A stretch of DNA of 64,000 nt, taken from Sinorhizobium fredii (GTDB lineage Bacteria; Pseudomonadota; Alphaproteobacteria; Rhizobiales; Rhizobiaceae). Numbering within the stretch: the stretch's first letter is position 1; every line of letters begins with the position of its first letter. The DNA lies in assembly GCF_002944405.1 (NCBI RefSeq), contig NZ_CP024307.1, positions 1,942,501-2,006,500 on the forward strand. Direction: 5' to 3'. Below, in pieces: positions 1 to 64,000 of the stretch. Under the pieces are notes generated by a model. That model saw only the letters and a list, made by a program, of their open reading frames with translations. It made no database searches and was not told the origin of the DNA. The position numbers and the translations under genes are program-made.

Positions 1-525
1 ATCCGTTCGATCCGAGATCGTTCCCCCTTGGCCGTTCGACTGCGCTTGCGGCGCATAGCCCAGTGCCAAGGCCCGTGCCGGTACCACGGCCTTCTTTGCC
101 GCGATGCCCATGATCTCTTCGATCGCCTTGATCCCGCCTGGCGCCTCGGCGCGATCCCCGTAGGCGAGGGGCTCGGCCTCCGGCAGTGCTGCCGCGTCTC
201 CGCCCGTCGGCGGTTCGGCGTTCTCTGCCAATGTGCCGAGCCTGCCGCTGCGAGAGGCAAGCTCCAATTGCTGCTGCAGGAGCTTGTCGACCTTTTCTTC
301 GACGATCTGCTGGTCCAGCAACTGCCGGCTCGTCACACGATCGACCTGCGCGCGAAGCGCCGTGATTCGGTCCTCGTATTCATGCTGCATGCGCGCCTGG
401 CGCGCGATCGTGCCGCCGATCAGATCGTCGCGCAGCACGAGATAGGTGGTCGCGGCGAGATAGCCGATGCCGAAGATGCCGATGAGCGACGTGACGCCGG
501 CGGCCATCCAGGGCCGGATCGTCAT
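1..525 (-). CDS. M23-family peptidase, N-terminal part (runs off left edge)
   Basis: The gene starts with ATG at 525 on the minus strand and stays open to the window edge, so 175 codons are visible. Seen: a short basic start (MTIRPW), one membrane segment at about residues 8-31, then a charged, Gln-rich coiled-coil stretch at about 40-105, then a low-complexity linker rich in Ala, Glu and Gly. This layout (membrane anchor, coiled coil, linker) is typical of alphaproteobacterial cell-wall M23 metallopeptidases and EnvC-like activators, whose LytM domain would lie beyond the window. The catalytic domain is not visible, so the family call is inference from the N-terminal pattern and from resemblance to rhizobial M23 proteins. 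It follows the DUF455 gene on the same strand after a gap of about 180 bp that holds an AT-rich palindrome. Confidence 0.6.
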   Translation of the reverse strand, partial: MTIRPWMAAGVTSLIGIFGIGYLAATTYLVLRDDLIGGTIARQARMQHEYEDRITALRAQVDRVTSRQLLDQQIVEEKVDKLLQQQLELASRSGRLGTLAENAEPPTGGDAAALPEAEPLAYGDRAEAPGGIKAIEEIMGIAAKKAVVPARALALGYAPQAQSNGQGGTISDRTD

Positions 526-666
526 GTGACGAACCCTGTCTCCGCTCGCGAGAATCAGAACGTGACTTTCCCTGCGTTTGCCGAACCCCCGGTTTTCCGG
601 ACGAATAGACACCCCGTCACCCCCGCCAGATGCGACCCAAACTCGCGTTTTGCCCCAAGGGTGATT

Positions 667-692
667 ACACTTTATTAGGGTTAATAAAGTGT
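667..692. promoter_or_regulatory. AT-rich perfect palindrome (11-bp arms)
   Basis: ACACTTTATTA and TAATAAAGTGT are perfect inverted arms around a GGGT loop. The site lies between the DUF455 gene (ends 705) and the M23 gene (starts 525), both on the minus strand. No T-run follows on either strand, so a simple Rho-independent terminator is unlikely. It could be an operator or an mRNA processing hairpin. The AT-rich arms stand out against the GC-rich surroundings. Confidence 0.5.
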
Positions 693-704
693 TGGTGTTT
701 TTCG

Positions 705-1532
705 TCAGATGTTGGTGGAGGCCGTCATCGATCGGTAGAACGACGGCGTCAGGCCGGCCTCGGCGCGCGCCACGTCGTTGAAGGGCGCCTTCAGCGGCCC
801 GCGGAAATTCGCACGCACCAGTGCCTGGAACGTGGCGGCCGGGTCCTTCTTCTGCCTCGCGCAGAGGAAGCGGAACCATTTCGCGCCGACCGCGACGTGG
901 CCCTTCTCGTCCTCATAGATGACGTCGAGAACGGCAGCGCTTTGATGATCGCCGGTCTCGCGCATCTTCGCCTGCAGCGCCGGAGTGACGTCCAAGCCGC
1001 GCGCCTCGAGGATGAGCGGCACGACGGCCAGCCGGGCGGTCAGATCGTTGCGCGTGTCGTGGGCCGCCTGCCACAGTCCGTCGTGGGCGGGCAGGTCGCC
1101 ATAGTCCGCGTCCAGATCGTTGAGCCTCTGCCGCACCAGGCGAAAATGCTTGGCCTCCTCGAACGCGACCTGCATCCATCCATCGAAAAAGGATTGCGGC
1201 ACGGGCTCAGTGGCGAAGCGCGCGACGATATCGAGCGCGAGATCGACGGCATTCAGTTCGATATGGGCAATGGCGTGAAGGAGGGCGATTCGGCCCTTCA
1301 ATGAGCCGAGGGAACGCCGCTTGACCTGCGTCGGCGGCGTGAGGATGGGCCTTTCCGGCCGCCCAGGCCTTGCGGGCACCGGCCGATCGAGCGGCGAGCG
1401 CAGGGAGAGCGTTCGCGCCTGCCAGCGGCGTGCGGCCTCCTGCGCGAGTTCCGTTTTGACGGTCAGGTCGCTTGCACGGATCGCTTCCACAGCGGCACCG
1501 CGCAGGCTGGTAAATTGCGGCAGCACAGCCAT
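705..1532 (-). CDS. DUF455 ferritin-like protein
   Basis: 275 residues. The start chosen is ATG at 1532, four bases after the bcp stop; a longer in-frame start would overlap the bcp coding sequence by nearly 100 bp. Seen: the helical diiron-type pattern of DUF455 (PF04305), with Glu/His clusters in HAIAHIELNAVDLAL, FEEAKHF and YEDEKGHVAVG, which are spaced like the metal ligands of a ferritin-like four-helix bundle. The biochemical role of the family is not settled; some members are annotated as rhamnan synthesis or tRNA-hydroxylase-like proteins. It is probably co-transcribed with bcp, which suggests, without proving, a link to oxidative stress or iron. Confidence 0.85.
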   Translation of the reverse strand: MAVLPQFTSLRGAAVEAIRASDLTVKTELAQEAARRWQARTLSLRSPLDRPVPARPGRPERPILTPPTQVKRRSLGSLKGRIALLHAIAHIELNAVDLALDIVARFATEPVPQSFFDGWMQVAFEEAKHFRLVRQRLNDLDADYGDLPAHDGLWQAAHDTRNDLTARLAVVPLILEARGLDVTPALQAKMRETGDHQSAAVLDVIYEDEKGHVAVGAKWFRFLCARQKKDPAATFQALVRANFRGPLKAPFNDVARAEAGLTPSFYRSMTASTNI

Positions 1533-1536
1533 CAGT

Positions 1537-2013
1537 TCAGGCAGTGCGGAGAGTTTTCGCCGCGGCGAGAACTTCCTCGGCGTGTCCCGCAACTTTAACC
1601 TTTTCCCAGACGCGGCTGATGATGCCGGCTGCATCGATCAGATAGGTTGTCCGTTCGACACCCATATACTTCCGGCCATACATGCTTTTTTCCGCCCACA
1701 CACCGTAGGCGTTGACGACGGCCTTGTCTTCGTCCGCCGCGAGCGCGACAGCGAGGTCGTGCTTCTTGGCAAAGCGGTCATGGCTCTTGACCGAGTCGGG
1801 CGAGATGCCGATCAGCGCGACACGGGCCGCGGTGAATTCCTTAGAGAGACCGGAAAACGATATCGCTTCGACGGTGCAGGTCTTGGTGTCGTCCTTGGGA
1901 TAGAAGAACAACACCACCGGCTTGCCGCGAAGCGCGGACAATGAAATCGAGCCGCCGCCGTCGCGGGCGAGCTCGAAATCCGGAGCAGGATCGCCGGGCC
2001 GCAAAGGTGCCAT
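1537..2013 (-). CDS. bcp: Thioredoxin-dependent peroxiredoxin Bcp/PrxQ type
   Basis: 158 residues from ATG 2013 (an upstream in-frame start at 2070 would add an unlikely basic extension). Peroxiredoxins of the AhpC/TSA fold reduce hydroperoxides in the cytoplasm. Seen: GDPAPDFEL near the start, the FFYPKDDTKTCT motif with peroxidatic Cys46, and Thr and Arg positions expected for the active site. The resolving cysteine found five residues later in two-Cys Bcp proteins is replaced by Ile, and there is no other cysteine in the protein, so this is a one-Cys version that must be resolved by an external thiol. First gene of a probable bcp-DUF455 operon. Confidence 0.93.
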   Translation of the reverse strand: MAPLRPGDPAPDFELARDGGGSISLSALRGKPVVLFFYPKDDTKTCTVEAISFSGLSKEFTAARVALIGISPDSVKSHDRFAKKHDLAVALAADEDKAVVNAYGVWAEKSMYGRKYMGVERTTYLIDAAGIISRVWEKVKVAGHAEEVLAAAKTLRTA

Positions 2014-2363
2014 GTTTAAGCCTTTCTTACGCCAAGTTTTATCGACATTTCGCACATAGGGGATACCCAAGTTCGTCGGGGTCCGTCCAGTGCGTTTGCG
2101 GCTGCTTTGACAGCTGTCCGACGGCTCTTGTGGCTACGAGCCATAATGAATGCCATGTCGCAAGACAAAGGCCGCGCCTGGATCGAGCATCTTCGGATGC
2201 CAGGGATGGCCGTCGCGCGCTTTCCACAAGCAACCACAGCGAAGCGTGGTGACTTGGTCCGGCGATTTGTGATCTACAGGATAGGAACGACCCCGGGCGT
2301 ACACGATGTCTGTCCGGATAGGAAGAATGCAATGCAGCAAGCAGGTGGAGGAAACCCGCGCCG
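2014..2363. other. Intergenic region, divergent promoters expected
   Basis: This 350-bp spacer separates bcp (minus) from the AsmA-like gene (plus), so it must hold both promoters. No coding sequence is convincing. The only structure noticed is a short GCATC-TTCG-GATGC hairpin with a stable tetraloop at 2187-2200. A Shine-Dalgarno-like GGAGGA lies at 2347-2352 before the AsmA-like start. Confidence 0.5.
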
Positions 2364-5300
2364 ATGAGTGACATCCGCGGCGAAAGGGTTTGCTTTCGCA
2401 AGGAAGACATCGTCGCACTGGACGCGCTTCCCTCGGCCCAGGCCCACGACCCGGTCCTCGTGCACACCCACGTCTCGGGTGGCATGCTGCGTCTCTTCGC
2501 CAAGCTTCTGCTCTGCTGTTTGCTTGTCGTCTTCGTCGCAGTTGCCTCGCTCGTCGCGGTGATCGAGAGCGGCCTAGTCGACGGTCCTCTGAATGCCCGC
2601 GCGCGCACGGCGCTCAACACCGCCCTTGGCGCCAACTACAAGGCGGATGTCGAAAGCACGGTTGTCCGTCTCACCGGTCGCGGGGCGCTGGCGCTGAAGG
2701 CGCGCGGCGTCACGTTGAACGACAATGCCTCCGGGCGCCCGGTCGCCAAGCTGGCGGCAGTCTCGATCGCGCTCGATCCCCTTGCGCTGATGACCGGCCG
2801 CATCGCCGTGTCGCGGCTGGAGGCGGAGGGCGGCGAGCTCGATACCGGCCTCTTGCCGCGCGGCGAGCCCATAGACCTCACGGCGATTCGCATTGCCGAC
2901 ACCGGCACGGCTCTCGAAAAGCTGTTCACCCATATCGACGCCATGTCGCGGCTGACCGCGCGAAGTTCGACGAGGACCGTTCAGCTTTCGAATCTGAGCC
3001 TGTCGATGGCGGGGACCCGCGGCCGGATCGTTCCGATCGATGTCAGGACGCTGGCCTTCGCGCGCAATGACGACGGCTCCATCCGCGTCGACGGCTCCGT
3101 TGCCATAGACGGCAAGGAGGCGCAGCTCGAGGCGAGGGCCTACGGCCAGGGCGACAGCATCGCCGGCATCGAGGCGGTTTTCACCTCCCTGCCGCTCTCG
3201 CCCTTTCTCTATCACGGCAAGTCCGGCAGCGAAGAAGCCTTCGGAATTGATGCTTCGGCCGAGGTCAGCTTGAAGGCAACCCGTGCAGCGGTGGGCGCCA
3301 CTCCGGCTTTGACGGTCGGCATCAGAACGTCTGAAGGGGCGTTTCATGCCGGAGGACTAGTCTCGGCGCTCAGGCCGTCGGAACTGAACGCCTCTTACGA
3401 CTTCGACCGCTCTTCGGTCGAGATCCTTCCGTCAGCGGTCAAGATCGGACGCTCGGTTTTTCCCTTTACCGGCGCCTTGATCGACCTCGACAAGGTTTCC
3501 GAAGGAAGCCAGCCGGGCTTTGCCGTCGACCTGCTGTTGAAAGACGCGAGCTCCGCCCCGGAAGACATGCAGGAACGGCCGCTCTCCTTCGACGCCAAGG
3601 CGAATGGCCGATTCGAGACCGGTAGCCATCGGCTGATCTTCGATGAGCTGGCAATCTCCAGTCCGCTGGGGTCCATGGCGGGTTCGCTCGCGGTCGCCTT
3701 CGGCGACACCTCGCCCCAGATCAACTTCGCCGCGGTGAGCGATCGGATGCAGCCGACGGCGGTCAAGCAATTATGGCCCTGGTGGGTGGCCAAGGGTGCG
3801 CGGCGATGGGCGATCGGCAATCTCTTCGGCGGGACGGTGTCGGATGCGCAGATAGAGGTCTCCATCCCGGAGGGCAGAATTGCCGGCAGCGATGGCGAAT
3901 TGAAGCTCAATGAAAACGAGCTCAATATCAACTTCTCGATCGACAACACGCGAATCAACATCGCCGGCGAAATTCCGCCGCTGCGCGACACCTCCGGGCA
4001 CTTCGAATTGCGTGGCGAGCGAATGACGGTCCAGGTTGGCCGCGGGGCCGCCTTTTTCCCCTCCGGCCGGTCCGTGGCGCTGAACGGCGGCGACTTCGTG
4101 ATTCCGGATGTCTACAGCAAACCGCTGATGGCGGAAATGAAGATCGAGGTGGGCGGCGAGGCCGACTCCATTGCCGAGCTTGTCAGCTACAAGCCGATCC
4201 GGGCGTTACAGAAGACGCCCTTCCTGCCCGAGGATTTCACCGGACCGATGACGGCATTGGTCGGAGCCCGCTTCGGACTGATTTCAAATCAGAACCCGCC
4301 GCCGCCCTTGTGGCAGGCGGAAATGCAATTGCAGAAGGTGACGATAAACCGGCCGATTTCCGGCCGCGAAATCGCCGATCTGTCCGGAACCATGCGGATC
4401 GACAACACCCGAGCGGTTCTCGATGCCGATGCCCTGATCGATGGCGCAGAAATGCGCATTGCGCTGACCGAACCAGTAGATACAAAGGCGAATGTGACGC
4501 GGACACGGGAGATCTCCGGAACCCTCGACGACGCGGCGCGGCGCAAGATCGCCCCTGCCTTGTCCGGCATCGTCAGCGGGCCGGTCAGCGTGGAAGTGTC
4601 GCTTTCGGATGACGGCAGCCAGTCTGTGAAAGCCGATCTCGGAAAGGCGGCTCTGTCGCTGCCGTGGATCGGCTGGAGCAAAGGCGCCGGCATTGCGGCC
4701 AATGCGGAATTCACGGTGAGGAAAAGCGAAGCGCTCACGGAGATAAGTGATTTCAGCATAAAGGGTGACGGATTTGGTGCGGGTGGCAATCTCCGCGTCG
4801 ACGACGGCGGCCTCGCATCGGCCCGATTGCATGACGTGCGCCTGGCGGCAGGAGACGATTTCGCCGTGACGGTCGAACGGGCCAAAGGCGGTTATGTGGT
4901 CGCCCTCACCGGTTCTTCCGCGGATATCAGATTGCCCCTGGCGCGGGCGAAGAGCGAATCCGGCTCCGGAGACGATGGCAATGTAAGGATCAGCGCCCGG
5001 CTCGACCGCGTCGTCGGCTTCAATGGTGAGGTCTTTTTCAATGTGAGATTCTCCCATTCTGCCCGCGGTCAAGAAATCGACGATATCGATCTGTCGGCGC
5101 TAACCGCAAGCGGGCAGGCGGTGGTCGCCAGACTGGTGAAAGAGGGGCCGGACAACACGTTGGAGCTGACGACGACCGACGCCGGCGCTCTCGGGCGCTT
5201 CACCGATATCTATCGAAACATGCGCGGCGGCCTGTTGAACCTGCGGCTCCGGGACCGCGGCGCCAGATCTTGGCGCGGCACTGTCGATCTGCGGAAATTT

Positions 5301-5750
5301 TCGCTCGTTGGCGAACAGAAGCTGCAGTCGATGGTCTCGACGCCGGCCGGCCAGGATGGCCGCAGCCTAAATCAGGCGGTGCGCAGGGATATCGACGTGA
5401 GCACGGCCCGTTTCGAGCGAGGCTTCGCCCAGCTCCTCCTCGATCGCGGCGTCATCCGGGTCGACAGCGGCGTGCTGCGCGGGCTCGATGTCGGTGCCAC
5501 CTTCCAGGGCACGGTCCGCGACAGAAACGGCCGCATGGACATGACCGGCACCTTCATGCCGGCCTATGGCATCAACCGGTTGTTCGGCGAGTTGCCGCTG
5601 ATCGGCGTCCTGCTCGGTAACGGTCGCGACCGCGGCCTTCTCGGCATCACCTTCAAACTGACCGGACCCTTCAACCAGCCGAATCTGACGATCAATCCGC
5701 TGTCGCTCATCGCCCCGGGCGTGTTCCGCAGCATTTTCGAGTTTCAATGA
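2364..5750 (+). CDS. AsmA-like / DUF3971 envelope protein
   Basis: 1128 residues. Seen: a cytoplasmic N-terminus of about 40 residues, one membrane helix at about 41-66 (LRLFAKLLLCCLLVVF), then more than 1000 residues of beta-rich periplasmic sequence, ending in the conserved AsmA-C-like block near the C-terminus (TGTFMPAYGINRLFGELPLI, then GLLGITFKLTGPFNQP). Proteins of the AsmA/YhdP/TamB superfamily form long lipid-binding grooves and are thought to move phospholipids or influence outer-membrane assembly. The YhdP/DUF3971-type assignment is from these motifs and the length. The gene is single, with convergent tyrS downstream across a hairpin terminator. ATG 2364 is preceded by GGAGGA at a slightly long spacing; no better start precedes the membrane helix. 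Confidence 0.85.
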   Translation: MSDIRGERVCFRKEDIVALDALPSAQAHDPVLVHTHVSGGMLRLFAKLLLCCLLVVFVAVASLVAVIESGLVDGPLNARARTALNTALGANYKADVESTVVRLTGRGALALKARGVTLNDNASGRPVAKLAAVSIALDPLALMTGRIAVSRLEAEGGELDTGLLPRGEPIDLTAIRIADTGTALEKLFTHIDAMSRLTARSSTRTVQLSNLSLSMAGTRGRIVPIDVRTLAFARNDDGSIRVDGSVAIDGKEAQLEARAYGQGDSIAGIEAVFTSLPLSPFLYHGKSGSEEAFGIDASAEVSLKATRAAVGATPALTVGIRTSEGAFHAGGLVSALRPSELNASYDFDRSSVEILPSAVKIGRSVFPFTGALIDLDKVSEGSQPGFAVDLLLKDASSAPEDMQERPLSFDAKANGRFETGSHRLIFDELAISSPLGSMAGSLAVAFGDTSPQINFAAVSDRMQPTAVKQLWPWWVAKGARRWAIGNLFGGTVSDAQIEVSIPEGRIAGSDGELKLNENELNINFSIDNTRINIAGEIPPLRDTSGHFELRGERMTVQVGRGAAFFPSGRSVALNGGDFVIPDVYSKPLMAEMKIEVGGEADSIAELVSYKPIRALQKTPFLPEDFTGPMTALVGARFGLISNQNPPPPLWQAEMQLQKVTINRPISGREIADLSGTMRIDNTRAVLDADALIDGAEMRIALTEPVDTKANVTRTREISGTLDDAARRKIAPALSGIVSGPVSVEVSLSDDGSQSVKADLGKAALSLPWIGWSKGAGIAANAEFTVRKSEALTEISDFSIKGDGFGAGGNLRVDDGGLASARLHDVRLAAGDDFAVTVERAKGGYVVALTGSSADIRLPLARAKSESGSGDDGNVRISARLDRVVGFNGEVFFNVRFSHSARGQEIDDIDLSALTASGQAVVARLVKEGPDNTLELTTTDAGALGRFTDIYRNMRGGLLNLRLRDRGARSWRGTVDLRKFSLVGEQKLQSMVSTPAGQDGRSLNQAVRRDIDVSTARFERGFAQLLLDRGVIRVDSGVLRGLDVGATFQGTVRDRNGRMDMTGTFMPAYGINRLFGELPLIGVLLGNGRDRGLLGITFKLTGPFNQPNLTINPLSLIAPGVFRSIFEFQ

Positions 5751-5752
5751 AA

Positions 5753-5776
5753 AAGGCCGGCGCAGCGGCCGGCCTT
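5753..5776 (-). terminator. Rho-independent terminator of tyrS
   Basis: AAGGCCGGC and GCCGGCCTT form a 9-bp stem with a GCAGCG loop. On the minus strand the stem is followed by a T-run, so it terminates tyrS. It sits directly after the stop of the AsmA-like gene and may also act on that convergent transcript. Confidence 0.85.
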
Positions 5777-5803
5777 CATCGATTGACGCGGGGGGGGGGC
5801 CGT

Positions 5804-7057
5804 TCAGACGGGCCGCACCAGAATGTGTTTCTTCTTGCCGAGCGACAGCTTGACGACACCGTCGCCGGTGACGTCGCCGCTTCCGACGACGCGGCGCTCG
5901 TCATTGATCTGCTCGTCGTTGACGCGGACGGCGCCACCCTGCACGTGACGGCGAGCCTCGCCGTTCGATGCCGCAAGGCCGGCGCGCACCACCAGCGTCA
6001 GCAGGCCGAGACCCGATTCGAGCTCAGGAGCGGGGACCTCGATCGACGGCAGGTTTTCCGCAAGCGCGCCTTCCTCGAAGGTCTTGCGGGCCGTTTCGGC
6101 TGCCTGCTCCGCGGCTGCCCGACCATGCAGCATGGCGGTGATTTCGGTCGCCAGGATCTTTTTCACCTCATTGATTTCGGAGCCGCCGAGCTTGGACAGT
6201 CGCTCGATTTCCGACATCGGCAACGTCGTGTAGAGCTTCAGGAAGCGCGTGACGTCGGCGTCCTCTGTATTGCGCCAGTATTGCCAGAAATCATAGGAGC
6301 CGAGCATGTCGGGATTGAGCCAGATGGCGCCATTGACCGACTTGCCCATCTTGGCGCCCGAGGCAGTCGTCAGCAGCGGTGAAGTCAGCGCATAGAGCTG
6401 CGGCGTACCCATGCGATGGCCGAGATCGATGCCGTTGATAATATTGCCCCATTGGTCCGAGCCGCCCATCTGGAGGCGGCAGCCGGTCCGCTTGTATAGC
6501 TCCACGAAATCGTAGGCCTGCAGGATCATGTAGTTGAACTCGAGGAACGACAGCGACTGCTCGCGATCGAGGCGCGTTTTGACACTGTCGAAGGAAAGCA
6601 TGCGGTTAACCGAGAAGTGGCGGCCAACGTCTCGCAAGAACTCGAGGTAGTTGATACCCAGCAGCCAATCGGCGTTGTTGATCATCAATCCGTCAGTCGG
6701 GCCGTCGCCATAGCGAAGATAGTTGGAGAAGACGGTCTTGATACTCGCGATATTGGCAGCGATGGTTTCCGGGGTCATCAACTGCCGTGCCTCGTCCTTG
6801 AAGGACGGGTCGCCGACCATGCCGGTGCCGCCGCCCATGAGCGAGATCGGGCGATGACCCGTCGCTTGAAGCCAGTGCAGCATCATGATCTGGATAAGTC
6901 CGCCCGCATGCAGGCTCGGGGCCGTCGGGTCGAAGCCGATATACGCGGTCACGGTTTCCTTTCGGAACAGCTCATCGAGGCCGGCATCATCCGATGTGGT
7001 GTGGATGAAACCGCGTTCGTGAAGCGTGTGTAGGAAATCGGACTTGAACTCGGACAT
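5804..7057 (-). CDS. tyrS: Tyrosyl-tRNA synthetase
   Basis: 417 residues. Class I synthetase that charges tRNA-Tyr in the cytoplasm. Seen: the HIGH-like signature as SLHAGG (about 49-53), the tyrosine-binding region with GGSDQWGNI (about 198-206), the KMGKS loop at 236-240, and a C-terminal S4 RNA-binding domain from about 350. Length is normal for the TyrRS family. It stands alone, convergent with the AsmA-like gene and divergent from anmK; the 128-bp gap upstream must hold both promoters. A run of ten G bases (5790-5799) lies just beyond its stop codon. Confidence 0.98.
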
Positions 7058-7185
7058 AAGCTGTCTCTTTCGGCTTGTTTGGACGTCTGCGGCGGGCGTT
7101 TATCACTGTTTTGTCGAAAGTGCACGTTTTTGCTGGGGCAGCGTTTTGCTATGACCGGTGGCAACGGAAAGCGTGGAGGACGTCC

Positions 7186-8349
7186 ATGGGCAAGGTGTTG
7201 ACGGCGATCGGCCTCATGAGCGGCACGAGCATGGATGGTATCGACGTTGCTCTCCTCGAGACCGACGGCGAAACGATCGTTCGAAGGGGACCGTCAGCGG
7301 GATATGCCTATGAGCCGCGCTTCCGGGACCGGCTGAAGCAGGGGCTCGAGGATGCCAGGTCGATCCGCAAAAGGGACGAGCGACCGGGGACGCTGGCGGA
7401 CCTCGAGCGGGACATGACGTTGCTGCACGCACAGGCGGTCAAGGCATTCCTCAAGGAAAACAATCTATTGTCCGGCAATGTTGATGTAATAGGTTTCCAT
7501 GGACAGACGGTCCTCCACCGTCCCGACGAAGCCCTGACCGTGCAGGTCGGGGATGGAGAGCTGCTGGCGCGGGAAACGCTGACCGACGTGGTCTACGACA
7601 TGCGGGCGAACGACATGGCGCATGGCGGCCAGGGGGCGCCGCTGATACCGGCCTATCATGCCGCGTTGGCGGAAAGCATGTCGCAGAGCTCGGACATCGA
7701 CGCGCCCGTCGCCTTCGTCAATATTGGCGGCATTTCCAACATCACCTACATCGGTGCAGGCGAGGCTATCATTGCCTATGACAGCGGACCGGGAAACACG
7801 TTGATCGACCAGTGGATGGAGGCGCATGCCGGAATTCCCTATGACCAGGGCGGCATGGTTGCAGCCGAAGGGTCGGTGCTGCCGGAGCTTGCCGAGCGCT
7901 ACCTCGCTCATCCCTTCTTCTCGTTGGAAAAGCGCCGCTCGCTCGACCGCAACGACTTTTCGCCGCCGATCGCTGCAGAGGCGAGCCTTGAAGACGGGGC
8001 CCGCACCTTGGCGCATGTGACAGCGGCCGCCATAGTCCGGTCGGCAGCTCATCTTCCGCAAATGCCGGCGACTTACATTGTCTGCGGCGGCGGCCGCCTC
8101 AATCCTGTGATCATGCAGGACCTGGCCTTACTTGCAGAAGCAGCAGGCGGACGCGTGCTTGCGGCCGAGGCGCTGGGTCTGAACGGCGATTCGATGGAAG
8201 CCGAAGCCTGGGCCTACCTGGCCGTAAGATCGTTGCGCGGGCTGCCGTTGAGCTATCCCGCGACTACGGGCGTCATCCGGCCGGTAAGCGGCGGAACGTT
8301 GGCGAGGCCGGCGCCCGCGTCGACGGGCACAAACGCCGGGGCGGTTTAA
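7186..8349 (+). CDS. anmK: Anhydro-N-acetylmuramic acid kinase
   Basis: 387 residues. Phosphorylates and hydrolyses 1,6-anhydro-MurNAc to MurNAc-6-phosphate during cell-wall recycling in the cytoplasm. Seen: the N-terminal phosphate-binding motif [23 protein letters not shown] in the sugar-binding region, NIGGISNIT and [11 protein letters not shown] as nucleotide and substrate motifs, and the C-terminal [14 protein letters not shown] 7186 is preceded by GGAGGA with 5-base spacing, so the longer in-frame extension to 7075 is rejected. Divergent from tyrS, as is common in rhizobia. Confidence 0.96.
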
Positions 8350-8445
8350 TGATTTCTTCGTGCGAGGCCGCTAATCTGCGCGCATTTCTGATTGGTTTAA
8401 TTGCGGAGCACATGGTCGGCTCCTGATGTTGTTCGGATCTTATTG

Positions 8446-9642
8446 ATGGGTGGAGCGATTTCCCTGCTGGCGGTGAATTTCATCATCGCCCAGATCTTCG
8501 TCGTGGCCTTTCTCATCATCGCGGCGAAGAGCCGTGAAAAAAAACCGGCGATCTGGTGCGCCGCCGGCTTCACTGTCGCCTCGCTCTCGGCCGTGTTCGA
8601 GACCGCCTTGCCCTTCTCGGTCGTACCGAAGCTTTTTGCTGTCGGCGCCTTTGCGAGCGTGCTCGCCGGCTTCATTCTGATCCGCATCGCACTCGGGTTT
8701 TTCTACCGCGTGCCGACGCGCCTGCCGCTCTTGGCCGGCTTCTTTCTCGCTTCGGTGATCCTCGATCTGCTGATCTACGACCTGCCGCGCGGAACGATTA
8801 AGCACGCCTTCTTCTATCAGCTGCCGTTCTTCGTCATCCAGATGTGGTCCGCTTCGACGATCGTCAGGTCGAAGCGCAGGTTCCCGGCCGACTGGATCCT
8901 AGGCGGCCTTCTGGTTCTGACCTCGGTCTACTATTTGGTGAAAATCTACGCCGCTATTGCCGCCGGGGCGGGCGCCACGGCGTCCGACTATCTCGGCACC
9001 CCTTTCGCGCTGATTTCGCAGGCACTCGGGGCGATGCTGATCGTTGCGACCGGCATCGCCATGCTCGGGGTGATGGTCAAGGAAATCATCGACGAGGCCC
9101 GCGCCAGTTCGGAGCTCGATGCTCTTTCGGGCCTCTACAACCGCCGCGGCTTTGTCGATCGCCTGACGTCCGTTCTCGAAACCGCTGGCGCCGACGGTCC
9201 GGGTACCCTCATCCTTGCCGACCTCGACCGTTTCAAGCTGGTCAACGATACCTATGGACATCATGCCGGCGACGGGGTCATCGGACAGTTTTCACGGGTG
9301 CTCGTGGAGCTCATGCCGAGCCGGGCGGTAGCGGCGCGGTTGGGTGGCGAGGAATTTGCCGTGTTTCTTCCGCGCCTCGGCCTGGCGGAAGCCCGCGTGC
9401 TCGCGCATGGGATGCGCGCGGCGCTCGCATCGACCCGGATCGACGGATTGCCTGAAAGCGTCACGATAACAGCGAGCTTCGGCGTTGCCGCCCTTGTTCT
9501 TGGGGAGTCACTGGAAGCGGCCATGCAGCGCGCCGACAAGGCGCTCTACGTCGCCAAGGCCGGCGGCCGGAATCGGGTGGAATGCGCCGAACAGCCGGCA
9601 ACCGGCGAGCCGGTCGGCTCCCTTCGCGTGGGGCGACAATAA
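8446..9642 (+). CDS. Membrane diguanylate cyclase (GGDEF)
   Basis: 398 residues from ATG 8446; TTG 8401 would add 15 residues and cannot be excluded because neither start has a strong ribosome binding site. Seen: about six membrane helices in the first 215 residues, then a GGDEF domain with DALSGLYNRRGF, DLDRFKLVNDTYGH and the active-site GGEEF at about 300-304. These are the features of an active enzyme that makes cyclic di-GMP from two GTP. No RxxD inhibitory site precedes GGEEF, so product inhibition through that site is not expected. The membrane part is not a recognised sensor domain. No obvious partner gene. Confidence 0.9.
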   Translation: MGGAISLLAVNFIIAQIFVVAFLIIAAKSREKKPAIWCAAGFTVASLSAVFETALPFSVVPKLFAVGAFASVLAGFILIRIALGFFYRVPTRLPLLAGFFLASVILDLLIYDLPRGTIKHAFFYQLPFFVIQMWSASTIVRSKRRFPADWILGGLLVLTSVYYLVKIYAAIAAGAGATASDYLGTPFALISQALGAMLIVATGIAMLGVMVKEIIDEARASSELDALSGLYNRRGFVDRLTSVLETAGADGPGTLILADLDRFKLVNDTYGHHAGDGVIGQFSRVLVELMPSRAVAARLGGEEFAVFLPRLGLAEARVLAHGMRAALASTRIDGLPESVTITASFGVAALVLGESLEAAMQRADKALYVAKAGGRNRVECAEQPATGEPVGSLRVGRQ

Positions 9643-9710
9643 CGGTAGATATAAAACGGCCGGAAACCGATTGCGATCTCCGGGCCGAGTGAAGGATGAT
9701 GTGGCGCGGC

Positions 9711-10388
9711 TCAGCGGATGCGCTTGGCAGCGGGCTCCGGCACCAGCTCTCCGTTGAGGCGACGGTCGAGATAGTCCTCGCATTCCGTCATCAGCGTCTC
9801 GATCTGGCCATTGAAGAAATGGTTTGCTCCGGTAACGGTCCTGTGGGTGATCAGGATACCCTTCTGCGCCTTCAGCTTTTCGACGAGGCTGTTCACGTCC
9901 TTCTCCGGCGCGACCTTGTCGGAGTCGCCATTGATGATGAGACCCGACGACGGGCAGGGCGCCAGGAACGAGAAATCATAGATGTTCGGCTGGGGCGCAA
10001 CCGCCATGAAACCTTCGATTTCCGGGCGGCGCATCAGAAGCTGCATGCCGATCCAGGCGCCGAACGAATAGCCGGCCACCCAGCAGCTCTTCGAGTCGGG
10101 ATGCAGGCTCTGCACCCAGTCGAGCGCCGAGGCCGCATCGGAGAGCTCGCCCGCACCGTGATCGAACTCGCCCTGGCTGCGGCCGATGCCGCGGAAATTG
10201 AACCGTAAGGTCGTGAAGCCGCGCTTCTGGAACATGTAGAAGAGCTGGTAGACGATCTGGTTGTTCATCGTCCCGCCGAACTGCGGATGCGGATGCAGGA
10301 TGATCGCGATCGGTGCGCTCTTCTGCTTCGAAGGCTGATAGCGACCTTCGAGGCGGCCGGCCGGTCCGTTGAAGATGATTTCGGGCAT
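9711..10388 (-). CDS. Alpha/beta hydrolase (COG2945-like)
   Basis: 225 residues. Seen: the early HPHPQFGGTMNN motif that marks this dienelactone-hydrolase-like group, the oxyanion and strand region NFRGIGRSQG, the nucleophile elbow GYSFG with Ser108, an Asp in INGDSDKVAP and the catalytic His in GANHFF. The active triad is therefore complete. Cytoplasmic, no signal peptide. The natural substrate is unknown. The gene lies back-to-back with the suf operon; the 225-bp gap between them holds the suf promoter and iron operators. Confidence 0.88.
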   Translation of the reverse strand: MPEIIFNGPAGRLEGRYQPSKQKSAPIAIILHPHPQFGGTMNNQIVYQLFYMFQKRGFTTLRFNFRGIGRSQGEFDHGAGELSDAASALDWVQSLHPDSKSCWVAGYSFGAWIGMQLLMRRPEIEGFMAVAPQPNIYDFSFLAPCPSSGLIINGDSDKVAPEKDVNSLVEKLKAQKGILITHRTVTGANHFFNGQIETLMTECEDYLDRRLNGELVPEPAAKRIR

Positions 10389-10441
10389 TGGTTCTCCGGG
10401 AACGTTTCTGGTTCAAATCGTCGTTCTCGATGCCAATCTGT

Positions 10442-10470
10442 CTTGACGAAAGCAGTCAGCTTTTCTAGAA
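10442..10470 (+). promoter_or_regulatory. Sigma-70-type promoter of the suf operon
   Basis: CTTGAC (10442-10447) and CTAGAA (10465-10470) are separated by 17 bases, close to the rhizobial vegetative consensus CTTGAC-N17-CTATAT. Transcription would begin near 10477, giving a leader of about 140 bases before sufS2. The promoter is overlapped by the RirA-type and Irr-type sites listed next. Confidence 0.7.
10444..10458 (+). promoter_or_regulatory. RirA-type iron-responsive operator (IRO)
   Basis: TGA at 10444-10446 and TCA at 10456-10458 with exactly nine bases between fit the TGA-N9-TCA core described for RirA-regulated rhizobial promoters. It overlaps the -35 element, where binding of a repressor would block polymerase. 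RirA is an iron-sulfur Rrf2 protein that represses when iron is plentiful. Confidence 0.6.
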
Positions 10471-10475
10471 CGCAC

Positions 10476-10492
10476 TTTAGAACCGTTCAAAA
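10476..10492 (+). promoter_or_regulatory. Irr box (ICE-type iron control element)
   Basis: TTTAGAA-CCG-TTCAAAA matches the Irr/ICE consensus TTTAGAA-N3-TTCTAAA at 13 of 14 fixed positions. It lies at the predicted transcription start of the suf operon, a position suited to repression. Irr is the haem-responsive Fur-family regulator of rhizobia. Confidence 0.7.
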
Positions 10493-10613
10493 CTTCGATG
10501 CGGGCACTCCGCCGCGTTCGTCCGTCTCATAGGACAAGCGGCGCGGAAAATTCAAGAAAAATGCAACGGCATCGATTGCACGGACTGAACCGTCTGCTCT
10601 AGCGAAGGAAGCA

Positions 10614-11780
10614 ATGACCGGACCGCGCATATATATGGACTGGAATGCGACAGCGCCGCTTCTGCCCGAAGCGCGAGAAGCATTCCTGTCTGCGCTCGAT
10701 GCGGTTGGCAATCCCTCATCCGTTCACGGCGAGGGTCGGGTGGTTCGCGGCATGATCGAGAGCGCGCGGCGGGACGTTGGCGCGCTTTGCGGTGCGCAGC
10801 CCGCCTCGGTGATATTCACCAGCGGCGCCACGGAAGCGGCCAACATGGTCCTGACGCCGGAATTCCGGATGGGACGCACGCCGCTGAAACTCGGCAAGCT
10901 CTATGTTTCTGCGATCGAGCATCCGGCGGTTCGCGAGGGCGGACGTTTTGCCCGGGAAGATATTTGCGAAGTGCGGGTCACGAGCGGCGGCGTCGTCGAC
11001 TGCGTCGCGCTCGAGACGTTACTCTCGGCGCATGACCGCCAGCGCGGCCTGCCCATGGTCGCCGTCATGCTCGCCAACAACGAGACGGGTATTGTCCAGC
11101 CGCTCGCCGAAGTTTCCGCGATCGTGCGTGCCCATGGCGGGCTGTTGGTGGTCGATGCCGTGCAGGCCGCCGGCCGCCTGCCGCTGTCGATCGAGAACCT
11201 GGGCGCCGATTTCCTCATCGTCTCGTCGCACAAGATCGGTGGGCCGAAGGGGGCCGGTGCCCTCGTCGCCCGCGGCGAGGTGATGATGCCGGCACCCTTG
11301 ATCCGCGGCGGCGGCCAGGAAAAGGGCCATCGCTCCGGCACCGAGAACGCTCCGGCGCTCGTCGGTTTCGGGGCGGCTGCGCGGGTGGCTACCGATAACC
11401 TCGAGGCGCGCACGACCGCAATCGCCGTTCTGCGCGATCGGCTCGAGGCAGAGATGCTGGAAAGCGCGCCGGATGTGGTGATCCACGGCCGCAACGCGCC
11501 GCGGATCGCCAACACGTCCTTCTTCACGCTTCCCGGACTGAAGGCGGAGACTGGCCAGATTGCCTTCGATTTGGAAGGCGTGGCCCTCTCGGCAGGTTCT
11601 GCATGCTCTTCCGGCAAGGTTGGACAGAGTCATGTGCTGACGGCGATGGGCTATGATCCGCGACAGGGCGCCCTGCGTCTTTCGATCGGTGCGTCCACGA
11701 CGCAAGCGGAGATCGAACGCTGTGCGGCAGTTTTCGCGAAAGTGGCGTCGCGGCGCCGCTCGACCGGGCAGGCCGCGTGA
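10614..11780 (+). CDS. sufS2: Cysteine desulfurase, NifS/IscS group (sufS2)
   Basis: 388 residues. PLP enzyme that removes sulfur from cysteine as a persulfide for iron-sulfur cluster assembly. Seen: the class V aminotransferase fold with FTSGATEAANM, the PLP lysine Lys207 in SSHKIGGPKG, and catalytic Cys331 in SAGSACSSGKV with the longer loop of group I (NifS/IscS) enzymes. It opens the suf operon, as in Rhizobium and Agrobacterium where the order sufS2-B-C-D-S1-X-A is known. The operon also encodes a group II desulfurase (SufS), so two sulfur donors serve one scaffold. Expression should follow iron through the RirA and Irr sites upstream. Confidence 0.93.
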   Translation: MTGPRIYMDWNATAPLLPEAREAFLSALDAVGNPSSVHGEGRVVRGMIESARRDVGALCGAQPASVIFTSGATEAANMVLTPEFRMGRTPLKLGKLYVSAIEHPAVREGGRFAREDICEVRVTSGGVVDCVALETLLSAHDRQRGLPMVAVMLANNETGIVQPLAEVSAIVRAHGGLLVVDAVQAAGRLPLSIENLGADFLIVSSHKIGGPKGAGALVARGEVMMPAPLIRGGGQEKGHRSGTENAPALVGFGAAARVATDNLEARTTAIAVLRDRLEAEMLESAPDVVIHGRNAPRIANTSFFTLPGLKAETGQIAFDLEGVALSAGSACSSGKVGQSHVLTAMGYDPRQGALRLSIGASTTQAEIERCAAVFAKVASRRRSTGQAA

Positions 11781-11804
11781 ATGCGGAATGCCTTGAACGA
11801 AATT

Positions 11805-11888
11805 GCGGAAAAGCAATTTTCCGCTTGGCAAACGGGGTGAAAACCGCCTTTTAGCCATTACATAAGCGGTGCGCACATATTGCACCGC
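11805..11888 (+). promoter_or_regulatory. Two hairpins in the sufS2-sufB spacer
   Basis: The 154-bp gap holds two stem-loops: GCGGAAAA-GCAA-TTTTCCGC at 11805-11824 (8-bp stem, GNRA-type loop) and GCGGTGC...GCACCGC at 11866-11888 (7-bp stem, 9-base loop). Neither is followed by a T-run. They could set differential stability or processing of the sufS2 and sufBCDSTA segments of the message; this is inference. Confidence 0.45.
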
Positions 11889-11934
11889 GTTGACAAGCCG
11901 CCGGACCTTGGATCCGGCGAGATTGGAGAGCGAC

Positions 11935-13404
11935 ATGCCTGCCGTGCAGGAGACCATTGATCAGGTCCGCCAGATCGACGTGGACCAATACAAATACGGC
12001 TTCGAGACAAAGATAGAGATGGACAAGGCGCCGAAGGGCCTGTCCGAGGATATCATCCGCCTGATCTCCGAGAAGAAGAACGAACCGGAATGGATGCTCG
12101 AATGGCGCCTTGAGGCCTATCAGCGTTGGCTCACTATGGACGAGCCGAGCTGGGCGCGTGTCAAGTATCCGAAGATCGACTTCAACGAGATCCACTATTA
12201 TGCCGCGCCGAAGGGCACGACCGGGCCGAAGTCGCTCGACGAGGTCGATCCGGAGCTGCTGAAGGTCTATGAGAAGCTCGGCATTCCGCTGAAAGAGCAA
12301 GAGATCCTCGCCGGCGTCGAGAAGACGAAGATCGCCGTCGATGCGGTGTTCGATTCCGTCTCCGTCGTCACCACCTTCAAGGAAGAGTTGAAGAAGGCCG
12401 GCGTGATTTTCATGTCGATCTCGGAGGCGATGCGGGAGCACCCCGATCTCGTGCGGAAGTATCTGGGTACCGTGGTGCCGCAGTCGGACAACTTCTACGC
12501 GACCCTGAACTCCGCGGTCTTCACCGATGGTTCCTTCGTCTATGTGCCGAAGGGCGTTCGTTGCCCGATGGAGCTTTCGACCTATTTCCGCATCAACGAG
12601 CGAAACACCGGCCAGTTCGAGCGGACGCTGATCATTGCCGACGAGGGCGCCTATGTCTCCTACCTCGAAGGCTGCACGGCGCCGCAGCGCGACGAGAACC
12701 AGCTTCACGCCGCAGTCGTCGAACTGATCGCGCTCGATGACGCCGAGATCAAGTATTCGACGGTGCAGAACTGGTATCCGGGCGACAAGCACGGCAAGGG
12801 CGGAATCTACAATTTCGTGACCAAGCGCGGCGATTGCCGCGGCAAGAACTCGAAGATCTCCTGGACGCAGGTCGAGACCGGTTCGGCGATCACCTGGAAA
12901 TACCCGTCCTGCATTCTGCGCGGCGACGGTTCGCGCGGCGAGTTCTACTCGATCGCCGTGTCGAACGGTCACCAGCAGGTGGATTCCGGCACCAAGATGA
13001 TCCATCTCGGCAAGAACACGTCGAGCCGCATCATCTCCAAGGGCATCGCTGCCGGTGTTTCGGACAACACCTATCGCGGTCAGGTCTCGGCGCATCGCAA
13101 GGCGGAGAACGCCCGCAACTTCACGCAGTGCGACTCGCTCTTGATCGGCGACAAGTGCGGCGCCCATACGGTTCCCTATATCGAGGCGAAGAACTCGACC
13201 GCACAGTTCGAGCACGAGGCGACGACCTCGAAGATTTCCGAGGATCAGCTGTTCTACTGCCTGCAGCGCGGCATTCCGGAAGAAGCGGCGATCGCACTGA
13301 TCGTCAACGGCTTCGTCAAGGAAGTGATCCAGGAACTGCCGATGGAATTCGCCGTCGAGGCGCAGAAGCTTATCGGCATCTCGCTGGAAGGCTCGGTGGG
13401 CTGA
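11935..13404 (+). CDS. sufB: Fe-S cluster assembly scaffold SufB
   Basis: 489 residues. Core subunit of the SufBC2D scaffold on which clusters are built in the cytoplasm. Seen: the full-length SufB sequence with [20 protein letters not shown], the beta-helix core, the [20 protein letters not shown] block and the C-terminal SufC-binding helix region ([20 protein letters not shown]). ATG 11935 is chosen because GGAGAG precedes it at a good spacing and the N-terminus then matches the family; an upstream in-frame start at 11869 lies inside a hairpin. Second gene of the operon, followed by sufC after 77 bp. Confidence 0.98.
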
Positions 13405-13481
13405 GGCCTGGGACTGACAATTGAACCGGCGCGCTGGACCTGCGCGCGAAAACTATTCGTTTCCCAAGAGGACGATTTGAA

Positions 13482-14237
<756 letters not shown>

Positions 14238-14259
14238 CGCCTGTTGAAGGAGTGTTCGA

Positions 14260-15537
14260 ATGAATATGCAACAGGCCATCAATATGACGGCAGCCGAAAC
14301 GGCGCTCGTTGACGCCTATACCGCCCAGATCGGCGATCTGCCAGGTGACGGAGCGGTGCTGTCGCTGCGCGACACGCTGGTTCACGAGCTGAAGACGGCC
14401 GGTCTCCCGACGCGGCGCGTCGAGTCCTGGCATTATACGGACCTGAGGACCCTGCTGCGCGCAGTGCCCTCCGCCGATCCGTCCGCCTTTGCCGATCGGG
14501 TCGAGCCGATTGTCGCTGGCGCGACCGTGCTTTCGGTGCGCAATGGCGAGGCCGATCTCAAGAGCCTTCCCGAAGGCGTAACGGCACGCTCCTATACGGA
14601 GAGCCTGATCGACGGCTCGGCTGCCGCCGGGCTTGCGGTCCTCGGCTCCGACGACGCCATCGGCCGCATCAATGGCGGCCTGGTCCGCGGCGGTCTGGAG
14701 ATCGCCGTTGCGGCAGGTGCCGAGCTGGAAACGCCGCTGGAGATCCAGGTCGCGCAAAGCCATGGCCAGGCCCACACCCGTTTCCCGGTGTCTTTCGGCG
14801 CCGGATCCAAGGCAACCGTGCTCGAGCGGCATCTGTCGACCAACGGGGATGCGAGCTTCGTCTCCTCGGTGAGCGACGTGACGCTTGGCGAAGGCGCCGA
14901 CGTCATCTGGATCATCCTGCAGCAGCAGGGCCCGGCCGACACCCATCTCGGACAGATCCGTTTCGACCTCGCGAAGGACGCGAAGCTGCACGTGTTCGTC
15001 ATCAATGCCGGCGGCAAGCTGGTGCGCCAGGAACTGCACGGTAGGGCGAGCGGCGAGGGATCCGACTTGACCCTGCGCGGCATCAACCTGCTGGGCGGCG
15101 AGAGCCACACGGACGTGACCTTCACGCTGAGCCACGACGTACCGCACACGACCTCGAGCGAGATCATCCGCAACGTTGTCTTCGATCGTGCCAAGGGCGT
15201 GTTCCAGGGCAAGATCCTGGTCGCCCAGGACGCCCAGAAGACCGACGCGAAGATGTCGTGCAATACCTTGCTCTTGTCGGACGACGCGGACTTCTCGGCG
15301 AAGCCCGAGCTCGAAATCTTCGCCGACGACGTTCAGTGCGGTCACGGTGCGACGGTCATCGATATCGATCATACGCAGCTCTTCTACCTGCTCTCTCGCG
15401 GTATTCCGGAGAACAAGGCCCGCGCCATGCTCGTCAACGCCTTCGTTGCCGAGATCGTCGAGGAACTGGAAGATGACGAGGCACTGGTCGAGGCACTAGA
15501 AGGCGTGATCTCGGACTGGCTCGAAAAACACGCCTGA
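14260..15537 (+). CDS. sufD: Fe-S cluster assembly protein SufD
   Basis: 425 residues. SufB paralogue that completes the SufBC2D scaffold and is needed for iron entry. Seen: a variable N-terminal helical part, the beta-helix core, and the conserved C-terminal block ADDVQCGHGATV followed by LFYLLSRGIPENKAR, equivalent to the SufC-binding end of SufB. GAAGGAG at 14245-14251 supports ATG 14260. The gap after sufC is 22 bp, and sufS begins 12 bases after its stop, consistent with one transcript. Confidence 0.97.
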   Translation: MNMQQAINMTAAETALVDAYTAQIGDLPGDGAVLSLRDTLVHELKTAGLPTRRVESWHYTDLRTLLRAVPSADPSAFADRVEPIVAGATVLSVRNGEADLKSLPEGVTARSYTESLIDGSAAAGLAVLGSDDAIGRINGGLVRGGLEIAVAAGAELETPLEIQVAQSHGQAHTRFPVSFGAGSKATVLERHLSTNGDASFVSSVSDVTLGEGADVIWIILQQQGPADTHLGQIRFDLAKDAKLHVFVINAGGKLVRQELHGRASGEGSDLTLRGINLLGGESHTDVTFTLSHDVPHTTSSEIIRNVVFDRAKGVFQGKILVAQDAQKTDAKMSCNTLLLSDDADFSAKPELEIFADDVQCGHGATVIDIDHTQLFYLLSRGIPENKARAMLVNAFVAEIVEELEDDEALVEALEGVISDWLEKHA

Positions 15538-15549
15538 TTGGACAGGACC

Positions 15550-16791
15550 ATGGAACATACTGTGCCGGTGCCGGCCTATGACGTAGAGGCCGTAAGAAAT
15601 GATTTCCCGATCCTTTCGCGGACGGTCTATGGCAAGCCGCTTGTTTATCTCGACAACGGTGCATCGGCGCAGAAGCCGCAACTCGTCATCGACGCGGTTG
15701 CCCATGCCTACGCCAATGAATACGCCAACGTACACCGCGGTCTGCATTTCCTCTCGAATGCCGCGACGGACGCCTATGAGGGCGCGCGTGAAAAGGTGCG
15801 CCGCTTCCTGAACGCACCGTCCGTCGACAATATCGTCTTCACCAAGTCGTCGACGGAGGCGATCAATACGGTCGCCTATGGCTACGGGATGCCGCATCTC
15901 GGCGAGGGCGACGAGATCGTCGTCTCGATCATGGAGCACCACTCCAACATCGTACCATGGCACTTCATCCGTGAGCGGCAGGGGGCCAAGCTCGTCTGGG
16001 CGCCGGTCGATGATGATGGCGCATTCCATATAGAGGATTTCGTCAACTGCCTGACCGAGCGGACGAAGCTCATTGCCATCACGCATATGTCGAATGCGCT
16101 GGGCACGGTCGTTCCTGTCAAGGAAATCTGCCGTATCGCTCGCGAGCGCGGCATTCCGGTTCTTGTCGATGGCAGCCAGGGCGCGGTGCACATGCCGGTT
16201 GACGTGCAGGACATCGACTGCGACTGGTATGTGATGACCGGCCACAAGCTCTACGGCCCGTCCGGTGTCGGCGTGCTTTACGGCAAGGCCGAACGGCTCA
16301 AGGAGATGCGGCCCTTCATGGGCGGCGGCGAGATGATCGAGGAAGTGACGGAGGACCGCGTCACCTATAACGATCCGCCGCACCGGTTCGAAGCCGGCAC
16401 GCCGCCGATCGTCCAGGCGATCGGGCTGGGCTACGCGCTGGACTACATGGAAAAGGTCGGCCGCGCGGCAATCAGGGCGCATGAGGCGGACCTTACCGCC
16501 TATGCCCGCGAGCGCCTGTCCTCGGTGAATTCGCTGCGCGTCTTCGGCGATGCGCCGGGCAAGGGCAGCATCTTCGCCTTCGAGATCGCCGGCATTCATG
16601 CCCATGACGTCTCGATGGTGATCGACCGGGCCGGCATCGCCGTTAGGGCGGGCACCCATTGTGCGCAGCCGCTCTTGAAACGTTTCGGCGTCACCTCCAC
16701 ATGCCGTGCGTCCTTCGGCCTCTACAATACGCGGGCCGAGGTCGACGCTCTGGCGGAAGCGCTGGAACATGCGCGCAAGTTCTTTGCCTAA
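15550..16791 (+). CDS. sufS: Cysteine desulfurase SufS (group II)
   Basis: 413 residues from ATG 15550 (TTG 15538 directly after the sufD stop is possible but less likely). Mobilises sulfur from cysteine for the SUF pathway. Seen: YLDNGASAQKP near the start, MEHHSNIVPW, the PLP lysine Lys233 in TGHKLYGPSG, and catalytic Cys371 in RAGTHCAQPLL with the short loop of group II enzymes. No sufE or sufU is in the operon; the partner sulfur carrier must be encoded elsewhere. Confidence 0.97.
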   Translation: MEHTVPVPAYDVEAVRNDFPILSRTVYGKPLVYLDNGASAQKPQLVIDAVAHAYANEYANVHRGLHFLSNAATDAYEGAREKVRRFLNAPSVDNIVFTKSSTEAINTVAYGYGMPHLGEGDEIVVSIMEHHSNIVPWHFIRERQGAKLVWAPVDDDGAFHIEDFVNCLTERTKLIAITHMSNALGTVVPVKEICRIARERGIPVLVDGSQGAVHMPVDVQDIDCDWYVMTGHKLYGPSGVGVLYGKAERLKEMRPFMGGGEMIEEVTEDRVTYNDPPHRFEAGTPPIVQAIGLGYALDYMEKVGRAAIRAHEADLTAYARERLSSVNSLRVFGDAPGKGSIFAFEIAGIHAHDVSMVIDRAGIAVRAGTHCAQPLLKRFGVTSTCRASFGLYNTRAEVDALAEALEHARKFFA

Positions 16792-16801
16792 GGAGGCAGA
16801 C

Positions 16802-17182
16802 ATGAGTCTCGGGGAAGCGCAGGGAAAGGTCGATGTCCGCGAAGGCATCGTACATTCGGCCATTCCAGCCGAGGAATTGGCGCGCCTCAGCGACGACATC
16901 ATCGCCGCGCTGAAGACGGTCTATGACCCGGAAATCCCGGCCGATATCTTCGAACTCGGTCTTATCTACAAGATCGACATCGAGGACGACCGGATGGTGA
17001 AGATCGACATGACGCTCACGGCTCCGGGCTGCCCCGTCGCCGGCGAGATGCCGGGCTGGGTCGAGAACGCGGTCGGCGCCGTAGAGGGTGTTTCCGGCGT
17101 TGAGGTGACCATGACCTTCGATCCGCCATGGACGCCGGACCGCATGTCGGAAGAGGCGCAGGTGGCGCTCGGCTGGTATTAG
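16802..17182 (+). CDS. sufT: SUF assembly protein SufT (DUF59/MIP18)
   Basis: 126 residues. Small MIP18-family protein that supports Fe-S maturation; called SufX or SufT in rhizobia. Seen: the DUF59 domain from about residue 30 with YDPEIPADIFELGLIY and the APGCPVAGEMP motif carrying the conserved Cys. A strong AAGGAGGC at 16791-16797 precedes ATG 16802. It sits 10 bp after sufS. A rhizobial palindromic repeat begins right after its stop codon. Confidence 0.93.
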   Translation: MSLGEAQGKVDVREGIVHSAIPAEELARLSDDIIAALKTVYDPEIPADIFELGLIYKIDIEDDRMVKIDMTLTAPGCPVAGEMPGWVENAVGAVEGVSGVEVTMTFDPPWTPDRMSEEAQVALGWY

Positions 17183-17228
17183 AGCGGGATGAGGAGAAGT
17201 GTTCGCGGTTTTCCACTCGCATCCCGCT
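17183..17228. repeat. Short rhizobial palindromic repeat
   Basis: AGCGGGATG (17183-17191) and CATCCCGCT (17220-17228) are perfect 9-bp arms around a centre of the form GAGGAGAAGTG...TTTTCC. I recognise this as a repeat found very often between genes of Rhizobiaceae. It fills the start of the sufT-sufA spacer and may fold in the message. Confidence 0.65.
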
Positions 17229-17296
17229 GCATGATTCACGCCCGAACTCCCATATTGATCCGTTAACATACGGGCACTACATTTGATTCTGGAAAG

Positions 17297-17317
17297 CACC
17301 GGGCCTTTAACCCGGTG
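17297..17317 (+). promoter_or_regulatory. Hairpin ahead of the sufA ribosome binding site
   Basis: CACCGGG and CCCGGTG form a 7-bp stem around CCTTTAA, ending four bases before the GAAGGAG site of sufA. There is no T-run after it. It may protect or expose the sufA start; the effect is unknown. Confidence 0.4.
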
Positions 17318-17337
17318 ATGTGAAGGAGATGGAGCCT

Positions 17338-17730
17338 ATGGGCTTTGCCGTAATGAGCCTGACCGATGCCGCCGCCGGCCGCGTCCGGTCGATCGTCGAG
17401 AATGCCGGCGGCGACGCCAAGGGCATCCGCGTGAGCATCAAGAAAGGCGGCTGCGCCGGCATGGAATATGCCGTGGACCTCGTCACCGAGGCGAATGCCA
17501 GGGATGATCTCATCGAACATCAAGGTGCCAAGGTCTGGGTCGCGCCGGAGGCGGTGCTCTACCTGCTCGGCACGCAAATGGACTTCGAGGTGACCGCCCT
17601 GCGCTCCGGCTTCACTTTCAGGAACCCAAACCAGACGTCCGCCTGCGGCTGCGGCGAATCGGTCGAGCTGAAGCCGGCGGATTTGGCCGCGCTTGCTGCA
17701 GAAGGCAACCCGGTGGTGCGTGCCAACTGA
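17338..17730 (+). CDS. sufA: A-type Fe-S carrier SufA
   Basis: 130 residues from ATG 17338, chosen because GAAGGAG at 17321-17327 is correctly spaced for it; in-frame starts at 17320 and 17329 overlap that site or lie too close to it. A-type carrier that receives clusters from SufBC2D and passes them to target proteins. Seen: the three invariant cysteines, Cys39 in KKGGCAGMEY and Cys103/Cys105 in SACGCGES. Last gene of the operon, closed by a strong terminator shared with gcvP. Confidence 0.96.
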   Translation: MGFAVMSLTDAAAGRVRSIVENAGGDAKGIRVSIKKGGCAGMEYAVDLVTEANARDDLIEHQGAKVWVAPEAVLYLLGTQMDFEVTALRSGFTFRNPNQTSACGCGESVELKPADLAALAAEGNPVVRAN

Positions 17731-17755
17731 CGCATCTCGCACACGGCTGCAGATA

Positions 17756-17793
17756 AAAGCAAAAGGCCCGGTTTTCGCCGGGCCTTTTGCTTT
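17756..17793. terminator. Bidirectional terminator between sufA and gcvP
   Basis: AAAGCAAAAGGCCCGG and CCGGGCCTTTTGCTTT form a 16-bp perfect stem with a TTTTCG loop. A and T tracts lie on both sides, so it can end both the suf transcript and the convergent gcv transcript. Confidence 0.93.
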
Positions 17794-17808
17794 GTCCCTT
17801 GTGTCAGT

Positions 17809-20673
17809 TCACTCCGCCGCTTCCGCGTAGGCCTCGATCGGCGGGCAGGTGCAGATGAGGTTGCGGTCGCCATAGACATTGTCGACGCGGTTCACCGGCG
17901 ACCAATACTTGTCGACGCGGAAGGCGCCGGGCGGGAAGCAGGCCTGTTCACGCGTATAGGGCCGGTCCCAGTCGCCGACGAGGTCTTCAACAGTGTGCGG
18001 CGCGTTCTTCAGCGGATTGTTGACCTTGTCCATCCGGCCTTCCTCAATGGCGCGGGCTTCCTCGCGGATCGCCAGCATCGCATCGCAGAAGCGGTCGAGC
18101 TCCGCCTTGGTCTCCGATTCCGTCGGCTCGATCATCAATGTACCGGCCACCGGCCAGCTCATCGTCGGCGCGTGGAAGCCGCAGTCGATCAACCGCTTGG
18201 CGATGTCGTCGACCGTAACGCCGGCGCTTTCGGCGAGCGGCCGCGTATCAACGATGCACTCATGCGCGACCCGTCCCTTGGCCGATTTGTAGAGCACGTC
18301 ATAGGCACCCTTCAGCCGCGCGGCGACATAGTTGGCGTTGAGGATCGCCACCTTGGTCGCCTGGGTTAGGCCTTCGCCGCCCATCATCAGGCAATAGCTC
18401 CAGGAGATCGGCAGGATCGAAGCCGAGCCGAAGGGAGCAGCGGAGACTGCGCCCTCATTCTGGTCCGTTTCCGGGTGGCCCGGCAGGAACGGCGCGAGAT
18501 GCGCCTTGACGCCGATCGGCCCCATGCCGGGGCCGCCGCCGCCATGCGGGATGCAGAAGGTCTTGTGCAGGTTCAGGTGGCTGACGTCCGAGCCGATGTC
18601 GCCGGGACGCGAGAGGCCGACCATGGCGTTCATGTTGGCGCCGTCCAGGTAGACCTGGCCGCCATGCTTGTGGACGATCTCGCACACCTCGCGCACGTTC
18701 TCCTCGAACACCCCATGAGTCGAGGGATAGGTGATCATGCAGCAGGAGAGGGTGTCGGCATATTGCTCCGCCTTGGCGCGGAAATCGTCCATGTCGATCT
18801 CGCCGATGTCGCTCACCTTGACGACCACGACCTTCATCCCTGCCATGTGCGCCGAGGCCGGGTTGGTGCCGTGTGCCGATGTCGGGATCAGGCAGACGTC
18901 GCGATGACCGTTGCCATTGGCGATGTGATAGGCGCGGATCACCAAGAGCCCGGCATATTCGCCCTGCGCGCCTGAATTCGGCTGCATCGAGATCGCGTCA
19001 TAGCCGGTGATGGCGCAGAGCTTGTCGGACAGGTCTTCGATCAGGTGCTGGTAGCCGCGCGCCTGATCGGCCGGGACGAACGGATGGATTTCCGAAAATT
19101 CCGGCCAGGTGATCGGCAGCATTTCCGCCGTCGCGTTGAGCTTCATCGTGCAGGACCCGAGCGGGATCATCGCCCGGTCGAGCGCCAGGTCGCGGTCGGC
19201 GAGGCGACGGATGTAGCGCGTCATCTCGCTTTCGGCGCGGTTCATGTGGAAGATCGGATGGGTGAGGTAATCGCTGGTGCGCAAGAGCTCTTTCGGCAGC
19301 CGGTAGTCCGGCTCGAACTGCTCGACCTTGAAGTCGCCGCCGAAGGCCCGCCAGACCGCCTCGAGTGTCACCGGCCGCGAACGCTCGTCGAGGCTGATGC
19401 CGATCTTGGTCGCACCGATCTTACGAAGGTTCACCTCTTCCGCGACCGCGGTCTTCAGGATGATGCCCTGCAGCTTGCCGACCTCGACCGTAATCGTGTC
19501 GAAGAAGACGTCCGGCTCGACCGTGTAGCCAAGCTTCTCGAGGCCCATCGCCAAACGCACCGTCTTCTGATGGACACTCTGGGCAATCGCCTTGATGCCC
19601 TTCGGACCGTGGAAGACCGCGTACATCGACGCCATCACGGCGAGCAGCACCTGGGCGGTGCAGATATTTGAGGTGGCCTTTTCGCGGCGGATATGCTGCT
19701 CGCGCGTCTGCAGGGAAAGCCGGTAGGCCCGGTTACCGCGTGCGTCCACCGAAACGCCGACCAAACGGCCGGGCATCGACCTTTTGTGGGCATCCTTGAC
19801 GGCCATATAGGCGGCATGCGGTCCGCCATAGCCGACCGGAACCCCGAAACGCTGCGTCGAACCGATGGCGATGTCGGCGCCCATTTCTCCCGGCGATTTC
19901 AACAGGGCAAGCGCCAGCGGATCGGCGGCGACGGCGGCGATGGCGCCCTGTTCGTGCAGCCTGGCGATCAGCTCGGAGAAATCGCGGACATGACCGTAGG
20001 TGCCGGGATACTGGAAGATCGCCCCGAAGACGCCGGCGGCAACGAGATCCGAGAAAGGGTCGCCGATGACAAGCTGCCAGCCGAGCGGCTCGGCACGGGT
20101 CTGCAGGAGCGCGATCGTCTGCGGATGGCAGTTCTCGTCGACGAAGAAGGCCTTCGCCTTGGACTTGGCGAGGCGCTCGGCCATGGCCATGGCTTCGGCC
20201 GCGGCCGTCGCTTCGTCAAGCAGCGAGGCGTTGGCGACATCGAGGCCGGTCAGGTCGCAGACCATCGTCTGATAATTGAGCAGCGCCTCGAGCCGGCCCT
20301 GGCTGATCTCCGGCTGATAGGGCGTATAGGCCGTGTACCAGGCCGGGTTTTCCAGGATGTTGCGCTGGATCACCGGCGGCGTGATCGTGCCATAGTAGCC
20401 TTGGCCGATCAGCGAAACGAGCTTGTCGTTGCGATTGGCTGTCTCGCGCAGCTTGTCGAGCGCTTCCCGCTCGGTCATCGGCGCACCCCAAGACAGCGGC
20501 GTCCTCTGGCGGATGGAGGCCGGAACGGTGTCGTCGATCAGCGCATCGAGGCTCGGATAGCCGACCACCTTCAGCATCTCCTCCATCTCGGAGGGCGAAG
20601 GGCCGATATGGCGTCGATTGGCGAAATCGTAAGGCTTGTAGTCGGTAAAGGTAAAATCCTTGGGCATGCTCAT
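17809..20673 (-). CDS. gcvP: Glycine dehydrogenase (decarboxylating), P protein
   Basis: 954 residues, the usual size of a homodimeric P protein. Decarboxylates glycine and loads the aminomethyl group onto lipoyl-GcvH. Seen: the duplicated PLP-enzyme halves, with the catalytic half carrying [22 protein letters not shown] and the PLP lysine in [19 protein letters not shown] 20673 overlaps the gcvH stop codon by one base (TGATG), which signals translational coupling; a longer upstream frame is only gcvH read out of frame. Third gene of the gcvTHP operon under a glycine riboswitch. Confidence 0.98.
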
Positions 20674-21035
20674 CAGCCGACAAGCTCCTTGTAGGCTGCT
20701 TCGTCGAGCAGACCATCGGCAGAGCGCGGATCGGCAAGCTTCAGCTTGAAGAACCAGGCTGCCCCCTGGGGATCGCTGTTGACGAGCGACGGATCGTCGA
20801 CGATCGCCTGATTTACCTCGATGATTTCGCCGTCGAGTGGACAATAGACGTCGGAGGCGGCCTTCACCGATTCGACGGTCGCAGCCGAATCGCCCTTGGC
20901 GAAGGTCGCGCCGGCTTCCGGCAGTTCCACGAAGACGAGATCGCCAAGCTGGCCGGCGGCGTGTTCGGTGATGCCGACGGTCGCAACGCCGTCCTCGACC
21001 TTCAGCCACTCGTGTTCTTCGGTAAATTTCAGCAT
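20673..21035 (-). CDS. gcvH: Glycine cleavage system H protein
   Basis: 120 residues. Lipoylated shuttle protein of the glycine cleavage complex. Seen: the start [23 protein letters not shown], and the lipoylation lysine Lys58 in [11 protein letters not shown], with the EIIEVN motif after it. ATG 21035 has AGGAGAG at a proper distance and matches the family N-terminus. It lies 16 bp after gcvT and overlaps gcvP. Confidence 0.98.
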
Positions 21036-21051
21036 ACGCGCTCTCTCCTGA

Positions 21052-22182
21052 TCAGCGTTTGTAGGTCTGTTTGACGAAGGGCAGGGCGGAAACCGTGACC
21101 GGCAGGTACTTGCCCCGCACCTCTGCAAAAATCTGTGTGCCGTTCTCGGCATGGGCGGCATCGACGTAGCCCATGGCGATCGGGCAATCGACGCTCGGTC
21201 CGAAGCCGCCGGAGGTCACCGAGCCGACAGGCACCGCGCCGTTCGCATCAGCGAAGAGCTTCGCGCCGCCGCGGACCGGCGCGCGCCCCTCGGGCTTCAG
21301 GCCGACGCGGCGCCGGCGGGTTCCGCCGGCAAGTTCCGCAAGGATCCGGTCGGCGCCGGGAAAGCCGCCGGCCCTCTCACCGCCGGCGCGGCGGCTCTTC
21401 TGGATAGCCCATTCAAGGGCCGCCTCGACCGGTGTCGTGCCGGTGTCGATATCGTTGCCATAGAGACAAAGGCCGGCTTCGAGGCGGAGCGAATCACGCG
21501 CGCCGAGGCCGATGGCCAGCACGTCCGGATGCTCGAGCAGGCGCTGCGTCACGTCCACCGCCGAGGTGGCGGGAATGGAGATCTCGAAACCGTCCTCGCC
21601 CGTATAGCCGGAGCGGGAAATGATGCACGTGACGTCGTGGAGATCCGCCTCCGCCACGTCCATGAAGCGCATGGAGGCGACATCCGCCCATAGCTCGCAA
21701 AGCACCGCCTCCGCACGAGGGCCCTGAAGCGCGACGAGGGCGCGGTCGTCGAGCAGAGTGACGTCGCAACTATCGCCAAGCCCATCTTTCAAATGCGCGA
21801 AGTCGGCCTCCTTGCAGGCGGCGTTGACGACAAGGAAGAGATGGTCGCCGCGGTTGGCAATCATCAGGTCGTCGAGAATTCCGCCTTCCGGATTGGTGAA
21901 GAGCCCGTAGCGCTGGCGACCTTCGGCAAGCCCAAGCACATCGACCGGCACCAGCCTTTCGAGCGCCAAGGCCGCATCGGCCACCCGGCCGGACTTCGGG
22001 CGGATGATGACCTGGCCCATATGCGACACATCGAAGAGGCCGGCGGCAGAACGCGTGTGCAGGTGTTCCTTGAGCACGCCTTCGGGATATTGCACCGGCA
22101 TCTCATAGCCGGCGAATGGCACCATGCGCGCGCCGAGCGACAGATGCAGGGCGTGCAAAGGCGTATGATTCAAGCGGGACAT
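21052..22182 (-). CDS. gcvT: Aminomethyltransferase, glycine cleavage T protein
   Basis: 376 residues. Transfers the methylene group from aminomethyl-GcvH to tetrahydrofolate, releasing ammonia. Seen: the folate-binding N-terminal part with [16 protein letters not shown] and [21 protein letters not shown] in the middle, and a C-terminal barrel with [11 protein letters not shown] and [10 protein letters not shown] 22182 gives the standard N-terminus; a longer frame up to 22254 would run into the riboswitch. First gene of the operon; the untranslated leader holds the glycine riboswitch about 75 bases upstream. Confidence 0.97.
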
Positions 22183-22257
22183 AGGTTCCAAATCCGGCCT
22201 CCAGGTCTGGCGCTGGGCGCGCCGGCTCACACTACCGGCGTCAAACGCCGACAACTT

Positions 22258-22415
22258 CGAGCCCCCTCTGTCCGTTTGCCTGAGATTGTTATCCCTTCGG
22301 CGAGCGTAACCGCTTCTCTCCAGAGTCCTACCGGTACCTTGCTGGTCCTTTGGCCTGAGAGTTTCCGGGGCGGTTGCTCCTTCGGCACCGGATTGAACCG
22401 GTTTCTCCCAACAAG
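22258..22415 (-). promoter_or_regulatory. Tandem glycine riboswitch upstream of gcvT
   Basis: Two glycine aptamers follow each other on the minus strand. The 5' aptamer spans about 22415-22325 and the 3' aptamer about 22324-22258. Both carry the family hallmarks: a GGAGAG or GGGAGA start, a GCCGAAGG loop segment (seen as CCTTCGGC on the plus strand at 22294-22301 and CTTCGGCAC at 22380-22388), and the CTCAGGC(A/C)AA-GGAC core (22340-22357 and 22271-22287). Tandem aptamers ahead of gcv operons switch expression on when glycine is high. No T-run terminator lies between the second aptamer and gcvT, so control may be at translation. Confidence 0.93.
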
Positions 22416-22583
22416 ATCATCTCCAGATAACGGCGAAGGCCGGATTTTGGCAAGGGCGAATGTCGCGATGAAACATATTTTTGTCGCCATGGCTTCATCG
22501 TCGCTCTTGGGCGCGCCTGCGGCAAATCGGCCTTTGCATTTGAAGCGGATTGTGAATAACGAAGAGACGAGACAGAGGCGATC

Positions 22584-22973
22584 ATGATCGGGCAAGGGGA
22601 CAGATGGCGAATTGCGGTGCGGCTGCTTGCCGCCTTCGCGCTCGTTTTCCTGTCATTCGCCCACAAACCCTCTCTCGTCATCGGAACGAACGCGGCGCTC
22701 GCGGCCGAATATCGTCTGCCCGACGGCTCCTTTGCGGAGATCTGCTTCGGCACCGAGGGTGTCGAGCACGAAGACGGCAAAGCGCCGCCGATCGCTCCGA
22801 TTTGCGAGGCATGCAGGCTCGCCGCCTCGGTGCTTCTGCCCGAGCCGCCGCAGGCAAGCGTGTCAGCCGACAAAGGCAATTGGCTCGCCGATTCGCCTGT
22901 CACCGAAATTCAGATCGCGCTGACGCCATTGCGGCTTTTGCCGCCCCCGCGCGGGCCGCCAATCCTGTCGTAA
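22584..22973 (+). CDS. DUF2946-like secreted or membrane-anchored protein
   Basis: 129 residues. Seen: a hydrophobic N-terminal segment (about 12-40) that could be a signal peptide ending in AALAAEY, two Cys in ICEACR (about 73-78) and another in EICFG, and a Pro-rich end. The CxxC-type motif after a signal helix and the neighbour gene fit DUF2946, a small family often found beside copper-handling proteins. The next gene is a periplasmic copper protein, so a role in copper or metal response in the envelope is likely, but no activity is known. Confidence 0.65.
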   Translation: MIGQGDRWRIAVRLLAAFALVFLSFAHKPSLVIGTNAALAAEYRLPDGSFAEICFGTEGVEHEDGKAPPIAPICEACRLAASVLLPEPPQASVSADKGNWLADSPVTEIQIALTPLRLLPPPRGPPILS

Positions 22974-23064
22974 CGCTCTTCCGAGAATTGAACTTTCATC
23001 ACGCCGCTTGGCGGCATTCACCACGAAGCCCGTGTTTCAGGGCACGTGGTTCGGAGACTACGAC

Positions 23065-24042
23065 ATGACCAAGATCAGAATGACCCTCCTCACGGCAGGC
23101 CTCACGCTCGCAGCCGCCGGCATGGCTCACGCGCATGCGACCTTCGAGGTGGACAGCACGCCCAGCGAAAAGACGTTCAAGGCGATCCTGCAGGTGCCGC
23201 ACGGCTGCGACGGCAAGCCGACGACCGAGGTGCAGGTGAAGCTGCCGGAAGGCTTCGTCTTCGCCAAGCCGCAGCCGAAACCCGGCTGGGAGCTTGAAAT
23301 CATCCAAGGCGACTATCAGAAGACCTACGACAATCACGGAACCAAGGCCTCCTCCGGTCCGGTCGAAATCCGCTGGAAGGGCGGCAATCTGCCTGACGAG
23401 CACTATGACACCTTCGTCATCCGCGGAAAGGTCTCGGGCTTCGACGAGGAAACGGTGCTTGCCTTCCCGACGACGCAGCTTTGCGGCTCTGAAGCAAAGG
23501 TCGTCTGGGATGAGGTGCCGGCGGCGGGCGAGGACGCTCACGCGCTCGAACATCCGGCACCAACCATAGCCGTGACGGCTGCAGGCGAAGAGCAGGCCCA
23601 TGCCGGGCACGGCGCTCAGCAGGCCGAAGCCGCTCCCGTCGAAGTCGGCGCTCTCGAAATCTCGGGCGGTGCGGTCAAGGCGATGCTGCCGGGCGCCAAG
23701 GTCGGCGGCGGCGGCTTTGTCGTTAAGAATACGGGGAATGCCGACGACCGGCTGGTCGCTGTCGAAAGCCCGGCGGCCGGACGCGTCGAACTGCACGAGA
23801 TGGCGATGGAAAACGACGTCATGAAGATGCGCAAGCTCGAAGACGGCATCGTCATTCCGGCAGGCAAGACCGTGGAATTGAAGAGCGGAGGTCTGCACCT
23901 GATGTTCATGGAAGTGCCAAAACCCTTCGCTGAGGGCGAGACCGTGCCCGTCACGCTGACCTTCGAGAAGGCCGGAACGGTCGACTATATCCTCCCGGTT
24001 GGGGCTGCCGGCGGTGGAGCGGCCGGCCACAAGCATAAGTAA
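23065..24042 (+). CDS. Fusion of YcnI-like (DUF1775) and PCuAC copper chaperone domains
   Basis: 325 residues, periplasmic. Seen: a signal peptide (about 1-22) ending AHA, so the mature protein begins with His, which in YcnI-type domains is a copper ligand; the DUF1775 domain at about 23-165; a His/Ala/Gln-rich linker (QAHAGHGAQQ); and a PCuAC (DUF461) domain from about 195 with the copper motif, RVELHEMAM followed by Met-rich sequence and GGLHLMFME (HxM). It probably delivers Cu(I) to cytochrome oxidase or buffers periplasmic copper. ATG 23065 gives a normal signal peptide. It follows the DUF2946-like gene on the same strand after 91 bp. Confidence 0.9.
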   Translation: MTKIRMTLLTAGLTLAAAGMAHAHATFEVDSTPSEKTFKAILQVPHGCDGKPTTEVQVKLPEGFVFAKPQPKPGWELEIIQGDYQKTYDNHGTKASSGPVEIRWKGGNLPDEHYDTFVIRGKVSGFDEETVLAFPTTQLCGSEAKVVWDEVPAAGEDAHALEHPAPTIAVTAAGEEQAHAGHGAQQAEAAPVEVGALEISGGAVKAMLPGAKVGGGGFVVKNTGNADDRLVAVESPAAGRVELHEMAMENDVMKMRKLEDGIVIPAGKTVELKSGGLHLMFMEVPKPFAEGETVPVTLTFEKAGTVDYILPVGAAGGGAAGHKHK

Positions 24043-24062
24043 GCCTTTCGGTTTGAGACTTC

Positions 24063-24086
24063 GGAGCGGGTTGGAAAACCCGCTCC
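24063..24086 (+). terminator. Hairpin after the copper protein gene
   Basis: GGAGCGGGTT and AACCCGCTCC form a 10-bp perfect stem with a GGAA loop, 20 bases after the stop of the YcnI-PCuAC gene and just before the convergent small gene. There is no clear T-run, so its efficiency as a terminator is uncertain. Confidence 0.6.
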
Positions 24087-24090
24087 ACCG

Positions 24091-24468
24091 TCAGGCCCCT
24101 TGTATGAACTGGTCGAGCATGACGGCGATTTCGTCGCCCTTTTCCTCATCATCGGTGGCCGGTTCGTCTTCCCAGTCTTCCCCGCGATCGGCGTTTTCCT
24201 CCTCCATGAATTCGAGGTAGCGACGCAATGTCTCCGCCTCGCTCTCCTGGGGCGGACGCATTCCGGCGCTGATCAGCATCAGCGCCAGGGGCAGGGCACC
24301 TTTCGTCTTGAGGGATGCCGGCGCAAGAGCGGCTCGATCCGGCGGCCGTGCCGCGAGCAAGGTGATGGCTTCATCGGCCGGAGCGTCGCCACGCACGCGC
24401 GCGGAAGGCTTGACGGCCTCGGCCGCGTAAGCCGCCGTCGTCGCGGAAATGGTAATGACCTGTGTCAC
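24091..24468 (-). CDS. Hypothetical acidic protein
   Basis: 125 residues if translation starts at GTG 24468, which has AAGGCGAG close by; a longer frame from 24588 has a basic, unlikely N-terminus. Seen: an Ala/Pro-rich first half, LPLALMLISAGMRPP in the middle, and a strongly acidic end (EEENADRGEDWEDEPATDDEE) that resembles flexible adaptor tails. No signal peptide or known motif. I do not recognise the family. Convergent with the copper protein gene and divergent from a small lipoprotein gene. Confidence 0.55.
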   Translation of the reverse strand: MTQVITISATTAAYAAEAVKPSARVRGDAPADEAITLLAARPPDRAALAPASLKTKGALPLALMLISAGMRPPQESEAETLRRYLEFMEEENADRGEDWEDEPATDDEEKGDEIAVMLDQFIQGA

Positions 24469-24769
24469 TTTGCTCGCCTTGAAATACGCTCCTCCTTTCC
24501 TTTTGCCAGACTCCGTTTGCGGGCAGGTGAAGCCGCGCGGTCGGATTTTATTTGAATGCGAGCGTTTGAGGCGCCGGAATCCGGCCAAGTGGCACGAAGA
24601 ACCGGCCGAAGAGGTGGAAGGGGCAGGCGGCCCCGGCGAGAAGACCGTCCCCTTTCGTCGGTCTATCTCGACGGTTGACCGGGATGTACAATCACAGCTT
24701 GATCAAGAGAATGGCGCAAACCGGCGCTGTGAAAGAGCATCGGGGACCTCTGGTCAGGAAGGACGAGAC
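24469..24769. other. Intergenic region
   Basis: About 300 bp between a hypothetical gene (minus) and a small lipoprotein gene (plus). It must hold two promoters. AGGAAGGA at 24756-24763 is the ribosome binding site of the lipoprotein. No other structure was recognised. Confidence 0.4.
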
Positions 24770-24907
24770 ATGCGTGCTTTGCTGTTGCTCATGGCACTTT
24801 TCACTCTGGCGGCGTGCTCTCAAACGGGAAGAACCACCGTTTACAACTCATACACGCCCGGATCGGGGGACTATTACACGGGCATCGTGCCGCCGACGCA
24901 GTTTTAG
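24770..24907 (+). CDS. Very small lipoprotein
   Basis: 45 residues. Seen: Met-Arg, a hydrophobic stretch and a lipobox LAAC with Cys16, so it should be a lipoprotein with a mature part of only 30 residues, ending DYYTGIVPPTQF. AGGAAGGA is well spaced for ATG 24770. A second lipoprotein gene 143 bp downstream has the same plan and a similar tail (YYQGIVPPR). Function unknown; small lipoproteins of this kind resemble entericidin-like or envelope-stress peptides only in size. Confidence 0.7.
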   Translation: MRALLLLMALFTLAACSQTGRTTVYNSYTPGSGDYYTGIVPPTQF

Positions 24908-25050
24908 ACGCCACGGACAGCCGGCGGCTCTTCTGAGGCAAAACTCCTGTCGCCGATACTAGCGGGTTGGGAGCGCCGAGAAGGCAATTGATCCTTGGCG
25001 AAGGCCGGAATATCAATGGCCATCAATCCTTTAGAAAGGGACCGAGATTG

Positions 25051-25161
25051 ATGCGCAAAATCCTATTGTTGCTCGCGCTTGCAACGCTCACGGCCTGCTC
25101 GCAAACCGTCCATGTCGGCGGTGAAGGCGAGTATTACCAGGGCATCGTTCCGCCGCGCTGA
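25051..25161 (+). CDS. Very small lipoprotein, paralogue of the preceding one
   Basis: 36 residues. Seen: MRKILLLLALATLTAC with the lipobox LTAC and Cys16, then SQT as in the upstream paralogue, and the tail EYYQGIVPPR. The shared ACSQT and YY-x-GIVPP segments show that the two genes are related. A weak AAAGGGA site precedes ATG 25051. The gene is followed by a hairpin at 25210-25241. Function unknown. Confidence 0.65.
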   Translation: MRKILLLLALATLTACSQTVHVGGEGEYYQGIVPPR

Positions 25162-25209
25162 TCGCGGGAGCAACTGCAGGTGTGAATGAACGACCGCGCG
25201 GGAAAGTAG

Positions 25210-25241
25210 AAGGGCGCTCGACCCTTCCGGGGAGCGCCCTT
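25210..25241 (+). terminator. Hairpin after the small lipoprotein genes
   Basis: AAGGGCGCTC and GAGCGCCCTT form a 10-bp perfect stem with a 12-base loop, about 50 bases after the stop at 25161. No long T-run follows, so termination is likely but not certain. Confidence 0.6.
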
Positions 25242-25383
25242 CAAACCCGGAAGCCGCGAAGGCGCCCAACCAGAAAGTCGGCGCACGGTCCTCTCTATAC
25301 GGGTGGTGACCGATAGATGGGGCCGATCCGTTGGAATTCAAGGGATCATCTCGGCGAGGCAGCGGGCCCTCAAAAGCATTTCT

Positions 25384-25845
25384 TCAGGAAATAGCGGGGA
25401 TTGCGCCCAGTGCGCCTTCCAGCTCGCCGAAGAGCTCGAAGCCGAGCTTCTCATAGAAGGGAGGGGCCTGAAATTCGAACGTATCCAGCCGCAGGCCGAT
25501 ATAGCCGCGCGCCCGGGCAATTCTTTTCGCCTCCTCCATCAGCCGCCGCCCGAGGCCCTGGCCGCGATACTCGTCCGGAATTGCAAGATATCTGACGAAC
25601 GCCCATCCGTATCCGTCGATCGCATAGAGCCCGCCGGTGGCGGCGCGCGTTTGCGGATCGCGAAGGATAACGGCAAAGCCCGGCAGCTCGGCCATGCCGC
25701 TATTGGCAATGTTATAGGCGTCGAGCGTCGCAACGATGGCGCGAATGTCGGCCGGGTCGGGATTGTCGGGAACGATGTCGAGGAATGGGAGCGGACAAGG
25801 CGATTCAATCTCGACTCGCTGGAGGGCGGCTGGTCCGGCGATCAC
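25384..25845 (-). CDS. GNAT-family N-acetyltransferase
   Basis: 153 residues if the start is GTG 25845, which has GAGGGG five bases upstream; GTG 25851 is an alternative, and any longer frame would overlap the lipoprotein gene on the same strand. Seen: the GNAT acetyl-CoA motif RGQGLGRRLMEEA with preceding VRYLAIPDEY, and a C-terminal FYEKLGFELF. Substrate unknown. A perfect hairpin GGACACCC-CTC-GGGTGTCC (25846-25864) lies right at the start and could end the upstream lipoprotein transcript or cover the start site. Confidence 0.85.
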   Translation of the reverse strand: MIAGPAALQRVEIESPCPLPFLDIVPDNPDPADIRAIVATLDAYNIANSGMAELPGFAVILRDPQTRAATGGLYAIDGYGWAFVRYLAIPDEYRGQGLGRRLMEEAKRIARARGYIGLRLDTFEFQAPPFYEKLGFELFGELEGALGAIPAIS

Positions 25846-25882
25846 GGACACCCCTCGGGTGTCCGATGACAAGCGCGGCTGG

Positions 25883-26047
25883 TCAGTAGGCCATGCGCAC
25901 GCCGCCGGGTGTCGCAGCGCTAAAGTCGGGAACGGGGTTCGGTCCGTACCATTGGGCGTAGGTCGTGTTGCCGGTACCGCCGGTGCTTGCGCAACCCGAC
26001 AGGGCCAAGGCTGCCAATGCCGCGGCAATCAGACGTTTGAGGGGCAT
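25883..26047 (-). CDS. Small lipoprotein
   Basis: 54 residues. Seen: MPLKRLIAAALAALALSGC, a type II signal peptide with lipobox LSGC and Cys19, then a 35-residue mature part (ASTGGTGNTTYAQW, then Pro/Ala-rich). CGGAGATT precedes ATG 26047 at good spacing. It shares the size class but not the sequence of the two lipoproteins at 24.8-25.2 kb. Function unknown. Confidence 0.7.
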   Translation of the reverse strand: MPLKRLIAAALAALALSGCASTGGTGNTTYAQWYGPNPVPDFSAATPGGVRMAY

Positions 26048-26176
26048 GGAATCTCCGATTCTGATTCGTTGAGCGGGGACAACTTGGGGTATCCTCACGT
26101 GCCAGTCCATCGGATTCACATCGGCTGACAGGTGTTCCGCCCTGCAATGGTCGGATTTCAAGTTGGAGATGGTGCA

Positions 26177-27700
26177 TTGATCGCTGAATACGACGAACTC
26201 GATGGCCTTGGCCTCGCCGACCTGGTGAAGCGAGGCGCGGTATCGGCATTGGAACTCGTCGAAACGGCCATAGACAGGATCGTCTCGCGAAATCCGCCCC
26301 TCAACGCTGTCATCCTGACCATGTTCGAGGAAGCGCGGAAAGCGGTAGACGAAGTTGACGCGGGCGCCGCCTTTGTAGGCGTCCCATTCCTTCTCAAGGA
26401 TCTGCTCGCAACAGTGGAAGGAATCCCGACCTCGCAAGGCAACCGCCTGCTCGCGAAGTTGCCGGCGACCGGCGACTCCGAACTGGTCACTCGATGGAAG
26501 AAGGCGGGACTGATCGTCCTGGGGAAAACAAACACTCCGGAGTTCGGCCTCACACCCTATACAGAACCAGACGCCTTCGGGCCGGCTCGGAATCCTTGGG
26601 ATCCGGATCGGACCCCTGGGGGTTCGAGCGGTGGTTCGGCGGCAGCGGTCGCGGCACGCATGGTGCCGCTTGCCTCGGGCGGCGACGGTGGTGGCTCTAT
26701 CCGCATCCCGGCTTCTGCCTGCGGGCTGTTCGGCCTGAAGCCGACCCGCGGCCGGACGCCTGCCGGACCGTTCACGGGGGAACCTTGCGCGGGCTTCGCC
26801 GTGGAACATGTTCTGACGCGCTCGGTGCGGGATTCGGCCACCCTTCTCGACCTTGTCCAAGGACCGGATGTCGGTGCGCCCCATTACCTGCCCTCACCGC
26901 CAGGGTCCTTTCTCGAAGCGGCGGGACGTCCGCCGGGGAAACTGAAAATTGCCGTATCGGCGGCTCCGATGCTTGGCGGGAAAGTAGAACCGGAGATCCT
27001 GCAAGCTTTTTCCGCCACTGCAAAACTGCTGGAAGAACTTGGTCACGACATTGTTGAGGCAGCACCGTCTATCGATGCCGAGGCGTTCTCCCTTTCGTTT
27101 CTGAGCGTCATCGCCGCGGAACTGCAAGTCGACATCGAAGAGGCGACGAGGGCGGCCGGTGTTCCGGTACGTGTTCAGGACTTCGATCCCTCGACACTCG
27201 GGATGGGTCTGCTTGGAGAGACACTTTCGGCAGGCGAACTTGCGGCTGCGCTACGCTATCTAAAGCTCGCGGCGAGAGGCGTTTCGCAATTCTTCGAAAC
27301 GTACGACATCCTGATGACGCCGGTGCTGGCGCGGGTTCCGCCGCCGATAGGATCGCTTCAGCCGTCTGCTGCCGAGAAGAAAATTATTCGCGCTGTGGGT
27401 CGGGTGAAGGCGGGCTGGCTCCTAAAAAGGATAGGCATCGCGAAGCGCCTCGCCGCCGAGACATTCAGCTTCATCCCTTGGACTCCCGTTTTCAATGTCA
27501 CGGGCCAGCCGGCAATGTCGGTGCCACTCTGCTGGTCGGACAACGACCTGCCGATCGGCATGCATTTCGTGGGACGCTTTGCCGACGAGGAGAGGTTGTT
27601 CCGCCTGGCCTGCCAGCTCGAAAAGCGAGACCATGGGTCCATCGTAAGCCGCCGCTCCGCAAACCTGTCTCTCCGTAGCCCGGGAGGTCCATTTCGGTGA
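26177..27700 (+). CDS. Amidase-signature enzyme with altered C-terminus
   Basis: 507 residues from TTG 26177, which has TTGGAGATGG upstream and gives a family-like N-terminus; GTG 26132 or ATG 26147 are alternatives. Amidase-signature hydrolases cleave amide bonds with a Ser-Ser-Lys triad. Seen: Lys74 in FLLKDLL, cis-Ser150 in TPGGSSGGS and Ser174 in DGGGSIRIP, so the catalytic centre is complete. Odd: the last 22 residues do not fit the family. In the frame reached by one extra base near 27621-27626 the sequence reads ARPWVHRKPPLRKP and stops at 27678, the usual end of this family. A one-base deletion has probably shifted the tail. Confidence 0.88.
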   Translation: MIAEYDELDGLGLADLVKRGAVSALELVETAIDRIVSRNPPLNAVILTMFEEARKAVDEVDAGAAFVGVPFLLKDLLATVEGIPTSQGNRLLAKLPATGDSELVTRWKKAGLIVLGKTNTPEFGLTPYTEPDAFGPARNPWDPDRTPGGSSGGSAAAVAARMVPLASGGDGGGSIRIPASACGLFGLKPTRGRTPAGPFTGEPCAGFAVEHVLTRSVRDSATLLDLVQGPDVGAPHYLPSPPGSFLEAAGRPPGKLKIAVSAAPMLGGKVEPEILQAFSATAKLLEELGHDIVEAAPSIDAEAFSLSFLSVIAAELQVDIEEATRAAGVPVRVQDFDPSTLGMGLLGETLSAGELAAALRYLKLAARGVSQFFETYDILMTPVLARVPPPIGSLQPSAAEKKIIRAVGRVKAGWLLKRIGIAKRLAAETFSFIPWTPVFNVTGQPAMSVPLCWSDNDLPIGMHFVGRFADEERLFRLACQLEKRDHGSIVSRRSANLSLRSPGGPFR

Positions 27701-28025
27701 TGTCGGCGGCCGCTGTCGCCCCCATCTCGTAAAGCCACGTATGGCGCAACGAACCGTGCCCGAGGATTCGAGCCATTGCGCGGGCTATTTCAGCATCGTA
27801 GCCCTGAACAAATTCGCAGCCGGCCAGCATCGTCATGATGTCCCCCCGAAGCTGAGCTTCCTTCTCGGCCTTGTTTCGCGCGAGAATGTCGAGGCCGCGC
27901 TCGATCGTCAAATAGGTGGCGAATGGTATGGCAATTACCGACCGCTCGAAGAACTCCTGGATTCCAGGCTTGGGGCGAGGCTTCAGCCGCTCGCTGAGAA
28001 GGCATGCAGTTACAAGAAATTTCAC
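27678..28025 (-). pseudogene. Remnant of a PIN-domain (VapC-like) toxin
   Basis: The frame opens with GTG 28025 behind a good CAGGAGA site. Its N-terminus MKFLVTACLLSE resembles VapC toxins (MKFLLDTCVLSE), but the catalytic Asp of the first motif is Thr. TIERGLDILARN matches the second PIN motif. After LRHTWLYE the sequence jumps to AADITEMDLPGYGE, as if the central part with the third and fourth acidic residues were deleted, and the frame then runs antisense into the amidase gene. No intact antitoxin gene precedes it. I call it a decayed gene; a repurposed protein is possible. The left end is placed near where the similarity ends. Confidence 0.5.
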
Positions 28026-28201
28026 TTTAGTCTCCTGAAGGATTCAGCCGTGTTCGACCGGCAGGAAGGAGACGTAAGGCCCCGCGGCGTCTAAAGTGTT
28101 AGGGCGCCGAATCGCTCGATATTTTTTCCTACTCGAATGTTTGCGGGAGTCCTAGGACTCACGCTTCAACGCCGTACATGTCCGGTGAGGACTAAAGCGT
28201 G

Positions 28202-28669
28202 CTAGACTGAGGCGGTCGTGTCAATCGTCAGCAGAACCCGGCGATCCTGAGCAGAACCGACCACGATCTGCCATCTGGAGAAGGCCGCGGTGATTTCGCT
28301 CTTGGCGACGTCGAGGACATTGACGACGAACCGGGCGAGGCCCGGCGTCTGTGGGTCTCCCGCCAGCACGCCCGCCTTCCCATCATCGATGACGAACGCA
28401 CCCGCCCTTGTCTGCCACGGGTCGTATTCGCCGATCGACCGCTCATCGACTTCGATCTGAACGTTTGGCACGACGATGCCAGGGTTACGGAGCCGCACAG
28501 ACTTCTTGCACGCACCATAGTTGTGCTCATGGCTGAGGAAGACGAAGAAGGGAGTGTCGTCCACCATGCCGACGAGGCCAGGGCGCTGCCGTTCCGAACG
28601 GGGCAGAATGAGGCTGCAGACGGCCGCTTCGGCTACGTCCCCAACTGCGAATTCAGAGATCGAAAGCAT
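28202..28669 (-). CDS. Unknown protein coupled to the TIR gene
   Basis: 155 residues from ATG 28669. Not recognised. Seen: no signal peptide or membrane helix; a beta-rich composition with MVDDTPFFVFLSHEHNYG, several Asp/Glu and a run of alternating hydrophobic residues towards the end (VVNVLDV, RRVLLTI). The TIR stop codon TAG at 28684-28682 is part of the TAGGAGA ribosome binding site of this gene, so the two proteins are probably made together. Last gene of the cassette. It could be an immunity partner, a sensor or an accessory subunit; the sequence does not tell which. Confidence 0.6.
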   Translation of the reverse strand: MLSISEFAVGDVAEAAVCSLILPRSERQRPGLVGMVDDTPFFVFLSHEHNYGACKKSVRLRNPGIVVPNVQIEVDERSIGEYDPWQTRAGAFVIDDGKAGVLAGDPQTPGLARFVVNVLDVAKSEITAAFSRWQIVVGSAQDRRVLLTIDTTASV

Positions 28670-28681
28670 CAATCATTTCTC

Positions 28682-29659
28682 CTATCGCTGCCGTTGTAGA
28701 GGCTCCATGAAGATCGACCAGAGCAGCTCTGCGCCGCCTTCAGATGAAAGGTTTGTATCGGACGTGCCTCCGAACCTCATTCCGGAACTCTTTAGGAAGA
28801 GGGATTGGTCGTCGTTCTGGACCCTGAGCATCTCGTTGAACGAATTGCTCGCAGACGTTTCGCCATCGGAGTAGGCGATGCCGTCGACGAAGCCGCGACC
28901 ACCGCCCACGAACACGGTACATCGGCTCAGGGCCTTTCCATTCCGATAGGCCGACGCGGTGAACCGATCGCCGTCGATACGACGAAAGTCACTTTCGACG
29001 CCGGCGTTGCGCGATTGAAGCTCCTTCAAGGAATTTTCGAAGTACTTTGCCAAGAACTCGAAGCTTTCCCGTTTGTATCGATCACGGTCGCGGTCGGTGA
29101 AGGTCTTCGTCATTCGCAGGTTGCTGGAGCGCGGAGCTTCGGAGAGAAGTTGCTCGACTGCAGAAGTCTTGAAAGCGCGATCAGCCGACGTTGCCGAGGG
29201 AGCAGCTCCGGCACTGCGCTTGCCGACACGTTCCACCGCCGCTCGAACTGCTTTCGCAACCTCCAGGAAAGCCTGGTCCCGATCCGTAGCCTGCGTGATC
29301 GGACGTCCGTCTGGAGGGCTGGCGTTCAGCTTTCCGAACGGCGCGCCGTGCCAGTCGCAGGCCCGAAGTATCACGGGAATGACGACCGCGCTGCCTGCCT
29401 CGTGACGCTCCATCGCCACTGTCATCTCCCGATCATAGCAGTAGTCGGAGTTGATGAAATCGGGACTTACAAGGAGGAGGATGATGTCGGCCGTCGTCAA
29501 GTTCCTGCTGATGGCGGAGTCGATCTCCTCGCCAGCGCCGATCCGTCGATCATGCCAAGTCTCTACGACGCCCTGGCGTTTCAGGATCGACAACTGCTTC
29601 TCAAGTTGATCCCGAAGTGCTTCGTCGACATGGGAATATGAGAAGAAGACACTTGCCAT
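28682..29659 (-). CDS. TIR-domain protein with separate C-terminal domain
   Basis: 325 residues. Seen: an N-terminal TIR domain (about 1-145) with FFSYSHVDE at strand A, WHDRRIGAGEEID in the BB-loop region, and SPDFINSDYCYDREM, where Glu78 sits at the position of the catalytic glutamate of NAD-cleaving TIRs. A low-complexity linker (about 148-165) leads to a C-terminal domain of about 150 residues (TFTDRDRDRYKRESFEFL through LLWSIFMEPLQR) that looks like a separate, probably sensory, module. Bacterial TIR proteins often act in antiphage defence by consuming NAD or making a signal. Neighbours on the same strand are an unknown protein, an ImmA/IrrE peptidase and a XRE repressor. GGAG precedes ATG 29659. 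Confidence 0.88.
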   Translation of the reverse strand: MASVFFSYSHVDEALRDQLEKQLSILKRQGVVETWHDRRIGAGEEIDSAISRNLTTADIILLLVSPDFINSDYCYDREMTVAMERHEAGSAVVIPVILRACDWHGAPFGKLNASPPDGRPITQATDRDQAFLEVAKAVRAAVERVGKRSAGAAPSATSADRAFKTSAVEQLLSEAPRSSNLRMTKTFTDRDRDRYKRESFEFLAKYFENSLKELQSRNAGVESDFRRIDGDRFTASAYRNGKALSRCTVFVGGGRGFVDGIAYSDGETSASNSFNEMLRVQNDDQSLFLKSSGMRFGGTSDTNLSSEGGAELLWSIFMEPLQRQR

Positions 29660-29729
29660 TCATTACTCCAGAGGTTGTTTCATACTTGAAGAGCGACACC
29701 ACCCTGGCCGGGTGATGCCGCCGTCTACG

Positions 29730-30389
29730 TCACGCCCCAGTGCGGGGTTCGCCCAGTTCTGGCGAAGCGGGAATGCCAAGTTCAGTACGAGCCGCCGTGA
29801 ATTGCACGTCGAGAAGCTCGAGGAGCCGTTCGCCCAGTGCTCTCGTTTCACGGTCGGCCTCGGACCACCGGTAGAGCATCCGGTCACGGAGCGAGAGCAC
29901 CGCGAAATCGTCAGGCCGGCTCTCCATAGGATGCCGGGCGGCGACGGAGCTCAATGCCGCCCGCACCAGATGTCCGCTGAGATCATGCTGCGTGTTCCAC
30001 AGGTGCACTGCCGTCATTCGTCCTCCGATCTCCAAACAGAAGTCCGGGATAAACTCCACCTTGAACAATCCCGCAGGACTCACGAAAGTTACGGGTGGAG
30101 ACGAAAGCATTGCGCCCGGATGCCCGTCCTTCCACTCGAAGAACTGCTCCAACGCTCGGCGAGCCGAATTCCTTTCTGGCTCACGGGAGATCTGCTGCGT
30201 AGAGGTGAGCGCTGCTGCCAGCGACAGCCCTTCAAATGAGACCTGCTGGACACGATAGCGAAAGCTCTTATGGAAGTCATAGCCGCCCGAACTGGGGCGG
30301 CACCGCTGCCGAACGATCGTCCGTTGGGGGCGGGGGTTGCTGTTTATAATCTTCAGATAGGCGGAGAAGCCTATTTTCGGAACTGACAT
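29730..30389 (-). CDS. Unknown 219-residue protein of the TIR cassette
   Basis: 219 residues; ATG 30389 has AAAGGTC upstream. Not recognised. Seen: a basic N-terminus (RPQRTIVRQRCRPSSGG), a central helical part, then beta-strand-like KVEFIPDFCLEI followed by AVHLWNT and helices to the end. The PDF...xVxL order recalls the core of PD-(D/E)xK nuclease folds, but the ExK half is not present, so at best this is an inactive or divergent relative. It lies between the ImmA/IrrE gene (110 bp gap) and the TIR gene (70 bp gap), same strand. Confidence 0.6.
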   Translation of the reverse strand: MSVPKIGFSAYLKIINSNPRPQRTIVRQRCRPSSGGYDFHKSFRYRVQQVSFEGLSLAAALTSTQQISREPERNSARRALEQFFEWKDGHPGAMLSSPPVTFVSPAGLFKVEFIPDFCLEIGGRMTAVHLWNTQHDLSGHLVRAALSSVAARHPMESRPDDFAVLSLRDRMLYRWSEADRETRALGERLLELLDVQFTAARTELGIPASPELGEPRTGA

Positions 30390-30499
30390 GCTAAGACCTT
30401 TTCAACAGTCGCGGTCGGTCATCAAAGATGTTGGCAACCGCAGGATTGGATTGCACGGCAGATGAGATCTCGCAGCCCGCTTTTGCGGTGGGCAGTCCC

Positions 30500-31072
30500 T
30501 CACGTTGTTCTGATCGCGTACACCTCCGGCCACTTCGACATCGTGATGTTGCCCAGACAGACTCTCAGCGGAGTGCCTGTCAGCATCGCCAGCTTATGCG
30601 GCTCGTGTCGGTATAGGTAAGAAAGGTGAGGAGGCGCCAGGAAGTGCCGTGCAAACATGTCGGCCTGGTCCTCGATGCTTTCAGTTGCCTTCATGTCACG
30701 GATCGGCTGGACGGCGCCGCGCGGATCCTTGTGCATGGAGACGTCCTTCTCCCGGTGCAGGAGGAAATGACCAAGTTCGTGCGCGAGAACGAGCCTCGCT
30801 TCGACGTCTCCGTCGCACGCTGCGACGTAGACCGACTGTCGGACCGTAATCCGGCCCTTCAGCGGCTCGGCGAGCGCGTCTTCCTTCATTTCGGTATCGC
30901 GAGCAATCACCAGCCGAAAGTCCGGAAACCTCGAGACCAGCTTGAACTCTATGATATCGACGATGTCGACGAGTTCGACATGCTGCATGTCGAACTCGTT
31001 CCGGTACTTCAAAGCCTCCTTCATCATCTTCGGAGTGCTCAATCCTCGGGATGTGAAGTAGTCCTTTGCCAT
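30500..31072 (-). CDS. ImmA/IrrE-type metallopeptidase
   Basis: 190 residues. Seen: the gluzincin motif in LAHELGHFLLH (His98, Glu99, His102) and the downstream third ligand region IEDQADMFARHFLAP (Glu134), the hallmark of the ImmA/IrrE family (PF06114). Such peptidases cleave a partner HTH repressor in mobile elements and in the DNA-damage response of Deinococcus. Here its gene overlaps the end of the XRE regulator gene by 34 bp, so the pair is probably the sensor-protease and repressor that control the cassette. No membrane segment. Confidence 0.88.
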   Translation of the reverse strand: MAKDYFTSRGLSTPKMMKEALKYRNEFDMQHVELVDIVDIIEFKLVSRFPDFRLVIARDTEMKEDALAEPLKGRITVRQSVYVAACDGDVEARLVLAHELGHFLLHREKDVSMHKDPRGAVQPIRDMKATESIEDQADMFARHFLAPPHLSYLYRHEPHKLAMLTGTPLRVCLGNITMSKWPEVYAIRTT

Positions 31073-31401
31073 GTTTCACGATACCTTTTTAGATCGACGA
31101 CGGGGGCTGCACGAAGCTGCCCGGCTGTGTCGACGTTTTTCGTCGACTCCTTGTTGCGTTCTTTACGGAGCATCTTCGAGAAAGCATCGATATCGATGCC
31201 AAGGAAGTCGCAAAGCGTCTCCCGTTCGATTTCCGTCAGGGGATTGAGCCCAGCTTCCACGTCGCTAAGTGCCGTGATTTCGATCCCGGTCTTCTCGGAA
31301 AGTCCATGGAACGTCCATCGGCAAGCCTGGCGTTTGTGCCGGACGAGGTCACCAAAATTGCGCAACGCGGCCTTCAGGCCGACGTCTTCATTGTCGGACA
31401 T
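31039..31401 (-). CDS. XRE-family HTH regulator
   Basis: 120 residues. Seen: a helix-turn-helix at about 15-75 with WTFHGLSEKTGIEITALSDV and LTEIERETLCDFLGI, typical of Cro/CI-type XRE proteins, then a basic, flexible C-terminus (MLRKERNKES...). GAGGTG precedes ATG 31401, and a CTATAG element lies just upstream of that. Its 3' end overlaps the ImmA/IrrE gene. Likely the cassette repressor and substrate of the peptidase; inferred from gene pairing. Confidence 0.85.
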   Translation of the reverse strand: MSDNEDVGLKAALRNFGDLVRHKRQACRWTFHGLSEKTGIEITALSDVEAGLNPLTEIERETLCDFLGIDIDAFSKMLRKERNKESTKNVDTAGQLRAAPVVDLKRYRETWQRTTSHPED

Positions 31402-31436
31402 GCGTCACCTCACTATAGGTTTTTGAGCATGCGAAG

Positions 31437-31459
31437 GAGGCGCCTGCTCGAGGCGCCTC
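31437..31459 (-). terminator. Hairpin between the small gene and the XRE gene
   Basis: GAGGCGCC and GGCGCCTC are perfect 8-bp arms with a 7-base loop, six bases after the stop of the small gene on the minus strand. No T-run follows. It may end or attenuate the transcript of the small gene so that the XRE gene relies partly on its own promoter. Confidence 0.5.
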
Positions 31460-31465
31460 GAACGC

Positions 31466-31624
31466 TTACTTGCGACGGCTGGGCTCACCCTTGGTGTCGC
31501 CATAGCCGGCTTTCGGGATGCGCGCGACGGTCGTCGTGTTGGGACGAGCCTCGGCTTGCTTCACAGTGATGAACTGACCCGAACGAGAGTCGCGTCCAAC
31601 GTCGAATGTCTTACGTGCACTCAT
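31466..31624 (-). CDS. Small basic hypothetical protein
   Basis: 52 residues from ATG 31624, with AAAGGAA upstream. Seen: RDSRSGQFIT followed by VKQAEARPNTTTVARIPK and a basic end (GEPSRRK). The RDSxTGxF(V/I)T...PxTT pattern is shared by many very small bacterial proteins of unknown role, which supports it being a real gene. No membrane segment. First gene of the minus-strand cassette that leads to the XRE, ImmA/IrrE and TIR genes. Confidence 0.6.
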   Translation of the reverse strand: MSARKTFDVGRDSRSGQFITVKQAEARPNTTTVARIPKAGYGDTKGEPSRRK

Positions 31625-32270
31625 TTTCCGTATTCCTTTCCAGGATCGTGGATAAACAAACGACACCAACTCGACAGAGAGACCCGAATCCTCCTATAGT
31701 GCTTTTGCAAAACGCAGGGGATTTCGGTCTCCATGCCATGCGAATGTCGCATTGGATATTCGCAAGATATGCCGCAGCCGGGTGTAGGAGCTCGGTTGCG
31801 GTATTGCGGAGATAGGCCTCCGTTTTCTCAGCGAAAAAGCCTCCTTTCTCTCTACTGATTCGCACCCTTGAGGCTACGATATTGAGCCAAAAAAGGGAAG
31901 GGGAATCCCTAAAAAACTGTTAAATTTCAGTGCCCTACGATCTTCCATTGATGCGTCGCGGCAATCTAAGTCTGAAAGGGCGAGCAACTTTGTTCACTGC
32001 GCCCTCGTATCACGGATCAAGCGGCGGCATGGGTTAATACGCCGCTCGATCAGTACTCGCATCTCAGTTCGAAGCTCCAGCCGCATGCGCGCCTGGAACT
32101 GTTTTCGTAAGCCTCGTTCCAAAGGAAGAGATGGTTTCGCTGAGCCGTTACCAGTTGCAGGTGCCGCGAACTTTGTGCGCCTGTGCAATCAGTAGATGCG
32201 AATTGTCCCTTTTCCTTTCGTTTTAGACCGGGTTTATGTGCGCGTTACAGGTAGCAGCAACTAACCGCTA
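31625..32270. other. Long AT-richer intergenic region
   Basis: About 650 bp between the small gene of the TIR cassette and the nrdJ stop. Base composition is visibly more AT-rich than the flanking housekeeping genes, notably 31850-31930. Seen: the TTTTGCAAAA palindrome near 31703, an inverted repeat TGCGAAT-N12-ATTCGCA around 31740-31765, and no convincing gene. A short open frame at 31994-32188 has no recognisable product. This may be the right-hand edge of the inserted segment. Confidence 0.5.
31700..31716 (-). promoter_or_regulatory. Candidate operator of the TIR cassette
   Basis: TGC-TTTTGCAAAA-C-GCA is a near-perfect palindrome centred at 31707-31708. It lies about 75 bp upstream of the small-gene start, directly next to CTATAG (31694-31699), which could be the -10 element on the minus strand. 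The palindrome would then fill the promoter spacer, a good place for an XRE repressor. The -35 element is weak. Confidence 0.4.
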
Positions 32271-35200
32271 TTAGCTGCACCCGCTTGTAGCACCGCACGT
32301 ATCGCACTTCTCGCACGTGCCGTTCCGCACCATCGTGAAGTTCTGGCACTCGGAGCACATGTTGCCGGTGTAGCCCTGCATGATCGAGCGGGCCCGGCGT
32401 TCGGCTTCGACCTTCTTGGCTTCCGACTTGGCGGAAGCAGCTTCTGCCGCGGCCTTGTCGGAGAAGAGGGCGGTCACTTCCTGCTCGACTTCTTCGGCGA
32501 TCTCCTCGGCAAGCTCTGCGGCGCGCTCCTCATAGTCGCGCTTGAAGGCGACGACTTCCGAGGTGGCTGTTGCCGTTGTCGGCTCGAGCTTGCGGACGGC
32601 ATTGCCGGTGATCGAGGTGACCGTGGCGCCGCCCGAGGCACGGGTCGGGGCGCCGGTCGAGGCACCCCTCGGCTCCGAGCGGTCGCCGGAGCCGCCGACG
32701 ATCGTCGGCTTGTAGCCGCGGGTCCAGCCGGTCGAGACGAGGTTGGTCTTGCCTTCCTGGATGCCCCGGCCGAGCGCCGTGTTGCTGAAGTCGGAAGTGT
32801 CGACGTGCGCCAGGTCGTGGCGGCCGAGATAGGAAACGGCGAGTTCGCGGAACACGTAGTCGAGGATCGACGTGGCGTTCTTGATCGCGTCGTTGCCCTG
32901 GACCATGCCGGCCGGCTCGAACTTGGTGAAGGTGAAGGCCTCCACATATTCCTCGAGCGGCACGCCGTATTGCAGGCCGAGCGAGATGGCGATGGCAAAG
33001 TTGTTCATCATCGCGCGGAAGGCGGCACCTTCCTTGTGCATGTCGATGAAGATCTCGCCGAGGCGGCCGTCGCCGAACTCGCCGGTGCGCAGATACACCT
33101 TGTGGCCGCCGACGATCGCCTTCTGGGTATAGCCCTGGCGGCGGTTCGGCAGTTTTTCGCGGGCGCGGATGACCTTTTCGATGACGCGTTCGACGATCTT
33201 TTCCGTCACGGCGACCGCCTGCGCGGCAGCCGGCGCGTGCAGCAGCTCCTCGATCGCTTCCTCGTCTTCCTCGTCTTCGATCAGCGAGGCGTTCAGCGGC
33301 TGGGACAGCTTCGAGCCGTCGCGGTAGAGCGCGTTGGCCTTCAGCGCCAGCTTCCAGGAGAGCATATAGGCGTTCTTGCAATCCTCGACGGTCGCCTCGT
33401 TCGGCATGTTGATCGTCTTGGAGATCGCACCGGAGATGAAGGGCTGGGCGGCCGCCATCATGCGGATGTGGCTTTCAACCGAAAGATAGCGCTTACCGAT
33501 TTTGCCGCAGGGGTTGGCGCAATCGAAGACCGGCAGGTGCTCGGCCTTGAGGAAGGGCGCGCCCTCGAGCGTCATCGCGCCGCAGACGTGGATGTTGGCG
33601 GATTCGATATCCTTCCTCGAGAAGCCGAGATGCTCGAGGAGATTGAAGTCCATCGAGGCAAGCTGCTCGTCGGTGACCTTCAGCGTGCCCTTGAGGAAAT
33701 CGGCGCCGAGCGTCCACTGGTTGAAGACGAACTTGATGTCGAAAGCCGACTTCAGCGCCCCATTGACGGCATCGACCTTTTCGTCGGTGAAGCCCTTGGC
33801 CTTCAGCGTCGTCGGGTTGATGGCGGGTGCCTGGTTGAGATTGCCGTGGCCAACAGCATAGGCCTCGATCTCGGCGATCTGGCTTTCCGAATAGCCGAGC
33901 GTCCTGAGCGCCTCCGGAACGGCACGGTTGATGATCTTGAAATAGCCGCCGCCGGCGAGCTTCTTGAACTTCACCAGCGCGAAATCGGGCTCGATGCCGG
34001 TGGTGTCGCAATCCATGACGAGGCCGATCGTGCCGGTCGGCGCGATAACGGTCGCCTGGGCATTGCGGTAGCCATGCTTTTCGCCGAGTTCAACGGCCTT
34101 GTCCCAGGCGCTCTTGGCGTGGGCGATCAGCTCCTGATCCGGGCAATCGGTGTGGATGAGTGCGACCGGGTTGACCGACAGGCCTTCATAGCCCGTGGTC
34201 TCGCCATGGGCTGCGCGGCGGTGGTTGCGCATGACGCGCAGCATGTTGTCGCGGTTCGGCGCAAAGCCGGGGAAGGGGCCGAGCTTGGCCGAGATTTCCG
34301 CTGAGGTCGCATAGGCGACACCAGTCATGATGGCGGTCAGCGCGCCGGCGATGGCGCGGCCTTCGGCCGAATCATAGGGGATGCCGGAGGACATCAGGAG
34401 GCCGCCGATATTGGCATAGCCGAGGCCGAGCGTCCGGTACTCATAGGAGAGCTCGGCAATTTCGCGCGACGGGAACTGCGCCATCATCACCGAGACTTCG
34501 AGAACGACCGTCCACAGGCGGACGGCATGCTCGTAGTCGGCGATGTTGATCCGCTTGCTGGCGGCATCCTTGAACTGCATCAGGTTGAGCGATGCGAGGT
34601 TGCATGCCGTGTCGTCGAGGAACATGTATTCCGAGCACGGGTTGGAGGCGCGGATCGGGCCGGCCGCCGGGCAGGTGTGCCAGTCGTTCATCGTCGTGTT
34701 GAAGTGCAGGCCCGGATCGGCCGATGCCCAGGCAGCATAGGAGATCGACTCCCAGAGGTCGCGGGCCTTCAGCGTCTTCATCACCCGGCCGTCCTTGCGG
34801 GCTGTCAGCTGCCAATCGTCGTCCGCTTCGACGGCGCGCAGGAAGTCGTCCTTGATCGAAACGGAATTGTTGGAGTTCTGGCCCGAGACCGTCAGATAGG
34901 CTTCCGAATCCCAATCGGTGTCATAGGTCTTAAACTGAATGTCCTTGTAGCCCTGGCGCGCGAACTGGATGACGCGCTTGACATAGTTTTCCGGCACCAG
35001 CGCCTGCTTGGCGGCGCGGATCTCGCGCTTCAGCGCCGGGTTCTGCTTCGGATCGAAGCAGGCGTCATCGCTGCCGTCGCAATTGACGCAGGCCTTCATG
35101 ATCGCCTTCAGGTGCTTGGCGACGATCTTGGAGCCGGTGACGAGGGCTGCGACCTTCTGCTCTTCCTTGACCTTCCAGTTGATATATTCCTCGATATCCG

Positions 35201-36062
35201 GATGGTCGATGTCGACGACCACCATCTTGGCGGCGCGGCGCGTCGTGCCGCCCGACTTGATGGCGCCGGCGGCGCGGTCACCAATCTTCAGGAAGCTCAT
35301 CAGGCCCGACGACTTGCCACCGCCCGATAGCTTCTCGCCCTCGGCGCGCAGATGCGAGAAGTTGGAGCCGGTGCCCGAGCCGTATTTGAAGAGACGCGCC
35401 TCGCGGACCCAGAGGTCCATGATGCCGCCCTCGTTGACGAGGTCGTCGCCGACCGACTGGATGAAGCAGGCATGCGGCTGCGGGTGCTCATAGGCCGACT
35501 TCGATTTCGTCAGCTTGCCGGTGAACGGGTCGACATAGAAATGGCCCTGCCCGGGACCATCGATGCCATAGGCCCAGTGCAGGCCGGTATTGAACCATTG
35601 CGGCGAATTCGGCGCGACGCGCTGGGTGGCGAGCATATAGGCGAGCTCGTCACGGAAGGCGCTGGCGTCTTCTTCGGTTTCGAAATAGCCGCCCTTCCAG
35701 CCCCAATAGGCCCAGGTGCCGGCGAGGCGATCGAAAACCTGCCGGGCATCCGTTTCGGAACCGTATTGCTCGTCCTTCGGCAGCGCCTTCAGCGCCTCGG
35801 TGTCGGGAACCGAGCGCCACAGGAAGGAGGGGACGTCGTTCTCCTCGACGCGCTTCAGCTTGGCCGGCACGCCCGCCTTGCGGAAATATTTCTGCGCGAG
35901 AATATCGGCGGCCACTTGGGAGAATTGCGCCGGCACGTCGATATCGGCGAGACGGAAGACGATCGAGCCGTCCGGATTCTTGATCTCGCTCGTCGCCTTG
36001 CGGAATTCTATCTCGGCATAGGCGGACTGCCCTGCCTTGGTGAAACGACGTTCGATCTTCAT
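32271..36062 (-). CDS. nrdJ: Adenosylcobalamin-dependent (class II) ribonucleotide reductase
   Basis: 1263 residues from ATG 36062, behind AAAGGACGGG; a longer frame to 36206 overlaps the NrdR boxes and is rejected. Reduces ribonucleotides to deoxyribonucleotides using B12 and no oxygen-dependent radical subunit. Seen: [15 protein letters not shown] and [11 protein letters not shown] in the N-terminal half, the active-site [37 protein letters not shown], and a C-terminal Cys-rich zinc-ribbon end (MCSECQNF... CEKCDTCG). In S. meliloti the homologous enzyme explains the need for B12. No cobalamin riboswitch was found upstream, but two NrdR boxes were. Confidence 0.97.
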
Positions 36063-36171
36063 TGTCCCGTCCTTTGTTGCCATGCGCCTCGGCGCAATTG
36101 TCCGTCCGGCCGCGAGAGGTCCCGCAGCCAGCTTCAGCTTCCGTATCTCTAGAGGAAACCCAAACCCGGGT

Positions 36172-36218
36172 ATCCAGTATCTTGTGGTGAGGCTGGCTGC
36201 AAACACTAAATATAGTAT
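36172..36218 (-). promoter_or_regulatory. Tandem NrdR boxes upstream of nrdJ
   Basis: Box 1 at 36203-36218 (ACACTAAATATAGTAT) matches the NrdR consensus ACACWATATATWGTGT at 14 of 16 positions. Box 2 at 36172-36187 (minus strand CCACAAGATACTGGAT) matches at about 11 of 16. Their centres are 31 bp apart, three helical turns, which is the known arrangement of paired NrdR boxes in ribonucleotide reductase promoters. Confidence 0.75.
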
Positions 36219-36755
36219 TAACAGGTTCTTTACGCCAGACTGAAATTGCTTCGACAGCCCTCAATTCGCGCAAAATTCCACCGCTGCGGCCGCGCGGAAC
36301 CATCCGCCTCGGCCACATGTCAGAACCGACGATTTGGGGGATGAACCGGCCTCTCAACTTCCCGGTTCGCCGCCGTCTCAACGTACAATCCATTAATCGT
36401 GAATCGCCTTTGGGCGTCAAGGGGTGGTTTGTGACGGAATTTTGAGCGCTATATCTTGTGTGGATCGACTGTGGAAAACGGGGACATCAACCAATCCGTT
36501 GAAAATCAGGGACTTCGGGTGGCCGGCTTGCAACAGGCGGCAGCCGCGGACGGAAAATCAGAATTTTCACGGGTAAAAAAACAGGTACCCGGCGTTCCGC
36601 AGCGCTACTAGCGATTGCGCAGCGTGGCGGAATGTGAAGCGCACGCCTGGTGATTCGGCTCACTACATGGTGTGGCCGCGTATTGGCATCCGAAGTCCGG
36701 TACGACCCCTTGAATGCGGCACTGCGGGCGCGACACCGGCACTCTTGCGGGCGCG
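36219..36755. other. Intergenic region upstream of nrdJ
   Basis: About 540 bp between the NrdR boxes of nrdJ and the stop of the DUF72 gene (both minus strand). It should hold the core promoter of nrdJ and the end of the DUF72 transcript. Two loosely DnaA-box-like TGTGGA sequences lie near 36460-36475. No gene, repeat or strong hairpin was recognised. Confidence 0.4.
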
Positions 36756-37559
36756 TCAGTCCACCCGCTTCTGCAGTTCCCGCGCCCCATTTGGCGCATT
36801 CACCTTGCCGGAGCTGATGAAGAAGGCAAAGACGTCGCGCGCCGCCTTGTCGGCCTTGCGATCCGGCGCGCTCTTCTCCAGTCCGTCCGGCTCGCCGCCG
36901 GCGGCAAAGGTCTTGAGCCTTTCGGCCCAGAGATCGAGACTCGCCGGGGGATAGCAGGTTTTCACGTCGTCGCTGCCTTTCTGCAGCCGCGCGTAGACGA
37001 AATCCGCGGTGACGTCCGCGATCATCGGATAGTCCTCGTGTTCGGCGAGAACCGCCGCCGTCTTGTATTTGTGCAGAAGCTCGACGAACTCCGGCACCTG
37101 AAAAGTGGGGTGGCGGACTTCCACAACGTGGCGGAGCTTCAGGCCGTCCTGCTTTTCCGGGAGCAGCTTCAGAAAGCCCTCGAAGTCATCCGGATCGAAC
37201 TTCTTGGTCGGCGCGAACTGCCACAGTATGGGGCCGAGCCGGTCGCCGAGCTCCGTCAAACCCTGCGTCAGGAACCGCTCCATCGATTCGCCGGCCTCCG
37301 CCAACACCTTGCGATTCGTCACGAAGCGGCTGGCCTTTAGCGAGAAGATGAAACCGTCCGGAACCTCCGATGCCCATTTGGCGAAGGTCTCCGGCTTCTG
37401 CGAGCTGTAATAGGTGCCGTTGACCTCGATTGTCCGCAGCTCCTTGCCGGCGAATTCGAGCTGCCGCTTCTTCGGAAGACCGGCCGGAAAGAAGCTCGTC
37501 TCCCAGGGTTCGAAATTCCAGCCACCGATGCCGACGCGGATCTTCCCGGTTTCTGCCAT
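36756..37559 (-). CDS. DUF72-family protein
   Basis: 267 residues. The start chosen is ATG 37559, which has AGGAGG five bases upstream; ATG 37562 directly before it lies too close. Seen: the DUF72 (PF01904) TIM-barrel pattern with VGIGGWNFEPW at the start, VNGTYYSSQKPETFAKW, FSLKASRFVTN, and VVEVRHPTF. The family (E. coli YecE) is widespread but its reaction is unknown; a link to nucleic acid or phosphate chemistry has only been proposed from structure. Between uvrA and nrdJ on the same strand. Confidence 0.9.
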   Translation of the reverse strand: MAETGKIRVGIGGWNFEPWETSFFPAGLPKKRQLEFAGKELRTIEVNGTYYSSQKPETFAKWASEVPDGFIFSLKASRFVTNRKVLAEAGESMERFLTQGLTELGDRLGPILWQFAPTKKFDPDDFEGFLKLLPEKQDGLKLRHVVEVRHPTFQVPEFVELLHKYKTAAVLAEHEDYPMIADVTADFVYARLQKGSDDVKTCYPPASLDLWAERLKTFAAGGEPDGLEKSAPDRKADKAARDVFAFFISSGKVNAPNGARELQKRVD

Positions 37560-37696
37560 CATCTCCTCCTCGATACCCAGAACACTCGTGCTGCTCATCG
37601 CATTCGCCGGTCCGTTCTGGACCGATCATCCGACACATAAGCGCTGGCGGATGCGAAGATCATCCGCCACCCGTTTCTCCGCGCAAGCGTCGTTGA

Positions 37697-40618
37697 TCAC
37701 TCGGCCGCTACGACCTTCCTCACCGGCCGGCGTTCCAGAAGCTCCTTCAGGAACTGGCCGGTATAGGAGCGTGGTTCCTTCACCACGTCTTCCGGCGTTC
37801 CCTTAGCGATGACCTCGCCGCCGCCGTCGCCGCCCTCCGGGCCGAAATCGATCACCCAATCGGCGGTCTTGATGACCTCGAGATTGTGCTCGATCACGAC
37901 AACCGAATTGCCCTGGTTGACGAGTTCATGCAGAACTTCAAGAAGCTTGGCGACATCATGGAAATGCAAGCCTGTCGTCGGCTCGTCAAGGATGTAGAGC
38001 GTGCGCCCGGTCGAGCGCTTCGACAGTTCCTTGGCAAGCTTGACGCGCTGCGCTTCGCCGCCCGACAGCGTGTTCGCCTGCTGGCCGATCTTGATATAGC
38101 CGAGCCCTACCTGGTTGAGCGTCACCAGCTTGTCACGCACGGCCGGAACGGCCGCGAAGAATTCGACGCCTTCTTCCACCGTCATGTCGAGCACGTCGGC
38201 GATCGACTTGCTCTTGAAATGCACGTCGAGCGTTTCGCGGTTGTAGCGCTTGCCGTGGCAGACGTCGCAGGTGACGTAGACATCCGGCAGGAAGTGCATC
38301 TCGATCTTGATGACGCCGTCGCCCTGGCAGGCCTCGCAGCGTCCGCCCTTGACGTTGAAGGAGAAGCGGCCGGGCTGATAGCCGCGCGCCTTTGCCTCCG
38401 GCAGGCCGGCGAACCAGTCGCGAATCGGCGTGAAGGCGCCCGTATAGGTCGCCGGGTTCGAGCGCGGTGTCCGGCCGATCGGCGATTGGTCGATGTCGAT
38501 CACCTTGTCGATATGCTCGAAGCCATCGATCCGGTCGTGATCGGCGGGGTTTTCGCGCGCCCCCATGACCCGGCGGGCGGCCGCCTTGTAGAGCGTCTCG
38601 ATCAGGAAGGTCGACTTGCCGCCCCCCGAAACGCCGGTGACGGCTGTGAAGACGCCGAGCGGGATCGACGCGGTCACATTCTTCAGATTGTTCGCCCGTG
38701 CCCCTACAACCGTGATTTCCCTCTTCTTTTTCGGCTTCCGCCGTTCGCTGGGAACCGCGACGCAGAGTTCGCCGGAGAGATATTTGCCGGTCAGCGACTT
38801 CGGGTTGGCCATGATATCGGCGGGCGCACCTTCGGCGACGATCTCGCCGCCGTGAATGCCGGCGGCCGGGCCGATGTCGACCACATGATCCGCCGTCAGG
38901 ATCGCGTCCTCGTCATGCTCGACGACGATGACCGTGTTGCCGATGTCGCGCAGATGCCGCAGCGTCTCGAGCAGACGGGCATTGTCGCGCTGGTGAAGGC
39001 CGATCGACGGCTCGTCGAGCACGTAGAGCACTCCGGTCAGCCCGGAGCCGATCTGTGAGGCCAGCCGAATACGCTGGCTCTCGCCGCCCGAAAGCGTGCC
39101 GGAATTGCGCGAGAGACTGAGGTATTCAAGGCCGACATCGTTCAGGAAGCGCAGCCGCTCGCGAATCTCCTTGAGGATGCGCACGGCAATTTCGTTCTGC
39201 TTGGTGCTGAGCCGCTCGGGAAGCGTTTCGAACCAGTCGCGGGCAGCGCGGATCGACATCTCGGTGAGTTCGCCGATATGCAGCCTGTCGATCTTGACCG
39301 CCAGCGCCTCCGGTTTCAACCGGTAGCCGGCGCAAGCGGGGCAGGGTGCCGCCGACATGAAGCGCTCGATCTCCTCGCGCGCCCAGGCGCTGTCGGTCTC
39401 CTTCCAGCGCCGCTCGAGATTGGGCACGATACCTTCGAATGTCTTCGTCGTATTGTAGGAGCGGGCGCCGTCCTGGTAGTGGAAGGTGATCTTCTCGTCC
39501 GTGCCGTGCAGGATCGCCCGCTGCGCTTCCTCGGAGAGCTCGCTCCAGCGACTGCCGAGTTTGAAGTCGAAGACCTTGCCGAGCGCCTCGAGCGTCTGGT
39601 TGTAATAGGGCGATGTCGATTTCGCCCAGGGCGCGATGGCGCCGTCCCGCAAGGTCCGGTTCGGCTCGGGAACGATCAGCGCCTCGTCGATCTTCTGCTG
39701 GCTGCCGAGACCGTCGCAGGTCGTGCAGGCGCCGAACGGATTGTTGAAGGAGAAAAGCCGCGGCTCGATTTCCGGAATGGTGAAGCCGGAGACCGGGCAG
39801 GCGAACTTTTCCGAGAACAGCACGCGCTCATGCGTCTCGTTGAGCGACTTGTTGGCAGAACCGCCGGCGGCCGTCTCTTCCGGCGGCAGCGGCCTGTCGG
39901 CGAATTCGGCGATCGCCAGCCCGTCTGCGAGCGTCAGGCAGGTTTCGAGGCTGTCGGCCAGTCGGGTGCCGAGGTCGGGACGCACGACGACGCGGTCGAC
40001 GACGACGTCAATGTCATGCTTGTATTTCTTGTCGAGCGCCGGCACGTCGGCGATCTCGTAGAATTGGCCGTCGACCTTGACGCGCTGAAAGCCCTTCTTC
40101 ATCAGCTCGGCGAGTTCCCTCTTGTACTCGCCCTTGCGGCCGCGCACGAGCGGGGCAAGGATATAGAGCCGCGTGCCTTCGCCGAATTCCAATACGCGAT
40201 CGACCATCTGGCTGACCGTCTGGCTCTCGATCGGCAGGCCCGTCGCCGGCGAGTAGGGCACGCCGACGCGTGCGAAGAGCAGGCGCAGATAGTCATAGAT
40301 CTCGGTGACCGTGCCGACCGTCGAACGCGGATTGCGCGAAGTCGTCTTCTGTTCGATCGAGATTGCCGGCGACAGCCCGTCGATCTGGTCGACATCCGGC
40401 TTCTGCATCATCTCCAGGAACTGCCGGGCATAGGCCGACAGGCTCTCGACATAGCGGCGCTGGCCCTCGGCATAAATCGTATCGAAGGCGAGCGAGGATT
40501 TTCCGGAGCCCGAAAGGCCGGTCATCACGATCAGCTTGTTGCGCGGCAGGTCAAGGTCGATGCCCTTGAGGTTATGCTCGCGCGCGCCGCGAATGGAGAG
40601 GGTCTTGAGTTCGCTCAT
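37697..40618 (-). CDS. uvrA: Excinuclease ABC subunit A
   Basis: 973 residues from ATG 40618, the standard N-terminus ([20 protein letters not shown]). Damage-sensing ATPase of nucleotide excision repair. Seen: two ABC modules, Walker [20 protein letters not shown] and [15 protein letters not shown], signature motifs [12 protein letters not shown] and [12 protein letters not shown], and zinc-binding CPVSGF...CxxC and CEACQGDG...[10 protein letters not shown] modules. A LexA box lies about 130 bp upstream on its side of the divergent uvrA-ssb region, so it should be SOS-inducible. Confidence 0.98.
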
Positions 40619-40744
40619 CGGAAGCCAGTTTTGCATGTCGGTTGAAAGCCTCCTATGTAATGACGACAACGCCCATGTCGAGGCGCAATCGGCAAAGAGG
40701 CGGCTCAATTGCGATTCGGTTGACAAGATAATAAGGCAATATTA

Positions 40745-40759
40745 GAACAAAAAAAGAAC
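40745..40759 (-). promoter_or_regulatory. LexA (SOS) box, alphaproteobacterial type
   Basis: On the minus strand the sequence reads GTTCTTTTTTTGTTC, an exact GTTC-N7-GTTC direct repeat, the LexA target of alphaproteobacteria. It lies between uvrA and the divergent ssb, about 127 bp from the uvrA start and 143 bp from the ssb start, so it may control either or both. Confidence 0.88.
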
Positions 40760-40901
40760 AAACATAAGCCGCGGCCTGCCAAATGAGCTGTGGATTGTGT
40801 AGGATGCGGGGCGTATCGGCGGCGGCTCACCGCTAAGATGCGCCCTCTTGAGACATTTGAAAGCCGGGCCGGCGGTTCGGTGAAAACACGGGAAAAGCGA
40901 T

Positions 40902-41423
40902 ATGGCTGGTAGCGTCAACAAGGTGATCTTGATCGGAAATGTCGGGGCCGACCCGGAAATCCGGCGCACGCAGGACGGCCGGCCGATCGCCAATCTCCGG
41001 ATCGCCACGTCGGAGACCTGGCGCGACCGCAACAGCGGGGAACGGCGCGAAAAGACGGAGTGGCACAATGTGGTCGTCTTCAACGAAGGCCTGTGCAAGG
41101 TCGTCGAGCAATATGTGAAGAAGGGCGCCAAGCTCTATATCGAAGGCCAGCTGCAGACCCGCAAATGGCAGGACCAGAACGGCAATGACCGTTACACCAC
41201 CGAGGTCGTGCTGCAGGGCTTCAACTCGACGCTGACGATGCTCGACGGCCGCGGCGAAGGCGGCGGCGCCAGAAGTGGCGGCAGCGACTACGGCGGCGGC
41301 GGCGGCGGTTACGAGGATTACGACCAGCCGCGGCAATCTCCGGGCGGCGGCCGCTCCGGCGGCCAACCAAACCAGGGCGGCGGCAATTTCTCCCGCGATC
41401 TCGACGACGACATTCCGTTCTGA
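40902..41423 (+). CDS. ssb: Single-stranded DNA-binding protein
   Basis: 173 residues. Protects single-stranded DNA in replication and repair and recruits partners. Seen: the OB-fold in residues 1-115 ([20 protein letters not shown], then [11 protein letters not shown]), a flexible Gly/Arg/Gln-rich tail, and the conserved acidic tip DLDDDIPF that binds partner proteins. Divergent from uvrA with a LexA box between. Followed by a RIME-type repeat and the convergent marC-like gene. Confidence 0.98.
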
Positions 41424-41463
41424 TCGGTCAGCGTCAATCGCTCGGAACATATTCGGCCCGCCT

Positions 41464-41567
41464 CTACAGTGCCGCGCGTCTTTTCAGACGCGCAAAGGTC
41501 GCTGTAGCACTTTGAATTGCTGCATGTCTTTGTCCTGAAATCGAAGTCGATTTAAGGACACATGCAG
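41464..41567. repeat. RIME-type intergenic mosaic element
   Basis: About 104 bp made of two palindromes. The first has outer arms CTACAG/CTGTAG (41464-41469, 41502-41507) and an inner perfect stem GCGCGTCT-TTTC-AGACGCGC (41474-41493). The second has arms CTGCATG/CATGCAG (41520-41526, 41561-41567) and an inner AAATCG/CGATTT stem. I recognise this as a Rhizobium-specific intergenic mosaic element (RIME1-like), a common rhizobial repeat. It lies between the 3' ends of ssb and the marC-like gene. Confidence 0.85.
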
Positions 41568-41585
41568 TTGCGGGCCGTTGCGTTT

Positions 41586-42233
41586 TCAGCCGAGGCTCTG
41601 AACTGGGATTTGAAAAGCAGAACGCACGCCGTCGACGACGAACTGAACGGCGAGCGCCGCCAGGATCACGCCGAGGAGGCGGGTGAGGATCGCCCGACCG
41701 GTAACCCCGAGGAAACGGTCGATCCGGTCGGCGATCACCAGCGCCAGGAAGAGCGATGCCATCGAGGCGGCGATGACGACGAGGAGTTGGACGCGCTCGA
41801 GGACCGAGGGAAAGGAACTGCCGAGCAGGATCGTTGCCGAAATCGCCCCCGGCCCGGCGATCAGCGGCAGGGCGAGGGGGAAGACGGCGATATTGTGGAT
41901 GTGGTCCTTGGTCACCGCCGTTTCTCCGGTCTTTTCCTTTCTCTCCTGGCGTCGTTCGAAGATCATCTCGAAGGAAATCCAGAAGAGCAGCAGGCCGCCC
42001 GCGATGCGGAAGGCGCCGATCGAGATGCCGAGCAGGCCGAGAATGCCGTCGCCGAAAAGGGCAAAGGCGGCGAGGATGAAAAAGGCGATCAGCGAGCCGC
42101 GGGTCGCGACCTGGAAACGCTCCTGCCGGCTCAGACCGACCGTGAGGCTCAGGAAAATGGGCGCAAGACCCGGCGGGTCGAGTGTTACGAGCAGCGTCGT
42201 CAACGCATTGATCAGCAGATCGACATTGAACAT
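41586..42233 (-). CDS. MarC-family integral membrane protein
   Basis: 215 residues; ATG 42233 has GGAGGGG six bases upstream, so the longer frame to 42329 is rejected. Seen: six hydrophobic helices, the N-terminal LLVTLDPPGLAPIFLSL and the central AGPGAISATI motif that mark the MarC family (PF01914). The family was once thought to confer drug resistance; its real function is unknown. Single gene, convergent with ssb. Confidence 0.9.
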   Translation of the reverse strand: MFNVDLLINALTTLLVTLDPPGLAPIFLSLTVGLSRQERFQVATRGSLIAFFILAAFALFGDGILGLLGISIGAFRIAGGLLLFWISFEMIFERRQERKEKTGETAVTKDHIHNIAVFPLALPLIAGPGAISATILLGSSFPSVLERVQLLVVIAASMASLFLALVIADRIDRFLGVTGRAILTRLLGVILAALAVQFVVDGVRSAFQIPVQSLG

Positions 42234-42475
42234 CCGTTCCCCCTCCGGATCGCTGTCCGGGTCTTTCTCCGGTAGCGGCGCTGCATTCTTAGGCAACCGA
42301 TGCGCGCTTGGGAAGGGCCGGCTAGCCAAGCGTTGCGCGATAGCCTAAACCGGCTTCACGCCAAGGAACGCCGCATCCGTCCGAGACATACGGAGAAGCT
42401 CTTCCGATTTGTGGATTCTTGCCCTAGAAAAGCCCGTTCCGGCGGCAAAAGACTGTTCAAAACCATCGGCCAAAA

Positions 42476-42504
42476 TTGGCGCTTGATGCTGCATTCGGCT
42501 ATAA
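42476..42504 (+). promoter_or_regulatory. Probable gyrA promoter
   Basis: TTGGCG (42476-42481) and CTATAA (42499-42504) are separated by 17 bases, a good vegetative promoter. Transcription would start near 42511, giving a leader of about 30 bases. The rest of the 307-bp gap between the marC-like gene and gyrA (42234-42540) shows nothing else recognised. Confidence 0.65.
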
Positions 42505-42540
42505 GAACTGACTGATTCTGAACAAAGATCGTGATCGACA

Positions 42541-45324
<2,784 letters not shown>

Positions 45325-45341
45325 GCAACTCGCCACACAGG

Positions 45342-45368
45342 AAAAAGCCCGCCTATGGCGGGCTTTTT
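45342..45368. terminator. Terminator between gyrA and the transglycosylase gene
   Basis: AAAAAGCCCGCC and GGCGGGCTTTTT form a 12-bp stem with a TAT loop. It is followed by T bases on the plus strand and is flanked by A bases on the other side, so it can end both gyrA and the convergent gene. Confidence 0.92.
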
Positions 45369-45406
45369 TGTCGGTGAGGCACGGCCGGAATGACAGCGCT
45401 CGCCGG

Positions 45407-46390
45407 TCAGTTCTTGAAGACGATGCAGGCGCCGCCGCTGCGGCGAATCGTCGTGCAGAGCTTGTCCGCCTCGCTTCGCGTCTGGCGGCCGATGCGGGCT
45501 GCATAACGCGTTCTGCCGCCGAAGCTGCCGTTGCGCTCGCGCACAACGAGCGCCTTTTCGCCGTTGATCGGCGCCGGCAGTCTTTTCACGGCGTTCAGGA
45601 ACAGGCGGTGCGCGATGGTTTTCCTCTGGTGGGCCGCCAATTGAACGCCCCAGGGCGCCCATGGCGCCTCGTCCACAACGACGATTTCGCGCAGCCGCCG
45701 GCTGTTGGCGAGCGCGACACAGCCGTCCAGGAAGCTCTTGGCCTTGTCGAGCGCGAGATCGAGCGATTTCGGCGGGTTGTCGCGCCAGTCCTCCACCGGG
45801 TGGGCGGTGATCGCCAGAACGTATTCGCGCGTCTCATAGGGCAGCCAGTCAACCTCGAGAAACCGTTCGAGGCCGGCCTCTCCAGCATTATAGGCGGCCG
45901 CCGCAAAACCCAGATTGCCGTAGCGGAGCTTGAGTTCACTCAAATATTCGGCGGATTTGGCGAGCGCCGCCACGGCGTCGAAACTGTTTGTGAGACCGCG
46001 CAGCTTCGCCGTTCCCGGCATGAACTGCGCAATGCCCTCGGCGCCTTTCGGGCTGACAGCGTCCGGCTGGAACAAGCTTTCGCGCCAGATCAGCCGAGCA
46101 AAAAACGGCGCCGGCAGGTCGTTCGCATCCGCATAATGCTCGATGATGCTGCAGACGTCCCGCGCGAAGTTCTCACGGGTGATGCAGAGGGGGATTGATG
46201 GATTTGCCGTAGAGACACCGGAGTAAAGGCACTTTCGCGCGGTGACCGGCGCGTCGGTCCGAGCCTCGGTCACATCGGCCAAGGCGGCTGCGGACAGGTA
46301 CAGCGCCAAGCCGGCCCCGGCAGCACGCGCCAGACGTCCCATTCGGTTACCCCAGATGTGGCATCGGCCCGCTCTGCTCGGTATGACCAT
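45407..46390 (-). CDS. Secreted lytic transglycosylase (SLT domain)
   Basis: 327 residues from ATG 46390, which has AGGAG at 5-base spacing; ATG 46342 would give a shorter signal peptide. Cleaves peptidoglycan in the periplasm. Seen: a signal peptide ending near ALADVTEA, the SLT catalytic domain at about 90-220 with catalytic Glu in IWRESLFQ, the GIAQFMPGTA motif and AAAYNAGE, and a C-terminal part with two Cys (KLCTTIRRSGGACIVF) that resembles an SPOR-like end (residues binding denuded glycan). Single gene. Confidence 0.9.
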   Translation of the reverse strand: MVIPSRAGRCHIWGNRMGRLARAAGAGLALYLSAAALADVTEARTDAPVTARKCLYSGVSTANPSIPLCITRENFARDVCSIIEHYADANDLPAPFFARLIWRESLFQPDAVSPKGAEGIAQFMPGTAKLRGLTNSFDAVAALAKSAEYLSELKLRYGNLGFAAAAYNAGEAGLERFLEVDWLPYETREYVLAITAHPVEDWRDNPPKSLDLALDKAKSFLDGCVALANSRRLREIVVVDEAPWAPWGVQLAAHQRKTIAHRLFLNAVKRLPAPINGEKALVVRERNGSFGGRTRYAARIGRQTRSEADKLCTTIRRSGGACIVFKN

Positions 46391-46498
46391 ATGGCTCCTC
46401 GGCGATGAACGAGTGAACATCAATAGCATTTTCGCCGGAGGCAAGAAACTGCGCAGACGCGGCAGACGACCGAGGATAATCTTCTCATGGCGGCGGGC

Positions 46499-46614
46499 AA
46501 AAAAAAGGGCCGCAAGCGAACTTGGGCCCTGTCAGTTGTGAAGGTTTCATAACCTCCAGAGGGGAACAGCTGATGCGGCGGCCGGGGAGGAGGAAGCCGC
46601 CAGATGCACCAACT
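46499..46614 (-). ncRNA. abcR2: Trans-acting sRNA of the AbcR (ar15) family, copy A
   Basis: About 115 nt on the minus strand. Seen: a sigma-70 promoter upstream, a CU-rich loop (CCTCCTCCCC) able to pair with ribosome binding sites, the conserved GTTCCCCTCTGGAGG segment, and a GGGCCC...GGCCC terminator ending in eight T. Copy B 200 bp away is nearly the same in all of these. The position next to lsrB matches the AbcR1/AbcR2 pair of Sinorhizobium, Hfq-dependent sRNAs that repress ABC-transporter mRNAs. Which copy is AbcR1 or AbcR2 is my recollection of the gene order. Confidence 0.88.
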
Positions 46615-46620
46615 GAAAGC

Positions 46621-46649
46621 TATATGGGGAGCGCGTCGCGCGCGTTCAA
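46621..46649 (-). promoter_or_regulatory. Promoter of AbcR copy A
   Basis: On the minus strand TTGAAC (46649-46644), a 17-base spacer and CATATA (46626-46621) form a good vegetative promoter. The predicted start is near 46614, which fits the conserved 5' end of the sRNA. Confidence 0.8.
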
Positions 46650-46698
46650 TGGCTTCGCCGCAGATTTTCGCAACTGATGGCTGTGCCTATTTGCGGGC

Positions 46699-46818
46699 AA
46701 AAAAAGAGGGCCACAAGAAAACTTGGGCCCTTGTAGTTGTGAAGGTAATTAGAACCTCCAGAGGGGAACAGCTGCTGCGGTGGCACTGGGAGGAGAAGCC
46801 ACCAAAGATGCATCAGCT
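46699..46818 (-). ncRNA. abcR1: Trans-acting sRNA of the AbcR (ar15) family, copy B
   Basis: About 120 nt on the minus strand. Shares with copy A the CU-rich loop (here CTCCTCCCAG), the GTTCCCCTCTGGAGG segment, and a terminator (GGGCCC...GGCCC then seven T). Differences between the copies fall mainly in paired or linker positions. The two sRNAs have separate promoters and terminators, so they can be regulated independently, as reported for AbcR1 and AbcR2 in S. meliloti. Confidence 0.88.
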
Positions 46819-46824
46819 GGATTT

Positions 46825-46853
46825 GGTATGCTGCTTTTTTGAGCGAGGGGCAA
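46825..46853 (-). promoter_or_regulatory. Promoter of AbcR copy B
   Basis: On the minus strand TTGCCC (46853-46848), a 17-base spacer and CATACC (46830-46825) form the promoter, with a predicted start near 46818. Confidence 0.75.
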
Positions 46854-47027
46854 TCATTTAATATGCATGACAGCCATGCCGCCTGCGCATCCCTGCCTAT
46901 TTTTGCGTCGCACAGTTTCGTTGCGATGCGATATGGTTTTAGATGGTAGGGGAAAACTATTAAAGAAAACAAACGGTTGATGCGGGTATGGGGCGACTGC
47001 CCACAAAGCGGGCAATCGCTCTGCAGC

Positions 47028-47936
47028 TCAAAAGTTCCAGTTTCGCGCCTTGGCGACAATAAAGTCGCGAAAGACCTTGAGCTTCGCAGCGTTCTTCATT
47101 TCGTCCGGATAGCAGAAATAGGTATCGAATGAGGGGATCGCCGCGCTGATCGGCAGCTGGATCAAACCGGGATCCCGGCCGACGATGTAGTCGGGGAGCA
47201 TGGCAATGCCGATTCCAAGCAGGCAGGCACGCTTGATCGAAGTTTGACTGTTGATCTGCAGGTGCGAGACGCGCGGATTGTCCGGATCCCGCCCGGCAAT
47301 CTCCAGCCAGTTCACGTCCAGCAGATAGTTTGGTGCCGGTTCGCCGAAGGTGATGATGCGGTGGTTGTCGAGATCCTGGATCGACTGCGGCTCGCCGTTT
47401 TTGTTGATATAGGAGGGCGCGGCATAGATGTGCATGTGCACCGTGAACAGCTTGCGCTGGATCAGGTCCGATTGCTGCGGCTGGCGCAAACGGATGGCGC
47501 AGTCGGCATGCCGCATGTTCACGTCGAGCTCTTCATTATCGAGGATGAGCTGGACCTGGACGTCGGGGTAGAGGGCCATGAACTCCTGGACCTTGTCGGT
47601 CAGCCAGCCCTGGCCGAGGCCGACGGTCGTGGTGATGCGCAGCTTGCCGCTAGGCTTGTCGGTCGTTTCGCTGAGCTGCGCCTTGACGCTCTCGAGCTTC
47701 ATCAGCACTTCGTGCGCCGTCCGGTAGAGCATATCGCCCTGTTCGGTCAGAATCAGTCCGCGCGCGTGGCGGTGAAACAGCTTGATGCCGACATCCTGTT
47801 CGAGCGCGCTGACCTGCCGGCTGATGGCGGATTGCGAGAGGTGGAGTTTATCTGCCGCATGCGTGAACGAGCCGGCCTCTGCCGCCGCATGAAATATGCG
47901 CAATTTGTCCCAGTCTAGCGACATGAAATCCCCCAT
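47028..47936 (-). CDS. lsrB: LysR-type regulator LsrB
   Basis: 302 residues from ATG 47936; ATG 47924 (298 residues) has a GGGGGAT site and is an alternative. Seen: an N-terminal winged HTH (LRIFHAAAEAGSFTHAADKLHLSQSAISR) and a LysR effector domain. Counted from 47936, Cys146 (HADCAIRL) and Cys238 (KRACLLGI) fall at the numbers I recall as redox-active in S. meliloti LsrB, which supports that start. LsrB links oxidative stress to LPS and glutathione synthesis and is needed for symbiosis. It sits between trxB and the AbcR sRNAs, as in S. meliloti. Confidence 0.93.
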   Translation of the reverse strand: MGDFMSLDWDKLRIFHAAAEAGSFTHAADKLHLSQSAISRQVSALEQDVGIKLFHRHARGLILTEQGDMLYRTAHEVLMKLESVKAQLSETTDKPSGKLRITTTVGLGQGWLTDKVQEFMALYPDVQVQLILDNEELDVNMRHADCAIRLRQPQQSDLIQRKLFTVHMHIYAAPSYINKNGEPQSIQDLDNHRIITFGEPAPNYLLDVNWLEIAGRDPDNPRVSHLQINSQTSIKRACLLGIGIAMLPDYIVGRDPGLIQLPISAAIPSFDTYFCYPDEMKNAAKLKVFRDFIVAKARNWNF

Positions 47937-48038
47937 AAAGGACCGTTCGGAGGAACAGGGTAGAGTCCTCCGCGCGTCACCGATGCGTCTGTTCCCACAC
48001 GGGGCCGGCCTCCCGACACTAGCCCCGTTTTGCAGCTT

Positions 48039-49013
48039 CTATTCGGCTGCAATTGCGACGGGCATATGACCCGCCAGATATTTCTCGGCCTCGAGTGCCG
48101 CCATGCAGCCCATGCCGGCGGCGGTGACGGCCTGACGATAGATGTCGTCGGTCACGTCCCCGGCAGCAAAGACCCCGGCGACATCGGTCGCGGTCGAGTC
48201 CGGCGCCGTCCAGAGATAGCCGTTCGGCTTCTGGCGCAGCTTGCCCTTGAAGAGTTCGACGGCCGGCGCATGACCAATGGCCACGAAGACGCCATCCGTT
48301 CCCATATCCGAAATTGCCCCTGTCTTGGTATTGCGGAGCTTCACGCCGTTGACCGAGGCAGGCATAGGCGGCTTTGCCGGCGTGCCGAGATACTCGACCA
48401 CCTCATGGTCCCAGACGATCTTGACGTTCGGCTTGGCGAACAGGCGTTCCTGCAGAATCTTTTCGGCCCGGAAGGCATCCCGGCGATGCACGACGGTGAC
48501 CGTCTTGGCCAGGTTCGAGAGGTAAAGCGCCTCTTCGACGGCGGAGTTGCCGCCGCCAACGACGATCACGTCCTTGTTGCGATAGAAAAAGCCGTCGCAG
48601 GTGGCGCAGGCAGAAACGCCGAAGCCCATGAAAGTCGGTTCGCTCTCGATGCCGAGCCACTTGGCCTTGGCGCCGGTCGCGATGATCAGGGCATCGGTCG
48701 TCCATTCGGTACCGCTGTCCGTCTTGATGCGGAACGGCCGCACGGAAAGGTCGACATCGGTGACGATGTCGCTGACGATCTCCGCGCCGACATGCATCGC
48801 CTGCTTCAGCATCTGTTCCATCACCCACGGGCCCTGGACCGGATCGGCATAGCCCGGATAGTTCTCCACATCCGTCGTGATCATCAGCTGACCACCTTGC
48901 TCCATGCCGGCGATGAGAACTGGCGAAAGCATGGCGCGGGCCGTATAGATCGCTGCGGTGTAGCCTGCAGGGCCGGAGCCGATGATCAGCACTTTGGTGT
49001 GGCGGGCGGTCAT
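48039..49013 (-). CDS. trxB: Thioredoxin-disulfide reductase
   Basis: 324 residues. NADPH-dependent FAD enzyme that reduces thioredoxin in the cytoplasm. Seen: the FAD-binding GSGPAGYTAAIYTARA near the N-terminus, the redox-active pair in SACATCDGFFY, the NADPH motif GGGNSAVEEALYL with HRRDAFRAE, and the C-terminal GVFAAGDVTDDIYRQA. Full length and intact. Same strand as lsrB, divergent from lrp. Confidence 0.98.
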   Translation of the reverse strand: MTARHTKVLIIGSGPAGYTAAIYTARAMLSPVLIAGMEQGGQLMITTDVENYPGYADPVQGPWVMEQMLKQAMHVGAEIVSDIVTDVDLSVRPFRIKTDSGTEWTTDALIIATGAKAKWLGIESEPTFMGFGVSACATCDGFFYRNKDVIVVGGGNSAVEEALYLSNLAKTVTVVHRRDAFRAEKILQERLFAKPNVKIVWDHEVVEYLGTPAKPPMPASVNGVKLRNTKTGAISDMGTDGVFVAIGHAPAVELFKGKLRQKPNGYLWTAPDSTATDVAGVFAAGDVTDDIYRQAVTAAGMGCMAALEAEKYLAGHMPVAIAAE

Positions 49014-49419
49014 GCTTTGGTCCTTAATTTGCCGGACGGACGGCTGGTCGAAGTCAGGCTCGAGTTCGATGCTGGAAAATATCGCCTTAGTTTAGGTATT
49101 CACAGCGCGCTCTTTCAAGAGCACTGCTGCTGATACACACAAGTGCTTGCGTCCGCACCATGAATTTGACACCAGATCGGGCATTTTTGCATCGCTTTTG
49201 CCGGAAAGCAGGTAATCCCGTACCTGCAACCCGGCGAGATCATGCAGGGCACCTTCGACGGCAGAAAGGTTTTTGTGCACGCCGGGCGCAGCACTCTCGT
49301 TCAGAGACGCGGTTACGTGCTACCCACAGGGTTAAGATAAAATCGCCTCGGCGAGACCGGCTACGGCGGACGAGAAAGACCTCGTGCACCGGGGTCCATG
49401 GAAACGGGGATGTTGGCAA
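49014..49419. other. Divergent trxB-lrp regulatory region
   Basis: About 400 bp between trxB (minus) and lrp (plus), with no convincing gene. It must contain the trxB and lrp-lpsCDE promoters; in S. meliloti LsrB is reported to activate the lrp3-lpsCDE operon. A perfect palindrome GCTCTT-TC-AAGAGC at 49109-49122 lies on the trxB side, about 100 bp from its start, and is a candidate protein-binding site. Confidence 0.45.
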
Positions 49420-49890
49420 ATGGTCCTACGCGTCGACCTCGATGCAATCGACATGAAAATCCTGCGCGAACTGCAGGGTAATGGCCGCATGACGAATGTG
49501 GAATTGGCCGAACGCGTGGGCATCTCGGCGCCGCCATGCCTGCGCCGCGTTCGCAAACTCGAAGAGGCAGGCGTCATCCGCGGCTACCGGGCGCTGCTGA
49601 ATGCCTCCGCCCTCGGTTACGATCTCGTCGCCTTTTGCATGGTCGGGCTGAAGCACCAGTCGGACGCCAATCTCAAGGCCTTTGCCGCCCGCACCGCCTC
49701 GTGGCCGCTCGTCCGCGAGGCCTGGATGGTCTCGGGTGAATCGGACTTTCTGCTTCAATGCGTGGCCGAGAACCTTGCGGCCTTTCAGGATTTCGTTATT
49801 GAGGAACTCACCGCAACCGACAATGTCGATACGGTGCGTACGATGCTGACGATCCGCCAGGTGAAGGACGCCTGCCAGGTGGAGATCTAG
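49420..49890 (+). CDS. lrp: Lrp/AsnC-family regulator
   Basis: 156 residues from ATG 49420 (GGGGATG upstream); a 12-residue longer frame is unlikely. Seen: an N-terminal HTH (ILRELQGNGRMTNVELAERVGISAPPCLRRVRKLEEAG) of Lrp type and a C-terminal RAM ligand-binding domain with VREAWMVSGESDFLL. Leucine-responsive-type regulators respond to amino acids. It is the first gene before lpsC, lpsD and lpsE on the same strand, matching the lrp3-lpsCDE operon of S. meliloti. Confidence 0.93.
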   Translation: MVLRVDLDAIDMKILRELQGNGRMTNVELAERVGISAPPCLRRVRKLEEAGVIRGYRALLNASALGYDLVAFCMVGLKHQSDANLKAFAARTASWPLVREAWMVSGESDFLLQCVAENLAAFQDFVIEELTATDNVDTVRTMLTIRQVKDACQVEI

Positions 49891-49989
49891 CGAAGCGTCG
49901 CCGCAGCCAATTCGTCAGGGCGAGCTGGGCAGCAGAACCCTGATACATGAGCCTTTCGCGCCACGCAGCCGGCCGGTCAGAAGATTTCC

Positions 49990-50802
49990 ATGACGTCAAA
50001 GCTTCCGCTCTCCGCTTTCATCATCTGCTTGAACGAGGAGGCCTATCTCGGCAATTGCATCGAGAGCCTCGAGCAATGCGCCGAGATCGTCATCGTCGAT
50101 TCAGGCTCGACCGACGAAACGGCGGCGCTGGTGCAATCCTATATCGACAGGGGCTGGCCCATCCGCTTCATGTACGAAGAATGGCGGGGCTATGCCGGGC
50201 AGAAGCAATTCGCCCTGGAGCAGTGCCGTCAGCCCTGGTGCTTCAACATCGATGCGGACGAGCGGTTCGACGAAGCGTTGAAGGCTCTGTTGCCGTCGCT
50301 CCTGAACGCTCCCGACGACATCGTCGGCTGGCGCGTGGCGCGGCGCCCCTATCTGATCGGCTACGGCTACCCCCCGGAAAAGGTGCACGAACGGCGCAAT
50401 CTTCGTCTGGTCCGCCGCGGCCGCGGCCGCTACGACCTGGACCAGAAGGTGCATGAAGGGATCGTCCCGGACGGCCAGGTGGGCGCCGCCCGCTCCGGCA
50501 GCCTGCTGCATTATCGGCCGCTGATCCTCGACGAACAGATCCTCAAGGAGAACAAGTATTCGACGCTCAAGGCGGATCAGCAGTTCGCCGAGGGCAGGGT
50601 GATGCGGCCCTACAAGATGCTGTTCGGCCCGCCGCTGTACTTCTACCGGCTCTATTTTCGCAACGGCCTATGGCGCTGCGGCTTTCCAGGCTTCATCGAA
50701 GCGATGACCGGGGCGGTCTACGCGTTCCTGACCGCGGCCAAGATTTATCAGCGGCATGCGCTGAAAGTCCGGCCCAATGTCGACGACGCGCTTTCCCGCT
50801 AA
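49990..50802 (+). CDS. lpsC: LPS-core glycosyltransferase, GT2 family (LpsC)
   Basis: 270 residues. Seen: the GT2 fold with SAFIICLNEEAYLGNCIESL, the VDSGSTDET nucleotide motif, and a DAD metal-binding motif in NIDADERF; the C-terminus resembles WaaE/KdtX-type LPS core transferases (FYRLYFRNGLWRCGFPGF). It likely adds a sugar to the lipopolysaccharide core at the inner face of the membrane. The assignment to LpsC rests on position in the lrp-lpsCDE-lpsB-greA cluster known from S. meliloti. Confidence 0.88.
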   Translation: MTSKLPLSAFIICLNEEAYLGNCIESLEQCAEIVIVDSGSTDETAALVQSYIDRGWPIRFMYEEWRGYAGQKQFALEQCRQPWCFNIDADERFDEALKALLPSLLNAPDDIVGWRVARRPYLIGYGYPPEKVHERRNLRLVRRGRGRYDLDQKVHEGIVPDGQVGAARSGSLLHYRPLILDEQILKENKYSTLKADQQFAEGRVMRPYKMLFGPPLYFYRLYFRNGLWRCGFPGFIEAMTGAVYAFLTAAKIYQRHALKVRPNVDDALSR

Positions 50803-50822
50803 GGCCCCCGGACAGGTGACCC

Positions 50823-51854
50823 ATGAAAGTCATGCATATTCATTTCGGCAAGGAAGGCGGCGCGGAACGGTTCTTCGTCAATCTCGTCAACGCCCTGCAT
50901 GACCGTGGCGTCGAGCAACGCGTGCTGATCCGCCCCGAACGTAGCTGGCGCGGCGAAATCGAAGGCAGCGCCAAGATCTACGAAGGCGTCTTCCGCCGGA
51001 TTTCGTTGTCGCGGTTTTTCCTGCAGTGGCGGATGTCGCGCATCCTCAGGGAGTTCCGGCCGGATGTCATCATGGCCTGGCAGCTGCGCGCCAGCCGCTT
51101 CATGCCTTCTTACAAGAAAGCCTTCCGCATTTCTCGTCTGGGTGACTATCCGGAGCATCTCGGCTACTACACCAATGTCGAGACATTGGTTTGCATCACC
51201 CCGGACATTGCCACCAAGGTTCGCGAATTCGGATGGCGCCGCGATATCGAAGTGATCGCTAATTTCACGCGGGCAACGCCCGTTGCACCGATATCCCGGT
51301 CTGAGATGCGGACGCCCGCCGACGCCTTTGTCGTCGTCGGCATGGGACGTTTCGTCAAGCGCAAGGGCTTCGACGGGCTGCTACGCGCCGTCCAGAAGGT
51401 CGAGGGCGTCCATCTTTGGCTGCTCGGAGACGGGCCCGAACGGAACGAGCTGGAGCGGTTGACCGACGCGCTCGGCATAGGCGATCGTGTGCGCTTTCCC
51501 GGCTGGCAGACCAATGCCTATGGTTACCTTGCCGCGGGTGACGTCTTCGCGATCAATTCCTCGCATGAGCCTCTCGGCAATGTGTGCTTCGAGGGTTGGG
51601 GCGCCGGCAAGCCGACCATTGCCGCACGGGCCGAAGGGCCTTCCTGGGTGATGACGCATGAGCGCGATGCCTTGATGGTCGATTGCGGCGATGACGAGGG
51701 TCTTGCCAACGCGATCCGCAGGCTACGCGACGATACGGTGCTTCGCGAAAGGCTGAGTGCCGGCGGCCGCGACACGCTGCAGTCGCGCTTTTCCGAGAGG
51801 GCGATCACCGACGCCTATCTCGAGCTCTTCGCAAGAGGTGCAGCGCAGCGATGA
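50823..51854 (+). CDS. lpsD: LPS-core glycosyltransferase, GT4 family (LpsD)
   Basis: 343 residues. Seen: a two-domain GT-B protein with HFGKEGGAERFFVNLVNAL at the N-terminus, VVGMGRFVKRKGFDGLL and LLGDGPERNEL in the C-terminal half, and SSHEPLGNVCFEGWGAG as the EX7E-type donor site. It adds a sugar to the LPS core. Its stop overlaps the start of lpsE by four bases (ATGA), so both are co-translated. The two proteins are clear paralogues along their length. Confidence 0.9.
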   Translation: MKVMHIHFGKEGGAERFFVNLVNALHDRGVEQRVLIRPERSWRGEIEGSAKIYEGVFRRISLSRFFLQWRMSRILREFRPDVIMAWQLRASRFMPSYKKAFRISRLGDYPEHLGYYTNVETLVCITPDIATKVREFGWRRDIEVIANFTRATPVAPISRSEMRTPADAFVVVGMGRFVKRKGFDGLLRAVQKVEGVHLWLLGDGPERNELERLTDALGIGDRVRFPGWQTNAYGYLAAGDVFAINSSHEPLGNVCFEGWGAGKPTIAARAEGPSWVMTHERDALMVDCGDDEGLANAIRRLRDDTVLRERLSAGGRDTLQSRFSERAITDAYLELFARGAAQR

Positions 51855-52873
51855 AGGTCATGCACTTTCACTTCGGCAAGGATGGCGGAGCCGAGCGTTT
51901 TTTTGTCCACCTCGTTAACGCCCTGGCCGAACGCGGCGTCGAGCAGACAGCGGTCATCCGGCCCCAGCGCCTGTGGCGTCCTGAAATCGAGGGCGCGGCG
52001 AGGATAACGGAAAGCCATTTCCGCAACCTGTCGCTCGATCGGCTGGCGCTGCCGCGCAAGGTGATGCGGATGGCGACGCGCGACAGGCCGGACGCTCTGA
52101 TGGCCTGGGCTCCGCGCGCCAGCCAGCTGATGCCGGCCTACAGGGGCTGCATCAAGATTTCCCGGCTGGGCGACTATCCGCCACGCCTCGATTACTTCCG
52201 CAACACGGACTGCCTCGTCTGCAATACGCCGGGAATTGCCGAGCATGTCCGCTCGCTCGGCTGGAAGCGCGATGTCGAGATCATCTCGAACTTCACCAGC
52301 ACCGAACGGGTGCAGCGTGTCAGCCGGGCGGTGCTCGACACGCCGGAGGACGCGCCCGTCATCATGTCGATGGGCCGCTTTGTGGAACGCAAGGGCTTTC
52401 ATACGCTGATCGAAGCGGTCGCCAAAGTGCCCGGCGTTTACCTCTGGCTGCTCGGCGACGGCGAGGAAGGGGACAACCTTCGGAGACTTGCCACCGATCT
52501 CGACGTCGTCCAGAGGGTCCGCTTCGCCGGCTGGCAGAAGGACACGAGACCGTTCCTCGCAGCTGCCGACATCTTCGTCATGGCTTCCAGCCACGAGCCG
52601 CTCGGCAACGTCATCCTGGAGGCCTGGGCCCAGGGAACGCCGGTCGTCTCCAGCCGATCGGAGGGGCCGCAATGGTTCATGCGCGACGGCGGAAACGGTC
52701 TGATGGTCGATATCGGCGATGCCGACGGCTTCGCGCGCGCGATCGAGCGGATTGCCAACGACCGCAGCCTGGGTACTGCGCTCGCCGAACGAGGACACGA
52801 GACGCTGGTCGGCCAGTTCTCCAGGGAAGCGATCACCGACGCCTATCTGAGGCTGTTCGCTTCGAAGCAGTAA
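51851..52873 (+). CDS. lpsE: LPS-core glycosyltransferase, GT4 family (LpsE)
   Basis: 340 residues. Seen: the same layout as LpsD, HFGKDGGAERFFVHLVNAL, MSMGRFVERKGFHTLI, LLGDGEEGDNL and SSHEPLGNVILEAWAQG, with the conserved glutamates. The gene arose by tandem duplication with lpsD and overlaps it by four bases. It ends three bases before the convergent lpsB stop. Acts in LPS core assembly; donor and acceptor sugars cannot be read from sequence. Confidence 0.9.
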   Translation: MKVMHFHFGKDGGAERFFVHLVNALAERGVEQTAVIRPQRLWRPEIEGAARITESHFRNLSLDRLALPRKVMRMATRDRPDALMAWAPRASQLMPAYRGCIKISRLGDYPPRLDYFRNTDCLVCNTPGIAEHVRSLGWKRDVEIISNFTSTERVQRVSRAVLDTPEDAPVIMSMGRFVERKGFHTLIEAVAKVPGVYLWLLGDGEEGDNLRRLATDLDVVQRVRFAGWQKDTRPFLAAADIFVMASSHEPLGNVILEAWAQGTPVVSSRSEGPQWFMRDGGNGLMVDIGDADGFARAIERIANDRSLGTALAERGHETLVGQFSREAITDAYLRLFASKQ

Positions 52874-52876
52874 GCT

Positions 52877-53932
52877 TCAGCGCATCAACCCGTCGTAGAC
52901 TGCACCGATCGCCCGAGCTTCGCCCTCGATGGCGAAATCCCTGGAACTCCGCGCCAGGCCGTTTGCACCGGCAGCCGCAAGCCGCGCCGGGTCGTCCATG
53001 AAGGCGGCGGCTCCATCGACCATCGCTTCGAGATTTGCGGCTGGGATGATCAGCCCGGTCTCGTCCGGTCCTTCCGCGATCAATTCGGAAAAGGCGCCGA
53101 CGTCGCTAGCCACGACCGGCACGCCGCTCGCCATCGCCTCCAGCGGCGTCAGGCCGAAGCCTTCCCAGCGCTGCGGTGCGACGAAGAGGTCAAGCGCACG
53201 GTACCAATCGGGAATATTGGTGTGCTCGCCGACGAATAGAATGCGGTCGGCGAGCCCCGCCTTGGCAACGCGCTCCTTCAATTCGACCTCGAAGGCGAGG
53301 TGAGGGCCTGTGGCGCGCCCGGCAACGATCGCGCCCCATTCCGGTCGGCCGGGCAGAAGCGCGATCATGCTGTCAACGAAAAGGTCGGTTCCCTTCTGGT
53401 GGCGGACACGGCCGAAGCAGCCGGCATATTTCCGGGAGGGGTCGAGATTGAGCGTTTTTTTCGTAGCCGCCTTGTCGACCGGCGGGTGGAAGCGGTTCGT
53501 GTCGATCCCGTGCAGGATGACCGTGCTCGGAACCTCCAGATAAGCGGCGGTTTTCGAGCTTGTGGAGATTACCGCGTCCATCCGGCGGATCAGGAACTTG
53601 CTCCATCCGGTATGCCGCCGCTGCGAGGCAGAGGTGAAGACGATGCGGAGCTTCATCCGCAGCAGGTCGCGCAGGAGGATTGCCGGCAGCATCTCGACGT
53701 TGCGGCGCGCATGCCAGACGCGGCAGCGGCGGCCCGGCGGCTTCTGCCAGAGATGGATCAGGTCGCGATACCGGACCGACGGCAAACTCTTGGGGAGCCC
53801 GGGACCAAGGACCGCGATCTTTTGCCCAAGCTTGCGCTGGACGGGAACGAGCTGGATGATCGTCGAAGTGACGCCGGAGAGACGGCGCTTGAAGTTGGGC
53901 GCAATAACCTCGATGTCCCGGATATCGGCCAC
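52877..53932 (-). CDS. lpsB: LPS-core mannosyltransferase LpsB
   Basis: 351 residues, the length known for S. meliloti LpsB. GT4-family enzyme that adds mannose in the LPS core; mutants in S. meliloti are symbiotically impaired and sensitive to host peptides. Seen: KRRLSGVTSTIIQL near the N-terminus, FGRVRHQKGTDLFVDSM, and the donor-binding RWEGFGLTPLEAMASGVPVV. Convergent with lpsE, with greA upstream on the same strand after 138 bp. Confidence 0.93.
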   Translation of the reverse strand: MADIRDIEVIAPNFKRRLSGVTSTIIQLVPVQRKLGQKIAVLGPGLPKSLPSVRYRDLIHLWQKPPGRRCRVWHARRNVEMLPAILLRDLLRMKLRIVFTSASQRRHTGWSKFLIRRMDAVISTSSKTAAYLEVPSTVILHGIDTNRFHPPVDKAATKKTLNLDPSRKYAGCFGRVRHQKGTDLFVDSMIALLPGRPEWGAIVAGRATGPHLAFEVELKERVAKAGLADRILFVGEHTNIPDWYRALDLFVAPQRWEGFGLTPLEAMASGVPVVASDVGAFSELIAEGPDETGLIIPAANLEAMVDGAAAFMDDPARLAAAGANGLARSSRDFAIEGEARAIGAVYDGLMR

Positions 53933-54070
53933 GTAAGCGCTCTCCTTGCGCCGCTTGCAATCAGGTGTCGGGGGAAGAGGGGCCGAACGAATGCCGCGCG
54001 CCGTGCGGAGTGGGTGAGGCCCTGGTCATGCCCCGCCGCCTTTCCGTGTTCGGCTGCTGGATTCGGGCGA

Positions 54071-54547
54071 TCAGCCCCACTGAACGGCGAGGATTTCGTA
54101 GGCCTTGGAACCACCGGGGGCGTTCACTTCGATCGAATCGCCAACCTCCTTGCCAATCAATGCGCGGGCGATCGGAGAAGAGATAGAAATGCGGCCGGCC
54201 TTGACGTCGGCTTCCTGGTCGCCAACGATCTGATAGGTCTTTTCTTCCTCGGTGTCCTCGTCGACGAGCTTCACCCGCGCGCCGAACTTGATTTTCGAGC
54301 CGGACATTTTCGAAAGGTCGATGACCTCCGCCCTGGCGATCAGGTCCTCGAGCTCGGAGACACGGCCCTCATTGTGGCTCTGGGCCTCCTTGGCGGCATG
54401 GTATTCGGCATTTTCCGACAAGTCCCCATGGGCGCGCGCTTCGGCGATCGCCTCGATGATTCGCGGGCGTTCTTCCTGCTGGCGCCAGCGCAGCTCCTCC
54501 TGCAGATTCGCGAATCCACCCTGGGTCATCGGAACTTTGTCGACCAT
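54071..54547 (-). CDS. greA: Transcription elongation factor GreA
   Basis: 158 residues from ATG 54547 (AAAGGACG upstream). Rescues backtracked RNA polymerase by stimulating transcript cleavage. Seen: the N-terminal coiled coil with the acidic tip ([20 protein letters not shown]), and the C-terminal FKBP-like domain with [18 protein letters not shown] and [15 protein letters not shown]. Same strand as lpsB, divergent from the MFS gene. Confidence 0.97.
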
Positions 54548-54836
54548 TTCATCGTCCTTTATCAAGCGCGCGGCGCCGCCTCCCGGCGGCGCCGACGCAA
54601 AAGAAAACGGTCCCCGGAGCCGAAGCACCGGAACCGTCCGAAACATCCGAACCGTTCTTATAACAGAAACGGAAGCGCGAAAGCCAGATTTTTCGAGACG
54701 CTCCGCGCCGGGGCGAAGGCTGTGTCCAACCTCGAGATCTTCAAAAAATAGCCTTCAGTACAAAAAGCCGCTTTACCTCAACAGCACTTCAGGTTGTATC
54801 AGTCCAGGTTCCATGAACAAGCGATCGGAACCAACC

Positions 54837-56288
54837 ATGAGTCTACTCGAAGAGAAGCCAAGGACCTCCAGCGTGACGAAGCACAGGCCAGGCGAGGGAC
54901 GCTGGAGCGAGTTGCTGAAGAGAGATCATCTTGCTGCAACCGTGACCCTGTGCCTTGGCGTCGCGCTCTTTGCCTTCAACGAGTTCTTTATTTCGACGGC
55001 CTTGCCTACGGCGGTCGAGGAATTCGGCGGGGCGGCCTTGCTGTCCTGGGCCTTCACGCTCTATCTGGTTTTCGCCATCATCGGCGGCGCCCTGGCGGCC
55101 AATCTGAAAGCCAGGTTCGGCGCGCGCAGCACGCTGATCGCTGCCGCGCTGGTCTTCGCCGCCGGCACGGTGATCGCGACCGTCGCGACCGGCATGCCTC
55201 AAGTGCTCGCCGGCAGGTTGCTGCAGGGGCTCGGCGAAGGAATCATTGCCGGGGTTTGCTATGCACTCATCCCCGAGCTTTTCCCGCCGCGCCTCGTTCC
55301 CAAGGTTTTCGGGGCAGAAGCGATCGTCTGGGCGTCGGCCGCCTTTGCCGGTCCGCTGATCTCCGGACTGCTCACGGAATATTGGTCGTGGCGGGCCGCC
55401 TTCTTCGTCAACATACCGGCCGTCGCCGTCTTCATAGCGCTCGTCATTGCGATCGTCGGCCAGCCGAAGCGAGGTGGCGGCGATGTCGGCGCCGTGCCTT
55501 TGCTGCGACTCTTCGCATTCGGGCTCGGCATTTTGTTGATCTCGCTCTCGAGTACGGCAAGCAGTGCCTATGTGACGGCGGCTTTGCTGGTGATCGCACT
55601 CGCCGTCTTCATCACCGCGATCCGATCCGACCGCAGATCGCCGAACTCCATTCTGCCGTCCTGCGCTTTCGCGAACCGAAGCGCGCTTGGCAGCGGTCTC
55701 TGGATTATCCTGTTGATGCCGCTCGCCCAGGCGTCCGGCTCGGTCTATCTCGTCTATTCGCTGCAGCAGCTTTGGGATTTCCGACCGACGGCCGCCGGCT
55801 TTTCGAGCGCTTTGATGGCGATGTCCTGGAGCGTAACGGCAATTCTGGTCGCCAGCCTGCCATCGCACGCGATTCGCGTTCGGCTGATGTGGACGGGGCC
55901 GCTGATCCTCGGCCTTGGCCTCGTCGGGCTGACACTCGCCGTCTGGAGCGACGAGCACCGGCTTGTGTTCATCGGACAGGCGGCTATCGGCGCCGGTTTC
56001 GGCATCAGTTGGGGAACGCTCAGCCAATTCCTGATGGACATCTCGAGCAAGGAGGAGCGCGACAAGACCTCGGCGCTGCTGCCGACGCTGCAATCGGCGG
56101 GCTATGCGATCGGCGCCGCCCTTTTCGGCGTAACCGCCAACGCTTTCGGCTTCGATGAAGGTGCCAGCGACTATGTGCTGGCGATGTCGCTGCTTGCCGT
56201 ATTTGCGCTGGCTTGCGTCATCGCGGTCGCATCGGTTTTCTTCGCCTTCAGGACGCTGCGCCTGACGCGGCAGGGCGCCGCGTGGTAG
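54837..56288 (+). CDS. MFS transporter
   Basis: 483 residues from ATG 54837; ATG 54813 would add eight residues and neither start has a strong site. Seen: at least twelve hydrophobic helices, the drug/H+ antiporter-like motif A region LKARFGARSTLIAAALVFA, and motif C-like GVCYALIPELFPPR with GAEAIVWASAAFAGPLISGLL. These place it in the major facilitator superfamily, probably an exporter of the drug-resistance type. Substrate unknown. Divergent from greA and convergent with carB. Confidence 0.88.
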   Translation: MSLLEEKPRTSSVTKHRPGEGRWSELLKRDHLAATVTLCLGVALFAFNEFFISTALPTAVEEFGGAALLSWAFTLYLVFAIIGGALAANLKARFGARSTLIAAALVFAAGTVIATVATGMPQVLAGRLLQGLGEGIIAGVCYALIPELFPPRLVPKVFGAEAIVWASAAFAGPLISGLLTEYWSWRAAFFVNIPAVAVFIALVIAIVGQPKRGGGDVGAVPLLRLFAFGLGILLISLSSTASSAYVTAALLVIALAVFITAIRSDRRSPNSILPSCAFANRSALGSGLWIILLMPLAQASGSVYLVYSLQQLWDFRPTAAGFSSALMAMSWSVTAILVASLPSHAIRVRLMWTGPLILGLGLVGLTLAVWSDEHRLVFIGQAAIGAGFGISWGTLSQFLMDISSKEERDKTSALLPTLQSAGYAIGAALFGVTANAFGFDEGASDYVLAMSLLAVFALACVIAVASVFFAFRTLRLTRQGAAW

Positions 56289-56361
56289 CGCAACTCTCCT
56301 GGAAGCGTCTATCCATTACCGAGCCTTGGCGCACCCGATAGGGGCGCGCCGGGGGCATCCG

Positions 56362-59853
<3,492 letters not shown>

Positions 59854-60071
59854 GGTTCTCATCCGCTTTCTGGTTGCGCGAAAAACCGGCCGAGGTGGGA
59901 GATCACCGGCCGGGTGCGCAATGAATGGTCTTTTCAGGCTAGAAGCGGCTTATAGGCAAATGTCCCTGCCAGCGGAACCCCGAAAATTCCGGAATCGACA
60001 ATTAGGCGCAGATATTTGCGCGCTCAACCAATGCCCCCATTTACCATCCCAGTTTCGCCGACATCCGCAGC

Positions 60072-61099
60072 CTATTCAGAAGACGGGATCACCAGCACTT
60101 TTACTTCTCCTGGGAGCGCTTTGTTAGCAATGATGACGGGGGCCTCGTCGAGGGTCACGCGCCGGGAAATCAGCCGGTCGACGTCAATTGCGCCCGTGGC
60201 CACGAGGTCGGCTGCCCGGCGGTGCACAAAGGGATTGATGAAGGACCCTTGCAGGCGCAGCTCGCGGAAGAGAATGTCGAAAGGCTCGATCTCCACCTTC
60301 TCGCCCCGCGGCAGCACGCCGAGAATGACGACCGTCCCGCCCGCCTTCGCCAGGCGTGTCGACTGCATCACGGTTTCTGCCACGCCGGCGCATTCGATCA
60401 CGACATCGACTCCTCCAGGAACGAGTCCGTGCGGCCCAGAGATCGCCTCGATCACGTCGCCGGCGGTGGGATCGACCGTTGCCGTCGCCCCGACCTCCTC
60501 CGCCAAGCCGCGCTTCGATGCCTGCCGCGTCGAGAGAATGACCGTCGTCGCACCCGCCAGCCTTGCAAGTTGAACGGTCAATAGACCAATAACGCCGCCC
60601 CCGAGAACCGCCACCGAGGACCCGGCACGGATACCGGCGTTGTCTATGCCGTGCAGACAGCAGGCGAGGGGTTCACAGAACGCTCCGTGCACCGCATCGA
60701 GGCTAAGCGGAATTTCGAAGGCCTGTTTCTGCGGGACCAGCACGTACTCGGCGAAACCGCCATCGCGGTGAATGCCGATGGCGCGCAGATTGAGGCAGAG
60801 ATTTACTCTGCCAGCTTGGCATTGTGGGCAGCGGCCGCAGGAAATATTGGGGTCGCCGGTGATTCTCGCTCCCGGTTTGATCCCGTAAACGGAGTTCCGG
60901 CCCTCACGACGATGCCGCAGAATTCGTGACCGAGGGTGACCGGAGGCGTCGACGGAAACTCCCCATGAAGGAGATGCCGGTCGGTCCCGCAAATGCCGCA
61001 GGCTTCCACTTTGACGAGCAGATCGTCAGGCCCGGGTTCGGGCACCTCGACGTGCCGAACGGAGATTTTGCCGATCGCTTCCAGACGCACCGCTTTCAT
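60072..61099 (-). pseudogene. Zinc-dependent alcohol dehydrogenase, frameshifted
   Basis: Two adjoining frames make one medium-chain dehydrogenase. The N-terminal part starts at ATG 61099 behind GGAGGAG, carries the catalytic zinc ligands in CGICGTDRH and GHEFCG, and then goes out of frame near 60894-60899. The next frame carries the structural-zinc cysteines CGRCPQCQAGRVNLC, the Rossmann motif VAVLGGGVIGLLTVQLA and the normal end at 60072. Reading GIVVRAG directly into NSVYGIKPG restores the family sequence, which needs one extra base. A true one-base deletion or a sequencing error are the two explanations. Otherwise intact and similar to sorbitol or threonine-type dehydrogenases. Confidence 0.85.
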
Positions 61100-61296
61100 G
61101 CATGCTCCTCCGACCACCGCACCATAGGAACGCGAAAGCGCCAGGTCGTCAATCTGCCGGAAAATCGAACCCGCAAGTTGCAGAGAAAAAGACCGGCGGA
61201 TGAAACCGCCCTGCAGCGATTGCGTTTTACAGGAATTGCAGCGCAGGCATATAAATGTTCAACGCGCCAAGTGGCGACGTCTCCGGAGGAAAGATC

Positions 61297-62232
61297 ATGG
61301 AATGGAAGGGCCGCCGCCAGTCCAGCAACGTCGAGGATCAGCGGGGCGCGGGCCCCGGCGGCCTTGGAGGCGGCCCCTTCGGCCGCGGCGGCGGGTTTCG
61401 CATTCCGACGGGCGGCGGCATGCGCCGCGCCGGCGGCGGCCTGAGCTTCGGAACGATCATCTTCCTGGTCATTCTCTATTTCGTCCTCAAAGCCATGGGC
61501 ATCGACATGCTCCAGGTCATCGAAGGCGGCCCGGTGAACATGCCGGGCTTCGAGCAGAGCGATGGTTCTCAGGCGCCGCGCGGCTCGGCGGAAGAAGAGG
61601 AGATGAAGGCCTTCATGGCGACGGTGTTGGCGGAGACGGAGGACACCTGGAACGGCATCTTCCAGGCTGGCGGCGAACAATACGAGGAGCCGAAGCTGGT
61701 GCTTTTCAGCGGCGCCGTCCAGTCGGCCTGCGGTTTTGCCTCCGCTGCCTCGGGGCCATTCTATTGCCCCGGGGACCGCAAGGTCTATCTGGACATGACC
61801 TTCTTCGAGGAACTGGCGCAGAAGTTCGATGCAGCCGGCGACTTCGCGCAAGCCTACGTGCTGGCGCACGAGGTCGGCCATCACGTCCAGAACCTGCTCG
61901 GCGTCCTTCCGAAATTCAATCAGATGCGTCAGCGCATGAGCGAGGCCGAGGCGAACCAGATGTCGATCCGCGTCGAACTGCAGGCGGATTGCTTTGCCGG
62001 AATCTGGGGCAAGTACACCGAACAGAAAGGCATGCTGGAGCGCGGCGACCTCGAAGAGGCTCTCAACGCCGCGACCCAGATCGGTGACGACACGCTGCAG
62101 AAACGCACGCAAGGCTATGTCGTGCCGGAGAGTTTCAACCACGGAACCTCGGAGCAGCGGATGAAGTGGTTCAGACGCGGCTTCGACAGCGGCAGGATGT
62201 CCGACTGCGATACCTTCTCCGGTTCGGTTTGA
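61297..62232 (+). CDS. Membrane-anchored neutral zinc metallopeptidase (YpfJ family)
   Basis: 311 residues from ATG 61297, with CGGAGGAAAG upstream. Seen: a Gly/Arg-rich N-terminus (WKGRRQSSNVEDQRG), one membrane helix at about 64-82 (FGTIIFLVILYFVLKAMG), and a catalytic region with FCPGD-like YCPGDRKVYLD, the zincin motif in LAHEVGHHVQN and ELQADCFAGIW. This is the KPN_02809/YpfJ family (PF04228), zinc peptidases of unknown target. The catalytic part should face the periplasm. Single gene, between the broken dehydrogenase and the aldo/keto reductase. Confidence 0.93.
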   Translation: MEWKGRRQSSNVEDQRGAGPGGLGGGPFGRGGGFRIPTGGGMRRAGGGLSFGTIIFLVILYFVLKAMGIDMLQVIEGGPVNMPGFEQSDGSQAPRGSAEEEEMKAFMATVLAETEDTWNGIFQAGGEQYEEPKLVLFSGAVQSACGFASAASGPFYCPGDRKVYLDMTFFEELAQKFDAAGDFAQAYVLAHEVGHHVQNLLGVLPKFNQMRQRMSEAEANQMSIRVELQADCFAGIWGKYTEQKGMLERGDLEEALNAATQIGDDTLQKRTQGYVVPESFNHGTSEQRMKWFRRGFDSGRMSDCDTFSGSV

Positions 62233-62271
62233 TCGCTTCGGATCCGGACAAAGCCCGGTTCCCGCGATCCC

Positions 62272-63264
62272 TCATCGTTCGCTGTCCATATGGACGAGCT
62301 GCGCCTCGGGATAGCGTGCGCCGGCGGCGGCGCCCCTCGGAACTGCACGCTCGATCGCGGCGAGATCGTCGGCGTTCAATGGAACCGACTGCGCGCCAAG
62401 CGCTTCGGAAAGGCGATCGCGCCGCCGGGCGCCGACCAGCGGCACGATATCGCCGCCCTGAGCGGCAACCCAAGCGATGGCGATCTGCGCCACAGACGCT
62501 CCCTTGGCCGCCGCCACGCGCCTCAGCGCTTCGACCAAGGCTAGGTTCTGATCGACATTGCCGTCCTGAAACCGCGGGCTCATCGCCCGAAAGTCGCCGG
62601 TTCTGGCCGCATCCTTCCGCCAGTGACCGCTGATGAGGCCGCGCGAAAGCACCCCATAGGCGGTGATGCCGATGCCGAGGTCGCGGCAGGTTGGGAGAAT
62701 CTGGTCCTCGATCCCTCTGGAGATCAGTGAATATTCGATCTGCAGATCGCTGATCGGGTGGACGGCGGCGGCGCGGCGGATCGTCTCCGCTCCGACTTCG
62801 GATAGGCCGATGTGTCGAACATAGCCCGCCTTCACCATATCCGCGATCGCACCGATCGTCTCTTCGATCGGAACCTCCGGGTCGAGGCGGGAGGGGCGGT
62901 AGATATCGATATAATCGACCCCCAGCCGCTGAAGGCTGTAAGCCAGGAAATTCCGCACCGCCTTCGGCCGTCCGTCATAGCCGGACCAGCCGCCCGCCGC
63001 ATCGCGCAGCGCGCCGAATTTGACGCTCAGCTGCACCTGATCGCGATCCCGGCCGGCGAGCGCCTCGCGGATCAGCATCTCGTTATGGCCCATGCCGTAG
63101 AAATCGCCGGTGTCGAGCAGGGTGACCCCGGCATCGAGAGCGGCATGAATTGTCGCGATGCTTTCCGCGCGATCCGTCGGACCGTACATTCCAGACATTC
63201 CCATGCATCCGAGACCAATCGCCGAAACGTCGGGTCCGGACCTGCCTAGCGAAACCATATGCAT
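62272..63264 (-). CDS. Aldo/keto reductase
   Basis: 330 residues from ATG 63264, behind AAGGAGAAG. NADPH-dependent oxidoreductase of the AKR superfamily, cytoplasmic. Seen: GLGCMGMSGMYGP at the N-terminus, the Asp-Tyr pair in LDTGDFYGMGHNE, the catalytic Lys in QLSVKFG, LGVDYIDIYRPSRLDP, RHIGLSEVG and the C-terminal VGARRRDRLSEAL coenzyme motif. Similar to AKR13-type pyridoxal or quinone-linked reductases; substrate unknown. Divergent from a LysR gene with a shared inverted repeat between, which suggests direct control by it. Confidence 0.92.
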   Translation of the reverse strand: MHMVSLGRSGPDVSAIGLGCMGMSGMYGPTDRAESIATIHAALDAGVTLLDTGDFYGMGHNEMLIREALAGRDRDQVQLSVKFGALRDAAGGWSGYDGRPKAVRNFLAYSLQRLGVDYIDIYRPSRLDPEVPIEETIGAIADMVKAGYVRHIGLSEVGAETIRRAAAVHPISDLQIEYSLISRGIEDQILPTCRDLGIGITAYGVLSRGLISGHWRKDAARTGDFRAMSPRFQDGNVDQNLALVEALRRVAAAKGASVAQIAIAWVAAQGGDIVPLVGARRRDRLSEALGAQSVPLNADDLAAIERAVPRGAAAGARYPEAQLVHMDSER

Positions 63265-63330
63265 CTGACTTCTCCTTGGTGAAACCTTGCGGTTGTTTCC
63301 TTCGGCTGCAAGGTTTACTCGGGATCGCTC

Positions 63331-63379
63331 TGTGCGATAATCCAGCATTCACAACACAGCTTGTACGGATTTTCGCACA
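63331..63379. promoter_or_regulatory. Large inverted repeat between the reductase and LysR genes
   Basis: TGTGCGATAATCC (63331-63343) and GGATTTTCGCACA (63367-63379) are 13-bp arms that differ at one position, separated by 23 bp. The right arm ends exactly at the LysR start codon. The arrangement suits binding of a LysR-type dimer of dimers that represses its own gene and controls the divergent reductase. Confidence 0.6.
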
Positions 63380-64000
63380 ATGAATGAGCTTCCTTTAGCA
63401 GATCTCGACGCCTTCGCGGCCGTCGCGCACGCACGCAGTTTTCGGACTGCGGCGAAGAAGCGCGGCGTATCGGCGTCGGCTCTGAGCGAAGCCCTGCGGC
63501 GGCTCGAATCGAGGCTGGGCGTCAGGCTGCTCAACCGCACCACGCGCAGTGTCACCGTGACCGAAGCGGGTAGGCGCCTCTTGGAGCGGCTGGCGCCGGC
63601 GCTCGGCGAGATCGCCGGGGCGCTCGAACAGGTGGCGAGCGAACGCGACAACCCGGCCGGGACCCTACGCCTCAATGTGCCGACGATCGTTGCACGCGAA
63701 ATTCTGCCGCCGATTGTCGGTCCTTTTCTCGCGGCGCATCCGGCGATCGCCTTGGAGGTGACCGCCGAGGATGGTTTCATCGACGTTCTGGCCGCTGGTT
63801 TCGATGCGGGCGTGCGTTACGAGGAACGTCTCGAGAAGGACATGATCGCGATCCCGATCGGACCGCGTGTGCAGCGCTACGTCACGGCCGCCGCTCCGGC
63901 CTATCTGGCCCGGCATGGCGTGCCGCAGCATCCGCGCGATCTTCTCGACCACGCCACGATCCGTCACCGTTTCCAAAACGGCATTGCACTGGCGTGGGAG
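63380..64000 (+). CDS. LysR-family regulator (runs off right edge)
   Basis: 207 codons from ATG 63380 to the end of the window, no stop seen. Seen: an N-terminal winged HTH (LDAFAAVAHARSFRTAAKKRGVSASALSEALRRLE) and the first part of the effector-binding domain (LRLNVPTIVAREILPPIVGPFLAAHP), as in regulators of small oxidoreductases. It is divergent from the aldo/keto reductase, the usual layout of a LysR regulator and its target. Inducer unknown. Confidence 0.92.
   Translation, partial: MNELPLADLDAFAAVAHARSFRTAAKKRGVSASALSEALRRLESRLGVRLLNRTTRSVTVTEAGRRLLERLAPALGEIAGALEQVASERDNPAGTLRLNVPTIVAREILPPIVGPFLAAHPAIALEVTAEDGFIDVLAAGFDAGVRYEERLEKDMIAIPIGPRVQRYVTAAAPAYLARHGVPQHPRDLLDHATIRHRFQNGIALAWE

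Follow-up and report, generated by a model that had tools for sequence, protein, structure and literature searches.

Positions 28202-31624 of a 64,000-nucleotide stretch of Sinorhizobium fredii DNA (hereafter the window) hold six genes, one of which encodes a TIR-domain protein. A sequence-only reading took them for a single defence cassette, in which an XRE repressor and an ImmA/IrrE peptidase would control a TIR effector and two accessory proteins. Are these genes one conserved system, or do they comprise separable pieces that have landed side by side?

Gene content and position of the locus

An ORF check places all six ORFs on the minus strand with the content listed in Table 1, and each has homologues elsewhere, making them more than chance ORFs; the gene set and its place, as first read, are thus confirmed.

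Table 1. Features of the locus, in window coordinates
Feature	Length (aa)	Position	Strand	Assignment
U175		27498-28025		neighbour ORF, no Pfam family
Whole insert		27734..32250	.	defined against the empty site of relative G913
U155	155	28202-28669	-	no Pfam family; small partner, next gene after TIR
TIR protein	325	28682-29659	-	Pfam TIR_2, E 1e-14
U219	219	29730-30389	-	no Pfam family; RecB/Cas4-like PD-(D/E)XK fold (predicted model)
ImmA/IrrE-type metallopeptidase	190	30500-31072	-	Pfam Peptidase_M78, E 7e-9
XRE-type DNA-binding protein	120	31039-31401	-	Pfam HTH_31, E 6e-6
Small protein	52 (from its ATG)	31466-31624	-	conserved before XRE
nrdJ		32271..36206	-	NCBIfam NF005736, 2377.5 bits

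A close relative (G913) has an empty site, with 62 bp between the same flanks (blastn). Positions 1-224 of a query in window-strand orientation aligned with 1-224 of G913 (94%) and positions 4742-7829 with 287-3389 (89%), delimiting a block, missing from the relative, of ~4.5 kb just 3' of nrdJ, starting ~20 bp past that gene. The locus had been described as sitting in a housekeeping region between an amidase gene and nrdJ. This holds for the flanks, which are indeed nrdJ (B12-dependent ribonucleotide reductase, by NCBIfam) and the amidase gene (by Pfam), but not for the stretch between them.

Within the insert, the ImmA and XRE genes overlap by 34 nt and the later gaps, going downstream, are 110, 70 and 12 nt; a scan for promoters and terminators returned 1 promoter (1.7 expected) and 7 terminators (5.2 expected).

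A variable slot at the 3' side of nrdJ

All 33 genomes of the genus carry nrdJ, and among 21 genomes pairwise coverage was 0.21 on its 3' side as against 0.95 upstream. In other genomes this side is occupied by CBASS, Gabija, a caspase-helicase or another TIR, and in one genome the slot has CBASS genes next to Gabija genes. In another family, a relative of the TIR gene lies 373 nt 3' of nrdJ (locus L058). Among the papers listed, our literature search did not find a hotspot at nrdJ in print, and the main text of a paper on integration hot spots of S. meliloti does not contain the term "nrdJ". Being small and easily cloned, the slot is a place to seek more rhizobial defence systems.

The TIR protein and its neighbour U155

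The TIR protein is matched by the PADLOC ThsB model PDLC00420 over residues 1-325 (E 2.7e-140) and belongs to a very large family, with at least 6,598 of 7,997 scored proteins reaching E <= 0.001; it occurs at full length in 6/33 genomes of the genus. In the predicted model, a TIR domain (residues ~1-147) is followed by a variable linker and a C-terminal domain of a helix and six strands (~189-325). PF27176 was present in 119 of 120 TIR homologues among the matches listed, and the C-terminal domain that had been proposed for this protein is borne out. A PDB sequence search with that domain gave chance-level matches only, and in fold comparison of the model the match lists were filled by the TIR domain, which thus masked the C-terminal one. 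Glu78, presumably the catalytic glutamate of TIR NADases, is invariant in all 50 alignment rows, and we infer that the protein is an NADase. One relative sits inside a type I R-M operon, flanked by hsdS and hsdM (L059). A phage-borne TIR was considered and rejected, since none of 50,697 phage records matched at E <= 1e-5.

Translational coupling of the TIR gene and U155 is plausible, because the ATG of U155 lies 12 nt past the TIR stop and an AGGAG overlaps the stop codon. The two genes had been read as translationally coupled; they do not overlap, being separated by that gap. A Pfam scan of 18 U155 homologues returned single weak matches only (best 0.0085), and a PDB sequence search one chance-level match at 0.15.

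The pairing recurs across genomes. U155 adjoins the TIR gene in 6/6 genomes of the genus with a full-length TIR (one of them partial) and directly follows it in 6/6 such genomes in Rhizobium. When the best TIR per genome was taken from 18 other genomes, U155 followed seven of the eight at 58-64% identity and none of the ten at 33-51%. Starting from U155, a TIR gene lies directly upstream in 10 of 11 loci, and in five of five plasmid records with U155 a TIR is beside it (three by sequence, two by coordinates). The separations seen are a U155 in two pieces on opposite strands without such a TIR (G439), a U155 without TIR in the 314 nt up to the contig end (L065), a TIR remnant kept where U155 is absent (G639) and a second, partial TIR match (query residues 1-169) without adjoining U155 (G819). 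A search of viral contigs gave 18 stretches for U155, none confirmed. Judged by these gene neighbourhoods, TIR and U155 are a mobile pair, with U155 the constant neighbour of close TIR relatives. Among the papers listed, neither titles nor abstract beginnings mention a small partner of this kind for a TIR gene. This constant neighbour, the invariant Glu78 and a variable site with known defence genes in some relatives uphold the defence-like nature first suggested for the locus.

Could the pair be of toxin-antitoxin type, with an NAD-depleting TIR toxin neutralised by U155, serving to maintain mobile DNA and giving defence as a side effect? A small partner directly downstream of TIR would suit such a role, as would the pairs on plasmids and, in L107, a pair with a Fic gene and a TraG-type coupling protein next to it. 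However, the antitoxin gene comes first in most known toxin-antitoxin pairs, whereas U155 is second. Same-family TIRs without U155 exist, as in the ten distant loci above, and therefore U155 is not needed by the TIR fold; the slot, moreover, is variable and carries defence genes. We judge this explanation unlikely.

U219 and the small protein-XRE-ImmA genes

The predicted model of U219 has the fold of the RecB/Cas4/AdnA PD-(D/E)XK nucleases, but without (D/E)xK: on the strand where it would be expected, residue 130 is L/I/V, 131 is W and 132 is N in 46/46 rows, and residue 116 is D in 28, N in 17 and T in one (catalytic residues were mapped by eye). U219 is thus probably without nuclease activity. 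Its gene has nrdJ upstream in 16 of 26 loci, and no match was found on plasmids. U219 as an accessory of TIR was rejected, as a TIR of the window type occurs in none of the 27 U219 loci, and we regard it as a separate passenger.

The small protein has tblastn matches of 73-85% in L008, L010, L017 and L084, in the last of these directly before U219. XRE, which scores 26.9 bits against HTH_31, just under the cut-off of 27, has homologues of 41-71% beside ImmA in L008, L010 and L017. ImmA retains an intact HELGH, a motif present in 4/4 sequences; its match to PADLOC capP (2.9e-10) is partial (residues 53-150), and capH gave no match. The three genes accompany U219 in 3/27 U219 loci. Outside the window, XRE/ImmA occur with U219 in three genomes but were not seen with this TIR in any.

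These distributions bear on the single six-gene system, in which XRE would repress the operon and ImmA would cleave XRE on stress, after which TIR and its accessories U219 and U155 would be expressed. Several observations are in its favour: the shared strand, the overlap of XRE and ImmA and the gaps that follow; the precedent of CapH+CapP (PMC13373217), together with the capP match; and a different TIR gene behind the same XRE-ImmA-U219 block in G439, so that a TIR gene follows U219 in two of the four genomes seen with this block (window included). On two public contigs (308,230 and 156,321 bp), judged by equal contig size, relatives of U219 and TIR also appear to co-occur, and therefore the composite may persist as one unit. 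Against this, no U219 locus has this TIR type, ImmA of this type is present in 2/33 genomes of the genus as against six with the full-length TIR, and U219, XRE, ImmA and the small protein had no match in any of 15 TIR-U155 pair loci (five of which are only ~4 kb long). The six-gene order was not conserved in the loci examined, with U219 found apart from this TIR type. We consider the six-gene system rather unlikely, and the initial picture of a single cassette, controlled by XRE/ImmA and including two accessory proteins, is not sustained. The locus looks like three separable pieces (TIR and U155; U219; small protein-XRE-ImmA), the last of which seems a passenger separate from the TIR pair; control of TIR by XRE/ImmA is putative.

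A proposed two-gene abortive-infection module

The explanation we favour, with confidence a little better than even, is an abortive-infection module of a TIR NADase and U155, its new dedicated partner, forming part of a composite insert in the variable slot at the nrdJ 3' end used for defence genes, with the upstream block separate. The defence core would be two genes. The C-terminal domain of TIR may be the sensing or assembly part, and U155 would be a co-translated partner that either restrains TIR or relays the trigger to it. Phage infection would make the TIR domains cluster and consume NAD+ via Glu78, and the infected cell would stop growing. The small protein-XRE-ImmA-U219 block would be a separate module that landed beside the pair; cleavage of XRE by ImmA may add stress-induced expression, which would be optional for the pair.

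More tentatively, at somewhat under even confidence, we propose that TIR and U155 make up a two-gene defence system not described before, with U155 as a new partner class (an inhibitor or a sensor, which a phage component would release or activate, respectively), and that defence genes in Rhizobiales use the nrdJ 3' end as a landing site on the chromosome. A partner dedicated to one branch of this very large TIR family would give a handle on the switching of TIR proteins that lack ThsA, CD-NTase and Argonaute.

Comparison with known systems

The locus had been said to match no named TIR system. The TIR family itself is known, given the full-length match to the ThsB model as in Thoeris; the claim stands for the partners of those systems. 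No ThsA adjoins TIR, nor was one found among the small protein, XRE, ImmA, U219, U155 and TIR (PADLOC), U175 and the amidase (Pfam) or nrdJ (NCBIfam); the constant neighbour here is U155, without a recognised domain. TIR-pAgo (SPARTA) differs in its short Argonaute/APAZ, for which the six genes and two neighbours gave no match, and TIR-containing CBASS in its CD-NTase (cyclase), unmatched in the six genes.

In a Thoeris variant, TIR would be a ThsB producing cyclic ADPR as a signal, and the effector answering it (an orphan SIR2 or U155) would be unlinked or unrecognised. Such a variant would draw on the ThsB match and on an orphan 291-aa SIR2 protein of this genome (9.9e-31 to ThsA). Yet the genes scanned at the locus include no ThsA, and the orphan SIR2 lies on another contig and aligns with ThsA positions 5-227 of 478 only, so that it seems to be without the signal-binding part. 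The SIR2 is also unmatched in the 15 pair loci, and U155 has no recognisable effector domain. This variant appears very improbable.

In CapH+CapP, the repressor of neighbouring immune operons is reported to be cut by a protease that ssDNA activates (PMC13373217). The block here resembles it in lying next to a defence gene and in its gene order, HTH and then an ImmA-like peptidase carrying HExxH, but differs in the partial capP and missing capH matches, and in being tied, outside the window, to U219 and not to CBASS.

The favoured TIR-U155 module resembles, in its proposed action, SpbK, a TIR NADase for which abortive infection and clustering of the TIR domains are reported (PMC12847820). Unlike SpbK as presented there, TIR is followed here by a dedicated second gene; the likeness lies in the TIR domain of a predicted NADase that would act by abortive infection.

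Gene content of the insert

The window is part of contig C1 in a 6.56-Mb genome of four contigs, and its relatives are Sinorhizobium/Ensifer; the closest named TIR relative among the matches listed is from S. meliloti (97%). The six minus-strand ORFs of the sequence-only reading (a 52-aa small protein, XRE, ImmA/IrrE, the 219-aa U219, the 325-aa TIR protein and the 155-aa U155) are indeed found at 28202..31624. TIR and the ImmA-type peptidase were recognised by Pfam, the XRE protein has an HTH_31 match barely under the cut-off, and the same scan gave no family for U219, U155 or the small protein. The XRE and ImmA genes overlap by 34 nt and are followed by gaps of 110 nt (ImmA-U219), 70 nt (U219-TIR) and 12 nt (TIR-U155), with the AGGAG of U155 overlapping the TIR stop codon. 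No RNA families were detected inside the insert (Rfam, gathering thresholds); those detected elsewhere in the window are tabulated.

The proposal that these genes form one undescribed six-gene cassette was mostly not borne out, as the small protein, XRE, ImmA and U219 were not found in 15/15 TIR-U155 loci (tblastn of all four and a U219 profile search; ten loci span 5.4-17 kb and five just ~4 kb). What remains is a smaller new thing, namely the TIR-U155 pair and a variable slot 3' of nrdJ.

TIR and U155 as a pair

Across the order sample, TIR occurs in 13/397 genomes (E <= 1e-40) and U155 in 3/397, the window's own included in both. Six of 148 genomes in the genus Rhizobium carry TIR, all with U155 next downstream; one, G819, has an additional, partial TIR match that lacks U155. 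With one best TIR per genome for the 18 other genomes from the order and Rhizobium searches, U155 lies downstream in 7/8 at 58-64% identity and in 0/10 at 33-51%, and the lone TIR of the former group without U155 (locus L054) is interrupted by a stop. Full-length TIR is present in 6/33 genomes of the window's own genus, with U155 adjacent in every case (partial in G930), and the pair occupies the nrdJ slot in the window alone. Five plasmid records hold U155, with TIR immediately upstream in the three read and beside it by coordinates in the other two. At 11 U155 loci, TIR is 2-15 nt upstream in nine and 239 nt upstream in one (Sulfitobacter), while the eleventh (L065) has no TIR in the 314 nt of sequence present upstream. 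Exceptions are G439, with U155 pieces and no TIR of the window's type, and G639, with a TIR remnant and no U155. A rival to the function favoured below is that TIR and U155 constitute a toxin-antitoxin system.

On a Sulfitobacter mediterraneus plasmid (L036) a 1438-aa ORF, without Pfam or PADLOC match, overlaps the end of U155 and is possibly a third gene of the module there. Pairs at L107-L110 and L035 have in common a convergent gene beside them, which is Fic according to Pfam (L107) or annotation (L035) and begins with the same sequence at the remaining loci. On its opposite side, the L107 pair is flanked by a TraG-type coupling protein. In L059, a distant TIR of the same family begins 2 nt past hsdS and overlaps hsdM by 4 nt.

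Coordinates of features and defence-type cargo in nrdJ slots
Feature	Location	Coordinates	Assignment
Glycine riboswitch	window	22333-22420	Rfam
U175, beside amidase	window	27498-28025	
Insert	window	27734-32250	
nrdJ	window	32271-36206 (-)	NCBIfam
Two ar15 alphaproteobacterial sRNA genes in tandem	window	46501-46818	Rfam
1438-aa ORF	L036	6453-10766	
DNA methyltransferase and PRTase-CE gene downstream of TIR-U155	L037, Bradyrhizobium plasmid	4981-7250	
Distant TIR between hsdS and hsdM	L059	4614-11321	type I restriction operon
Orphan SIR2 protein, 291 aa	L105, own genome C4	1135-2010	resembles ThsA
DUF1883-TIR	G439 slot		PDC-S66 8e-71
1361-aa protein	G439 slot		AAA_16 under cut-off; LmuA-like 3e-7
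TIR remnant	G639 slot	~0.4-0.8 kb into region	
Caspase domain fused to DEAD-box helicase	G919 slot, L150	8755-11862	Peptidase_C14 3e-13
CBASS	G927 slot, L157		cyclase 1e-143; E1-E2 5e-211
Gabija, after CBASS	G927 slot, L157		GajA 3e-228; GajB 6.5e-175
Homologues of G927's two CBASS genes, and JAB	G932 slot		JAB 7e-63

A variable slot 3' of nrdJ

nrdJ is present in 33/33 genus genomes. The sequence 3' of it was read in each, as 31 newly taken regions, a previously read locus for G439 and the window itself, and extends just 1.4 kb in G931 and 1.0 kb in G935. In G913, 62 bp separate the nrdJ tail from the U175/amidase flank, and the insert is missing as a single block. Among 21 genomes (the window and 20 hand-picked from the other 32), mean pairwise blastn coverage is 0.95 in the 5 kb upstream of nrdJ (pieces including up to ~110 bp of nrdJ) versus 0.21 in the 5 kb downstream (median 0.00), and is lower downstream in 420/420 ordered pairs; this contrast is descriptive and not a significance test, insertions also displacing common DNA beyond 5 kb and kin genomes being non-independent. 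The 3' side of nrdJ is a variable slot.

Among selected ORFs, a subset of those present, defence-type genes were found in the slot of 6/33 genomes (the window, G439, G639, G919, G927 and G932). Behind the caspase-helicase gene of G919 comes a 216-aa protein assigned to no family, and the CBASS and Gabija genes of G927 all lie within ~9 kb 3' of nrdJ. Against a defence site, however, G928 holds an IS110 transposase together with an anion channel and a regulator of AraC type, G720 a 366-aa ORF with no match, and G914 a 647-aa ORF with TPR matches only and none in PADLOC; in many genomes, moreover, window homology picks up again within ~0.3-1.5 kb. UvrD helicases in the slots of G526 and G912 are ambiguous as defence cargo.

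The XRE-ImmA-U219 block

In favour of a single unit, protein matches on contigs of equal length suggest that relatives of U219, U155 and TIR lie together on a contig of 308,230 bp, and those of U219 and TIR on another of 156,321 bp. G739 has U219 and an apparent TIR relative (P0076) on the same chromosome, with no TIR in the 19 kb read around U219. The block is followed by a different TIR gene in G439 and by a response regulator and histidine kinase in L008; it may therefore serve as a general controller, with new cargo being added after it. Such a reading is reasonable given CapH+CapP, which control adjacent immune operons upon DNA damage (PMC13373217).

Possible function and relation to known systems

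In an alignment of 49 homologues, mean identity is 77% over TIR residues 1-147, 60% over 177-325 and 17% in the linker, making the TIR domain the best-conserved part of the protein, and Glu78 is invariant. The C-terminal domain is modelled as a long helix, six strands and a helix, and would be the natural candidate for a sensor or assembly part.

Thoeris proper was rejected on ThsA, none of which adjoins TIR. The orphan SIR2 protein covers model positions 5-227 of 478 only, the SIR2 half of ThsA, and has a weak Dsr2 match too; a second SIR2_2 protein of this genome has no PADLOC match at 1e-6.

For the TIR-U155 pair we favour infection-triggered NAD+ consumption, in which infection would lead TIR to consume NAD+ and U155 would act as its dedicated regulator or sensor, because of the TIR conservation, the invariant Glu78, the C-terminal domain and the precedent of SpbK, a TIR NADase whose clustering on a phage portal protein leads to abortive infection (PMC12847820).
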